Assembly: GCA_025642075.2 (NCBI GenBank) | Contig: JAODUO010000566.1 | Span: 78,501-142,500, forward strand | Length of the DNA: 64,000 bases | From: Ridgeia piscesae | Taxonomy: Eukaryota; Annelida; Polychaeta; Sabellida; Siboglinidae | Direction: 5' to 3' | In this document: in pieces, positions 1 to 64,000 of the stretch | Layout of the letters: each line of letters opens with the position of its first letter | Numbering within the stretch: position 1 is the first letter of the stretch | The notes under the pieces: generated by a model | Database searches by the model: none | The model's input: only the letters and a program-made list of their open reading frames with translations | Told to the model about the DNA's origin: nothing | Position numbers and translations under genes: made by a program

Positions 1-1023
<1,023 letters not shown>

Positions 1024-1319
1024 GCCTTTATAGATCATGGATTTATAAATATCAGATAATACAAGCTTCCATATCCTTGCGTGCACACACACACACACAC
1101 AATTACATATATTATGTATGTCAGTGTGTGTGTATATACTATATATTTATATGTATATTATATATAAATAGATCCCTCCGAATAGATGCAACCGATAAAT
1201 AGATGCAGCCGATAAATTGACCAAAATGGCCTATTGTATGAACATTGCACATTATGTGCATATAGGATCTTGTTTTAATTTAGAACGGTAACATTTTCCC
1301 TTGTATGTACTAGATCGCT

Positions 1320-1575
1320 GACCAATCTAAGTATAACTTTATGCAGAGACCCATCCACCCGTCATTTGGATGGGTACAACCCGACACAGACAGGTAGAAA
1401 TATCACTGGATGGGTGGTGGACGGGTAAAAATGGGTGTCACCCTTGTGTTTGTGGTTTATTTCAGGTCATGAAACACATGAAACTGGCTTGTAATTGTAT
1501 GTGTATGAGTTAATATCCATGTGTCCACCAAAAAAGTGTGTGACTGGCAAATATTTTATCATGCATAAATCTCTG
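1320..1575. repeat. Dispersed repeat family, copy 1
   Basis: This stretch is clearly related to 6682-6995 in the same orientation. Shared blocks include the GACCCATCCACCC / GACCTGTCCACCC region, a GGATGGGTGGTGGAC block, a TTTATTTCAGGTCAT block and a GTGTGACTGGCAAAT block. No coding capacity or terminal repeat is visible. It is probably an old non-autonomous interspersed repeat; its class is unknown. Confidence 0.7.
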
Positions 1576-1797
1576 AGTAAACTGTCGACCAAAGCTGTAT
1601 TGTATTGTAACTAAAAATATTACTGAAAGTTATTAATACAGCATTACTCATGTAATACTTACAATATAGTTTCTGATACTTGCAGATGTATTCCTTATAA
1701 TAGCTTAATTATTCATATGTAGTAACATTCCATTATTTAAATCCTGTGAACTTTGGTTTCGATCGTTCTGTAATCTGTATTGTTATTGCTGTTGCAG

Positions 1798-1990
1798 GCG
1801 AGAGTGAGAGGATCGTTGTGGGGGACATAGCAGCCCGCCAGGTCCGTTTGACGTCAGCGTGTGTCGTCAGTGACGTCTGACATCGCAGCGTGTGTCGTCA
1901 GTGACGTCTGACATCGCAGTGTGTGGCGCCGTGTTGGCAGCGCATGACGTGTGCCTCAGTGTGTGCAGTGAACACACAGCTCCCATGAAC
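1798..1990 (+). other. SPSB1: SPSB1-like gene: 5' UTR part of the SPRY exon
   Basis: A splice acceptor (TGTTGCAG, ending at 1797) opens an exon whose coding start is at 1991. The 193 bases between are leader. An in-frame ATG at 1892 would add 33 low-similarity residues, but the conserved family N-terminus is MGQK at 1991, so I take that start. The leader contains a perfect 31-bp direct duplication (1856-1917) with TGACGTC motifs. Upstream non-coding exon(s) should exist outside or in the repeat-rich sequence to the left. Confidence 0.65.
1856..1917. repeat. Perfect 31-bp tandem duplication in the SPSB1-like leader
   Basis: 1856-1886 and 1887-1917 are identical 31-mers, each with GTCAGTGACGTCTGACATCG. 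The copies are exact, so the duplication is recent. It sits in the 5' UTR upstream of the chosen start codon. Confidence 0.95.
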
Positions 1991-2684
1991 ATGGGCCAGA
2001 AAGTGTCGGGTGGTGTAAAGACGATCGCTCGTGAGCCGACGTACAAGGCACTCAGTCGTGACCATGTGTTTAATCCAGACTTCCAGAAGCCGAGTCGACT
2101 CGACGCACTCCTCGACATGCCGGGCGCCAGCAAGGAGTCGCAGGTGCTGCACGCGTGGAACAACGAAGACCGCTCGCTGAACATATTCGTGAAGGAGGAC
2201 GACCTATTAACGTTTCACCGACACCCCGTCGCGCAGAGCACAGACTGCATCCGGGGGCGCGTAGGCTACACACGCGGCCTGCACGTATGGGAAGTACACT
2301 GGAGTACACGGCAACGGGGCACGCATGCCGTCGTCGGCGTAGCAACCAAAGATGCCCCGCTGCATTGTGTTGGCTATCAGTCACTAGTCGGCAGCTGCTC
2401 GGAGTCATGGGGCTGGGATCTCGGCCGCAACAAACTCTATCATGACACCAAAAACAACCCGGGCTCCTCGTATCCAAACGGGCTCGGCCCCGATGAGACA
2501 TTTGTCGTACCCGACTCATTTCTAGTCATATTGGACATGGACGAGGGCACACTGAGTTTTGTGGTGGATGGACAGTATTTAGGCGTAGCATTCCGGGGGA
2601 TGAAGGGGAAGAAACTCTACCCGATTGTTAGTGCCGTTTGGGGACATTGTGAAATCACCATGCAGTACATAGGAGGACTAGATC
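1991..2684 (+). CDS. SPSB1: SPRY domain-containing SOCS box protein, exon 1 (SPRY domain)
   Basis: This exon encodes residues 1-231 of an SPSB1/SPSB4 (Drosophila gustavus) homologue, the substrate-recognition subunit of an elongin B/C-cullin-5 ubiquitin ligase. The start [12 protein letters not shown] matches the family N-terminus. RLDALLDMP and the B30.2/SPRY core follow: [79 protein letters not shown] and the pocket segment [10 protein letters not shown]. In this family the pocket binds (D/E)-(I/L)-N-N-N peptides of targets such as Par-4, iNOS and Vasa. The exon ends GAT C|GTAAGT at 2684, so proline 232 is split. Spliced to 8971-9098 the protein is 273 residues, the length I recall for human SPSB1. 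Local GC is much higher than in the flanks. Confidence 0.95.
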
Positions 2685-3521
2685 GTAAGTATACTTATAC
2701 TTCTCATTGTGTTCTGTATATACTTGCTATAGTTGTACGATCTTTTATTACTACTAACTAGTACATTAATTGAAACTTGTAATGTTACGGATATGAATGT
2801 TCAAAGTTTTTTCTGTTAATTGTGAAAAGTCCTGTTCTGTTTGGCTTCCAATTAAATAGATTGCTCATTAGAGGATGTCACTTTTCAAATACCACCCCTG
2901 GCTCCAATATTAACCCCATTTTGCCACGTCATTGTAAGATCTGCATTCTGTGGAAATTACAATTTTGCTATGAACTGTTTGCTGTGCTGTGGACTTCCTA
3001 TTGCTATTAACATTTGAAATTTTTAATTGTTTACATATAAATTGTGAGCGCATTGCATTGATTTGATCAACGTTTAGTTAGAGCTCGCCCAATATAAGAA
3101 CAAGTATTACTATTCTATAAAAATCCACCGAAGGGCAGTTAGATTCAAGCAGGTAGAAAGCTTAATTTCACACTGGCACATCTGCTGCTATGCTTCATAA
3201 AATTATATGTACTCCCCTAGATAATGAAAGTGATTTTAACTAGTAACTCCCATTCAGATGCGACTGAGTGTAGAATGGCCTAGAATAATGAAGTATTCAG
3301 TCCTGTTTGTCTTGGTTGCTAGCACCCAAAGTCTCTAAACCCCATCACAGTGGCACAGTGGCAGCTGTTTACCACTTGACTTTCTGATGTCTACCTCTTT
3401 CCTAGTATTCCTCATTTAAAGTGGGATATTTTTAGAGCACTATGAATCATCTAGCAGTCAATTGTTATTACGAATCATTATAATGCATTGTATCTCACTT
3501 CTGGTATTTCTAGTGTCTTTA

Positions 3522-3607
3522 TTGATGTCAAACATTGTATTCCTATGAATCAGTAATTTATTGATGTCAAATACTGTATTCCTATGAATCAGTAATTTAT
3601 TGATGTC
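3522..3607. repeat. 39-bp tandem repeat
   Basis: Copies begin at 3522, 3561 and 3600, each starting TTGATGTCAAA and carrying TATTCCTATGAATCAGTAAT. The third is cut short by the hairpins that follow. Confidence 0.9.
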
Positions 3608-3710
3608 AAATAATGACATTATTTGACATCAGTAAGTATTTGACATAATTAAACTACTGACACATGTATTCCTATGTGTCAGTAGTTTAATTATGTCAAA
3701 TACTTACTGA
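3601..3710. repeat. Two consecutive perfect inverted repeats (hairpins)
   Basis: First hairpin: 3601-3615 pairs with 3617-3631 (15-bp arms, 1-base loop). Second: 3629-3665 pairs with 3674-3710 (37-bp perfect arms, 8-base loop GTATTCCT). The second arm re-uses the TATTCCTATG motif of the adjacent tandem repeat. Perfect arms suggest recent origin by template switching, or selection. Confidence 0.95.
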
Positions 3711-4092
3711 GTTCCTATGAATCGGTGGAAGTATGTGTATTGATTCATTAAGGTAGATGCAGGTAAAAACTAAATGATATGTGCCTGCATTGTTGTGTAC
3801 ATCATCCAGTGTTACAATATATAGTTTTTTATTCTAATAATTCTCACATAAGTCACATTTATAATCTCATATTGAACATATCAACAATATTAGCTTAATT
3901 TTTATTTTAAAATCACAAATTCACAAATATTTATAATAATAACTTAAACAGTATTTGTTCTGAATCCACTTGAAATAAATTTATGTTCAAGGTTTGGCTC
4001 ATTACATAATCACGGCTCTTAAGTTAAACACTACACTAGCAAAGCATCAAAGGAACAGGATCAGTTTAAACATAATCAGTATATTGAAAAAA

Positions 4093-4093
4093 G

Positions 4094-4181
<88 letters not shown>

Positions 4182-4182
4182 C
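4093..4182. repeat. (GCAG)n tetranucleotide microsatellite
   Basis: About 22 perfect tandem copies of GCAG (frame-shifted CAGG), ending in GCTGGCTT. It sits inside the SPSB1-like intron. Confidence 0.97.
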
Positions 4183-6681
4183 TGGCTTCACATGTTAATA
4201 GAAAGAGCCAAAGAGGTCAACATGTTATAAACAAAACATTGACGGCGTTAGACGAAGCTAGCATTATTTAAACTGTCTGTTAATAATTTATTGACAGCTA
4301 CTCATGTTTGTAGTTGCTGGCATAGTGTGAATAGCATAAATCGAGTCCCAGTATTGATTACCTGGTAGGCTGCTAGTGTTACTAGTAGCTGAAGTCTTAC
4401 CCCCATGCCTGTAAACAACAGAGCGCATACATAAGTGATACAATGTTGGCCAAGTTAATTGCTTGAACTGGTCACAGAGTTGACCTCATAAAACAGTTGA
4501 AGCAGTACTCACGTTTTGTTATAAATATTAAATGCAATTGATAATTTTTATGGAACATCTGGGTATTTGATTAATTCATGTTTCTGGCAATTTCTTTAAA
4601 AAAGTTGCTGTATTATTTTTGTAAATAGTTGGTCTACTTATACGAGCACAGTGTGCAATGTGCATGTGCATGTCAACAAGTGCTAGTTCTTTGGCCCAAT
4701 AATGTTAAGTCCCTTGTCTGCCTAAGTTTATTAACATCCCAGTACATGATTTTTTTTAAAGCCACACTTTGTTCACCTTATTTGACAAAGTTGACACAGT
4801 GTATACATTTATAGATTTTCACTGGCAGAATACTCAACTTTTTTAGGAGAGGATCGTTGTCTCTCACTCTGATCCACGGAACGATTCATCCCACTCTAAG
4901 TGTGGCTCCCTCTAGTCGTTAATTTGGAATCATCCGTAATGACCGTTAGGCTTCCAGCGATTGTACATTTTTATTCCATAATAATAATTATTAAGCTATC
5001 AGATTTCTAATGATTAGGTGAATCAGTTGTAATCCTTAGTTCTCGATAGCTCATCATGGTATGTAATATTAGTTGAAACCTCGTTACTTCTGCCTATCTG
5101 CCAATGTAGCTGCAATGTACAGTGGCTCAAAGTTCAAACTGATTATAACTGATTTCCATTTTTTATTTGCCACTCTACTATACAATTATGAAATCTGACC
5201 AGTTATTTTGCACCCAAGAGTAAATTGTATTGGAGGTAGTTGTTCAAACTCAACTCAACTGAACTAGTAAATATATAACCTACCATCTTGTATATAGCTC
5301 ATGACTCGGGTTTTATGATGAAAGTTCTACTGTAGGTGGATAATTATACCATGTATGTAAGATGACAAAGTACCAACACTAGTAACAGTTATTCATTCAG
5401 TGATTCACAGAGCAGTTTACGAGCATGGTCTGTCAGTCAGTGACTCATACTGCAGGTTCACAATGCACAGAGGCACTGCTTAGGTCCCAGTGACTGAACT
5501 GAACATTAGGACAATGACACTTGGTAGTGTCAATGACTACCGTCTGCCACTCATACATACGCCCATATAACAGTACTGATCACTGTGTTTATTTATGCTG
5601 TTTATCTAACACTATCCTGAGTCACACATCTGAACTAATTTGCAGTGACTAGGTGCAGTGTCTGACTTTGACGCCAGTCAGTGGCCTGTGCAAGGCACAA
5701 ATAAAGTGTCAGATTCTATTAGTATTTAGTGTGTAGTGCCCTGTGCGACAGCCATGCTGACTGATTCTTATGCCAGCTTATGGTTGTACAGTTTCTTCAA
5801 TTGATGTTCACAGTATATAGTAATCAGTTCGCATTCTGATGTAGATAAACAGTGATTGACCTATGTCTTTAGGCTCAGAGTACAAAATAAATACTTCTAA
5901 AACCAAAAGTATTGACCAAAATTATTTTAATAAGACGTTTTCATTGCACTAGCGTTTTCTAAAACAAACTACCCATCTTCAGCGGCCAATCGGTAGTCGA
6001 AAACTGGAACTTTTAGTCACAAGTCGGTAACAAATTAAGTAGGCTTACCATACATATTCACCGTTCTTGGCAAAGCACCACGTAGCTGGTATTGTTACAA
6101 TGTTAGATGTCTCGAATGTTGACAACGTACATGACTTTTGTGTGTACTTGTAATGGAACGGCCAGTTTGCCATGAAATATGGGCATTCACTGATGGTTCC
6201 TCCACACCAGAGCCTGCCTTGTATGGCCACTTTAGGTTTGCTGAAGGGTTGGCCATGTAAGCGAGGGACTACTGTACTAGTAAGTAGTAACCATGTGTGC
6301 ACAGATATCATTCAATACTACACAGTAGCAAAAGAAGGTGACAAACTAATGCTACCAAGTTATTTAAATAGTTAATTTGCTGATGGTTAGCTGAATATCA
6401 CACTAATCTGTACATCTTCAAAGTGGTGTTGTGTACGTAGTATTTAACATAAACGTGGCAAATGATTGAAAATGTATGTATCATTGGCACTAGCATAAAT
6501 AACTACAACTTTACAAAAAGTATCATGTCTTATGTCTGACAAGTGGATTAACTAATAAGAAATGGTATTACCCTGGTAATGATTAGCACGTAGTCAGTAA
6601 GTTACACGAGGGAAAATTTGTAACATGGATGTCCCTATCCACAGTACAACAACGCCTTTCTTATAAATATTGAATACCCTT

Positions 6682-6995
6682 GTTCTAAGTCCAAGCATAG
6701 CTTTATGCAGAGACCTGTCCACCCATCATTTGGCTGGGTAAAACTAAAACGCATTAGGGATGGATAGAAATAATATATAACTGGATGAGTGGTGGACAGG
6801 TAAAAAAATAAGGAGCAAAAAGCTCTTAAAAATCATAGATATTGTCAGTTATGTCTTGAAAATGGCTGTCACACGTGTGTTTGTAGTTTATTTCAGGTCA
6901 TAAAACACATCCAAGCTGGCTTGTACATTATGAGTTAACAAACACTTATCCACCAAAAATGTGTGACTGGCAAATTTGTTATCTTGCATAAACCC
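6682..6995. repeat. Dispersed repeat family, copy 2
   Basis: Related in direct orientation to 1320-1575. It differs by an internal insertion of roughly 60-70 bp around 6805-6870 and many substitutions, so the two copies are old. Non-coding. Confidence 0.7.
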
Positions 6996-8089
6996 TGTGT
7001 CCAAGTCTAGAGTGCTATAGGTTTTGTGGTTAACTTGAGTTATGCATGCAGTTCTTAACTAGCATAAAAAATAACATTGTTTCATAAGTTTTAGGTTCAT
7101 TACTACCGGTACTTAAAATTTAGAGTTTTACCAGTATATATAGAAAAGTGATCTTTGCATTAAGTTTGTATGCAGACTTATATTATTATTAATTGTTTTC
7201 TTTAATATGATGACCGACCTGCAGATATTGTCATAATCTTATTTGGTGTCATAATCAGCATTGACACATAACTCTTTCTTGGGTAGACAACCTTTGTATT
7301 TTACACACTGCTGTGGGCAGATGATGTGAACAGGCTGTTTATTAATTACTGTTTCTAGTTCTATAAGCAGTAAAGTTTTACAAACAAGACTGCACTACAT
7401 AAACAGCCCTCTACATTGACATTACTAGAAAGTAAAAATTGCACATCACAAATCTTCAGGAGAAACTCCACTAATGGTGCTTAAACTTTAAGGCAGAGAC
7501 ACTGAGGTGTAGGTCATCGTTGCAACATCAACCGTGTACATCAAGTCTCATCTGTGTTCTCAAGCCATCAACATATTGGCAGTAAACAATAAACGGGCAG
7601 TTGGTCTGTGGGCAGGACAATAAACTGGAATGACGTGATTGAACCGTAATAGAAGTGTTGGTCTGCAACTCAATCTGCCTGCCCCACGGGTTGGCAGTCA
7701 GTTAGTGGCTTCATTCTGACACGACCAGTGAATGCTCTGACGTTGCAGCAGTTTGGGATGTAGTATAATCCAGACTGTCAAATGGGAATGCTGCGTCTGA
7801 GGTTTATAATTATAGTGAGAAAGAAGTAAATGAACTCGATGTACCTGTCTGCAAGCTCTGCAGACAGTGAATGACGTAACACCAGACAATGACGTCCAGT
7901 TACAAAGAAAGAACAATTGCCAATCACCTAAAGCAGATGATTAAATATTAAAATGGTGTGTAGCTCTTGTACAACTGGTTCTACTGTCTGCCTGTGTCAC
8001 CGTGTGTGTATGTGCGTGCGTGCGTGTGTGTAAATAAGCCTATTTACTGATGCTAATGTATTTAAAACATTGAAAAACCACATAAAACA

Positions 8090-8405
8090 TGGCTCAGGGG
8101 TAGAGCTTCGGACTCTCAACTAAGACTACCTGGGTTCGAATCCTGTGCTGTAATGTTAAAACCTTGGGCAAGTTTTTTCACTATATGTTGCCCCAGTTCA
8201 CTCAGCTGTATAACTGAGTACTTGGCAATAGACAGTGGTGGATATGTGTACGAGCAGACTTTCGCACATTTATTGTAGCATGTGGCTGGATGCTTCCCAG
8301 AGATTAGTTGAGATGGTATTTGATTAACAGGTCTGCCGGGGAAGTAAAGTGTAAAAGCGCTTTGAGCAGTCCTAACGACTGGATACTGCGCTATATAAAA
8401 ACTTA
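8090..8405 (+). mobile_element. tRNA-derived SINE
   Basis: The 5' end is tRNA-like, with a box A (TGGCTCAGGGGTAGAG at 8090) and a perfect box B (GGTTCGAATCC at 8133). The body follows, with the conserved 3' part GGTCTGCC-GGGAAGTAAAGTG, GCGCTTTGAGCAGTCCT and GCGCTATATAAAAA. The body recurs without its head at 53907-54029, which shows it is a family. The internal pol III promoter looks intact. I could not define a target-site duplication. Confidence 0.85.
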
Positions 8406-8970
8406 CATTGACATTTTATTTACATTAATACAGTTTGGTTAAATTGGTATTTCATAGCCTTTTTGTAAGTAATCATAAAAAAGTATTGTTAATGAATATG
8501 TATGATCAAGATTTTATTCAGGTTTGAATTCTTAGCCATTGTTTAAGGGCCATTACTATTGGTGGTCTTTCAGGGTGTCACAAGACAGCTGACAATCCCT
8601 ACCTATCATCACGTTAGTCAGTCCTTCCCAGATGCAGATCTGCCTTTCATGGTAACAGATCCATTCGCTGATGTTAACTACTCATTTAGTGATTCCAGCT
8701 TCTTTCTGTCTGACTCTCATTGATTTGTTGTTTGTTGTTAGTCTTCTCCCGGAGTTCTCTATATTGCATTAATTAGGAGGCACTTAACATTTCCTCAATC
8801 TGACTTCGCCAGAGACCATTGAATGTTTTTATAACATTGTTGTTGATATGATGTTTTATGAAATTATAAATGGTTTTATTTCATTTTAAATAAAATTTGT
8901 ACTTGCAGTTGTTATCCTACCACTGTGTGTTGATGACCAATAACTGATGTCGCTCTGTGTCATCTTTCAG

Positions 8971-9098
8971 CCGAGCCACTTCCCCTGATGGACATCTGCA
9001 GGAGAGCTGTACGACAGCAACTCGGCAAGAATAGACTCTCGGAAATACAGAACCTGCCTCTGCCGAACCCACTCAAAAGTTACCTGCTGTATCAGTAG
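8971..9098 (+). CDS. SPSB1: SPRY domain-containing SOCS box protein, exon 2 (SOCS box)
   Basis: The acceptor CATCTTTCAG ends at 8970. The exon joins in phase to give LD-PEPLPLMDICRRAVRQQL and ends NPLKSYLLYQ, stop TAG at 9096-9098. This is the C-terminal SOCS box: the BC-box (LMDICRRAVR) docks elongin C and the LPLPNPLKSYLLY part is the Cul5 box of this family. Residues 232-273. Confidence 0.95.
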
Positions 9099-9399
9099 CC
9101 ACTGGTCATCTGTAGTTCGTTCACCCCACTGTCGCCTAGACAGGTGGTCCACAACAATCACGTCATCGCCCAGGGGCAACCACAGGTGTACCACGGCACA
9201 CGGTCTACTCCAGGAGCGGTGCTGATCAAAAGGACACGCAAATTAAATCATTAAATTAATTTATTACTGTCAGTGTTTGTTTGGTACAAACAGCAATACG
9301 TGTGATGCGTTAAAGAAATTTGTGATAGTTAAGCTATAGTTTGAAAGGTTACGCATCTGATATACACTTTGTATTATTTCAATGCCAAGCATACAAGTT

Positions 9400-9405
9400 A
9401 ATAAA
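9400..9405 (+). terminator. Candidate polyadenylation signal of the SPSB1-like gene
   Basis: AATAAA about 300 bases after the stop codon. It is the first canonical hexamer downstream on this strand that I found; transcript data are not available to confirm use. Confidence 0.4.
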
Positions 9406-11700
9406 CTGTTTAGTTTTAATTGTTTAAATTAGCCATATAATAGCAATTAGTAATTGTAGCGATATATTTTTGGCAAATTTATCAGTTTATCTGTGTGGTG
9501 TTTTAAGGTGGCCAGATTAACTTCTGACGTCTTATCAAAATACAAGTAATATCACTCGCGAAAGTATACATAAAAATGCCAGCATTAGGAAATGGTTACA
9601 ACTTTCGCACAAAGATCTCATATGACAAGTGTTTGCGCACAAAGCTAGTGATCCTGGTAAAGGTATTTTCTATCCTTGTAGTGGCCGTATAAAATTCACA
9701 TAAAGACATGTTATTTCATAAAACGGATCTGTTTATTGCACAACGGGTCATTCCAAGTGATGAAGATACAACTAAAGCTGCCACTCATGACTTGGACAAC
9801 CCAACGATTACATGGTTTTAGTAGGGCATTTAGCACACCAAGGTTCTGGTTTGGAACGCCAAGGTGCTAGTTTGAAGGGTAACTTTATCGGTACAAATGC
9901 ATCAGCGATTGTCAGTTGCTGAATCAAAGTGTGCTTCAACAGCGTCCTAATTGTTGGTGCACAAAACGTGTTCGTTGGCAGCCGTGGTGTTACTCAGCCT
10001 CTGAAGTTGGCTTACACTGGTGGTGAACGATTCGTAGATTGACTGTTTGTGTCCAACTGGCATGTGTGAAGTCTATATGACAGACACAGGCATACAGTGT
10101 ATGTGTGGATGTCTTTGTGTCTGCACACAGTGCATGCAGTCGCGCACGCACAGATGTAAATAAAACTGCTCATTGGAATCTTTTTTAATTATCAGACGGC
10201 GAAGGCCCAAGACGTGTACATAAGTAGTGTTCTTAATTTAAATAAGCGGTGTTTTTAAGTTGGCGGTGCGAATGTTGTTGTCGTCGTCACCCTGTTTTTA
10301 CGTGCTGTTGTACTGCGATCACATGGAGGTACGTGGCAATGTGCTCGACATGAAATGGACGTTTGAGCTAGTTACGGTTGTGTATGTTATTTATTTGTTG
10401 TCATGATCAAATGTAGTTCAGCGATCCCTGATCGTTTACAACCCGTACCCATTTTTAATTTGGAAAGCATATCAGCAGATAAAATCTGCAATCGGGTGTG
10501 GACATAATGTTATGATGGAGGCGGGTGTTAGTGTGAGAATATTTTACGTGAAGGGGTTGTTGACCTCTGGTTCGTGGGTTGCTGTGGCAACTGTAGGTGA
10601 TATGTATCTGGTGTGCACTGATCATCTGAATACAATTGGGAGGCATTGTTGTCAACATTTTTGAATGTAGCTAAGGATTTTAACAGTTTCCAGTACAATC
10701 AAGGCATAACTCACCTTGTATGTACCTTTTCAAAAATGCTGATTAGCCATCACCTGGCAATTTTTTTAAATGTTTTTTGTCATTGTTTTTACTTGACATT
10801 TTATTACGTAACTTGTGTTATTTCGATAATTGTAAGAAAAAACAACTTTTGCTTTAAGACAGCAGTGCCTCTGGTTGAGAAACAAAGGTTGGCATGTTGT
10901 GAAATTTCCCTGTTGTGTGCTTAGTATATGTAGAATGTATTTATGTGACATTTGTGTCCATGTGGTTGTTGGTTGGTTTCACACCAGCAGCAGTCTGTTT
11001 GCAAGCCTGTTTTGTCTGGTACACTTAGAGCTGTCCACCACATGTTTGTCAACCTTCTGTCCCCCAGCCTGCCCTTTGACCCCTGTCATTATGTTGATCC
11101 GGCAGGAATGTAGCAGGCCTTGAGAGCGGGTCTAAGCTGACCCAGTCAGTATCATGAAGTGTATGTAATAGTGTTGTAGGCAGTCGGTGCCTGCTCCTAC
11201 TCATAGGCTGATGTAACGACTCGAAACTTGATGACAACTGCAGCCTTTCTGGAGGCATCTGTGTAAATGCGTGGTTCTCATTACAGATCAAATATGACGT
11301 TCATACATGCATGTATTAGGCTGCAAACAAAGTCCTGTTTTCTCATCAGTACATGCATTTAAAAATAGGGAAAACCAATTATCATGCCAAATGAATGAAA
11401 TGTTGCCACTTGATAGACATACACTTGGCACACTTCTGAAATCGGTGTTGATAGGCACTGATTCTGAAGAGAAACTGAATTTTTTAATTGTCCGTCAGTA
11501 CCTTGTTTGTTGTGTCTGCCCCGGATTGGTTTCCGCACTGCAGCAAATGTGTGATGAGTCTGAGAAATGTAATGCTTGCTTGTAGAGAAACATCTACGTC
11601 ATTGATATGACAGTGTGTATGTGTGTGTGAGTGTGTATGCAGTAACATTTGTTCTGCAGACTGTCACACATGTTATCTGTGCCGAGAGAGGTGGGCCATG
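9406..11700. other. Intergenic, nothing recognised
   Basis: AT-rich DNA with scattered short open frames (all under 100 codons) that carry no motif I recognise. No repeats stand out. Confidence 0.5.
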
Positions 11701-11845
11701 GTGACCATGTGCTTGCTTGTGGTGACCACGTGCTTGCTTGTGGTGACCACGTGCTTGCTTGTGGTGACCACGTGCTTGCTTGTGGTGACCACGTGCTTGC
11801 TTGTGGTGACCACGTGCTTGCTTGTGGTGACCATGTGCTTGCTTT
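11701..11845. repeat. 21-bp minisatellite carrying E-boxes
   Basis: Seven near-identical 21-bp units (GACCACGTGCTTGCTTGTGG plus T). The middle five each contain a perfect palindromic CACGTG E-box, at 11727, 11748, 11769, 11790 and 11811; the outer two read CATGTG. The unit is also an imperfect inverted repeat (GTGGTGACCAC). Confidence 0.95.
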
Positions 11846-13611
11846 CCCTGTGCTACCACATGACGTGTTCCGTTGCGTTTGTTCACAGTTCCTTAGTTCT
11901 GCCGGTTAGTTTCATTGTTTAGGCGCACCAAACCAGTTTCCCAGGCTGTCTCCAAGAAGTTCATGTAGGTTGGGTTTTGATCATAGAATATATTTTTAAA
12001 CTGTTTCCAGCAAATGATATCGCATCGAATATCCACCTCCTTGGTAGTGCCAGACGTTTCAGTGTGACAAATGCAAATGATTTTGTGATCTACTGGAGCT
12101 CACAAGGTTTTGCATGCCGATTTGCATGATTTCTCCAAGGGTAAACACCTCCCGTTATAAAAGAGCAAACAAGAGTACTAATGGTGAATTGCATTGTTCT
12201 TTCAGTTACCAATACAGATAACAAGATGCGAGTTCAACTGATACCAGTTTGTCAGTACTCGTGGCTAGTATACTCCAACTTGTTGGTTGAATAAGTAGAC
12301 AAGACAGCATTCACTGAATGTTATAAATGTTCACACGAGTGTATGCAAATGTGGTGTACCCGCATGCTTCGTTTGCAGCTCACAAGTTGTCATGGACAGT
12401 GTCAGCAATCCATCCGTTGGCCAGACAATATTTTAACCTGGTGTTTTGTGCAATGTTCTTAGCGATAGGTTTTACTATTGTGTATGAAAGATGATCGTAA
12501 TGTATTGCGAGCAAAAATAAATCTACAAGAAATAAGTTGCTGTTGTGTTTGTCCATTGTCGGTGATATAGCTAATGTTTACTGTGCGACAGGTTTATATT
12601 CAATTTGAACATGTCATTGGACGATACGTTCAGATTGTGAACAAATCTGGCTTTTGTTCTCTTTTCCCTGTATATCAGGGTCGAGTCATCTTTGATCCTT
12701 GATTTCTGGTTGCTCGGAACTTGTTCCTCACTTTTCTTGTACTCCTTTCAACAACCTCCACTCTCCTCCAGTCGTGCCAATCCATCTAAGTTTTCTTACA
12801 CAATCCCTGGTTCAGTGTATATCACACTTATCAAACACAATTTGCTGACAGTATGTATGTTCAATAATAGCCTGGCATCAAGATATTAACATGGCAACTC
12901 TGTAACACGATAAGTTCATCGCCTGTAAAGTCTCCCTTTCCATCTTCATTCACTTCCTCGACTATAGACTTCCAATCCATCAATTGGTGATGTGTTTCAT
13001 GTAACAAATTATTTGTGTTTTATATCTAGTGTAATTTTCTAGCAAGTATCTCCATCCTAAGAGAATTGTACGTCAGGTCTGCAGATGGTGGCACAGTGAT
13101 ATTGATAACTGATGCTCTGATCCCTGGATGGGTGTCAGCTATTTAATAATATTTGGAAAACAAGGTCACTAATAAAGAGCAAGTGACCTGAACTTGTCCA
13201 AGGTTCGACATGGCAGCACAGGCTGTTTTGATCATTTGGTTTTGTGCCACCATTTGACATTAGGAAAGGGACAGTAAATAACTCCTGACATAAGTAAGAC
13301 TAATGATATTGCTATCTTGACAACATGATCTCCTGTTTCATAAGAACTGCAAACAATTTAAAACACATTTTATATTTATGGTGTCTACATTTCTTTTAAA
13401 CAAGTCTACTTGAAAATGGTTTGAGTTAAGGAGATACAAATAAAAAAACAAATATGTGCTAATACTGACGGTTTACTGGAGCCAGAAAGTGTTTCTTGAA
13501 CCCAAAGAAACAATTGATGCTCAACACATGGGCAAGATGAAGTCACTAGATGCAAGCCGTATTGTCTGATGCTGTACATAGTACTACATACACGACAATT
13601 TATAATAATAA
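11846..13611. other. Intergenic, nothing recognised
   Basis: Unique-looking AT-rich sequence. I see no exon, RNA gene or mobile element. It runs up to the probable 3' end of the minus-strand zinc-finger gene. Confidence 0.5.
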
Positions 13612-13617
13612 TTTATT
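13612..13617 (-). terminator. Candidate polyadenylation signal of the minus-strand zinc-finger gene
   Basis: AATAAA on the minus strand, about 310 bases after the stop codon of 13927-15108. Confidence 0.45.
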
Positions 13618-13689
13618 TGTGCCTCATCCATAGTAACACATCAACACTGAATATGTTGTTGGAATCTAAGATGTGGCCACCAGATTGGT

Positions 13690-13905
13690 CAGTTGTATCT
13701 CAGCCTTGGTAACCAGACGATGATCCACCATTGGCACCCCAGTTTTGGTAATCACACAATGATCAGTCACTGGTCTCCAGCCTTGGTAACCACACAATGT
13801 TCAGTTATTTGAACTTGAGCCTTGGTGTCCACACTATGACCAGTTGGTATAAGTGCAGCCTTGGTAATGACACTGTGATCAGCCTCTGGACTCTCACCTG
13901 GAGTC
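13690..13905. repeat. Degenerate tandem repeat in the zinc-finger 3' UTR
   Basis: Four to five diverged units of about 45 bp, recognisable by CAGCCTTGGTAACCACACAA and TGATCAG-type motifs. It lies between the stop codon and the likely polyadenylation signal. Confidence 0.7.
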
Positions 13906-13926
13906 TGTGAAGTGTCACCATCTGTA

Positions 13927-15108
13927 CTAACCAGTGAGCAGACTTTTGTCGGCAGATGGACAAGGTGAGTGATGTCTTATGAGGCTACCTTGTGGCAGGT
14001 TGCTTGGAGTGGGAAATGGCGATGGCGTGGGAGGGACAGTGGAAGTACGGGGGTGCTTCTGTAGTTTGTGCTGCTGGACATGCCACCGGGAGGCGAACCT
14101 CTCTCCACACATGTCACACTTGACCCCACAGCCCGAGTTCCTCCTGCTGTGTCGTTGCAAGTGGCATTTGTCATAGAACGCCGCGCCACATGTCTTACAC
14201 ACGTGCGCTCGCACGCCCTCGTGGATCAACTGGTGCACACGGAAACCTCGAGAACTGGTGAGCTCTTTGGAGCAGATGTCGCACTTCAAACACAAGGCAG
14301 CTGTCACGCTGTCCTTGCCGTGACATGACCTCTGATGGTGCCAGAGGTCGACGCGTGACGGATGCACCGAGTTACACACAAGACAGTGGAGTTGTTTGGC
14401 TAGTGAAGAAGGTGTTTTCTTGGTGATCTGATGCCTCGCTTCGTGCTGCTGGAGATAGTAGCTGAAGGAGAACGCCTTCTCACACACAGAGCACTTGAAT
14501 GGTCTCTCAGTGTGTAGGCGGCGGTGTCTGTTTAGTGTACTTCGGTGGGTGAAGACCTTCGCACAAACGTCACATACTTGGTCATGTGTCGAAGCTATGT
14601 GACGGCTTAGTGACGCCTCACGCAGAAACCGTTTCATGCATTTCGGACACTTGAAGGATGATTTGACGCCAACTGCTTTGTTTAGATTGTATGTTGCATT
14701 TCGGCTATCATTTTGCATCGTCTTGCAAGGCTGGTCAGACACTTCAGCAATGGCACCACATTCCTCATCAGTTCTAACAATAATCATTGTGTCTTTGATG
14801 TCTTTCCCGAGTCTACCTTGTTTCTGTTTTGCTGTCAACTCTGGGGTGAATATCGACAACGCAACCATATTGTGACACCCACCGTCAACATCGATTGCTT
14901 TTGTCAATTTCTCTGGAATGTCACTTGTATTTCTTGATAGATTTATTCGTGGATGAATTAATTTGGCTTGGACATCCTTCTTTGCTCTCCCTCGTGTTCG
15001 TCTTGCAGTTGTGTCTGGAGAGAGTCTTGGTGTCCTGGTCATGATATCATATCCAGGATCACTATGACTTGTTGTATTTTTGTCATCCGTGTCACTTGTG
15101 CTCAACAT
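13927..15108 (-). CDS. C2H2 zinc-finger protein (seven fingers)
   Basis: A single open frame of 393 residues, probably a nuclear DNA-binding protein. Residues 1-151 are a charged, low-complexity N-terminus with no recognised domain. Residues 152 to about 352 hold seven C2H2-type fingers, for example FKCPKCMKRF, QVCDVCAKVF, FKCSVCEKAF, LKCDICSKEL and VKCDMCGERF. The sixth (HVCKTCGAAFYDKCHLQRH) ends in an atypical SRRNSGC in place of the last His. Classic TGEKP linkers are mostly lost. The tail is Pro/Ser-rich. Its last three fingers resemble the last three of the plus-strand protein at 21537-23186, so the two are probably old paralogues. No orthologue can be named from sequence alone. An upstream exon cannot be excluded. 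Confidence 0.85.
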   Translation of the reverse strand: MLSTSDTDDKNTTSHSDPGYDIMTRTPRLSPDTTARRTRGRAKKDVQAKLIHPRINLSRNTSDIPEKLTKAIDVDGGCHNMVALSIFTPELTAKQKQGRLGKDIKDTMIIVRTDEECGAIAEVSDQPCKTMQNDSRNATYNLNKAVGVKSSFKCPKCMKRFLREASLSRHIASTHDQVCDVCAKVFTHRSTLNRHRRLHTERPFKCSVCEKAFSFSYYLQQHEARHQITKKTPSSLAKQLHCLVCNSVHPSRVDLWHHQRSCHGKDSVTAALCLKCDICSKELTSSRGFRVHQLIHEGVRAHVCKTCGAAFYDKCHLQRHSRRNSGCGVKCDMCGERFASRWHVQQHKLQKHPRTSTVPPTPSPFPTPSNLPQGSLIRHHSPCPSADKSLLTG

Positions 15109-17158
15109 TTTTCAACCTCACTTTTATACCCCTGCACTTTTATCGGTCGATAGTTTCAATGCACTTCCATTGCAACTATCCAGGGATAAAGGAAGTTCAG
15201 AGCAGGTTTCCTTCCATTTAGACTATGCTCATGTCTCACTCATCATGCCCCTTTCATTGTTGTTGTCATCATCTGTAATATTACTCTGTGGCTTGGTCAA
15301 ACATTAACACCACATACACTGTAGTTGGTTAATTAAACAACAAAGGTTCCTTCGTAATGTGACCAACACTACTGGCTTTTTGTATCACCTGTTAAATACT
15401 CTCTTGTAAGTAGTCATCATGCTATGTTATAACAACTGATTGTCACATGAGGTAGACAAGGATTTCTCCTTAGGTAGATGATGAGTTCCCATTGGGTAGT
15501 CTTTCATCAGGTAGGCAATAGTCTCTTTTGTAGACAGTCTACACATCTGCCACTGTCACACTGCTGTTGTTGCTGATCACAGAAACTCACTGTTGACTTA
15601 TCACTAGACCTAGTATCTTTGGCACATCTTCCAACTTTGTTGACTTCCCTTCCCCACAAGAGAGTACTTGACAACAGAAGGAATCTGAAAACATAGCAGT
15701 TGAATACTTATAAGACATATATAGCTAAGCAATAACCTAATATTGATAGATTAGGAAAAGCTATAAACTGTGCATGGGCATTTTTAAAAGGTATCCGCTC
15801 AGAAACACATTATGTGAAAGTCAAGTTACGTGAGCCTTGTTGTACCTCAAGAAATTGAAGGTAAGAAGCCGAATCCATGAATCAAGCAATAACCTATCTC
15901 TATCTTCATCGACATCTAGGCTCCTCTGCTCATGCAGGCCATTCTTACAGAGGTGACTGGATTAGTGCTAGCAGTGTGAATATGTTCAGAAATATAACTG
16001 AGAGTTAACTGACAAGGGTGGGTTATAAGGTGTAAAGTATGTGGAAAATTGTCAGATTCTTGATAAGCCAAAGGCTTCCTTGTCCATACACCATCCAGAG
16101 CTTGTAGCTCTAGTCAGCAATCTTGTTAAATTCTCCAACTCAGCCATAAATCATATCCAGAAAGTGCGATCAAAAGTACACCCCTTTGCTTCTGAATATG
16201 TAGATCCAATTTCTGATAGCTATTTTTCATAATTTTTTTAGCCATGCATTTTTGTCTTTACCTAATCTGCTGTATTATTACACATGCCATATAGGTTATT
16301 ATATTAGCCATGCCATATAGGCTATATTATAGCCTGTAGCTATGCCTATGCTATGACTTTACTCAGCCACGCCCACAATAAGGGCTATGGCTATGCCATG
16401 GACGGTCAGTATGAAGCTGTAAGAATAAGGACACGATTGCCACACATCATTTGCAAATAAAATGTGTTTGTCTGGTAAGTAATTAGTTCTCATCCAGCCG
16501 CTACTGGTTGTAGTTTTTAATTTTTTTTTTATATTAAAAACCACAATCAGTTAAGTTTTTTTTAATTAATACACCAGACGTTGACGATAGTGTTGGAGGA
16601 AGTGACTGATAAGTATGGAACTTCCATTTCGATGTGCAATTGTTTGTTTATATTATTGCATACTGAATGTATTTTTCTTTGTATTGTATTGTTCACTTGG
16701 AAATGAACTCCACTCACTCACCAACCCACCCATCTTAATATAACACTAATTATCGCCCACTTTTCGTACTTTGCTCTCCGTTTTCATAAAGAAAATGATG
16801 CCTGCCTTTCCTTTATTACTGTATTAATACTTGTATGATAACAAACACATTTTTTTTTAATTTTCCTAACCTTCAAAGAATCGAACACTATAAAACAATC
16901 GAAAATTTTTTAAATCATACCGTGCAATCGTTGTTTACATTTATAGTTGGGATAATGTGCATGTTGCCATCGATTCTTCCTCGGAAGTCGGGGCTGTTTG
17001 TGGCTGGCTGACCTCGTCGGCGAAGTCCCGAATTTCGCTTAGTCAAAGTAATTATTGTTTACTTCTGCCGTGAGAACAACGCAAATACTTGCTCCAATTT
17101 TAAGACGGATACATCTTCGCGCGCCTGGTCTTAAATAATAAAAAATTTGATTTATGTT
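15109..17158. other. Intergenic region between the two zinc-finger genes, left part
   Basis: Mostly unique AT-rich DNA. It contains a CR1-like LINE 3' fragment (16052-16132) and a stretch of short internal repeats (CCATATAGG/GGCTAT motifs, about 16285-16400). A TATAAAAG on the minus strand (15121-15128) lies only about 15 bases before the minus-strand gene's ATG. Confidence 0.5.
16052..16132 (+). mobile_element. CR1-like LINE, 3'-end fragment
   Basis: Matches the 3' UTR of the LINE copies ending at 47310 and 30319: GATAAGCCAAAGGCTTCCT, then CCATCCAGAG, a short stem, and the terminal AATCTTGTTAAAT. It is more diverged than the other two copies, so it is an older insertion. Confidence 0.8.
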
Positions 17159-17169
17159 AATTGGCAATC
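17159..17169. repeat. Target-site duplication, left copy
   Basis: AATTGGCAATC, repeated exactly at 19949-19959, bracketing the RTE-type element. Confidence 0.85.
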
Positions 17170-19948
17170 TTAATAGGTGGCCGAGTGGTTAGAGTGCTGG
17201 GCTCCCGACAATAGATGGACCGGGGTTCGAATCCCGGTGCCGGCAGGTCGGTGGTGCGGTACTGATACAGCCACCGTGTCAATACTTGGTCAACTGCGTT
17301 CACCCTATACCGCCTTCCCCTTCCAACCCGCACAGCATGGTCAGCGGGGAAGGGTAGGCGAACAACATATCAGCATGCAAAGCACAACAAAGTCATGGCC
17401 CCCAGTCCCCTGCGGCACAGAAAGAGTCCATGACCAAGGAGATCGACGGCTCTGGTCAACTAGGACTACGTGCAGAGGATCAAAAAGAGCCACCGAAAGA
17501 GGTAGACTAAAGATAGCGACCTACAACATGCATAACAAAGCGCTACAAACTAAAGATAGTGCAAGTATATGCACCAACAACATCATACTAAGAAGAAGAC
17601 ATAAATACAACGATGTCGATGACACTTTAGGGAAACCAAACCACTGTACGATATAGTGATGGGAGACTTCAATTCTCAAATAGGGAAAACAACAAACGGC
17701 AATGGGCACGGGCACAAACGAAAGACGCAACACCTTGGTACAATGGGCAACATCAAGAAAGTACAAAATCATGAATACCATGTTCCAGAAGAAAGCACGG
17801 AGGAGATGGACGTGGAAATTGAAAACCCAAACGGTGTAGCGAAGGCCGAAATTGACTACATCCTAACAAACAGGCCAGACATCGTCACAGACGTAACAGT
17901 CATCAACCAAGTCGACATTGGAAGTGACCACATAATGGTCTATATTAACATCAAATTGGACGTATAGAGGTGGAAAGGAAAACAATTATGATAAAGAGGC
18001 CACCGAGAGTAGATGCCGCAGAAATAGGATCAAAGAAGATCGAATTCCAACTCGAATTGAGAAGCCGATTCGAGATACTACAAGGACTAAACGAAATCGA
18101 CACCATGAGCGAAACCATCATAGATATGATTCAACAATGCGCGTCAAGAGTAGCTAATATAAAGCAATCAACATGCCACTGAAATCGAGGATATCATCAC
18201 CAACACGAGTCCTGATAACGAAACGACAAGAAATGGTGGAAAACGGCGACGATAAACAAAGAACAGAGTCCGCAGAAATAGGCAAGACCATCAAAAAGAA
18301 AGCAAGAGAGGACACCAGGAAACACAACCAAGAGATCATATGGGAAACAATCGTTACATCAAAGAGCCTGAGGAAAGTTCGGAGAACGCAGAAGCTAGAC
18401 CAAGACAGATTGATCACACACCTGTACAAGCAGGGTAGAGAAATCCATGATCAAGATAAGATCATAGAACGGATAGAAGAATTCTACACCGAACTATACG
18501 AGAGTGAATAGAGTACTATAATCCACACTGACCCAACAAAGATATGAACAATGGGACAGCAACAGGCAATGACCATAATATAAACATCAAGACATTGAAA
18601 GCAGAAGATACCATCTCGAAGACACTAATAGCTTGCTAAACAGTACACTAAAATTCTTATCAGAAAGACGAAAACCCACAGCGTGGAAGAACGCTAAGAT
18701 GGTGATAATCTTCAAGAAGGGAAATAAAAAAGACCTCCAGAATTACAGACCGATCTGTCTACTATCAAACAAATAGTACTCACGGAAGTAATAACGAAAA
18801 GGCTAGAGAAGACACTCAACCAAAACCATCCACGAAAGTATGCTGGGTTCAGAAGCAGTTGCTCAACGACAGACCATATCCAAGTCGTAAACCAACTAAA
18901 GGAGAACTGCATCGCATTCGTCGACTACGAGAAAGCCTTCGGCTCAGTGCAAACTCAAGCAATACTGACTTCGCTTCAAGAACAGGGAACAGAAGATATC
19001 TTGAAGGAAATCTACACCAACAGCTCGTCTACATACACAAAGAAAGCAACAAGATCAAAATCAGGGGAGAAGCATGACAGGAAGATACCTTATCGCCCAA
19101 GCTGTTTACGCTAGCACTCGAAAGCATATTCTGACGGTTGACCTTGGGAAACCAGAGGCTTGGAGATATAGACGCGAATATCTCAATCATCTTCACTTCG
19201 CCGACGACATACTGATAAATGCTGTAATACACCACATGAACTACAACAAATGCTACAAGGTGATGATAGAAAACGACACACCAATATAATTATGTCGAGT
19301 ACACCCAGATCGAGAACGTTGAAAGCTACATCTACCTGGGACAGAGATACAGCATCAGAGACAAAACACAAGACAAAGAGATTCAAAGTAGAATCACGGC
19401 CGGGTGGACAGCATTCGCCAAGCACTGCGACATCATCAACTGTAATATTAGGATATGTTTGAAGATCGAGACACGTCTACAAGTCGTGCCTACTTCCAGT
19501 AATGACATACGGCGCGGAAACATGGGCATTCGATCACCATCCGAGCAAAGAACAAGCTATAGCAGCCGCACAAATAAGGATGGAAAGGAGCTGTCAAATA
19601 TCACATACCGGGACAGAAAAACAAACATCTGGGTAAGAGATAAGACAAAGGTCACAGCTAGACGTGATTAAACAAGTCAGAAGACGGAAGTGGACATGGG
19701 CAGCTAGGGCAAGTCAGCAGGATACGAGATAACTGATTGACTCTGGGTATCACCACCTGGAAACCCTACGAAAAAGAAAATACCTAGAGCAATGGAGAGA
19801 AGACCTAGATGACGTACTACTGGAAGGGTACCATCTGGCAGATGATAGCGCAATATTGGCAAATGTGGAAGCAGCATGCTGAAGCCGGAATTCACCCAAC
19901 CACGGCCCGGGACACTATGGTTGCACAATGATGATGATGATGATGATG
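17170..19948 (+). pseudogene. Decayed RTE-type non-LTR retrotransposon with tRNA-like 5' head
   Basis: Flanked by the 11-bp duplication AATTGGCAATC, so both ends are defined. It starts with a tRNA-like segment. Remnants of an apurinic endonuclease follow: IATYNMHNK near 17515, MGDFNSQIGK near 17660, and IDYILTNRPD plus SDHIMVYI near 17850-17945. Reverse transcriptase remnants come next: RPICLLSN near 18750, the region coding AGFRSSCSTTDHIQVVN in broken frames near 18840-18900, a YEKAF block near 18930, and YLNHLHFADDI near 19175-19210. The 3' end is (ATG)n. The frame is interrupted many times, so no functional protein is made. The motif set is that of the RTE clade as I know it; clade assignment needs a tree. 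Confidence 0.85.
17176..17246 (+). other. tRNA-like segment with pol III boxes A and B at the LINE 5' end
   Basis: Box A TGGCCGAGTGG at 17178-17188 and box B GGTTCGAATCC at 17224-17234, with a T-arm-like stem around box B. It lies inside the target-site duplications. It resembles a Ser/Leu-type tRNA in box A, but a proper acceptor stem does not form, so this is a tRNA-derived promoter and not a tRNA gene. Confidence 0.8.
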
Positions 19949-19959
19949 AATTGGCAATC
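19949..19959. repeat. Target-site duplication, right copy
   Basis: AATTGGCAATC following the (ATG)n tail of the RTE-type element; identical to 17159-17169. Confidence 0.85.
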
Positions 19960-21490
19960 ATAGAGATTTAAATTGGTACATAAAATTATGACAATGAATT
20001 ACATATATTTACTAATTTGATGATTCATGGCTGACTACAAATCCAATATAATATATTAATTGTCACCGTGGAATTCACTATGTCTTGCCCTTGGTTTTGC
20101 GGTTATTTATTTAATTAACTTATGGTGATAAAATAGTCGGCTATATACCTCAACTTCAACTCTTCAATATATCAATACAGCGATGTCTACTGTACAAAAA
20201 AACCGACGTATCTGGCTATATAAACAGAACATTACGATATTTTATTATTGGCAAATATTACAGAATATATATAATGTTATTATTTTATAATGGATATACT
20301 ATGTTCTACTTCCAATAAATAAGTATTCCTTTGTCTATTTCTTATTTTCACAATTTGCTAAGCCTTAGGAAAACATCCACAAAGGCTGGCCAACACCTAC
20401 TTCTAACAACGTTGCGTCTAGCACGGTCATTGAGGACTGACGGCTATCGATCTGTTACATCGGCGAGACTCATGAGTCGATGGCAACACACAGATTACCA
20501 ATCATTTCCCACGCCAACTTACAAAAACGAAAATGATGGCGTTGTTGTGAAAATAAACACGCTATTTTGATCTTGTGCTTTTTTGGTAATATCACGTTTT
20601 TTGATGGAATGGCAATAGTTAAGTCGATTCTTCTTGAATTGGTATTTAAAAATAATGCCATTAATGGGAAATTAACTCACAAAGATGCCGATTAACATGA
20701 CAAGTGAGCGATAATAGATGAAATGAAGGCCTTTACTACGCCGGTAAAAGTGGTATAACCATTCGTAATTCACAAGTATATACTGTTTACTATATACTAA
20801 TAATATTCCAGCCATTGACACTTATATAGAATTCGGACCCACCTCAATTTTGCCATTATAACTATATTTGCCTATAACTATATTGGATACCTCACAAACT
20901 CTAATCCTAAACATGATCAATCAGCATTCCCAGGTTGGCAGGTATATTTATGTATAACAAATGTTGCATTTTGAAACCAAAATAGCGCTCCGATTTGTGC
21001 CAATCGCAAGCGCAGCGGTGCATGTGTCACTGCACCATGCACATGGAATGAGCGATAAACAGTTTGTTACGCCGACTGCGCTGTCTTTTCGACCTCGAAA
21101 GTCTGCTACGACACGCTGTTTATAAAACATAGATATACGCTAATGATGTTAAATGAATGACTTAACAAAATCAAATATGAAATGTTGGCAAAGATACAGT
21201 TATAATGGTAAAATAGGCGATGGGTCTGAATTCTGCATAAATGCCCACCCAGCAATTTTTCTGGGACCGAGGCCACATTGAATTTTCGTTGTTGCTCAGT
21301 CTGTTATCTCACTGCTTCGGCACTGGCTCACTCTATCAACGCGTTAGTTTTGAAATGTGATGACAAGCCAGCCCAATGACAATGCCAATGATTAAGAAAA
21401 TACCACGAAAAAATGTATTTGCCTAGCCCTGGTTGTTGTAATGTCAGACTTGTCAGTTTTGAAATGTCTATATATTCCCTTTTTTTGTAG
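19960..21490. other. Intergenic / 5' region of the plus-strand zinc-finger gene
   Basis: AT-rich, unique-looking sequence. The only signal I can support is a strong acceptor (TTCCCTTTTTTTGTAG) ending at 21490, just before the zinc-finger coding exon. An upstream leader exon is therefore expected in or left of this region. Confidence 0.5.
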
Positions 21491-21536
21491 CTGATGCTAA
21501 TGCCACAAGGTACCAACAAGAGCGACCTGACAAGAA

Positions 21537-23186
21537 ATGGATGAGCGACAAGCAACACATATGGCACAGAGAAAAGGAAACAGGAAATGTGATGACAGCA
21601 CCATTATAAATGACACTGTGGATGAGGCAAAAACCCATGTGAAGTCCAAAGTGCATGTGTGTATGTACTGTGCAAGGCCATTCAGTCAGTTGTATGTTCT
21701 CAAGCGCCACATTCGGACACATACTGGTGAGACACCTTTTAAGTGTTCCACGTGTGGTAGAGCATTTTCGGGGCAACGATCCCTAAAAGAACATGAACTT
21801 GATCATGTCGATACACTCCCATTTTTGTGTACAGCTTGTGGCAGACAGTTCAAACGCAGTCACGAGCTGAAAAGTCATAAGCGTGTCCACACTGGTGAGC
21901 GCCCATTCTCGTGCAGCATATGTGGAAAGGCCTTTGGTCATGCAACGACACTTTTGCGACACACTCGCACGCACTCGGATGAGAGACCACACATATGTGG
22001 GGCATGTAATCAAACTTTCCACCAGGTTAGTGCCTTGAAACGGCATGTACGAAGCCACAACGACACACATCCATACATATGCGAGGGGTGCAATCAGTGC
22101 TTCAGACAGATGAAGGATTCTCAGCTTCATATATGTCGGTCATCAAATCTTCCGCCGACTGTAAGTATACCACCTCCAACAAGAGTGCTGCTACGATGTA
22201 CTTTGTGTCTTAAAGAATACAAGTCACGTGCCGGGCTTGTGCATCACATAAAGACGCAGCATAATGTTGTGGAGAAATCTGCAAACGCCACCTCAACCTA
22301 CACGTGCGATGTTTGCTCAAAGGTGCTACACAGCATAGGTGGGTTGGCAACGCACAAACGGACACACAACGATGAACGCCCCTTTGCCTGCAATGTTTGT
22401 GGTGACAGGTTTGGTGACAAGGCTCACCTCCGCCGTCACGAGAAGCGTCACACGGGCGAGCGTATGACCTGTGTCATTTGTCACCATGGGTTCATCTCCC
22501 GCTGGCAAGTGCGACGTCATCTCGCACGTGTGCACAAACTGCCGCCCGATGCAGTAGAAGATGCGATGGCGATGTGCCGCCATCGTATTTTCAGTGTAGA
22601 TGGAACAGAAATCGACAAGAACGGTTCACAGTTGTTGTCGCCTAAAGAAACAACATGCATAAAGGAGGACTCTGCTGCTCCATCAGGTGTGGAGGAGGAC
22701 TGTGACCAGGCAGAGGTTTGCACGCCTGGACTTGAGCAACTTTCCAGTCATATGTGCACTACCATGTTAAACACTGACAACATTTCTCATTTGCTTTGCG
22801 ATACTAGCTTGCACGGGGACACCGAAAATGTGACGGGTGATATTAATCTAGAGTTGCCAGACGTTGATTTCGTGGAAGGAGCTATGGGAAAGCAGAGTGT
22901 ATTGCAGTCATTTTATGCCGTTGATGATGCCGAACCTGACATCACATGGTTGAGATCAGTAGACAGTGCTGGTGTGTCGTGGGACAACGGAAGCTGCAGT
23001 GACATGGACGCATTGACCGCTCCCACCATGGCCGGACTGTCCGAGGCTGTGGACACAGACGTTCAACTTGGAGATGATCACTTTGTTGTGTCCATCAATG
23101 GTCAGTTGCTTCTGCTGGACATGACCATGGCCGAGAATTGGTTGGGGGACGATCTGCTAGAGAATGGGTTCCCGAAAGGAGAATGA
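21537..23186 (+). CDS. C2H2 zinc-finger protein (ten fingers, acidic C-terminal tail)
   Basis: A single open frame of 549 residues, probably a nuclear transcription factor. Fingers run from residue 40 (HVCMYCARPFSQLYVLKRH) to 333 (MTCVICHHGFISRWQVRRH). The first four carry TGE[TR]PF-type linkers; the sixth (YICEGCNQCFRQMKDSQLH) is degenerate. Residues about 335-549 contain no fingers and are acidic (for example EEDCDQAEV, LPDVDFVEGAM, DDAEPDITW), which fits an activation or interaction region. A stop codon lies upstream in this frame at 21492, so the ATG at 21537 is the first usable start after the acceptor at 21490. The last three fingers resemble those of 13927-15108. No specific orthologue recognised. 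Confidence 0.9.
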   Translation: MDERQATHMAQRKGNRKCDDSTIINDTVDEAKTHVKSKVHVCMYCARPFSQLYVLKRHIRTHTGETPFKCSTCGRAFSGQRSLKEHELDHVDTLPFLCTACGRQFKRSHELKSHKRVHTGERPFSCSICGKAFGHATTLLRHTRTHSDERPHICGACNQTFHQVSALKRHVRSHNDTHPYICEGCNQCFRQMKDSQLHICRSSNLPPTVSIPPPTRVLLRCTLCLKEYKSRAGLVHHIKTQHNVVEKSANATSTYTCDVCSKVLHSIGGLATHKRTHNDERPFACNVCGDRFGDKAHLRRHEKRHTGERMTCVICHHGFISRWQVRRHLARVHKLPPDAVEDAMAMCRHRIFSVDGTEIDKNGSQLLSPKETTCIKEDSAAPSGVEEDCDQAEVCTPGLEQLSSHMCTTMLNTDNISHLLCDTSLHGDTENVTGDINLELPDVDFVEGAMGKQSVLQSFYAVDDAEPDITWLRSVDSAGVSWDNGSCSDMDALTAPTMAGLSEAVDTDVQLGDDHFVVSINGQLLLLDMTMAENWLGDDLLENGFPKGE

Positions 23187-23329
23187 AACATGATGTATGA
23201 ACAGATATGTGCTTGTTGCTTTTTATTGTTTATTATGTACAAATATTACAGCTCCGATCTGGGAGTTGAAATCAGAAGATTGCAATGATTTAGTCACAGT
23301 GCTCAATACAGTCAGAGGTAGAAATAATT

Positions 23330-23560
23330 CCAAATTTTCTGGTAGTCAGCAGGACTACTTAGTTGGGAAATGTGGTAGTCCTTATATATATCTGGTAGTC
23401 ATATGACCCAGATGTAAGCAAAATGGCATGACAAACACAAAATTTGAAAAATATTCTCAAATTGTGTGGTAGTCCATTGGACTACTGCTGTCATCATCTT
23501 TGGTAGTCCGACCAAATTTCTAGTAGTCCTCGGACTACCGGACAACCACTATTTCGACCC
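23330..23560. repeat. Interspersed repeat rich in GGTAGTCC/GGACTACC inverted motifs
   Basis: At least eight copies of GTAGTC(C) or its complement alternate in both orientations, for example GGTAGTCCATTGGACTAC and AGTAGTCCTCGGACTACC. This suggests a small foldback or MITE-like element. No termini or target-site duplication were defined. Confidence 0.6.
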
Positions 23561-23812
23561 CTGACAGTACATATCTGTACCTAATATGTGAAATTGTATT
23601 GCTAGCATATAATATAATCTTGCAATTACTGCCTGTTATAAAAATAATATCTCTAAATTTGTCGTTCGTATAAGTTCAATTATTTATCTTTATGTTGTCT
23701 ATGTTGTATTTATCTAATTTGTATTGTCTTTATTATATCTTTCTTTATAAAACAAGTCGGGGCAGTTGATGTTTTATAATAGGGTAACTTTTGGCAGTGA
23801 GAAATTACGCTG

Positions 23813-23884
23813 CCCAGGTAGTCACAGTGACTACCTGGGTAGTCACAGTGACTACCTGGGTAGTCACAGTGACTACCTGGATAG
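23813..23884. repeat. 21-bp palindromic tandem repeat
   Basis: Three full units plus a partial one. Each contains the perfect palindrome GGTAGTCACAGTGACTACC. It shares the GTAGTC core with the block at 23330-23560. Confidence 0.95.
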
Positions 23885-24721
23885 TGCCATGTTAAAGGCA
23901 AACTTTCAGTTTTATTGTTATTGCAATGTCACATACAAGTTCGTTTATTACAAAGTCACTGGTTGCTGAAATGACCAAACAGAAAAATTAAAATACATTT
24001 CTACAATTAGTTCGCTTTAAATGGTTCTCAGATAAACTCACGGTTGGTCAAAATTGGATACAGAGCATCGTAAGCTGGTCTTAGCTGGACCAGTATTTCA
24101 AGTTCTATCATTGCTGAACTCAAAAGTGTATGCACTCGTGACATCAGACTTTCTGTTAAAGTTGCACTGGTCATATATGTAACTCTTATTATGTCTCCTC
24201 AACCAGCTTACTCCAATAAACAACTGACATACTATTTATTGTAGTTGTAAATTGTTGGTTTTAGTCTTAGATGTACAGGCCCCAAAGAATCCCCCTAATT
24301 CATCAGAATCTATCCAGTTGTCAGGGATGAAACCATTCTTTTGGTGCCTATGATGCAAATCCTATTGCACAGTTACTTCAGTTCCATGTACTTGTATTCA
24401 TCTAAGACTTGGACCAGACATTCCTGCGTTGAATGGTGCATTGATAGTGCTGGAAAAAAAATTATTGTGAAATTTTAGCTCGACAGTAATTTTTAATAGA
24501 TAATTATATAGTATTTATTTGCTTAACATAACAATTTTAAATAATAATTTGTTTTTAAATGACTTAGATATTTATTAGCTCAAAATAATAATGTTTAATG
24601 GATAATTTATCATTTTAAATGATATTTATTTATTGTATCTCATTTTATTGTATATACCTGACCCAAACACAAGAACATTCCTATTTGAAATGTACATTGT
24701 ATGTTAAAAATGGCAAATAAA

Positions 24722-27345
24722 ACTTTAATTCTTATTATTATTGAAATATCTATGGTTTTTGTCCTGTTATGGAGGACTAGAAAACATTAATGTTGCAAAT
24801 CACACGTATGTATAGAACATGAACACGTACTAAGGTCAATGCTAACTTTATTAACAGATCAGTTGAACTTTCCAATGAGATAAACAGCTTAACACCGTAT
24901 AACACGGAAGCAGGCTTTTTGCAAATGTACGGGAAATGCTAGTTATTAATAAATTCAGTCTGCTGAAATAAAACAGCTTGCTTTCACATTAATAACCACA
25001 GTTTCTTTGCTTACCCTTGACATTGCAAAATTGAGTATTAACTAACATGCAATCACGTTTTCAAGCATTTTATAAAAGAAATATGCACCCAGAACACTGA
25101 TATCATCCCTGATTGACTAACAATCTATTTGAGCTATAATATTTGCTAATGAAATATGGTTTGTACACAGTATTTTATGCAGGCAGGCAGTCATAAGGTT
25201 TATTTGACTACATCACTTTACTCGTCTCCTTATGTTAGCATGCTAAACAGAATCCAGAAATTAGATCTCTGCTAGGAATAATTTTGAAAAACATGCAAAA
25301 ACATACACTTTAGCAAAACAACTACCGGTAATGATCAACATTCAGTGTGAACGTTCTGTACATGATATACCCCTATGCACGTATATTCATTACTATTTAA
25401 ACATGATTTTAAGCAGTACAAGTATGCAGTAAATGAAAAACGATAAAATAGTAGATACAGTGGTACACGTACTGGCTAAAATAAAATTGATCAAGCTCTC
25501 TGCTGTACCATTTCTTATTCTGCACAGAGTGCCTTTGGGTGACAGGTGTCTACTTTTGTATGCTCATTTGCAGTTTGTACATTACTGTACGGCTGCTCAC
25601 ACAAGAGCCAACTGTGTACAGTGGGAACATTGCTATGTGCGTATGTGCACAATTTCTTTATTTGTCCACACAATATAAACTTATTCGAATGAACTACAGT
25701 GTGTACTGTAAAATCCAGTATGCAAGCCTCTATAGTCCACAAGTCTGGAAACTGCAAAAGCATTGAGTTCAACTGGTTTTATTGACTGGTTCGTCTTGTT
25801 TATATACAGTAACTAGGCTGCTTTATACATAAAAATCTTCATCTCTCAATAACAAACAAATCTCACAGGAGTTAATGACAACGTATCGATGCGCCAGCCT
25901 GTGCCGCAATGCTATGGTTGTTATCCATGGCCAACTACGGTGTACATCACTGGACATGGAAAAGAATGGACAAGAAATTATATACAAATTAAGAAATGAG
26001 TATTCCCTTAAATCTATGATTACCCGGTAGCATGATACATGCCATTCAGATAAAACATAATACGTAAAATGTACATAAATTGATAACAGGGGTAATTTGC
26101 AGAAGTAATTGTCCTGAAACATCAGCTAAGACACATATCACGCTACTGCTCTCACAGATAATAGATAACATTGTATATACACCGTTAGAAAAACTACTTA
26201 CTACAGCATATACATAGTAGATAGTGACACAACATTATGTATAATATATTAACAATCTGCATAATACACTAGTAGTATTAGTTTAATATCTATTAAATAA
26301 TAATTCCTTTGAAAGATCCATTTGTTTACTGAACAATTTCATAAGAAATACATGCTTTTATAATTTTAAATACTATTTAATAAGTCATTTTATTAGAATA
26401 AAAAGATATATATATATTTATATTTAAACTATTATTTGTAATGCCTGATGGAAGTTGTAGGAAAACAATTAATTATGAAATTTTTCACTGTCAATCATGA
26501 ATCTTTCCATAGGTAGTTAGTTAATTGCAAGATATATTTTAAAGCTATATAAAAGTAGTAATTGGACTAGATAATCGATGTGCCATGGTAACCTCAAATA
26601 GTGACAGACATTTTGAACTGACATAATTTCTTCCATTGTGATGTTGGCTCAATTAATTTATTCACTAACCCCTGTCTGGGATGCTAAACTAATCCACCAG
26701 CAAACAATAGAAAAAACCCAGTTGTAACTTAGACTGAGATTTCACTGGATATACATGTATATAGTGTTGATTTCCAGCAGTAATTATACAGTGATAAAAA
26801 TGGACTGAAATTTTAATCTGTTTATTCAGTCGTAACAGCCTTGGCTGTATCACACGGTCAGACTTCATATGAAATGTACGCCATAACCTTACAATTAAGA
26901 GATGATAAAAATGCAATAATAAAAAAAATGCACAGAATACTGTTTTCTTCCAAAAAAAGTAACTGTGTCGAATGTTGACATGTCTGCTTACCAATCCACC
27001 CCACTAATCACATGTCGAATCCAATCCAGTGACAGTGTGCTTCCGGAAAATTTGACTTTGTTGAATAGAATATATACTCATGAATGAGTAATCAACTAGT
27101 GATAAAGAAATCTTGCAAAATCACATCTCTGAGGGGCATGGCTATTGTAACCTGGACACCATCATGTGCGAGGTTTATAGACATTTTGAGCAATGTTCAA
27201 GTGTTGCACCCAGAAGATGTCACTGCAGTATGCACCCTGGGGTGGCGGCCGATGCAGGCGCCCCAGACAGTTGCGGTGGTTGTGACACAGGTCTCGTCTC
27301 GACAGCCATGTTGGACGTCGCCACGGCCACCGCGGATATGTCTAG
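24722..27345. other. Intergenic and probable KCNAB 3' UTR
   Basis: AT-rich sequence without recognisable genes. The right-hand part (about 26820-27345) is probably the 3' UTR of the minus-strand KCNAB gene. Confidence 0.5.
26821..26826 (-). terminator. KCNAB: Candidate polyadenylation signal of KCNAB
   Basis: AATAAA on the minus strand, about 520 bases past the KCNAB stop codon. Another hexamer lies at 26657-26662. Confidence 0.4.
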
Positions 27346-27450
27346 TCACCTCTGGTTTGCCTCTCTCGCCAGATCCCTCGCATGGACCGGCTTGTTTGCA
27401 AGGATCTTCTCTATCTCACTCATCACGGCAGCCGTCATCTTGGGCACGAG
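27346..27450 (-). CDS. KCNAB: KCNAB exon N (last coding exon)
   Basis: Begins after TTGTTTGCAG, phase 0, LVPKMTAAVMSEIEKILANK and on to PVHARD...NQR, stop TGA (complement of 27346-27348). It corresponds to the C-terminal helix and tail (VLPKLSSSIIHEID in vertebrates). Its first 17 bases are copied in every unit of the adjoining 32-bp minisatellite. Confidence 0.92.
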   Translation of the reverse strand, partial: LVPKMTAAVMSEIEKILANKPVHARDLAREANQR

Positions 27451-27721
27451 CTGCAAACAACACTTATCATTTTAGGCACAAGCTCCAAGTAACACTTGTC
27501 ATCTTAGGCACAAGCTCCAAGCAACACTTGTCATCTTAGGCACGAGCTGCAAGCAACACTTATCATCTTAGGCATGAGCTGCAAGCAACACTTATCATCT
27601 TAGGCATGAGCTACAAGCAACACTTATCATCTTAGGCATGAGCTGCAGGCTACACTTTTCATCTTAGGCACGAGCTACAAGCAACACTTATCATCTTAGG
27701 CACGAGCTACAAGCAACAATT
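27451..27721. repeat. 32-bp minisatellite of the exon N splice junction, part 1
   Basis: About eight tandem 32-bp units starting exactly at the exon N acceptor. On the minus strand each unit reads CTCGTGCCTAAGATGA, then about 10 bases, then TTGCAG or TTGTAG. It therefore repeats the acceptor AG plus the first 17 exon bases with one or two changes. The array is interrupted at 27722 by a LINE and resumes at 30320. Confidence 0.95.
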
Positions 27722-30319
27722 GTGTAACATAGTTACAGGAAAGTCAACATTAACTGTTGGGTTAGTGTATCGGAGTCCAAACATAAGCATGGAAGAGAAT
27801 GAAAAAATACATAACGCTATCAAAGAAGTGAGTAAACGGGAATGTATTATTATGGGGGATTTTAACCATGGGCATATACAGTGGACATCTCTACAGAGTA
27901 CCGGGAGAGAGGATCAAGAGTTTTTAAATTTAGTACAAGATAGTTTCCTTTCTCAACATGTGTTAGAAGCAACCAGGGGCGAGAACGTGTTAGACATAGT
28001 ATTGAGCTCACAGAAGGAATTTGTTGATAATGTCAAGATATGTGAGCCACTGGGGTGTAGTGATCACAACCAAATACATTTTATCATCAAAGTAAGGGAG
28101 AACGGAATAGAAAAATAAGGTACAGGAAAAATTTTCACAAAGGAAGATATAAGGACATGAGGGAATATTTAGCAAAGATAGACTGGAATAACACACTGAA
28201 GAATAAGACAGCAACAGAATGCTGGAATATTTTAAAGAGTGAAATTGACTGCGTCGTTGACAAATTTGTCCCCTTGAAAAAACAGGGAAACGGTCAAAGA
28301 AGAAACACTTATCGAAGGAAGCCATTAGAAAAATCAAGTACAAGCAAATGATGTGGAAGACATATAGACATACCGGAAGTGAAGAAGACTATAGCATTTA
28401 TAAAGAAGCACTTAATCAAGCTACAGCTGAAATTAGAAATTCAAAGAGAAGCTACGAACAAAAAATAGCTTTTAATATAAAACATGACAGCAAGAGTTTT
28501 TATGCGTATGTTCGAAGTAAACAGAAAGTTCAGGATAAGGTCGGTCCTCTAGAAGGTAGTGATGGAAACATAATAACAGAGGGATTCTTAATGGCAGAAA
28601 ACCTAAATGAGTACTTTAGTTCGGTGTTTACCAGGGAAGATATTAGTATATTACCAGTACTTGAGACTAAGTTCGAAGGGAGAGAGTTTGACTATTTAGG
28701 ACAACTAATTGTAACCCCAACAATGGTAGCTATGAAAATAAGAGATATGAAGGATAATAAATCACCTGGAGTGGATGGGATTCCTCCCAAATTACTATTG
28801 GAAATTGTAGAACAAATCAGCATACCGCTTGCAGCAGTGTTCAATTTGTCATTAGAGGAGGGAATAGTTCCGTTAGAATGGAAGGAAGCAAACATTATAC
28901 CATTATTTAAAAAAGGTTCGAGAAACAAGTCAGAGAACTATAGACCAGTGAGTTTAACATCGGTGATTTGCAAACTATTAGAAAGACTAATTAAAGATCA
29001 CCTGGTTGATTTTCTTGTTAAAAATAAATTGATAAACCCATCTCAACATGGGTTTTTAAAAGCGAGGTCAGCTTAACAAATATGTTATGTTTTTGGAAGA
29101 TGTCACAAAGTGGCTAGATGAGGGATCACCAGTAGATATAATCTACTTAGATTTTAAAAGCCTTTGACAAAGTGCCACACCAAAGACTACTACTTAAACT
29201 AAAGGCCCATGGCATAGGAAATGGAATGATCAACTGGATAGAAAAATGGCTTATTGGTAGAAGACAAAGAGTAGTAGTTGATGGGGAGGTTTCAAACTGG
29301 AAACCGGTTTTGAGTGGAGTACCGCAGGGATCAGTACTGGGACCTATTTTATTCTTAATATATATCAATGATTTGGATAGTGACATAACAAGCAAGGTGT
29401 TGAAAGTTTGCGGACGACACAAAAGTCTTTAGGAAAATTAAAAGTGATGCAGATAGACAGCATTTACAAGATGATCTTAATAAGTTGATAGAATGGTCTC
29501 AGAAGTGGCAAATGCTGTTTAATTTTGGAAAGTGTAAGTGCCTTCACACAAGACATGGGAATGAAGATGCACAATATACAATGGGTGATACTGTACTAAA
29601 TACTACCTCAAAGGAAAAGGACTTAGGGTTCACTATTAGTGCTGACATGAAGACCATCAGAGCAGTGTAGACCGCATGAGGGAAACCAAATTCTTGGATT
29701 GAGGTGGGCGAAATATAAAATTTTAAGAAAAAAAGAACTATGCTAATATAGCTGTAGCAAAATAATAGTTAGGCCTCACTTAGAATGGTGACGTATACAA
29801 GCATGGAGACACCTACTTAAGAGAGGAGGATGTTACTAGAAAAGTACAAAGAGGGAAGCAACCATTGATATAAAACTCCAGGAATATTGGTTATGAAATG
29901 CGTCTAAAAAGAATGTGGGTTAACAACACCTGGAAACCAGAAGATTGAGAGGAGATCCGAGGAGGGTGTTTAAAATATTGAATGGATATGAAAATATTGA
30001 CAGAAATATTTTCACAGTCAAGGGAAGGAAGGACTAGAGGACATGGAACTTTTACATTAGCAAAGAAGCAGTATAGAGTAGATATTTAGAAAATTTTCAT
30101 TTTCACAGGAAGCAGTAAACGAATGGAACAGATTATCCGCTGATTGTTTAGGTGCTAGCAGTGTTAATATATTTAAAAAATAAAATTGACATATACCTAA
30201 GAAGGGCGGGGTATACTTAGATAGATAGGTTGGACTCTCGATAAGCCAAATGGCTTCATAGTCCACCTGCCATCTAGAGTGAATCTCTAGGTGGCAATCT
30301 TGTTAAATCTTGTTAAATA
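27722..30319 (+). pseudogene. 5'-truncated CR1-like LINE inserted inside a minisatellite
   Basis: Nearly identical to the copy at 44714-47310, but missing the start of the endonuclease. It begins at the TGTAACATAGTTACAGG position and ends with the same AATCTTGTTA repeat. It is embedded in the 32-bp array; AACA is present on both sides, so any target-site duplication is at most about 4 bp. The frame is broken at 28093, 28290, 29068, 29090, 29155 and 29403, mostly in homopolymers. From about 29650 to 30200 divergence rises sharply. Endonuclease MGDFNHGHIQW and RT motifs [21 protein letters not shown] are visible in pieces. Confidence 0.93.
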
Positions 30320-30945
30320 AAACACTTATCATCTTAGGCACGAGCTACAAAACACTTATCATCTTAGGCACGAGCTACAAGCAACACTTATCATCTTAGG
30401 CATGAGCTGCAAGCAACACTTATCATCTTAGGCATGAGCTACAAGCAACACTTATCATCTTAGGCATGAGCTGCAGGCTACACTTTTCATCTTAGGCATG
30501 AGCTACAAGCAACACTTATCATCTTAGGCACAAGCTACAAGCAACACTTATCATCTTAGGCATGAGCTGCAAGCAACACTTATCATCTTAGGCATGAGCT
30601 ACAAGCAACACTTATCATCTTAGGCATGAGCTACAAGCAACACTTATCATCTTAGGCATGAGCTGCAGGCTACACTTTTCATCTTAGGCATGAGCTACAA
30701 GCAACACTTATCATCTTAGGCACGAGCTACAAGCAACACTTATCATCTTAGGCACGAGCTGCAAGCAACACTTATCATCTTAGGCATGAGCTTCAAGCAA
30801 CACTTATCATCTTAGGCACGAGCTGCAAGCAACACTTATCATCTTAGGCATGAACTGCAAGCAACACTTCACTTATCATCTTAGCATGAGCTACAAGCAA
30901 TACTTCACTGATCATGTTAGGCATGAGCTACAAGCAACACTGCAC
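30320..30945. repeat. 32-bp minisatellite of the exon N splice junction, part 2
   Basis: About twenty further units of the array begun at 27451, continuing after the LINE. The last few units (30850-30945) are irregular in length. Nearly all keep the AG and the copied exon start. Confidence 0.95.
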
Positions 30946-30988
30946 TTATTGTCTTTCATCAACTTCCCTGACGATATGCTCCACCTAC

Positions 30989-31077
30989 CCTGATAGCTTG
31001 TATGTCCTCATAAAGCTGTTCGACTGACGTTGCTCCCAACAGTACACACTGCACTGTGTCATTCTTCAGGCACCACG
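30989..31077 (-). CDS. KCNAB: KCNAB exon M
   Basis: Between TTGTTGCAG and AGG|GTAGGT. Encodes AWCLKNDTVQCVLLGATSVE and QLYEDIQAIR, the C-terminal barrel strand and cofactor-binding segment (vertebrate VLLGASNADQLMENIGAIQ). 89 bp, phase 1 to 0. Confidence 0.94.
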
Positions 31078-31513
31078 CTGCAACAAACACAGCATGTGTA
31101 CCCATGTGTACCCATGTGTACCATGTATCATGTGAAATTATGATGTGTGGAAATCAACTGGCAGAATAAACATATCGTTATTTGCTCTTCTTTTAAAATA
31201 TTGTGTAACACGTAGCATGCATATAGTTTGACAAAGTCTGCTGAGCCAGTGATAATTTAACTATTATAAGCTATTATTGTAGAACATTATCATACAAATC
31301 ATAAGATCAATGTAATAAAGACAACAAATCATACTGCAGATATCATAATTAAAATCTGTAAACCATTCTAAAATTTTATGCATCATTATCATAACTTTCT
31401 GAAAATCAAATATTCAAACATTAATATCATGAATAATCTAGAAACATTTTCATAAATAGACAAAAACAAGTTTGACACAAATAAATCTATAAACTTTGTC
31501 TTGATTGTCTTAC

Positions 31514-31634
31514 CAATGGCTAGCTGGGCGAGAGTGCAGCCAAGTCTGTGGGTGATGGTGCTCAGCTCTCGCAGTTGCATCTGCTGTTTTCGGCCATCGT
31601 CACTGAGAATGCGCTCCTTCAGCCAGCCATAGCC
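31514..31634 (-). CDS. KCNAB: KCNAB exon L
   Basis: Between TGTTGCAG and ATTG|GTAAGA, 121 bp, phase 0 to 1. Encodes GYGWLKERILSDDGRKQQMQ and LRELSTITHRLGCTLAQLAI. Its first 12 bases (GGCTATGGCTGG) are repeated about 100 times in the adjoining array, together with the acceptor. Confidence 0.95.
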
Positions 31635-34600
31635 CTGCAACATTACACATGGTGTCAGAAGTGGGACAAGACCAACCATAGCCCTGCAACATTACACATG
31701 GTGTCAGAAGTGGGACAACACCAGCCATAGCCCTGCAACATTACACATGGTGTCAGAAGTGGGACAAGACCAACCATAGCCCTGCAACATTACACATGGT
31801 GTCAGAAGTGGGACAAAACCAGCCATAGCCCTGCAACATTACACATGGTGTCAGAAGTGGGAAAAGACCAGCCATAGCCCTGCAAAATTACACATGGTGT
31901 CAGAAGTGGGACAAGACCAGCCATAGCCCTGCAAAATTACACATGGTGTCAGAAGTGGGACAAGACCAGCCATAGCTTGGCAATATTATACATGGTGTCA
32001 GAAGTGGGACAATACCAGCCATAGCCCTGCAACATTACACATGGTGTCAGAAGTGGGACAAGACCAGCCACTGCCCTGCAACATTACACATGGTGTCAGA
32101 AGTGGGACAAGACCAGCCACAGCCCTGCAACATTACACATGGTGTCAGAAGTGACACAAGACCAGCCACAGCCCTGCAACATTATACATGGTGTCAGAAG
32201 TGGGACAAGACCAGCCACAGCCCTGCAACATTACACATGGTGTCAGAAGTGGGACAAGACCAGCCATAGCCCTGCAACATTACACATGGTGTCAGAAGTG
32301 GGACAAGACCAGCCACAGCCTGGCAACATTAAACATGGTGTCAGAAGTGACACAAGACCAGCCATAGCCTGGGAACATTACACATGGTGTCAGAAGTGAC
32401 ACAAGACCAGCCATAGCCCTGCAACATTACACATGGTGTCAGAAGTGGGACAAGACCAGCCATAGCCCTGCAACATTACACATGGTGTCAGAAGTGACAC
32501 AAGACCAGCCATAGCCCTGCAACATTACACATGGTGTCAGAAGTGACACAAGACCAGCCATAGCCCTGCAACATTACACATGGTGTCAGAAGTGGCACAA
32601 GACCAGCCATAGCCCTGCAACATTACACATGGTGTCAGAAGTGACACAAGCCCAAGCCATAGCCCTGCAACATTACACATGGTGTCAGAAGTGACACAAG
32701 ACCAGCCATAGCCCTGCAACATTACACATGGTGTCAGAAGTGACACAAGACCAGCCATAGCCCTGCAACATTACACATGGTGTCAGAAGGGGGACAAGCC
32801 CAAGCCATAGCCCTCAACATTACACATGGTGTCAAAAGGGGGACAAGACCACCCATAGCCCGCAACACTACACATGGTGTCAGAAGTGGGACAAGACCAC
32901 CCATAGCCCTGCAACATTACACATGGTGTCAGAAGTGGGACAAGACAAGCCATAGCCCTGCAACATTACACATGGTGTCAGAAGTGACACAAGACCAGCC
33001 ATAGCCCTGCAACATTACACATGGTGTCAGAAGTGGGACAAGACAAGCCATTGCCCTGCAACATTACACATGGTGTCAGAAGTGACACAAGACCAGCCAT
33101 AGCCCTGCAACATTACACATGGTGTCAGAAGTGGCACAAGACCAGCCATAGCCCTGCAACATTACACATGGTGTCAGAAGTGGCACAAGACCAGCCATAG
33201 CCCTGCAACATTACACATGGTGTCAGAAGTGGCACAAGACCAGCCATAGCCCTGCAACATTACACATGGTGTCAGAAGTGACACAAGACCAGCCATAGCC
33301 CTGCAACATTACACATGGTGTCAGAAGTGACACAAGCCCAAGCCATAGCCCTGCAACATTACACATGGTGTCAGAAGTGACACAAGACCAGCCATAGCCC
33401 TGCAACATTACACATGGTGTCAGAAGTGGGACAAGACCAGCCATAGCCCTGCAACATTACACATGGTGTCAGAAGTGACACAAGACCAGCCATAGCCCTG
33501 CAACATTACACATGGTGTCAGAAGTGACACAAGACCAGCCATAGCCCTGCAACATTACACATGGTGTCAGAAGTGACACAAGACCAGCCATAGCCCTGCA
33601 ACACTACACATGGTGTCAGAAGTGGGACAAGACCAGCCATAGCCCTGCAACATTACACATGGTGTCAGAAGTGGGACAAGACAAGCCATAGCCCTGCAAC
33701 ATTACACATGGTGTCAGAAGTGACACAAGACCAGCCATAGCCCTGCAACATTACACATGGTGTCAGAAGTGGGACAAGACCAGCCATAGCCCTGCAACAT
33801 TACACATGGTGTCAGAAGTGGGACAAGACAAGCCATAGCCCTGCAACATTACACATGGTGTCAGAAGTGACACAAGACCAGCCATAGCCCTGCAACATTA
33901 CACATGGTGTCAGAAGTGGGACAAGACAAGCCATAGCCCTGCAACATTACACAAGGTGTCAGAAGTGACACAAGACCAGCCATAGCCCTGCAACATTACA
34001 CATGGTGTCAGAAGTGGCACAAGACCAGCCATAGCCCTGCAACATTACACATGGTGTCAGAAGTGGCACAAGACCAGCCATAGCCCTGCAACATTTCACA
34101 TGGTGTCAGAAGTGGGAAAAGACCAGCCATAGCCCTGCAACATTACACATGGTGTCAGAAGTGGCACAAGACCAGCCATAGCCCTGCAACATTACACATG
34201 GTGTCAGAAGTGACACAAGACAAGCCATAGCCCTGCAACATTACACATGGTGTCAGAAGTGACACAAGACCAGCCATAGCCCTGCAACATTACACATGGT
34301 GTCAGAAGTGACACAAGACCAGCCATAGCCCTGCAACATTACACATGGTGTCAGAAGTGACACAAGACCAGCCATAGCCCTGCAACATTACACATGGTGT
34401 CAGAAGTGACACAAGACAAGCCATAGCCCTGCAACATTACACATGGTGTCAGAAGTGACACAAGACCAGCCATAGCCCTGCAACATTACACATGATGTCA
34501 GAAGTGACACAAGACAAGCCATAGCCCTGCAACATTACACATGGTGTCAGAAGTGACACAAGACCAGCCATAGCCCTATAACATTACACATGGTGTCAGA

Positions 34601-36617
34601 AGTGACACAAGACCAGCCATAGCCCTGCAACATTACACATGGTGTCAGAAGTGACACAAGACCAGCTGTAGCCCTGCAACATTACACATGGTGTCAGAAG
34701 TGACACAAGACCAGCCATAGCCCTACAACATTACACATGGTGTCAGAAGTGACACAAGACCAGCTATAGCCCTATAACATTACACATGGTGTCAGAAGTG
34801 ACACAAGACCAGCTATAGCCCTGCAACATTACACATGGTGTCAGAAGTGGGACAAGACAAGCCATAGCCCTGCAACATTACACATGGTGTCAGAAGTGAC
34901 ACAAGACCAGCCATAGCCCTGCAACATTACACATGGTGTCAGAAGTGACACAAGACCAGCCATAGCCCTGCAACATTACACATGGTGTCAGAAGTGACAC
35001 AAGACCAGCCATAGCCCTGCAACATTACACATGGTGTCAGAAGTGGGACAAGACCAGCCATAGCCCTGCAACATTACACATGGTGTCAGAAGTGGCACAA
35101 GACCAGCCATAGCCCTACAACATTACACATGGTGTCAGACGTGGGACAAGACCAGCTATAGCCCAGCAACACTACACATGGTGTCAGAAGTGGGACAAGA
35201 CCAGCTATAGCCCAGCAACACTACACATGGTGTCAGAAGTGGGACAAGACAAGCCATAGCCCTGCAACATTACACATGGTGTCAGAAGTGACACAAGACC
35301 AGCCATAGCCCTGCAACATTACACATGGTGTCAGAAGTGGGACAAGACAAGCCATAGCCCTGCAACATTACACATGGTGTCAGAAGTGACACAAGACCAG
35401 CCATAGCCCTGCAACATTACACATGGTGTCAGAAGTGACACAAGACCAGCCATAGCCCTGCAACATTACACATGGTGTCAGAAGTGGCACAAGACCAGCT
35501 ATAGCCCTGCAACATTACACATGGTGTCAGAAGTGGCACAAGACAAGCCATAGCCCTGCAACATTACACATGGTGTCAGAAGTGACACAAGACCAGCCAT
35601 AGCCCTGCAACATTACACATGGTGTCAGAAGTGGGACAAGACCAGCCATAGCCCTGCAACACTACACATGGTGTCAGAAGTGGGACAAGACCAGCCATAG
35701 CCCTGCAACATTACACATGGTGTCAGAAGTGGGACAAGACAAGCCATAGCCCTGCAACATTACACATGGTGTCAGAAGTGGGACAAGACAAGCCATAGCC
35801 CTGCAACATTACACATGGTGTCAGAAGTGGGACAAGACCAGCCATAGCCCTGCAACACTACACATGGTGTCAGAAGTGGGACAAGACCAGCCATAGCCCT
35901 GCAACATTACACGTGGTGTCAGAAGTGGGACAAGACAAGCCATAGCCCTGCAACATTACACGTGGTGTCAGAAGTGACACAAGACCAGCCATAGCCCTGC
36001 AACATTACACATGGTGTCAGAAGTGACACAAGACCAGCCATAGCCCTGCAACATTACACATGGTGTCAGAAGTGACACAAGACCAGCCATAGCCCTACAA
36101 CATTACACATGGTGTCAGAAGTGACACAAGACCAGCCATAGCCCTACAACGTTACACATGGTGTCAGAAGTGACACAAGACCAGCCATAGCCCTGCAACA
36201 TTACACATGGTGTCAGAAGTGGCACAAGACCAGCCATAGCCCTACAACATTACACATGGTGTCAGAAGTGACACAAGACCAGCCATAGCCCTACAACGTT
36301 ACACATGGTGTCAGAAGTGGGACAAGACCAGCCATAGCCCTGCAACATTACACATGGTGTCAGAAGTGACACAAGACCAGCCATAGCCCTACAACGTTAC
36401 ACATGGTGTCAGAAGTGGGACAAGACCAGCCATAGCCCTGCAACATTACACATGGTGTCAGAAGTGGCACAAGACCAGCCATAGCCCTACAACATTACAC
36501 ATGGTGTCAGAAGTGACACAAGACCAGCCATAGCCCTACAACGTTACACATGGTGTCAGAAGTGGGACAAGACCAGCCATAGCCCTGCAACATTACACAT
36601 GGTGTCAGAAGTGGGAA
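31635..36617. repeat. 49-bp minisatellite of the exon L 3' splice junction (about 100 copies)
   Basis: Starts exactly at the exon L acceptor and runs about 4.98 kb, about 101-102 units of 49 bp. On the minus strand each unit carries CTTCTGACACC (branch-point-like CTGAC, its A about 20 bases before the AG), TGTAATGTTGCAG and then the copied exon start GGCTATGGCTGG. Three common central variants (GGGACA, GACACA, GGCACA on the plus strand) are mixed along the array. Short open frames in it are not genes. Confidence 0.98.
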
Positions 36618-37100
36618 ATTACACATCATGTCAGAGGTGGGACAACTGCACTGAAACTACTATTAGAATGACCCACAGACTGGTATTCTTAAGGACACCA
36701 GTTTCCCAAGACACCTGGTATGAGAGTGGTGTCCTTAGTGACATGGACTCTACTTAGACAAACTCTCCTGAGATGGAGTGTCTCTTGAAAGTTGAGAGGT
36801 GGTCTCCTGGCAGTGCCCATGAGACAGAAAACTCTTGACAGTTCCTTGTGCAAGTTGGTCTCCAGAGACATTCAATCTCTTTAAGAGACAGAGGGTCTCT
36901 TTATGTCTCTTGATAGACATACAGTCTCTTGAGACAGATGGTCTCTTGAGACAGATAGTCTCTTGATACAGCTGCTTGACATTGATGGTACAGTCTATCT
37001 TGGTACAGTCTAAATAGGCAGTCTCTTCAGATAGATGTAGTCTTGAGATAGTATTTTGTGACAGACCATTGGTCTCTTGATGTGTAGACACTGAGACCAA
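36618..37100. repeat. Degenerate GTCTCTTGAGACAG repeat
   Basis: Diverged units built from GTCTCTTGAGACAGAT-like motifs, itself a partial palindrome, most regular at 36920-36970. It continues from the outer edge of the 49-bp array into the intron. Confidence 0.65.
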
Positions 37101-37764
37101 GTACGGTCTCTACCAGGTTGTACATGAACTCCATCAACACTCTCAGTTCTCAGACACTGAGCTGAACACACAGACCTATCCAAAGTCCCAGACAAGGCAT
37201 GCGAACATCAAATGTAAGCATGCAAAAACAGATACCTGTATCAGGTATGAAATGACAGTTATACACGAAGCAGAGATAATATAAGCATAGTTCAATGAAA
37301 CAACATCCACATGCAAGGATAGTACCACGTCGTGTATTGGCCATTTGCATCATATCGGTAATCAGCATAGCATTGACAATTACATGACACAGTTTATTTC
37401 ACAATAACAACCTATCCTAATAAAGTAACTTAGATCCACAGTGCAACAATCGCTGTCCTGCCCTGATAATAACAGGTACAAACTGTTTATCTGGCTTGTT
37501 TATATGTGTGGCTTTGTGTATACGTTTTACATTTGAATAGTCAATCAACTTTACAAATTAACTACAAAATTAATTACTCTTATGATAACATTACTCCACA
37601 GTAAACTCTCAGTTTGTTTCAACTAACTGCACTTCACAAGTGCAGTGCTGATTTTGGTCTTGTCCATTTTGGAATTTGAGCTTGATAATGAATTGTTTTG
37701 CTCCATTAATTATATATGTTAAGTGTGTGCATTAATGCATGTAGTGAAACGACAGTCAACGCAC

Positions 37765-37862
37765 CTTCAACGCGGGTCGACTGTTTGGTTTTATTTCACC
37801 GTCCATGTATTTTCCCGTGATCTGGCCGCAAGCTAGTGGGGACCATGTCATGCAGCCAAAGC
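37765..37862 (-). CDS. KCNAB: KCNAB exon K2 (alternative to K1)
   Basis: 98 bp between CTTCTCGTAG and TTGAAG|GTGCGT. Encodes [20 protein letters not shown] and [13 protein letters not shown]. It has the same phases (1 to 0) as K1 and is one codon longer. If both were joined, K2 would be read GCT TTG GCT GCA TGA, an immediate stop, so the two must be mutually exclusive. Relative to vertebrate PPYSRASLK, the Tyr before Ser-Arg is replaced by Asn. Confidence 0.9.
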
Positions 37863-38468
37863 CTACGAGAAGAACCCAATAAGGTGAGGGGCCATCTCAG
37901 TATTACAGCCGATGAAATTCAAGAAAGTTAGCGTCTTGGTGAAGTAACCTAAATTGTAGATGTAGTCATTATGGATAGATTTTATAACAACAGTTACTGA
38001 AACAACATTTCCTGACAATCTTATAACAGAAAAGCCATCTTGTTGGATAAAAAAACCTGTGATGTGTTATTTTTAGAAAATGGTTATTTTTGCAACAAAA
38101 AAGGTTTGTAAGAATGGTCTTTGCATGAAAATGTTGTAACAAGAGACATGATTACGTTTGTCGTAAGAGTGGTCTAAGTAAGGAGGTTTTATTCTAACAA
38201 GACATTTGTTATGTAACCTATATTTTTATACATGCAGTCATAAGACTTACTTTGAAATGTGTTTTTATTATATTGGCATAGAGAATTCTGTGCTTTGTGT
38301 TAGTTTAGCAACATAAACTGACATGAAGACCCTGTAATGTAATGTTGTCATTACAGGGAGGTTTTGTTGTAACCATGGCAACAACTACAAGCGCATGCCA
38401 TGCAGCAAAACAACACCAATCATCGTGGGCAACGCATGCTGCTACGGTGGTCATCAAGTCAAACTGAC

Positions 38469-38563
38469 CTTATTAGCTGCTCTGGAGTAGATGGGAACGC
38501 CATCGTCGTATTTTCCCGTGAGGAAGCCACATGCGAGTGGAGACCACGATATTGTGCCCAAAC
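38469..38563 (-). CDS. KCNAB: KCNAB exon K1 (alternative to K2)
   Basis: 95 bp between AATTTGTCAG and AATAAG|GTCAGT. Encodes [20 protein letters not shown] and [12 protein letters not shown]. This is the form closest to vertebrate Kv-beta (WSPLACGIVSGKYD, PPYSRA), with the Tyr-Ser-Arg kept. The polypyrimidine tract before its acceptor is weak. Confidence 0.93.
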
Positions 38564-40466
<1,903 letters not shown>

Positions 40467-40587
40467 CTATTTTTTGGTAAAGTTCAGGCATCTGAACTTC
40501 CACTTTTTCTCGCTGAAATAGGTTGTATTCAGCTTGCTCTGCGATTGGTGGAATCAGGTTGAACTGTCTTGCGACTGAATAGGCTTC
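40467..40587 (-). CDS. KCNAB: KCNAB exon J
   Basis: 121 bp between GCTCATAG and AAAATAG|GTAGGT, phase 0 to 1. Encodes [20 protein letters not shown] and [20 protein letters not shown]. The Gln-Ala-Glu-Tyr motif contributes to the NADPH pocket in this family. Confidence 0.95.
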
Positions 40588-41329
40588 CTATGAGCAACAT
40601 ATTAACATGACACAATTAATTAAGAACATTTTGTATTAAATAAAAAAATATAGTCAAACATTGGGTGCATATTTAAATTATTAGGGAACTATTTATAAGT
40701 CATGATCCATGAAGTTATGGTAATTTTACTAAATAAATAACTACATGAACGTAACATTTCACAGCACCAGAAGCAGATTGTTGCAATAAGTGATGCTGGG
40801 GCTGTCTACCAGTATCTTAGCGGAGAATCATTATTGTGATTTGTTAATACCTTCTGCATCTTTTACCTTCAAATCTTTCATTTTATTGTTTGAATTTTTT
40901 TATTTGCTTTCTCATTACTTTCCAAGTATGTATCCTGTGTGTTGCTGGATGATTCAGCTGATGATTAGTGTTTCTTTCTGTACTCTGTTGACTGTCAAAG
41001 TTGACGTAACACTTGTTGGATGTGTAGTAATTGGAACACTTCTATAACACCCAAATCCTTGAAAATTAAAGCTCAGAGATGGAACAAATGAAATCATTTG
41101 GCATAATCATAAACACGGACAGGAAAGAGTTGTCATTGGAGCATATGGAACCTCCCAAAACTTTATGGTGGAAATACAATTTCAAACAACCATGTTTTTG
41201 TTATGGAAGGTGGCTATGGTTTCAGAACAATGACTTGTTAGAGGGAGTTGATTCACATTTGCAACTGAAATACTAAAAAGGGGCACATTAAATGCTCGGT
41301 TGTTAGTTTGAAAAGCAATATACAGTGTA

Positions 41330-41331
<2 letters not shown>

Positions 41332-41387
<56 letters not shown>

Positions 41388-41504
41388 GTGTGCGGTGTGC
41401 GGTGTGCGGTGTGCAGTGTGGATTTGTGCGTGTGGTGTGTGTGTGCGTACGCGTGTGTGTGTATGTGTGTGAGTGTGTGTATGTATGTGGTGTTTGTGTC
41501 TGGA

Positions 41505-41535
<31 letters not shown>

Positions 41536-41553
41536 TGTATGTGTATGTGTATG

Positions 41554-41633
<80 letters not shown>

Positions 41634-41635
41634 TA
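41332..41635. repeat. Compound (GT)n / (AT)n microsatellite
   Basis: GT repeat (41332-41384), GTGCG repeats (41385-41415), mixed GT (to 41553), then a nearly pure AT tract (41554-41635). Lies in the intron between exons I and J. Confidence 0.95.
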
Positions 41636-41848
41636 GAAATGACAACAAAGCACTATTTCATCCAGATCAGCCCAGTCACATTGTGCAACAGGCAGCTGCA
41701 TGTGCATCTGAGTATGTATGTGTGAATAGGTAAATTATTTTGTATTATTTCATTTGAAGTTTCATTTGATCGAAATTTTCGACTAGTTGATCAGTTCGGC
41801 TGTGGCAGTATTTACAAGCATTTGCTCCAGCGGTCAGTTGAGACTGAC

Positions 41849-41934
41849 CATTATCTCCATGGCGGACCATCGAGACGTCCCCCAATACAACGCCCAACCC
41901 TGGTTGATCACATAGGTAAACGCTCGCACCGTCT
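41849..41934 (-). CDS. KCNAB: KCNAB exon I
   Basis: 86 bp between TCTGTTACAG and ATAATG|GTCAGT, phase 1 to 0. Encodes (E)[18 protein letters not shown] and [16 protein letters not shown] is a hallmark cofactor-binding motif of Kv-beta. Confidence 0.95.
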
Positions 41935-42544
41935 CTGTAACAGAACCCACATCAACTGATTTATCCAACAACTAACTCTGACTTCTAACATTCCAAAAGA
42001 TGACTAAGCCACTTGTTATAAGGCGACCAGGAATATTCTCACATAAACAAGAGAGAGAGGTAAGTGTCTTAGAGAATAAACTGCACTGCTCACGTTTGAA
42101 AGCAACCATGTGACCTAGTCATGTGATCTAGTCATGTGATGTGGTCACATGTTGCTGATAGTCATGGCATGTAAGAATAGTGAACAAACCCACCTTCCTT
42201 TGTTGCTTATGTGGGATTGGATCGGGACCTTAAAGGGAGGCTGCCTGGTCTTTTTCAATCAGTTGGCAGAGCAGTAATTTCTGCAGTCTAATAAATGGGA
42301 AAGTTAAACATCAAAGGCTATTGCTGCTAACTCTGCTCGCCAAGGCATCATTGCCGATCAATTCTGTTTCGAAACTGGATGTTTTGTTTACCGTTTGAAT
42401 GTTTTGCGTGTGGAATCTTTCAAATTGCAAACACTGTTCCAAGCTTCAGAAACTGACTAAACACACTCAGTAAACCTTCAACATGTATGATGTAGTCATA
42501 AGAATGTAATATGAAATGGAAAAATAAAACCTAGGAGCTTGGCA

Positions 42545-42887
42545 TGTAGAAGGGTGAGGCACGTAGGAGGGCACGGCGCATAGAAGGGCGTGGCACGTAG
42601 GAGGGCGTGACACGTAGGAGGGTGTGACATGTAGGAGGGTGTGGCACATAAGAGGGCATGGCACGTAGAAGGGTGTGGCACGCAGAAGGGTGTGGCACGT
42701 AGAAGGGCGTGGCAAGTAGAAGGGCGTGGCAAGTAGGAGGGCGTGGCAAATAGAAGGGCGTGGCACGTAGAAGGGCGTGGCAAGTAGAAGGGCGTGGCAA
42801 GTAGGAGGGCGTGGCACGTAGGAGGGCGTGGCATGTAGAAGGGTGTGGCACGTAGAAGGGCGTGGCACGTAGAAGGGTGTGCCATAC
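42545..42887. repeat. 17-bp minisatellite abutting the exon H donor
   Basis: About 20 units, plus-strand form GTAGAAGGGCGTGGCAC with GAGG/GAAG variants. It begins directly at the exon H donor. On the transcribed (minus) strand each unit includes CCTTCTAC or CCTCCTAC, the former being the exact complement of the exon-end/donor sequence GTAGAAGG. Long Pro/His/Tyr-rich frames across it are repeat artefacts. Confidence 0.95.
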
Positions 42888-42974
42888 CTTCTACAGGAGT
42901 GTGTGGGTCTGACTTGTTGGCAAACACGATGTCGACGTAGTCCATCTGCAGCCGCTCCAGACTTGCCTTCAGCC
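42888..42974 (-). CDS. KCNAB: KCNAB exon H
   Basis: 87 bp between GTGTTTCAG and GTAGAAG|GTATGG, phases 1 to 1. Encodes [20 protein letters not shown] and KSDPHTPVE. The Asn of FAN is the conserved catalytic-site residue of Kv-beta. Confidence 0.95.
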
Positions 42975-44339
42975 CTGAAACACCACCACATGTGTACATC
43001 AACGCAACCGATGTGTCCAGGATGTCACTGTTAGCTTACGTGAAGAAAACATTATGCACGAAGCTTCCATCAAACTTTGCCTTCATCAACAGTGTTGAAC
43101 GCGGTTAAATATGTGAATTACATTACTGCTGCGACATGACATCTCCTAGGAGAAACATTATTGCATATGGGACATATTGTTCATGATTCAAAGATTTGGT
43201 TGTTTGGTAAGAAATTAAATTACTTTGGAGCATAGTATTTGAAACGTACAACATTTCAACCCATCAGCTCTTACACCAGTAGTTGACCTACATTCATAGC
43301 TGATGGATGAAAATGTATATTTCAAATAGTATGTTCAAAAGTAAGTTAATTTCTTACACAAATTATTGTATTTGACACTTTTGTGCAAATGGCACATAAT
43401 ATGCCGAAATGGTACAGTCTTTTTTGCAGCATGTGTCTGAATGGGGCATACAAAAATAGGGTGTTTATCTGAGAAAAATTCAGTTCTATCTTGATTTTAT
43501 AATGTAGCTGTAATACACCTGCTATCTCCTATAGTCAAGTTGTAGTCAATCACTGGACATTTCTGAGCATACTGTCAATATTTATACTTATATGTTAGGT
43601 CCTTTAGGAATATAGTGCACAGCCTGTCCTCGATGTAAGTAATTAAAACTTATTAGTAACAGTAACATTACATGTCTGATATAAATAACATTTCAAGCTC
43701 AAATTTACCAGCCTATTTAAACACTGATTATATTGCAAAAAAATAAATATCAAAAAGCAGACAGCTCGACCTGTACTGTGCCTGATGATTTAACCCAGGA
43801 GATTCCTGCTATGAGGTCGCAACTGTGGCGCATTTTAGGTGAGATGACTTAGAAAGACACCTTGTTCATCCCATACCAGGGAACCACTGCTAATAGTTGC
43901 CATTAGTACCCTGGTATGTTGTTTGAGACAAAATAATACATCCACCTCCGTACTCAGTCACGCTGCTACACATTTAGACAATTTAATACATACACCATTC
44001 ACTAGAGGGAGCCACTGACCAAGCTTGTTTATGATTGCCATAATTATGGCAATGACAAGCACCTACAAAGCAGACTAATTCCATTTGCCTGTGATCGTTA
44101 TTTGTTTGGAAATATCTGTGAAAGGCCTTCCCAGTGCCTTGCATAGATCCTGGGCCATGTCTCACAGGACTGACGCACAACTATTGCAGCCGATATCATT
44201 TTGCATCTCATTTGATTAGAGTTTGGCCAACTGAGGCGGCACGGCTAGGCCACGTGATGCCTCGTCTAAATGACTTGTGCCTGGCTCAATACTTTGGTAT
44301 ATACCGAGGACAGGTTCAGTTACTACCAGTCAGTTGTGA
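42975..44339 (-). other. KCNAB: KCNAB intron between G and H, part left of the LINE
   Basis: No further exon seen. The part from about 43770 to 44130 is less AT-rich and contains a 20-bp perfect palindrome at 44034-44053 and a 10-bp-arm inverted repeat (43872-43881 with 43909-43918). It could be a regulatory element; nothing proves this. Confidence 0.6.
43770..44130. promoter_or_regulatory. Candidate intronic regulatory element
   Basis: A stretch of complex, non-repetitive sequence with several homeodomain-like ATTA/TAAT cores and the palindrome ATTGCCATAATTATGGCAAT. The open frames in it look non-coding. The call rests on composition alone. Confidence 0.25.
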
Positions 44340-47216
44340 TGGTGGCCAGGCACAGAGAAGCCAAATACTAGAGGCATAGATAAAGATAGCAAAAAGACAT
44401 CAGCAAAGAACAGCCTGGAAAGCCCTACGGAATTTGGTTATAAATGTGTTTGTTTAAATGCAAGGAGCATAGTAAACAAAAGAAATGAACTAAACATTAT
44501 GGTAGAAGATATTGACCCTCACATAATAGGTATAACTGAATCTTGGGCCACACCTGATATATCAGATGCTGAATTAGGAATGACAGGGTATGTAATGTTT
44601 AGGAAAGATAGATTAGGAAGAAGGGGAGGCGGAGTTATTTTATATATTAAAGAATCCATCCAAGCTTATGAAATACAATTAGTAAAAGAAGCAGAATGTG
44701 AAGATGCTGTCTGGTGTAACATAGTTACAGGAAAGTCAACATTAACTGTTGGGTTAGTGTATCGGAGTCCAAACATAAGCATGGAAGAGAATGAAAAAAT
44801 ACATAACGCTATCAAAGAAGTGAGTAAACGGGACTGTATTATTATGGGGGATTTTAACCATGGGCATATACAGTGGACATCTCTACAGAGTACCGGGAGA
44901 GAGGATCAAGAGTTTTTTAATTTAGTACAAGATAGTTTCCTTTCTCAACATGTGTTAGAAGCAACCAGGGGCGAGAACGTGTTAGACATAGTATTGAGCT
45001 CACAGAAGGAATTTGTTGATAATGTCAAGATATGTGAGCCACTGGGGTGTAGTGATCACAACCAGATACATTTTATCATCAAAGTAAAGGGAGAACGGAA
45101 TAGAAAAATAAAGTACAGGAAAAATTTTCACAAAGGAAGATATAAGGACATGAGGGAATATTTAGCAAAGATAGACTGGAATAACACACTGAAGAATAAG
45201 ACAGCAACAGAATGCTGGAATATTTTAAAGAGTGAAATTGACTGCGTCGTTGACAAATTTGTCCCCTTGAAAAAACAGGGGAAACGGTCAAAGAAGAAAC
45301 ACTTATCGAAGGAAGCCATTAGAAAAATCAAGTACAAGCAAATGATGTGGAAGACATATAGACATACCGGAAGTGAAGAAGACTATAGCATTTATAAAGA
45401 AGCACTTAATCAAGCTACAGCTGAAATTAGAAATTCAAAGAGAAGCTACGAACAAAAAATAGCTTTTAATATAAAACATGACAGCAAGAGTTTTTATGCA
45501 TATGTTCGAAGTAAACAGAAAGTTCAGGATAAGGTCGGTCCTCTAGAAGGTAGTGATGGAAACATAATAACAGAGGGATTCTTAATGGCAGAAAACCTAA
45601 ATGAGTACTTTAGTTCGGTGTTTACCAGGGAAGATATTAGTATATTACCAGTACTTGAGACTAAGTTCGAAGGGAGAGAGTTTGACTATTTAGGACAACT
45701 AATTGTAACCCCAACAATGGTAGCTATGAAAATAAGAGATATGAAGGATAATAAATCACCTGGAGTAGATGGGATTCCTCCCAAATTACTATTGGAAATT
45801 GTAGAACAAATCAGCATACCGCTTGCAACAGTGTTCAATTTGTCATTAGAGGAGGGAATAGTTCCGTTAGAATGGAAAGAAGCAAACATTATACCATTAT
45901 TTAAAAAAGGTTCGAGAAACAAGTCAGAGAACTATAGACCAGTGAGTTTAACATCGGTGATTTGCAAACTATTAGAAAGACTAATTAAAGATCACCTGGT
46001 TGATTTTCTTGTTAAAAATAAATTGATAAACCCATCTCAACATGGGTTTTTAAAAGCGAGGTCATGCTTAACAAATATGTTATGTTTTTTGGAAGATGTC
46101 ACAAAGTGGCTCGATGAGGGATCACCAGTAGATATAATCTACTTAGATTTAAAAAAAGCCTTTGACAAAGTGCCACACCAAAGACTACTACTTAAACTAA
46201 AGACCCATGGCATAGGAAATGGAATGATCAACTGGATAGAAAAATGGCTTATTGGTAGAAGACAAAGAGTAGTAGTTGATGGGGAGGTTTCAAACTGGAA
46301 ACCGGTTTTGAGTGGAGTACCGCAGGGATCAGTACTGGGACCTATTTTATTCTTAATATATATCAATGATTTGGATGATGACATAACAAGCAAGGTGTTG
46401 AAGTTTGCGGACGACACAAAAGTGTTTAGGAAAATTAAAAGTGATGCAGATAGACAGCATTTACAAGATGATCTTAATAAGTTGATAGAATGGTCTGAGA
46501 AGTGGCAAATGCTGTTTAATTTTGGAAAGTGTAAGTGCCTTCACACAGGACATGGGAATGAAGATGCACAATATACAATGGGTGATACTGTACTAAATAC
46601 TACCTCAAAGGAAAAGGACTTAGGGTTAACTATTAGTGCTGACATGAAGGTATCAGAGCAGTGTGGAATTGCAGCAGCGAAGGGAAACCAAATTCTTGGA
46701 TTAATTAGGCGAAATATAGTGTACAAAGAAAAAGAACTAATAATACCGCTGTATAAAACAATAGTTAGGCCTCACTTAGAATATTGTATACAAGCATGGA
46801 GGCCATATCGCAAGAAGGATATTGATATGCTAGAAAGAGTACAAAGGAGAGCAACCAAAATGATACAAAAACTCAGGAATATTAGTTATGAAATGCGTCT
46901 AAAAGAATGTGGCTTAACAACACTAGAAACCAGAAGATTGAGAGGAGATCAGATTGAGGTGTTTAAAATATTGAATGGATATGAAAATATTGACAGAAAT
47001 ATTTTTTTCACAGTCAAGGAAGAGAGAAGGACTAGAGGACATGGAGTTACATTAGCAAAGAAGCAGTGTAGACTAGATATTAGAAAATTTTCATTTTCAC
47101 AAAGAACAGTAAACGAATGGAACAGATTATCAGCTGATTGTGTAGGTGCTAGCAGTGTTAATATATTTAAAAATAAAATTGACATATACCTAAGAAGGCG
47201 GGGTATACTTAGATAG
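44340..47216 (+). CDS. CR1-like LINE ORF2: endonuclease-reverse transcriptase, near intact
   Basis: One unbroken frame from 44340 (after a stop at 44337), with the first Met at 44499 giving 905 residues. The endonuclease begins before that Met (CLNARSIVNKRNELNIM), so translation probably starts upstream or the copy lost its true start. Endonuclease motifs: ITES (12-15), MGDFN (116-120), SDHN (185-188). RT motifs: SPGVDGIPPKL, RPVSLTS, DLKKAFDK (550-557), GVPQGS (606-611), FADD (636-639). The C-terminal LYKTIVRPHLEYC and ERVQRRATK segment is typical of CR1-group elements. It is antisense within the KCNAB intron between G and H. No stop or frameshift is seen, so the element was recently active. 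Confidence 0.93.
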   Translation, partial: WWPGTEKPNTRGIDKDSKKTSAKNSLESPTEFGYKCVCLNARSIVNKRNELNIMVEDIDPHIIGITESWATPDISDAELGMTGYVMFRKDRLGRRGGGVILYIKESIQAYEIQLVKEAECEDAVWCNIVTGKSTLTVGLVYRSPNISMEENEKIHNAIKEVSKRDCIIMGDFNHGHIQWTSLQSTGREDQEFFNLVQDSFLSQHVLEATRGENVLDIVLSSQKEFVDNVKICEPLGCSDHNQIHFIIKVKGERNRKIKYRKNFHKGRYKDMREYLAKIDWNNTLKNKTATECWNILKSEIDCVVDKFVPLKKQGKRSKKKHLSKEAIRKIKYKQMMWKTYRHTGSEEDYSIYKEALNQATAEIRNSKRSYEQKIAFNIKHDSKSFYAYVRSKQKVQDKVGPLEGSDGNIITEGFLMAENLNEYFSSVFTREDISILPVLETKFEGREFDYLGQLIVTPTMVAMKIRDMKDNKSPGVDGIPPKLLLEIVEQISIPLATVFNLSLEEGIVPLEWKEANIIPLFKKGSRNKSENYRPVSLTSVICKLLERLIKDHLVDFLVKNKLINPSQHGFLKARSCLTNMLCFLEDVTKWLDEGSPVDIIYLDLKKAFDKVPHQRLLLKLKTHGIGNGMINWIEKWLIGRRQRVVVDGEVSNWKPVLSGVPQGSVLGPILFLIYINDLDDDITSKVLKFADDTKVFRKIKSDADRQHLQDDLNKLIEWSEKWQMLFNFGKCKCLHTGHGNEDAQYTMGDTVLNTTSKEKDLGLTISADMKVSEQCGIAAAKGNQILGLIRRNIVYKEKELIIPLYKTIVRPHLEYCIQAWRPYRKKDIDMLERVQRRATKMIQKLRNISYEMRLKECGLTTLETRRLRGDQIEVFKILNGYENIDRNIFFTVKEERRTRGHGVTLAKKQCRLDIRKFSFSQRTVNEWNRLSADCVGASSVNIFKNKIDIYLRRRGILR

Positions 47217-47310
47217 ATAGGTTGGACTCTCGATAAGCCAAATGGCTTCCTAGTCCACCTGCCATCTAGAGTTGAATCTCTAGGTGGCAATCTTGTTAAA
47301 TCTTGTTAAA
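47217..47310 (+). mobile_element. CR1-like LINE 3' UTR and terminal repeat
   Basis: Contains GATAAGCCAAATGGCTTCC, a CTAGAG...CTCTAG stem and two copies of AATCTTGTTA at the end. The same 3' end is seen at 30225-30319 and 16052-16132, so it is the family's conserved terminus, probably the RT recognition end. Confidence 0.9.
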
Positions 47311-47981
47311 TCTCTCAGTTACGAACTCGATCAACAGTGGGATTATAGGGCTACAGTGCAGTCTGTGAAAGTGGCCCAAAGCGCTCAGTTGTGACGCACT
47401 GGACCACAGTTCTATGTGCTGTGACATAATAGTGATGTGACAGAGTATTCTATTATGCAATGCAAAGTTCTTTGTGTTGTTGTTATGTTCTGGGCCAAAG
47501 TTATTTAGGCTGTCACACAATCGTTCAAAGAGGTCCCAATCAGACCAGAGCTGAATCACTCTTTCGGTACAGGACATCCCAAGTACACTGACCGTTTCTT
47601 TTATAATTTACCCGTTGGTGGAAATTATCTAATTTTAAACTAAGTGTGTATCAATGAAAATGAAGTTGTAGCGAATGGTATGGCTTTGAATGGGTTAGCA
47701 GTAAATATTGAATTAATCAGGTTGTTTTTGACATCTGCAAGCATCAAGTAGACAAGTATATGACGAGGTGATAACAGTTTGACTGGTGTGAAAAGGATGT
47801 ATTCGTGTGGTCAGTTGAAACGAAATGCAGTGCTTCCATGACAAGTTACTGACACATACAAAACCAAAAGTGTTCTGCATGCCAGAAAACTTAACTTAAA
47901 CATCATGACCATCACATCGCATCAGTCAACACATTGCGGTGGCATATGTTTTGTCTCTCCAAAATTGTAAGAGGAACTTAC
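47311..47981 (-). other. KCNAB: KCNAB intron between G and H, part right of the LINE
   Basis: Unique-looking intron sequence; no exon or repeat recognised. Confidence 0.6.
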
Positions 47982-48025
47982 CTTCAATTATGTGCTTCCT
48001 AGACAACCCTTTCTCTGTTTCAGCT
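47982..48025 (-). CDS. KCNAB: KCNAB exon G
   Basis: 44 bp between AATTTGCAG and ATTGAAG|GTAAGT. Encodes (K)AETEKGLSRKHIIE(G), matching KAETERGLSRKHIIEG of vertebrate Kv-beta. Confidence 0.95.
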
Positions 48026-48289
48026 CTGCAAATTGAATTATGAATTTAATTGAATAACTTGCATGCATATTACATAAAAGTTATCATATTATCATAATTT
48101 AAAACATGACTGAACTAAAAACTAAATACAAACTCTATCACAAAAGTATTACATTTTTTCTAATAATAAACAGCCATGCATCACAAATATTCTAAATCCT
48201 TTTAAACCTTGTTTTAGTTAGCAATTTCAAGACAGTTCAATAAATATTATGTTCACCCGTGTTCCATTATATTTGAGAAGGCAACTCAC

Positions 48290-48334
48290 TTTCCACCCCA
48301 GTAAAGCTTTGTTGTCACAATGTAGCTAGACCTC
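48290..48334 (-). CDS. KCNAB: KCNAB exon F
   Basis: 45 bp between TTTGCAG and GGAAA|GTGAGT. Encodes (R)RSSYIVTTKLYWGG(K). The Lys of TTK is the conserved active-site lysine. Confidence 0.95.
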
Positions 48335-49384
48335 CTGCAAACAAACAAAGACATATGTGGGAACATTGAACAGGCAAAGTTAATAAATGTTTCTTAATTC
48401 ATACCATTTCTAAACTTACTTTCCAGGCCAATCAATATAATGTGCCAGTGAGATATATTTTTTCCACCAGATTAACAATTCTGTTGGCAAACATTAGATT
48501 TATGACCCTGACATGTTAAAATCAACATCGATATTTTAATAATACATTCAAGTTATACATTGTTATTGTTGCATTTATTTGCACATCTGGAAACATATTT
48601 TTTATTATATTTGTATAATTAATTACCATTATATATATATTTTAAAATCGTAATCCATCCTTATTTGGAAGAGGGTTATGTCTCAAGCACATCTTTGTCC
48701 AAGCTACTAACCCCATCGGCAGTTGGGTAATTAGATATTTACAGGTGATTAATTTTGTGGAAATTAGCTACAAATCCAAATTCACGGTCACAGGTCCAGA
48801 GTTGGTGCAGAATACAGCAAGGTAAACATGAAATAACTTCTGCGCGTGAGTTGAATAATATCTCCATTCATTAGAGTCACACTCTGTGGACATTGTCGAC
48901 AGTTTCGCTCCGACAGCTCTCGGCAGTATTTAAAGCACACCAAAGGGCCTGTAATTAATTTGCAAAATCAATTCAGTCTTATCAAAAGGTAACATTCTTT
49001 ATAATGGTGATTGCTGTTACATTGAGGTGGATTGTGAATACTCTTGTGATGGTAAAGTTCTAATGCAAAGGATTATGTACAGAGCTGCAGGTGCATTCCC
49101 AACTGAACGCAAAGGCTTGTTTACGACAACTGATCAATAACCATTTCACCTTAGAGTTTTGTTAAATTTTCATGGGAAATTAAACTGACAGCCACTGATA
49201 AAAACTAACACCTAATTTCTAAAATTCATTACATTATTTGTTATTATTATTCTGCATAGTCTTAGCAACATCACATATTAAAATATTATTTTTGAACATT
49301 GTGCATTGTGATATTCTGTTATGTATGTGTATATTCGATTTTTGAGCAAGAATAGTGGTAATGTTAATGATGCAGTACACGTAC
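48335..49384 (-). other. KCNAB: KCNAB intron between E and F
   Basis: AT-rich intron. A less AT-rich block at about 48770-48975 with CCTGTAATTAATTTGC could be regulatory; there is no coding signal. Confidence 0.55.
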
Positions 49385-49429
49385 CTCCACGTCTTCTTCT
49401 TCAGAATATTTCCTAAAATTATCTCTGCT
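49385..49429 (-). CDS. KCNAB: KCNAB exon E
   Basis: 45 bp between GTTTTCAG and TGGAG|GTACGT. Encodes (K)AEIILGNILKKKTW(R), matching KAEVVLGNIIKKKGWR. Confidence 0.94.
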
Positions 49430-49556
49430 CTGAAAACAGAAATGTTCAGACTTTAGGTATTGTATTACAACTGCTGAATTGTTTGGCATAAAACAACAGC
49501 AATGGTCCATAGCAGCCTGAAGTTTTAATTTATCTTGAGTAGGAACTAAAAGACAC

Positions 49557-49781
49557 ATGTGGACCTGGGCAGGGCACGTCAGTAGAATATGAGATAACCT
49601 GACCACCTGACGAAAGGACGTGATCTAGAAGAAGACAAGCAAGATGATGGAGAGATGAACTAGATGACTACTGGAAGGGTACCATCTGGCAGAGGATAGC
49701 GCAAGATAGGCAGATGTGGAAGCAGCATGCTGACGCCTTCGCCCAACCACGGGACACTATAGCTGCACAATGACGATGATG
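49557..49781 (+). mobile_element. RTE-type LINE 3' fragment
   Basis: Matches the last 270 bp of the element at 17170-19948 with internal deletions. Shared blocks include GGAAGGGTACCATCTGGCAG, GTGGAAGCAGCATGCTGA and CCAACCAC-GGGACACTAT, and it ends in a similar GATGATG tail. It is a 5'-truncated insertion in the KCNAB intron between D and E; I could not define its target-site duplication. Confidence 0.85.
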
Positions 49782-51871
49782 GAAAACAAAAGCAGTTAGA
49801 TAAATTAGCTCATCATCCTCATTAAAAACATATTATTTACTATTAACTTAATGTGCCGGAAAATATTGAGTACACAGCAAATAACTGAAGATCAATAATC
49901 CAGCAATATATACTAATTAGAGCAGCTTGACACTTGGTAAAGTCAAGCTCGAAAAACATGAAAAAACTGGCTACAATGAATAACTTAGAGCTAGAACTCT
50001 CTTTAGATTGCAGAGGCTGCAGACTAAAAAGCTCCCTGTTTTAATTTGCTCACATCACAAGCAAAGCATTACAAGCATGCATTCAAATAAATACTATTTA
50101 AAGTTGTGATCCATATAATGACATGAATATCTTAAAAGCATATAATGTTAAACTATAGATGATCACATCACTTCATACTGACATATAAAAGAAACAGCTA
50201 ACCAGCAGACAAAGAATATAATATTGACTGTCAACATTATTCCACAGCCAGTGGTGTCACCTAGTGATAAAGTACGAAACGCGCTGGTTACATAAAAAAA
50301 CTGAGACCAAACTAGTTACAGGGCAAAAAACTAGTTACGGTGCTAACAAACTAGTTATCGGGCAGACAAACTAGTTAATGAGCCGGCACGCCTGTAAAAC
50401 ATGCAATCAATGTGCCGATGGTGCCAAATATACCTGACGTCCTCGAACACACATTCGGTTACCGATGGCAACTGGGCGGACTTCAATAATCCGGCATCAC
50501 ATTTTATTGCTTCTCGGCTGATGCAATTACAGAGGCCAGTGACAATGATCGCTGCATTTATCTGCCCGATCTTGTAGGTGTCTTGGGGCGGCCTGGAATG
50601 CGCTGAGCTTCTGCCAACCGCTTGATTAGATCTGGCAATTGTGGCCAAGTCCCACGTTGCGTTGCGTTGCGTTGCGGGGACTGCGTTCTTTTGCGGCTGT
50701 GTTATGTCGCAAATAGCACGCGGAACAGCACGGTGCATAAGTCCTTTAGCGATAGTTGGAGATTATGTCTAATTAGTTAGCGTCATTGCACAGACAAACT
50801 GGGTCGTGTCTCCGCAGTGCTCGTTAGCCAAACTTTCAGCTAACACATTTTGTTTACGGTCTAAAGTAGGGTAAATTTATGAGAAAGTTCACACTTTAAA
50901 AATATATGTCTAATACAGCAGTGTTATGTGCATAAAATAATATATATATGTGTATTTTGTTAGATATACGTAATAACAGTTATGGTTAGACATATGATCT
51001 CTCATAGCTACTAGCTTTTATTAAATGAAATCTTTGAATTTGCCGTGTTCTTGTGCAGTTAGGGTCTATCATTATGTTGTTAGTTAAAACATCACATAAA
51101 CCAGTACTAATTACCCTGGGTAAGTGCATTTTCAAAGGTTTTTTCTCTCAAAGATGCTCAAAAAGTTGTGGAGTGAAATCTTCACAATCAGCCTTTTGCC
51201 AAATATTAATATCTAAACTTTTGTGACACATTTTTGTGTGGATTTTTTAACGTATTGATGAGTATGAGTTTAAAAAATATCACTAAATTGTCATTATTAC
51301 ATAACATTAAATATATCTGATGGATTCTTAATGAAGTGTTCTTCTTTTGTTTTTTAATTTAATATAACACATCAATTTTATAGAAACAACATGTTGCAGA
51401 TATGATGATCTCAAAGGAGTCTAGGTGAACTGGTAACCTTATCTGCTCTTTGACTAAAGTTTTCACATTTTTTCTGTATTACCAGATGTTTTTCCAAAAT
51501 GAGACAAAGCCAGGTGTAAGCTACACCAATTTTTTTTCTTTGAAAACATCTCATTACCTTGCTCCTAAGTACCTCAAAGATAAATGGCATGCATTGTAAA
51601 CTAACCCTGCACACAGAGCACCGGAAATAGCACCATCTTATTTTGTTTTATTCTAATATAATCCCCTGTGGCTCATATCTGGATATGGTTGAAAATAACT
51701 CTGTCACCAACGCCACTCAAAATATGCCGACACGTCAGCTGCAACAAATTAATGGCCTCACTTATCTACATGAGAAAACAACGAACTCATTGGCATGCTA
51801 ATACTGGAAAGGCACCCTTAAAAACAACGTAACAATGCATTTATTTGTCTCTGTAGAAACGATGCACTCAC
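49782..51871 (-). other. KCNAB: KCNAB intron between D and E
   Basis: AT-rich intron with a GC-richer block (50380-50760) holding four GTTGC repeats and TGACGTC. Before it are degenerate ACTAGTTA repeats (50315-50375). No exon with Kv-beta similarity is present. Confidence 0.6.
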
Positions 51872-51951
51872 TTGCCAGCTGCATAGACCTCAGCAGTGTC
51901 GAACAGGTTTACTCCACTCTCGTAGGCCATGGTGACCATCGCCTCGGCAAC
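51872..51951 (-). CDS. KCNAB: KCNAB exon D
   Basis: 80 bp between TGTCCCAG and GGCAA|GTGAGT. Encodes [20 protein letters not shown] and EVYAAG(K). NLFDTAEVY contains the conserved Asp and catalytic Tyr. Confidence 0.95.
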
Positions 51952-52283
51952 CTGGGACATGACACACACGCATTTAGTCACGTTTCTATTCCCGTCATAA
52001 TCCGTCAAAGACTGACAAGTTTTATTGCAAAATGACGTTTTATTACACTCAGATGTTTGTGTTATTTAAGAATATTATTTTAATCTATTTCATTACTGTA
52101 TTTATGCATGTTCTGCTAGTATGTATTTACATTTTAGGATTATTCCAATGGATTTTTATGGATTTTAAATTACCATACGTATGAAAATACTGTAAAGCAT
52201 GACAAACAATTTTTAATTGGATGTGGCACTATATTAAATAAAATATGTTATTATTATTTTTAAGTTAATTTAAACATACATAT

Positions 52284-52299
52284 CACACACACGCACACA

Positions 52300-52347
<48 letters not shown>

Positions 52348-52348
52348 C

Positions 52349-52389
<41 letters not shown>

Positions 52390-52422
52390 CACCACCACCA
52401 CCACACACACACACACACACAC
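52284..52422. repeat. (CACG)n and (CA)n compound microsatellite
   Basis: CACG tetranucleotide repeats (about 52300-52348), then CA repeats broken by ACCACCACCACC (52391-52402). Confidence 0.97.
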
Positions 52423-54919
52423 ATAAAACACAGACGACAAAAGAAATGTGATGAACTGAGCACATTATGTTTACATCGGGTTTGATCATCCGTGAATAAA
52501 TTGTACAACAGCTGAACCTTGCTTCATGTCCACCTCAGTAATACAACCAACTCACAATTAGGGTCACTTTAACAGTCCCAAATTATTTCCAAATTCAGCT
52601 TTCCATGGAGAACAGATTCTATTCTAGTCAACCACAAGTAAATTGTTAACTTCTTTAATCACATCTATACAATTTTAATTTCATCACCCACATACGTCTA
52701 ATTTTTGCATTTTGCATGCAGTGCGCATGAAACGTAACACACAATGGTAAAAACAGTGATGGTGCTCAGGTCCTTGGTCCATCACACACAATCTATGTAC
52801 ATGACATGCACCTATTTACAGAAGGGATCAAGTCTAACTACAATGGAGATGAGATTGAATAAAAAGGCCTCAGTGGACGAGAGATAGCAGCAACAACTGC
52901 TCCACTAGGACCTACATCCTTCTCCAGAGAGAACAAGACCTCTGGGAAATAAGCCCCCCACAGCAACTAACAAAACCCCAGTGAATACAAACACACATGC
53001 TGCTTCTGATGCGTTTATTCAGAATCCTCCAAGGATTCGATGCATGCCAACTGGCTGACAGCCATTAATTCATGTCTGCTGTACCTCTCCAGATGTTTGT
53101 GAATTCTGTTATATCAACGAGGGCTTACAGCAGTGAACAGTAGTGCATATTTGTAATGACTTCCAGAAGCTGTTAGCTACATGTACACTCAGACTGTTGG
53201 TCTAGAGAAATCTGCTGTCATTTACAAATCCTTCCTGAGAGAGCGTTTCCTGTGCGAAACCTAACCTCTGCTGTAACGACGGGCGAGTCTGTGTCAAGTG
53301 AAATACAACTGGGTATATTCTGCATCAGTCAGGAATCAGAAGTTTTAGGATTTAGTTGCTGCCATAAATACAACATTAAATTAGGGTTGCATTATGTTTG
53401 TGTGGAGATGATATATAGATTTACATCTGTTTTCAGGCAATGTCTAGCTTGGTAAAGTGATAGTCTGACTTCAGAAGTGATGCTACACTCACTGACAGCT
53501 GGTTATAGACAACACATGCTGAAGTAAGCTGGGAATGTGAACTAGCTTTGCCAATGGTCGCATCAATATCTCAACATAGGCAATATACACAAGGTCCTGA
53601 TCAACATGTCCATGTGAACTTCAATGGACAAGTTAATTGTTATCTTGCTACTTCCAGTTGGATCTGTTAATCTCTCTGTCCTGCGGCTTCTGGTTATGTT
53701 TAAATTAAGTTCTCTGGCATGCAAAGCACTTTTATTTTTGTATCTCAAAAACCTATCATGAAAACACAGCTTGTTGGTTTCAGCTGACCAAAAGAATACA
53801 GGTGTTTCATACTACTTCCATCTGTTTTCATCTCGTCATGTACCTGATGCTTACAGATGTCAGGGACTATAATTATGATTAATTAATCTATTGCTAAACC
53901 ATTCAAATGCTTCCCACCATGGGACGCTTATCAGAGAAGTTGAGATGGTTTTTGATTGAACAGGTCTGCCCGGGAAGTAAAGTGTAAAGCGCTTTGAGCA
54001 GTCCTGAGAACTGGCTACAGCGCTGTTATTTACCTTGACCTACACCAGTAGATACAAGGTCACTGATGCAAGCTTAGTTTAAAATTAGATAATTTCCAAG
54101 AATCAATGGGTAAATTATAAATGACACCATCAGTCAATTTAAATTATTCAATGGAAAGAGGATTCTTATGTTCACACAGTTAGTTATCATTTCTACAGGT
54201 ACTTAATAACATATAAATTTGATTATAAATATAAATGAAAGGTAAAAAGTATAATTATTGCCGACAAAAAAACAAAGGTTTGGAATGGAATGCTTTAGGT
54301 CTGTACTAAATAATAATATGGACTTTGATTTACAGCTCTCATAAATGGGGATGCTACTGGTAGCTTAATTGTATACATGGATACCTCCAATTTTAGGATC
54401 ATCTCAAATGTTGATGTCAACATGATTTCTGGCTTCGGAATCGATATTTCATGCTTTGAAATGATATTGTTATTACACTGATACCAGCATATCAATGTTT
54501 ACCAGCCTTCATAGTCACCTCCCTAATCAGGCCACCCCTGTAATCAGGCCACTTTGTCTGACCCTAAAGTGATTACACAGCACAGAAGCACAATTGGATA
54601 ACATCTGTCAAATTTCAACACATTTTGGAAATATGTCACTGACTAAATTATTAATGACCTTCACATATTAAAAACCTGCCTGTTTTATTATTTTGGTGAG
54701 TGTTTATACATGTATTCTACTTGTAATGTTTTATGTGTTTTGTACAGATGCTCAGAGTCTTTTAATTGGCTGTATTACACTACTTCTTGAACTAATAAAC
54801 ATTTTATCAGTGTTTTATTTATGCAGATCGTGTAAATCATCCGAGAACACACATGTTATAAATTCTTTATTAATATTACTATTATTACTTTATGACAAGT
54901 ACCCAATAAATGCACCCAC
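52423..54919 (-). other. KCNAB: KCNAB intron between C and D
   Basis: AT-rich intron. Apart from a SINE fragment (53907-54029) I see nothing I can assign. Confidence 0.6.
53907..54029 (+). mobile_element. SINE, 3' fragment
   Basis: Matches the 3' half of the SINE at 8090-8405: ATGCTTCCCA, GAGATGGT-TTTGATT, CAGGTCTGCC-GGGAAGT, GCGCTTTGAGCAGTCCT and an AGCGCTGTTAT end. The tRNA head is missing. Confidence 0.85.
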
Positions 54920-54957
54920 CTCATCGGACACCTGGGCTCCAAATGTCACCCAACTCC
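54920..54957 (-). CDS. KCNAB: KCNAB exon C
   Basis: 38 bp between GTTTATAG and GATGAG|GTGGGT. Encodes (G)SWVTFGAQVSDE, matching GTWVTFGGQITDE. The Trp is part of the NADPH pocket in the family. Confidence 0.94.
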
Positions 54958-55629
54958 CTATAAACAAACAAATACATCGCTGAAACATCTCCGCAGTGTT
55001 CTTTTAATTGGTCTAAACTCAAAATAATGAATGCCATCGACGTCCTAGCAAATGCGTCAACTAGACAAATCTTGAAATGCCACATACAAGAACCCAACTG
55101 AAGAACCCCAGAACTGACTCTGCCTGAAAACTGACCTTTCTCCCCATCTCTACAAATTCTTGTACAGCGATTCAGCTGTTGGAGGGCGTTAAACGGGGGA
55201 TGACATTTAGACACACGTCTACCTGCCAGTACCTGAGGCAGCTGACAACAGACGCATGAAAATACTTTTTGCTAGTTTTTATTTCCGGGAAGCATTTCCA
55301 GGTTTGTGCACTTCACCGCTTTCAAGTGAGGCGTGTTGCAAGATGGAGAGGGTTGGGTTCCAGGCTCGGGCATTCTCTCGCCTTTACTCGGCCCAATTAG
55401 CCACAGCCTGCCGGTTCACTTAGCATCTGATATACTGGGAGTTGGACATACACAGTGAGGGTGAGACACTGGAGGTGGATGTAACTTACCCTGCTGTGTC
55501 CCCAGTCACTACTCACACACAGGGTGGAGGTCATTACCCATAGCCCTTGCTAGACACAAGCGAAGATGGCTGAAACCATTTTGCTAATGATGTTGTGTCA
55601 CTAACTGTTTCAAATGCTGCGGCACGTTC

Positions 55630-55890
55630 TAAGGTTTGGGAAGAGGTCAAGATGGGAGAAAGAGGTCAAAGGGGGTAAAGAGGTCAAGGTGGGGTAAAGA
55701 TGCCAAGGTGGGGTAAAGAGGTCAAGGTGGGATAAAGGAGTCAAGATGGGATAAAGAGGTCGGGGGGGGGGTAAAGAGGTCAATATGGGGAAAAGATGTC
55801 TAGGTGGGGTAAAGAGGTCAAGGTGGGATAAAGAGGTCAAGGTGGGATAAAGGAGTCAAGATGGGATAAAGCGGTCAAGGTGGGGCAAAA
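55630..55890. repeat. About 19-bp minisatellite (AAAGAGGTCAAGGTGGG)
   Basis: About 13 imperfect units with GGGGTAAAGAGGTCAAG and GGGATAAAGGAGTCAAG forms. Located in the intron between B and C, away from exon edges. Confidence 0.92.
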
Positions 55891-56035
55891 CTAGGGAATA
55901 TTGGGGAAGGAACATGAGCTCTGAGGTTATGGAATAAAAAAAGTGTATAGAAAGTGTTATAGAAAGTTTGTATAGAAGTGTGATGATGAAGGGTGCATAC
56001 AGAAATCATATGAAAGGCTGGCATAGAAAGATTGT

Positions 56036-56172
56036 GTGTACGTGCGTGCATGCATGCGTGCGTGCGTGCATGCGTGTGTGTTGTATGTGTGTGTATTGTA
56101 TGTGTGTGGTGTTGTGTTGTATGTGTGTGTGTGTGTGTGTGTTGTGTGTGTGTGTGTGTGTATGTGTGTGTG

Positions 56173-56250
<78 letters not shown>

Positions 56251-56262
56251 GAGAGAGAGAGT
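56036..56262. repeat. (GT)n microsatellite with flanking GTGC and GA repeats
   Basis: GTGCGTGCAT-type repeats, GTT-interrupted GT repeats, a pure GT tract (about 56176-56242), then GA. Not coding. Confidence 0.97.
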
Positions 56263-56431
56263 TTGCATGCATAAGAGTGGTGATATAAAATGGCAAGGAA
56301 GCAGTTTTCAAAGAGAGACTTTGCCTGGAGGCATAGAAATGGGAGGATGTTAAGTGATAAAGTTTATAATTAATGAAGAAAATAGCAAGGTATAAACACA
56401 GACATTGCTGTCATCAATGACGGTGACTTAC

Positions 56432-56475
56432 CAAGACCCACGTTTGATACCCGCAGCCCCGACTTGCCCAGGTTT
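56432..56475 (-). CDS. KCNAB: KCNAB exon B
   Basis: 44 bp between GTGTTTCAG and GTCTTG|GTAAGT. Encodes (R)NLGKSGLRVSNVGL(G), matching the very conserved YRNLGKSGLRVSCLGLG start of the Kv-beta core. Confidence 0.95.
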
Positions 56476-56819
56476 CTGAAACACACATTTCAAAAGATTT
56501 TTTCTCAAAGAAATTAATACTTTAAATGTTCGATGTTAGAATCTCACGACAGTTTGACACAGCCTTCTAATTTGCCTAGAGGTCTGAGCAATGTATCACA
56601 ACAAAAAGTATCATAATAATTTGTACTATTACTATTAATAATAAACATGAATCTTTGCTACGTCATCTCCATCTATGATGCTCATGTATACAAAAGTCAA
56701 ACAATATAATCATGATAATAACACTTATGACAGTAAAAATACTAATACTTATAATAATACAATGTATTGATATTGACATATAACAATAACAACCAGCACC
56801 TTAGGCAAATTGCAGTGAA

Positions 56820-57220
56820 TTGAAGGACTGCGGTATGTTAAATGGAAATGCTGTAAATATTCTTAACCATGTTTCGGGGCATGAGACCTTAAATCTCACA
56901 CAGATGCCTCTAATAGTGACGTATTACACAAGCAACGACTCCAGAGAGGCCCCAAACATCCATTTAAACGAGTCGGAATTGGCAGATAAACGGCCCCTGG
57001 GTAAGGGAGGACATATCGCCCCGGGCTCCTCAGTGCTGTCTTGTGCTATTTATAGCACTTTCTATTTGTGGTCTGCTAAACAAACAGTCTCGGTGGGTGC
57101 GCCACTCCGTGGGTGCTCCAGTCTAGTGACCTGGGCATTGCCAGGAACACCACCTCCGGCACAATACAGACCATCCATCAGTGCCCTTCTGGCACAAGGA
57201 TGGATGGAAGCCAACTAACA
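56820..57220. promoter_or_regulatory. Candidate conserved non-coding element in KCNAB intron 1
   Basis: Complex, GC-balanced sequence in an intron otherwise made of repeats, with motifs such as CATTTAAACGAGT and CTATTTATAGCAC. The open frame across it has no recognisable domain. Conservation was not tested. Confidence 0.25.
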
Positions 57221-57359
57221 GTACAGTACAGTACTAATAGTACAGTAGTACACTGTGTAAAAGGAAGCTGACTGACTGATTGACCAAGCAGTAGCAACAC
57301 GGAGGCTGTTTTCATTTGTTTTACCATCATAAATGTGAAATTATGGTTCACTGAAAGTG

Positions 57360-58150
57360 GTAATGATTGAACTGAGGCAATGACTGAACTGAAGCAATGA
57401 CTAAACTGGTGCAAAGACTGAACTGAAGCAATGACTGAACTGAGGCAATGACTGAACTGAAGCAATGACTGAACTGAAACAATGACTGAACTGAAGCAAT
57501 GACTGAACTGAAGCAATGACTGAACTGAGGCAATGACTGAACTGAGGCAATGACTGAACTGAAGCAATGACTAAACTGGTGCAAAGACTGATCTGAGGCA
57601 ATGACTGAACTGAAGCAACGACTGCATGAATTGAGAAAATGACTGAACTAAGGTCAACACTGATCTGGGGCAATGACTGAATGAGAATAGTGACTGAACA
57701 CAAGCAATGGATAACTTGCATAATGACTGAACTAAGGCCAACACTGATCTGGGGCAATGACTGAATGAGAATAGTGACTGAACACAAGCAATGGATAACT
57801 TGCATAATGACTGAACTGAGGTGAAGTGAACTAGGATGACTGAACAAGGAAATGACTTAATGTGGCAATGACTGAATTGTGACTGAACAACTGAATATGG
57901 CAATGACTGAACTGTGACTGAACAACTGAATATGGCAATGATTGAACTGTGACTGAACAACTGAATATAGCAATGACTGAACTTGACCAATGACTCGAAC
58001 TGAAGCAATGACAGAATTGGGGCAATGGTTCAAGTGAGGAAATGACTGAATCAGAGCAAGGCCTGAAATGACCAGGGCAATGACTGACCTGTAACAGTGA
58101 AATTAACTGAAGGAATGCCTGGGTGGGACAGTGATTGAACTGTGAATGAA
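57360..58150. repeat. Degenerate 17-bp minisatellite (AATGACTGAACTGAAGC)
   Basis: About 790 bp of imperfect units with AATGACTGAACTGAAGC as the core and longer variants (around 57650-57830 a roughly 88-bp higher-order unit is duplicated). Open frames rich in SVIASVQSL are artefacts of the repeat. Confidence 0.95.
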
Positions 58151-58189
58151 ACTGACCATCCTGCATCTAGGTCAGTCACATTCAAAGTG

Positions 58190-58600
58190 TAGTTAATGTC
58201 GTGTCGCTATTTGATCTGTATTGATTGTTCGCGCATTTAAACCACCGATCCTATAAATCACCAGTCCATAAATAGTCCAGTTTCGCATCATGTAATCTGT
58301 TTCGTTAGAACCTTTGAATTACGTCCTCTCGTCCGATTCCCCCTCCCTCCTGGGAATGCCCCGCCACCGGAGCCCCGGCTCATCTCCCGCTATTCTCAGT
58401 GATAATTAGACAGAAGTTTTCCAGCTGGCTGATCTTAAGGAACGTAATGAACCAGGCTGCAACTCAACGGGCGGAATTTAAATATTCTCCACACGGTCAC
58501 TCATCAAGTAAAAATAGCCTGCCTCTGTTGCTAGATAGTGGAGCGTCCATTACTCCTTGTCACAAGAGGAAATCACTCGGCTGCAAATGAAATAACACCG
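58190..58600. promoter_or_regulatory. Candidate conserved non-coding element in KCNAB intron 1
   Basis: Sequence of higher complexity with GC-rich (58335-58395) and AT-rich homeobox-like parts (GATAATTAGA, GAATTTAAATATT). No coding signal. This is only a compositional suggestion. Confidence 0.25.
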
Positions 58601-59275
58601 ACAAACCATTTGTGGAACGGCTCAAACTTGTAGTTATAGTAAACAATCAACACATGTTGAACGTTGAACACGTATATGTCATGGCAATTGTCTCACAGTA
58701 TTCTGTGACTGTCATTTGGTACATAAGAATATTGATGAAACCCCGAAACTTAAACGTTTCGGCAGGAATGAGAAAATAAACCAAGAATGCACTGGACTGG
58801 TTTAATTTACCAAGATTACCACCATAAGTGTGAGCTCACACCAGAAGGCCAACACACAGCACATGGACAGGAGAATCACTTACTTATAAAACAAACTACC
58901 CTTGACATGTGATCTTTTTTAAACATATCATATAGCTATCCTTATATATAGACCTGTCAATTCTTGCCTCAAACTCACGGTGCTGGGATATGTGTTTGCT
59001 ATAGTCATTGTCGCTTACAGTCAAACGAACACGATGCATTGCTGGTGAGTACACACATTTCAAAACTTTCTTTTTTAAAGCGCAGTCATCAGTTCCAATA
59101 CCCATATTCAGCCAGTGCTGTAATTATTGGCAGGAAGTGCACTGAAATAACTATCTTCAATGATGGAAAATGTACCCCGGTAGTAGTTATTAACAGTAAA
59201 TATGAACTAACCATCTTGAACAGAACATCAAAGAGTCTTGAAGTTAATCTGGCTAGCCTTGGTAACATTAGTCAT

Positions 59276-60122
59276 GAGACCCCCATGCGGCTGGGGTGAC
59301 ATTACAGTCATCAGACCCCCTGCGGCTGGGGTGCATTACAGTCATCAGACCTCCATACGGCTGGGGTGACATTACAGTCATCAGACCCCCATGACGGCTG
59401 GGGTGACATTACAGTCATCAGACCCCCATGCGGCTGGGGTGACATTACAGTCATCAGACCCCCATGCGGCTGGGGTAGACATTACAGTCATCAGACCCCC
59501 ATGCGGCTGGGGTACATTACAGTCATCAGACCCCCATGCGGCTGGGGTAGCATTACAGTCATCAGACCCCCATGCGGCTGGGGTACATTACAGTCATCAG
59601 ACCCCCATGCGGCTGGGGTAGCATTACAGTCATCAGACCCCCATGCGGCTGGGGTAACATTACAGTCATCAGACCCCCATGCAGCTGGGGTAACATTACA
59701 GTCATCAGACCCCCATGCGGCTGGGGTAACATTACAGTCATCAGACCCCCATGCGGCTGGGGTGACATTACAGTCATCAGACCCCCATGCGGCTGGGGTA
59801 ACATTAGTCATCAGACCCCCATACGGCTGGGGTGACATTACCATCATCAGACCCCCGTGTGGCTGGGGTGACATTACAGTCATCAGACCCCCATGCAGCT
59901 GGGGTAACATTACCGTCATCAGACCCCCGTGTGGCTGGGGTGACATTACAGTCATCAGACCTCCATGCGGCTGGGGTGACATTACAGTCATCAGACCCCC
60001 ATGCAGCTGGGGTAACATTACAGTCATCAGACCCCCATGCAGCTAGGGTGACATTACTGTCATCAGACCCCCATGCAGCTGGGGTGACATTACAGTCATC
60101 AGACCCCCCTGTGGCTGGGGTG
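59276..60122. repeat. 36-bp minisatellite abutting the exon A donor
   Basis: About 23 units with CATCAGACCCCCATGCGGCT and GGGGTGACATTACAGT. It reaches to within about 8 bp of the exon A donor: the intron start GTGAGTCGGTCACCCCAGCC reads into the first unit. Long open frames on both strands come from the 36-bp period being a multiple of three. Confidence 0.96.
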
Positions 60123-60132
60123 ACCGACTCAC

Positions 60133-60266
60133 CTGTACTGCTTGTGCCCATGCATCATGTAATCACGGCCCCTGGCAACTATCTCAGTGTTTGCGTCAGT
60201 CACAGTGACCAACAACGTTCTATTTAGAAAGTTGGTGCTACGGCCGGGGCTGGCCGATAGACACAT
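60133..60266 (-). CDS. KCNAB: KCNAB exon A (first coding exon)
   Basis: Ends CAGTACAG|GTGAGT at 60133 and joins in phase to exon B as KQYRNLGKSGLRV, the position where all Kv-beta N-termini meet the conserved core. Upstream the frame is open to an ATG (complement of 60264-60266). A TGA lies seven codons further up, so this is the first Met. The 44-residue N-terminus (MCLSASPGRSTNF...MMHGHKQY) has no similarity I recognise, as expected for the variable Kv-beta N-terminus. Its start codon context is weak, and other first exons may exist upstream. Confidence 0.75.
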
Positions 60267-60560
60267 GTACACACACGCTGATCTCTTTCAACTGCTCTAA
60301 ACACTGCATCGCACACTGGCCACCGCTGGATCAATGAGCCACTCACAACGACGCAACCACGTCGCAATTACTCTGAGTCTGTGTCCTCTATACATGCAGT
60401 CCGTACATACGCCAGGAGGGACTGGAGAGAGAGAGGTGTGTGGCTACTAGACACTGCCAGGCCCAGTTGTACTTCTCCAGCTAACTGTCTCAAGCACTGA
60501 TGAACACCCAGCAGCCTTCACAGTGTCAGAGTGATAGACAGCCCGGAGTCTGTGTACCTC
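60267..60560 (-). promoter_or_regulatory. KCNAB: Probable KCNAB promoter / 5' UTR region
   Basis: Higher-complexity sequence directly upstream of the first coding exon. No TATA box or other fixed element is evident. Placement is by position only. Confidence 0.35.
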
Positions 60561-60706
60561 TCTCTCTCTCTCTCTCTCTCTTTTTCTGGGGGGTGGGTGG
60601 GGGGGGGGTGGGTGCCCAATGTCTGTGTACTTCAATACCTTCTCTCTCTGGGAGTGGGTGTCCAATGTCTGTGTACCTCAATACCTATCTCTCCTATTCA
60701 ATGCAG
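60559..60706. repeat. (TC)n tract, G-rich run and repeated CCAATGTCTGTGTAC unit
   Basis: TC repeat (60559-60580), G-rich GGGGGGTGGGTGG-type run (60588-60612) and two copies of a unit with CCAATGTCTGTGTACCTCAA. Related units recur at about 61096 and 61301. Confidence 0.9.
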
Positions 60707-61052
60707 CGCTCTCGTATGACGTCTCCTGTTACATGATGTCTCCTTCTATCGTAGCGGTTGTGGTGTTACCAGTCATTGGATATTTATTCAACAGGTTCAG
60801 AAAAGGCGGACAGTTTTAGAAAAAGCTTCTGCTAAAATCAATAGTCGAAACAATCTGAAGATAAACCCGCGAGGGTTCAAAATACAACTGAAAAACAGTA
60901 ATATTGTAAATCAACTTCCGTAAAACTCTAAGAGCTGCAAATAGCAGCCGAACAGTCAAATAGATTTCCCAAGCAAGTGTCTTATGAGAATCACCAACGA
61001 AGCGCTGCGCTTCAAAGCAACATCAGCATCATGCAAGACAGGTAGAAGATAC

Positions 61053-61390
61053 AGTCTCTCTCTCTCTCTCTGGGGGGGGGGGGGGTGGGTGGGTGGGTGC
61101 CCAATGTCTGATGTACCTCAATACCCATATCTTTATCTCTCCTCTCTATCTCTCATCTATCTCTCTCTCTCTCTCTGTCTGTCTGTCTGTCTGTCTCTCT
61201 CTCCCTCTCTCCCTCCTCGTCTGTCTGTCTCTCCCTCCCTCCCTCCCTCCCTCCCTCCCTCCCTCTCTCTCTCTCTATGTCTCTCTGAGGGGTGGATGGA
61301 TGCCCAATGTCTGTTGTGTACTGTACCTCGATCACAACTTGTCTCTCTCCTCTCCTCTCCTCTCCTCTCCTCTCCTCTCCCTCTCTCTCC
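61053..61390. repeat. CT-rich microsatellite cluster
   Basis: Successive TC, G-run, TGTC, CCCT and CTCCT repeats with two further copies of the CCAATGTCTG unit (about 61099 and 61302). Confidence 0.95.
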
Positions 61391-61598
61391 CAGTCAGTCA
61401 GTCAGTCAGTCAGTCAGTCAGTCAGTCAGTCAGTCAGTCAGTCAGTCAGTCAGTCAGTCAGTCAGTCAGTCAGTCAGTCAGTCAGTCAGTCAGTCAGTCA
61501 GTCAGTCAGTCAGTCAGTCAGTCAGTCAGTCAGTCAGTCAGTCAGTCAGTCAGTCAGTCAGTCAGTCAGTCAGTCAGTCAGTCAGTCAGTCAGTCAGT
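61391..61598. repeat. (CAGT)n microsatellite, 52 perfect copies
   Basis: 208 bp of uninterrupted CAGT. Reads as Ser-Val-Ser-Gln repeats in frame, which is an artefact. Confidence 0.98.
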
Positions 61599-61601
61599 CT
61601 T

Positions 61602-61644
<43 letters not shown>

Positions 61645-61660
61645 GCCTCTCTTTCTCTCT
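61599..61660. repeat. (CTGT)n microsatellite
   Basis: About 11 CTGT copies directly following the CAGT tract, ending in CTCT. Confidence 0.95.
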
Positions 61661-62459
61661 GTGTAATATCATTTTCTGGCCTTTTTTTACTGTGGATATA
61701 CTCAGAAATAGTAAAGCAGATCCATAGTTAACCACCTGTGCATCTACACTTTGTACACAAAACCATGTCTATACACATACAATTAGGTTGGTGCACATAA
61801 GTATGTTTGTTCATACATGTTTGTGTATGCATACATAACACATATTGTACTGACTGATATACATACCTATATGTTCAGAGAAGACAAATTATATTATAAC
61901 AAAATATAAATTTTAATGATGCAAATATTAAAGACAGAAAGCAGCTACTGTCCTTCAAGAAACAAGTATGGATGATGAAATAAAATCAATGTAATGCATA
62001 CATAATTTATCAAATACCAGTGCAAGTCTCTGGTGCAAGATAAATTGAAAGAATTAACTTAATTAAACAACAAGCTATCTGGTAATCTGAATGGACGCTC
62101 AATGGCCCTACGCATATGCATAAATTGCCGCATACATGCATGAATACATTTCCGCATACCTGCATGAATGCACACACACTGGAATTAGGGATCTACTTAT
62201 TGCATGCAGCCACTGGTTGAATAATTCACATTTAATTTCAACAGTGATTTATATTGTATTTATTGACAATTTAATTTCCAATTTATTAAAAAAAATGCAA
62301 TTCACCATTCAATCAGTATGAGTTTGTGTCTTTCTACTAATCATTACTTTATTTCAATTTAATTTTTGTGTTCTTATGTGGCTCTATTTTCTGTGGGTGT
62401 ATTTTGATGACTCTCCAGTGAAGTTACCTTTCTTATATTTGAAAATGCAAACTTACAGG
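61661..62459. other. Upstream non-coding, nothing recognised
   Basis: AT-rich sequence with a few short CATACATG-type direct repeats near 62100-62170. No gene seen. Confidence 0.5.
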
Positions 62460-62630
62460 CATATATGTGCATGTGCAGCCACATACACATACACCTATGC
62501 ATGCACACACATGCATGGATGCACGTGCACACATGCACCCTCGCACGCACAAACAAACACACACACAAACACACATACACGCACACATGCACGCGCGTGT
62601 GCACACACACACACACACACACACACACAA
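62460..62630. repeat. Impure CA/GC-rich simple repeat
   Basis: ACACATGCA, GCACGCACA and a final (CA)n tract at 62602-62629. Confidence 0.9.
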
Positions 62631-62689
62631 CTACTGCCTCTGTGTAACGTGAATGCAGACACAAGCACAGGTATTCCAGTGATGCCTCC

Positions 62690-63010
62690 CCCATGCACAA
62701 CTCAGTCCATCTGCCCCGCATTAATACCAGACTGTCTCACTTCACGCGCCCAACACAACCAGCTGCGCCATCGCATTCCACATTCTTGTCTACATCCAAG
62801 TGTCTACACGCACTGGCGGCCTGACTCCATTAATCTAGCAGATTGATCTGTACGTATCAATTTAAAGAACCCATGCACTTTTATAGTGATCATAAACATC
62901 CCCTACACCGCCGAGACCTGCACAAATTGCTTGCTCCGTTCTGTCAGACTGGGCCACTAAATTGTTCCCATCTGGGAGCACGAGTCAAATATTCATAAGG
63001 TACACAAACA
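62690..63010. promoter_or_regulatory. Candidate non-coding regulatory element
   Basis: Non-repetitive, GC-balanced block standing out from AT-rich and simple-repeat flanks, with CCATTAATCTAG, TTTATAGTGATCATAAAC and ATTCATAAGG. No exon recognised. Conservation untested. Confidence 0.2.
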
Positions 63011-64000
63011 AACCAGACAACTACACTTACCAATGAGGTTGTTTTATTTTGTGGTTATTAGCAAATCAATTATTCAGTCCTTTCTGCATGCAACATGTCT
63101 GACTACGGGTGAATTAGCTTCTGTAATACCACTTATTAAATTCCCCAAACAGATGTGCTGTGGTCAGACATGTCATTTACAAAAGCAGACCAGTAAATTG
63201 CCTACAATGTAAGAGACAACCCAGTTGGTGGGGCCAGAGACACGTGAGGCAATTGTCTACATGCATATATTTGTTTGTTTTGTTGGGACACGGAAACACT
63301 GGCTGATGTGAGTTGACTTATGGGGCAGGCAGCAGTGCATGCTGGGAAACGACATAAACTCGTCTGGAGTCTGCTGCAGGAGTGTTGCCGCAGTAAATAA
63401 AAGTGTATCAAAATTGCTAATAATATAATATTGGCAGGCTTAGATTTCAAAAGACAACAACACCATTTGGGTATGGTCCAAGTTTGATGAAATAAAAATA
63501 ATTACTAACACATATACACAAGGTATGAATATATAGCAGACCTTTTAGACGAAATGTATGTGCAATTGTACAAATAATGTTAACTATTTTTTTTACAAAC
63601 AATGGTAAGAATGGTGACACTGTATGTGTGTATATAAATACATATATATATATATATCACATGTTAATTATTTTGTGTTTATATTTGTTTTAATATATTC
63701 AGATTAAAAAAACAAGTTTAATGTATAATTGTATGTGCTGTTATATAGTTAATGTCAATCAAATTATGAAATGATACGTGATGACACATTAGTAACCGTT
63801 AAACAGTTCAAATGGTGCTGCTTATAATATGATGGGATCACAAAGACATACACATAATATTTCGTTAATTCATTTCATTAGTATCATGACATGTACAAAT
63901 TTTTTTCATCAGCATTTACATTGAAATGCCTGACACTTTACATATCAATTTACAAGAGCTTATTAACGAGGAAAGGTCTACAAAAAACGATGTCTTCACC
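63011..64000. other. Non-coding right flank, nothing recognised
   Basis: AT-rich DNA with a short AT microsatellite (63642-63657). I see no exon or RNA gene. Confidence 0.5.

What the first reader, a model, noticed from the sequence alone, without database searches (positions are those of the whole stretch)
31514..36617. About 100 tandem decoy 3' splice sites in front of one KCNAB exon
The 49-bp minisatellite is a multiplication of the exon L intron-exon junction. On the transcribed strand each unit has a CTGAC branch-point-like motif, about 20 bases, TTGCAG and the first 12 bases of exon L (GGCTATGGCTGG). The true acceptor is the innermost member of a row of about 100 near-identical ones. 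I worked out the frames. One decoy up adds 49 nt (1 mod 3) and puts exon L into a frame reading ...CAT TCT CAG TGA. Two or more reach CAC TTC TGA in the second consensus unit. So splicing to any consensus decoy gives an early stop before two downstream introns, a setting for nonsense-mediated decay. Copy number could therefore act as a length-dependent brake on Kv-beta output, or the cell must strongly prefer the last AG.
Basis: partly seen in the sequence, partly recalled or inferred. Interest (0 to 1): 0.92.

Follow-up and report, generated by a model that had tools for sequence, protein, structure and literature searches.

The report
Splice acceptor copied a hundred times
In a potassium-channel helper gene, probably from a deep-sea tubeworm, the boundary where one exon begins is repeated about 100 times in tandem and that of the last exon 28 times; the cell likely ignores every copy but the innermost, which would make the gene a natural test of how splicing picks one of many identical sites.

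Summary
Window 31623-36614 is a 49-bp array of 102 full units (minus strand) copying the intron-exon 11 boundary of an intact Kv-beta reading frame. 99 units carry the acceptor AG: 98 decoys plus the true site at 31634. 72 of 98 decoys match the true site over -20..+3. All 98 predict an early stop more than 55 nt before the last junction, so the frame arithmetic is right. Unreported: the terminal exon's acceptor (27450) is multiplied too, in 28 copies of a different 32-bp unit, split by a LINE. The other 24 of 26 junctions have no crossing copy.

[quoted passage not shown] Best reading: two mirage minisatellites, with far more units than the 3 and 6 reported for one amphioxus globin gene, likely spliced past because exon enhancers and exon-wise proximity favour the innermost site. 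The proposed length-dependent NMD brake is possible but nothing found here supports it. No transcript data could be examined. Host: probably a vestimentiferan tubeworm (Ridgeia or close kin), by protein identity.

The parts
31623..36614 (-). Array B: 49-bp minisatellite, 102 full units copying the last 37 nt of the intron and the first 12 nt of exon 11; 99 units with an acceptor AG
   Evidence: TRF, unit decomposition, junction scan, acceptor count
36615..36642 (-). Outer edge of array B: 26-bp partial unit without acceptor
31514..31634 (-). Exon 11 (121 nt); true acceptor TTGCAG|GGCTATGGCTGGCTGAAGG, donor TTG|GTAAGA
   Evidence: exon map and intact reading frame
27435..27718 (-). Array C, inner part: 32-bp unit, 8.9 copies, spanning the acceptor of terminal exon 13
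   Evidence: TRF, junction scan, unit list
30321..30941 (-). Array C, outer part: same 32-bp unit, 19.2 copies, separated from the inner part by a LINE
27346..27450 (-). Exon 13 (terminal coding exon, LVPKMTAAV...NQR stop); true acceptor TTTGCAG|CTCGTGCCC
27722..30318 (+). LINE copy inserted inside array C, aligned at 95.4% identity to a second copy at 44714-47311
   Evidence: reverse-transcriptase domain found in the ORF of the second copy
42540..42888 (-). Array A: 17-bp x about 20 array that starts at about intron nt 4 after the donor of exon 7; abuts the junction and does not copy it
42888..42974 (-). Exon 7, whose donor abuts array A
38469..38563 (-). Exon 10a, predicted mutually exclusive alternative
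37765..37862 (-). Exon 10b, predicted mutually exclusive alternative, used in the Ridgeia gene model
30989..31077 (-). Exon 12, between the two junction arrays

Best explanation
The 49-bp minisatellite is a tandem amplification of the boundary between the intron and exon 11 of a Kv-beta gene (102 full units, 99 with an acceptor AG), the same kind as the amphioxus 'mirages', and the splicing machinery likely passes over all 98 decoys and uses only the innermost acceptor. Shown: the array copies 37 nt of intron and 12 nt of exon; a second array with a different 32-bp unit does the same to the terminal exon's acceptor; 72 of 98 decoys are letter-identical to the true site over -20..+3, so for them that stretch cannot tell decoy from true site; the reading frame across 13 exons is intact with the innermost acceptors, and the Ridgeia gene model uses them. 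Inferred: the choice is made by what lies beyond the copied stretch. Purine-rich GAA/GAG enhancer-like triplets begin at +15 of exon 11 and are almost absent from the array. The true site gives a 121-nt exon between long introns, whereas the outermost decoy would give 5071 nt, so exon definition would favour the innermost site. Predicted as a minor help: neighbouring units fold onto each other, hiding decoy AGs, while the edge copy is exposed. Array growth likely came by slippage or unequal exchange without selection for splicing.
For: Junction scan: 102 and 28 crossing matches (self included) at two acceptors, self only at the other 24 of 26 junctions. Decoy identity: 72 of 98 identical over -20..+3, 48 of 98 over -20..+12, 14 of 98 over all 49 nt. 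GAA/GAG: 2 in 4986 nt of array B against 6 in 121 nt of exon 11; 8 in 888 nt of array C against 9 in 105 nt of exon 13; introns 1-10 average 2.05 per 100 nt. Intact 334/335-codon frame. The Ridgeia piscesae protein P0001 is identical to the 10b isoform over 306 residues, through exons 11-13. Units evolve in concert: neighbours differ by 2.38 against 2.89 when shuffled, 0 of 5000 shuffles as low. Precedent: mirages do not seem to interfere with regular splicing (PMC3087553, passages; restated in PMC3902484, passage); CBS 844ins68 uses the downstream copy (PMC2630376, passages); under exon definition sites closest across the exon are favoured (PMC9225289, passages and section 9). Accessibility: true AG ranks 1 of 96 at a 150-nt window in B, and 1 of 9 in the inner part of C.
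Against: No RNA data were available, so use of the innermost site rests on gene models and precedent. Competing acceptors favour the upstream one in human data, a tendency said to be significantly reduced for long-intron exons. The Ridgeia model was built from homology, ab initio and RNA-seq predictions combined, so it may hide decoy use. The GAA/GAG contrast comes from one unit repeated, so it is one observation per array, and some exons of this gene are as poor as its introns (exon 1 2.0, exon 10a 2.1, exon 8 2.3 per 100). The accessibility contrast is not specific: in model arrays of 12 consensus units, shuffled units still put the true site above the decoys in 99% (150 part-shuffles), and 94% and 73% (70 full shuffles each, B and C), and 9%, 10% and 43% of them reach the observed difference; at a 240-nt window the true site ranks 2 of 96. 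The highest mirage copy number in the passages that I saw is 6, so harmlessness at about 100 copies is an extrapolation.
Confidence: 0.72

Rival explanations
1. Length-dependent brake: a share of transcripts splices to decoys, gains a premature stop and is destroyed by nonsense-mediated decay, so Kv-beta output falls as copy number rises.
For: 98 of 98 decoys give an early stop more than 55 nt before the last exon junction; 72 of 98 are identical to the true site over -20..+3; the upstream acceptor is favoured among competing human sites on the whole.
Against: Amphioxus mirages and CBS 844ins68 do not behave so. A search for the decoy tail returned no protein that carries it (1 hit of 2 candidates, the normal Ridgeia protein); only one named vestimentiferan was among the 120 hits listed, so this is weak. 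AG positions are not better kept than other unit positions.
Confidence: 0.12
2. Spliceosome sink: the decoys are bound by SF1, U2AF and U2 but rarely joined, slowing intron removal and causing retention of this intron, as decoy exons do in OGT.
For: 97 of 98 decoys keep CTGAC upstream and its 5 positions carry 1 change in 99 units. Decoy exons are thought to promote retention while rarely being spliced in (PMC12017769, passages).
Against: Decoy exons have both an acceptor and a donor; array B has no good donor: 566 of 569 GT sites score 5 or less of 9 against the donor consensus, 3 score 6, while the gene's 13 donors score 6 to 9. Low variation at the branch-like motif is post hoc, and the units share ancestry.
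Confidence: 0.1
3. Assembly artefact: the array is a mis-assembly or its copy number is wrong.
For: The published Ridgeia assembly is Illumina-based with contig N50 of 10.4 kb, which is unlikely to resolve such an array; a tandem array of this size can be collapsed or expanded.
Against: The window has 64000 bases and no N, which points to a long-read assembly. The units carry point variants with local similarity, and array C shares variant units on both sides of a LINE.
Confidence: 0.04

Closest known systems
Amphioxus 'mirages' (Adh3, globins BflGb6 and BflGb9; similar repeats in PGBD5)
   Same: [quoted passage not shown] many copies keep the splice signal; concerted evolution inside the cluster (PMC3087553 passages; PMC3902484 passage).
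   Different: 6 and 3 units in the two BflGb6 haplotypes, units of 150-160 bp there and 10-72 bp in Adh3; here 102 and 28 units of 49 and 32 bp, two acceptors in one gene, probably in an annelid. RT-PCR evidence exists for amphioxus, none here.
Human CBS 844ins68
   Same: [quoted passage not shown] the machinery strongly favours the downstream copy (PMC2630376, passages; that passage says 'donor' sites, the title of the Romano 2002 reference says 3' splice site).
   Different: One 68-bp duplication, a polymorphism in people; here 99 acceptors at 49-nt spacing.
Human CBS 31-bp VNTR (c.1444_1467+7, 16-21 copies)
   Same: By its published name a minisatellite over an exon end and the first intron bases, so probably a multiplied donor; the title of Lievers 2001 in the reference list links it to reduced CBS activity, which would favour the brake reading.
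   Different: Donor side, fewer copies; the Lievers paper itself was not read.
Variable internal tandem repeats at exon-intron boundaries of human duplicated genes
   Same: Tandem repeats at a boundary, said sometimes to activate cryptic splice sites and form novel introns (PMC2812944, passages).
   Different: Repeats inside exons of recent human paralogues, taken as a route to new introns; repeat size and copy number were not seen in the passages.
Decoy exons in retained introns (OGT)
   Same: Non-productive splice sites inside an intron that could engage splicing factors (PMC12017769, passages).
   Different: Decoy exons have both splice sites; these units are tandem acceptor copies without a good donor.

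Membership tests
Mirage minisatellite | Tandem repeat unit spans an intron-exon boundary | tested here: met
   Exon 11 acceptor 102 crossing matches, exon 13 acceptor 28, self included
Mirage minisatellite | Many copies keep the splice signal | tested here: met
   AG in 99 of 102 full units of B and 28 of 28 listed units of C
Mirage minisatellite | Concerted evolution inside the cluster | tested here: met
   B: neighbouring units more alike than in any of 5000 shuffles, on the 99 units of 49 nt
Mirage minisatellite | Edge units less homogenised | tested here: inconclusive
   B: inner 12 units differ from consensus by 1.5 on average, middle by 0.89; C: outer 3 differ by 3-10 and inner 3 by 4-6, but middle units reach 4, and 8 at the LINE border; no statistical test was made
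Mirage minisatellite | Copy number varies between alleles or cells | not testable with these tools
   One haplotype only
Mirage minisatellite | Regular splicing is not disturbed | not testable with these tools
   No RNA data; the Ridgeia gene model uses the true acceptors, which is indirect
Decoy exon promoting intron retention | Both an acceptor and a donor in the decoy | tested here: not met
   566 of 569 GT sites of array B score 5 or less of 9 against the donor consensus and 3 score 6; the 13 real donors score 6-9. In C all 81 GT sites score 5 or less (simple consensus count)
NMD-coupled splicing switch | Non-productive choice gives an early stop more than 50-55 nt before the last junction | tested here: met
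   98 of 98 decoys of array B, with exon 10a upstream
NMD-coupled splicing switch | Non-productive isoform is made and rises when NMD is blocked | not testable with these tools
   No RNA data

The most novel reading that the evidence does not exclude
A fast-mutating minisatellite acts as a splicing rheostat: about 100 equal acceptors titrate U2AF and U2 snRNP or divert a share of transcripts into decay, so that the length of the array, and hence each individual's allele, sets Kv-beta output. A second junction array at the terminal exon would then set the share of C-terminally truncated protein.
Probability: 0.12. Interest if true: 0.85.

Novelty: new member of a known kind. Interest (0 to 1): 0.52.

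Why it matters
How the spliceosome chooses among identical acceptors is an old question (the proximity rule against exon context). Here nature offers 99 acceptors at 49-nt spacing, 72 of the 98 decoys identical to the true one over -20..+3, in a gene whose frame tolerates only the innermost. Two different arrays in one gene give a replicate. If splicing is clean, local splice-site sequence is shown to be far from sufficient; if not, array length is a mutable dial on expression. It also suggests that mirages, which under that name I saw described only in amphioxus, occur in annelids.

Tried and rejected
Selection on the decoys: the AG positions vary more than the typical unit position (6 and 3 non-major letters of 99, some of them one-base shifts that keep an AG), so there is no sign of upkeep of the acceptors; the branch-like CTGAC has 1 change over 5 positions x 99 units, suggestive but post hoc.

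RNA structure as the specific chooser: the true AG is the most exposed of 96 (150-nt window) or second (240-nt) (95 of the 98 decoys, those followed by GGC), but shuffled units show the same direction in 99%, 94% and 73%, so it is mostly a general edge effect; stability itself is below that of shuffles (z +2.1 for 3 units, +3.8 for the last 10).

Decoy-derived proteins: one search for a protein bearing the array B decoy tail returned only the normal Ridgeia protein; tubeworm coverage in that database looks thin, so this says little. No such search was made for array C.

Coincidence of two junction arrays: under random placement of the founding unit in the gene, the chance that 2 or more of 12 arrays (period 10 or more, array C halves merged) span an acceptor is 0.0009; given that array B was the reason for looking, the fairer figure is at least one more among the other 11, 0.030 (two searches gave 0.0008 and 0.028 with one short array left out). 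Suggestive of junctions as hot spots, not proof.

The same array in public DNA: an exact 24-base core had 0 matches in viral contigs and genome contigs, as expected for an animal sequence. No Rfam match at gathering scores and no tRNA in the window.

Literature: 10 searches (listings with title and abstract start). I saw in them no junction array of this copy number and no repeat called a mirage outside amphioxus; passages were read in 8 papers and one section in full. The library lacks most subscription papers and the Adh3 paper.
Full report
What was checked. The gene on the minus strand encodes a Kv-beta (aldo/keto reductase, PF00248) subunit. Exons were placed by tblastn with a Kv-beta-2 query recalled from memory, refined by AG/GT and frame, and confirmed by an uninterrupted 334- or 335-codon frame ending in a stop, by Pfam and, for exons 11-12, by a match to solved Kv-beta-2 chains. 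The upstream start of the gene was not sought.

The array. TRF gives 49 bp x 101.9 at 31623-36614. On the gene's strand each unit reads 37 nt of intron, ending TTGCAG in most, then the first 12 nt of exon 11. There are 102 full units and one 26-bp partial at the outer edge. 99 of 102 keep the acceptor AG: the true site and 98 decoys. The three without it read TTGCTG (two) and TTGCGG (one). CTGAC precedes the AG in 97 of 98 decoys; its A is 21 nt before the exon at the true site. 72 of 98 decoys are identical to the true site over -20..+3, 48 over -20..+12, and 14 over all 49 nt; 66 of 98 match exon 11 for exactly 12 nt and then depart.

Frames. One unit up, the stop is at +81 nt (CAG TGA). 83 of 98 decoys stop at +75 nt (TTC TGA); the remaining 14 stop at +24 to +174. 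All 98 stops lie more than 55 nt before the last junction with exon 10a upstream; with exon 10b only one of the 115 AGs of the span, the true site, reaches the natural stop. Standard NMD would apply if decoys were used (established knowledge).

A second junction array. The same scan of all 26 mapped junctions (13 acceptors, 13 donors; blastn E <= 0.01) shows one other multiplied site: the acceptor of terminal exon 13, at 28 places on the gene's strand, self included. Its 32-bp unit (8.9 copies at 27435-27718, 19.2 copies at 30321-30941) is by eye unlike the 49-bp unit. A LINE (27722-30318, 95.4% identical to another at 44714-47311) lies inside it. A marked variant unit (AAAGTGTAGCCTGCAG) occurs on both sides of the LINE, twice outside at 192-bp spacing and once inside, so the array had probably expanded before the LINE arrived. 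The 27 decoys there would stop after 4 to 27 codons instead of 34. As no junction lies downstream, the result would be a truncated protein rather than standard NMD. All 28 listed units keep AG; the two decoys nearest the exon read GAG instead of CAG or TAG. Unlike in array B, no decoy of C is identical to its true site over -20..+3 (0 of 27), so there the local sequence could help the choice. A third array (17 bp x 20, 42540-42881) abuts the donor of exon 7 without copying it.

How the true site is likely chosen. Most decoys of B equal the true site locally, so the choice must rest on context. (a) Exon context: GAA/GAG triplets, used here as a crude stand-in for purine-rich enhancers, occur 6 times in the 121 nt of exon 11, first at +15, just past the copied 12 nt, and 2 times in 4986 nt of array; for exon 13 and array C the figures are 9 in 105 and 8 in 888. 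Since one unit is repeated, this is one contrast per array; introns 1-10 average 2.05 per 100 nt, and exons 1, 8 and 10a are about as low. (b) Proximity: exon 11 has long introns on both sides (6130 and 436 nt). A study of human splicing, read in passages and in section 9, reports that under exon definition the sites closest across the exon are favoured, but also that competing acceptors on the whole favour the upstream one, and that this preference is reduced for long-intron exons (PMC9225289). (c) Local folding: the true AG is the most exposed of 96 at a 150-nt window and second at 240 nt, and first of 9 in the inner part of array C. Controls show this is mainly a general edge effect. All three are inferences; none is shown to act.

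Kind and precedent. [quoted passage not shown] a second paper names PGBD5, Adh and troponin C (PMC3902484, passage). The Adh3 paper itself is not held. Human CBS has a duplicated junction (844ins68) of which the downstream copy is used, and a 31-bp VNTR that by its name runs over an exon end and the first intron bases (PMC2630376, passages). Boundary repeats in human paralogues are said sometimes to give novel introns (PMC2812944, passages). Arrays B and C have a unit over a boundary and keep the signal; in B neighbours are more alike than in 5000 shuffles; more diverged edges are seen but not tested. I therefore file them as new members of a known kind, of extreme copy number. In ten paper searches I saw no repeat called a mirage outside amphioxus and none of this size; the library is incomplete. 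They are not decoy exons: array B holds no good donor (566 of 569 GT sites score 5 or less of 9, 3 score 6; the 13 real donors 6 to 9).

Host. The best protein match is Ridgeia piscesae NP493_566g01019 (P0001). It is identical to the 10b isoform over 306 of 306 residues from the first codon of exon 3, and its three leading residues are the translation of the 9 nt before exon 3 in the window. The published Ridgeia assembly is short-read with contig N50 of 10.4 kb (PMC9921365, passages), which does not fit a gapless 64-kb window with a 5-kb array (no N). The window is thus probably a long-read assembly of Ridgeia or a close vestimentiferan; this is inference.

Against my reading. No RNA was examined. 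The gene model that uses the true sites combines homology, ab initio and RNA-seq predictions, and which of these carried this gene is not known. At about 100 copies, harmlessness is extrapolated from a few. A brake or a retention effect remains possible and is given as the novel case at 0.12.

Noticed in passing
27346-30941: A second splice-acceptor array (32-bp unit, 28 copies) at the terminal exon of the same gene, split by a LINE; its decoys would truncate the C-terminus.
   Followed up: yes
42540-42888: A 17-bp x 20 array begins at about the fourth intron base after the exon 7 donor. Its units are complementary to the exon end (GTAGAAGG/CCTTCTAC), and the donor is predicted to sit in a stable hairpin (-21 kcal/mol, z -2.8, mean unpaired probability 0.15). 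Not unique: donor 8 has z -3.1 and donor 11 an unpaired probability of 0.05.
   Followed up: partly
37765-38563: Exons 10a and 10b look mutually exclusive: exactly one keeps the frame, both or none bring an early stop. The divergent 10b is the one in the Ridgeia model.
   Followed up: partly
27482-27514: The two decoys nearest the true acceptor of array C read GAG, a poorer acceptor (recalled) than the CAG or TAG of 25 of the 28 listed units; could be selection or one duplicated change.
   Followed up: no
30470-30662 and 27642: A variant unit of array C recurs at 192-bp spacing on the outer side of the LINE and once on the inner side, suggesting a higher-order repeat older than the LINE insertion.
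   Followed up: partly
1877-2758: ORF on the + strand with a SPRY domain (SPSB-like by recalled similarity); C2H2 zinc-finger ORFs at 21534-23180 (+) and 13933-15111 (-).
   Followed up: no
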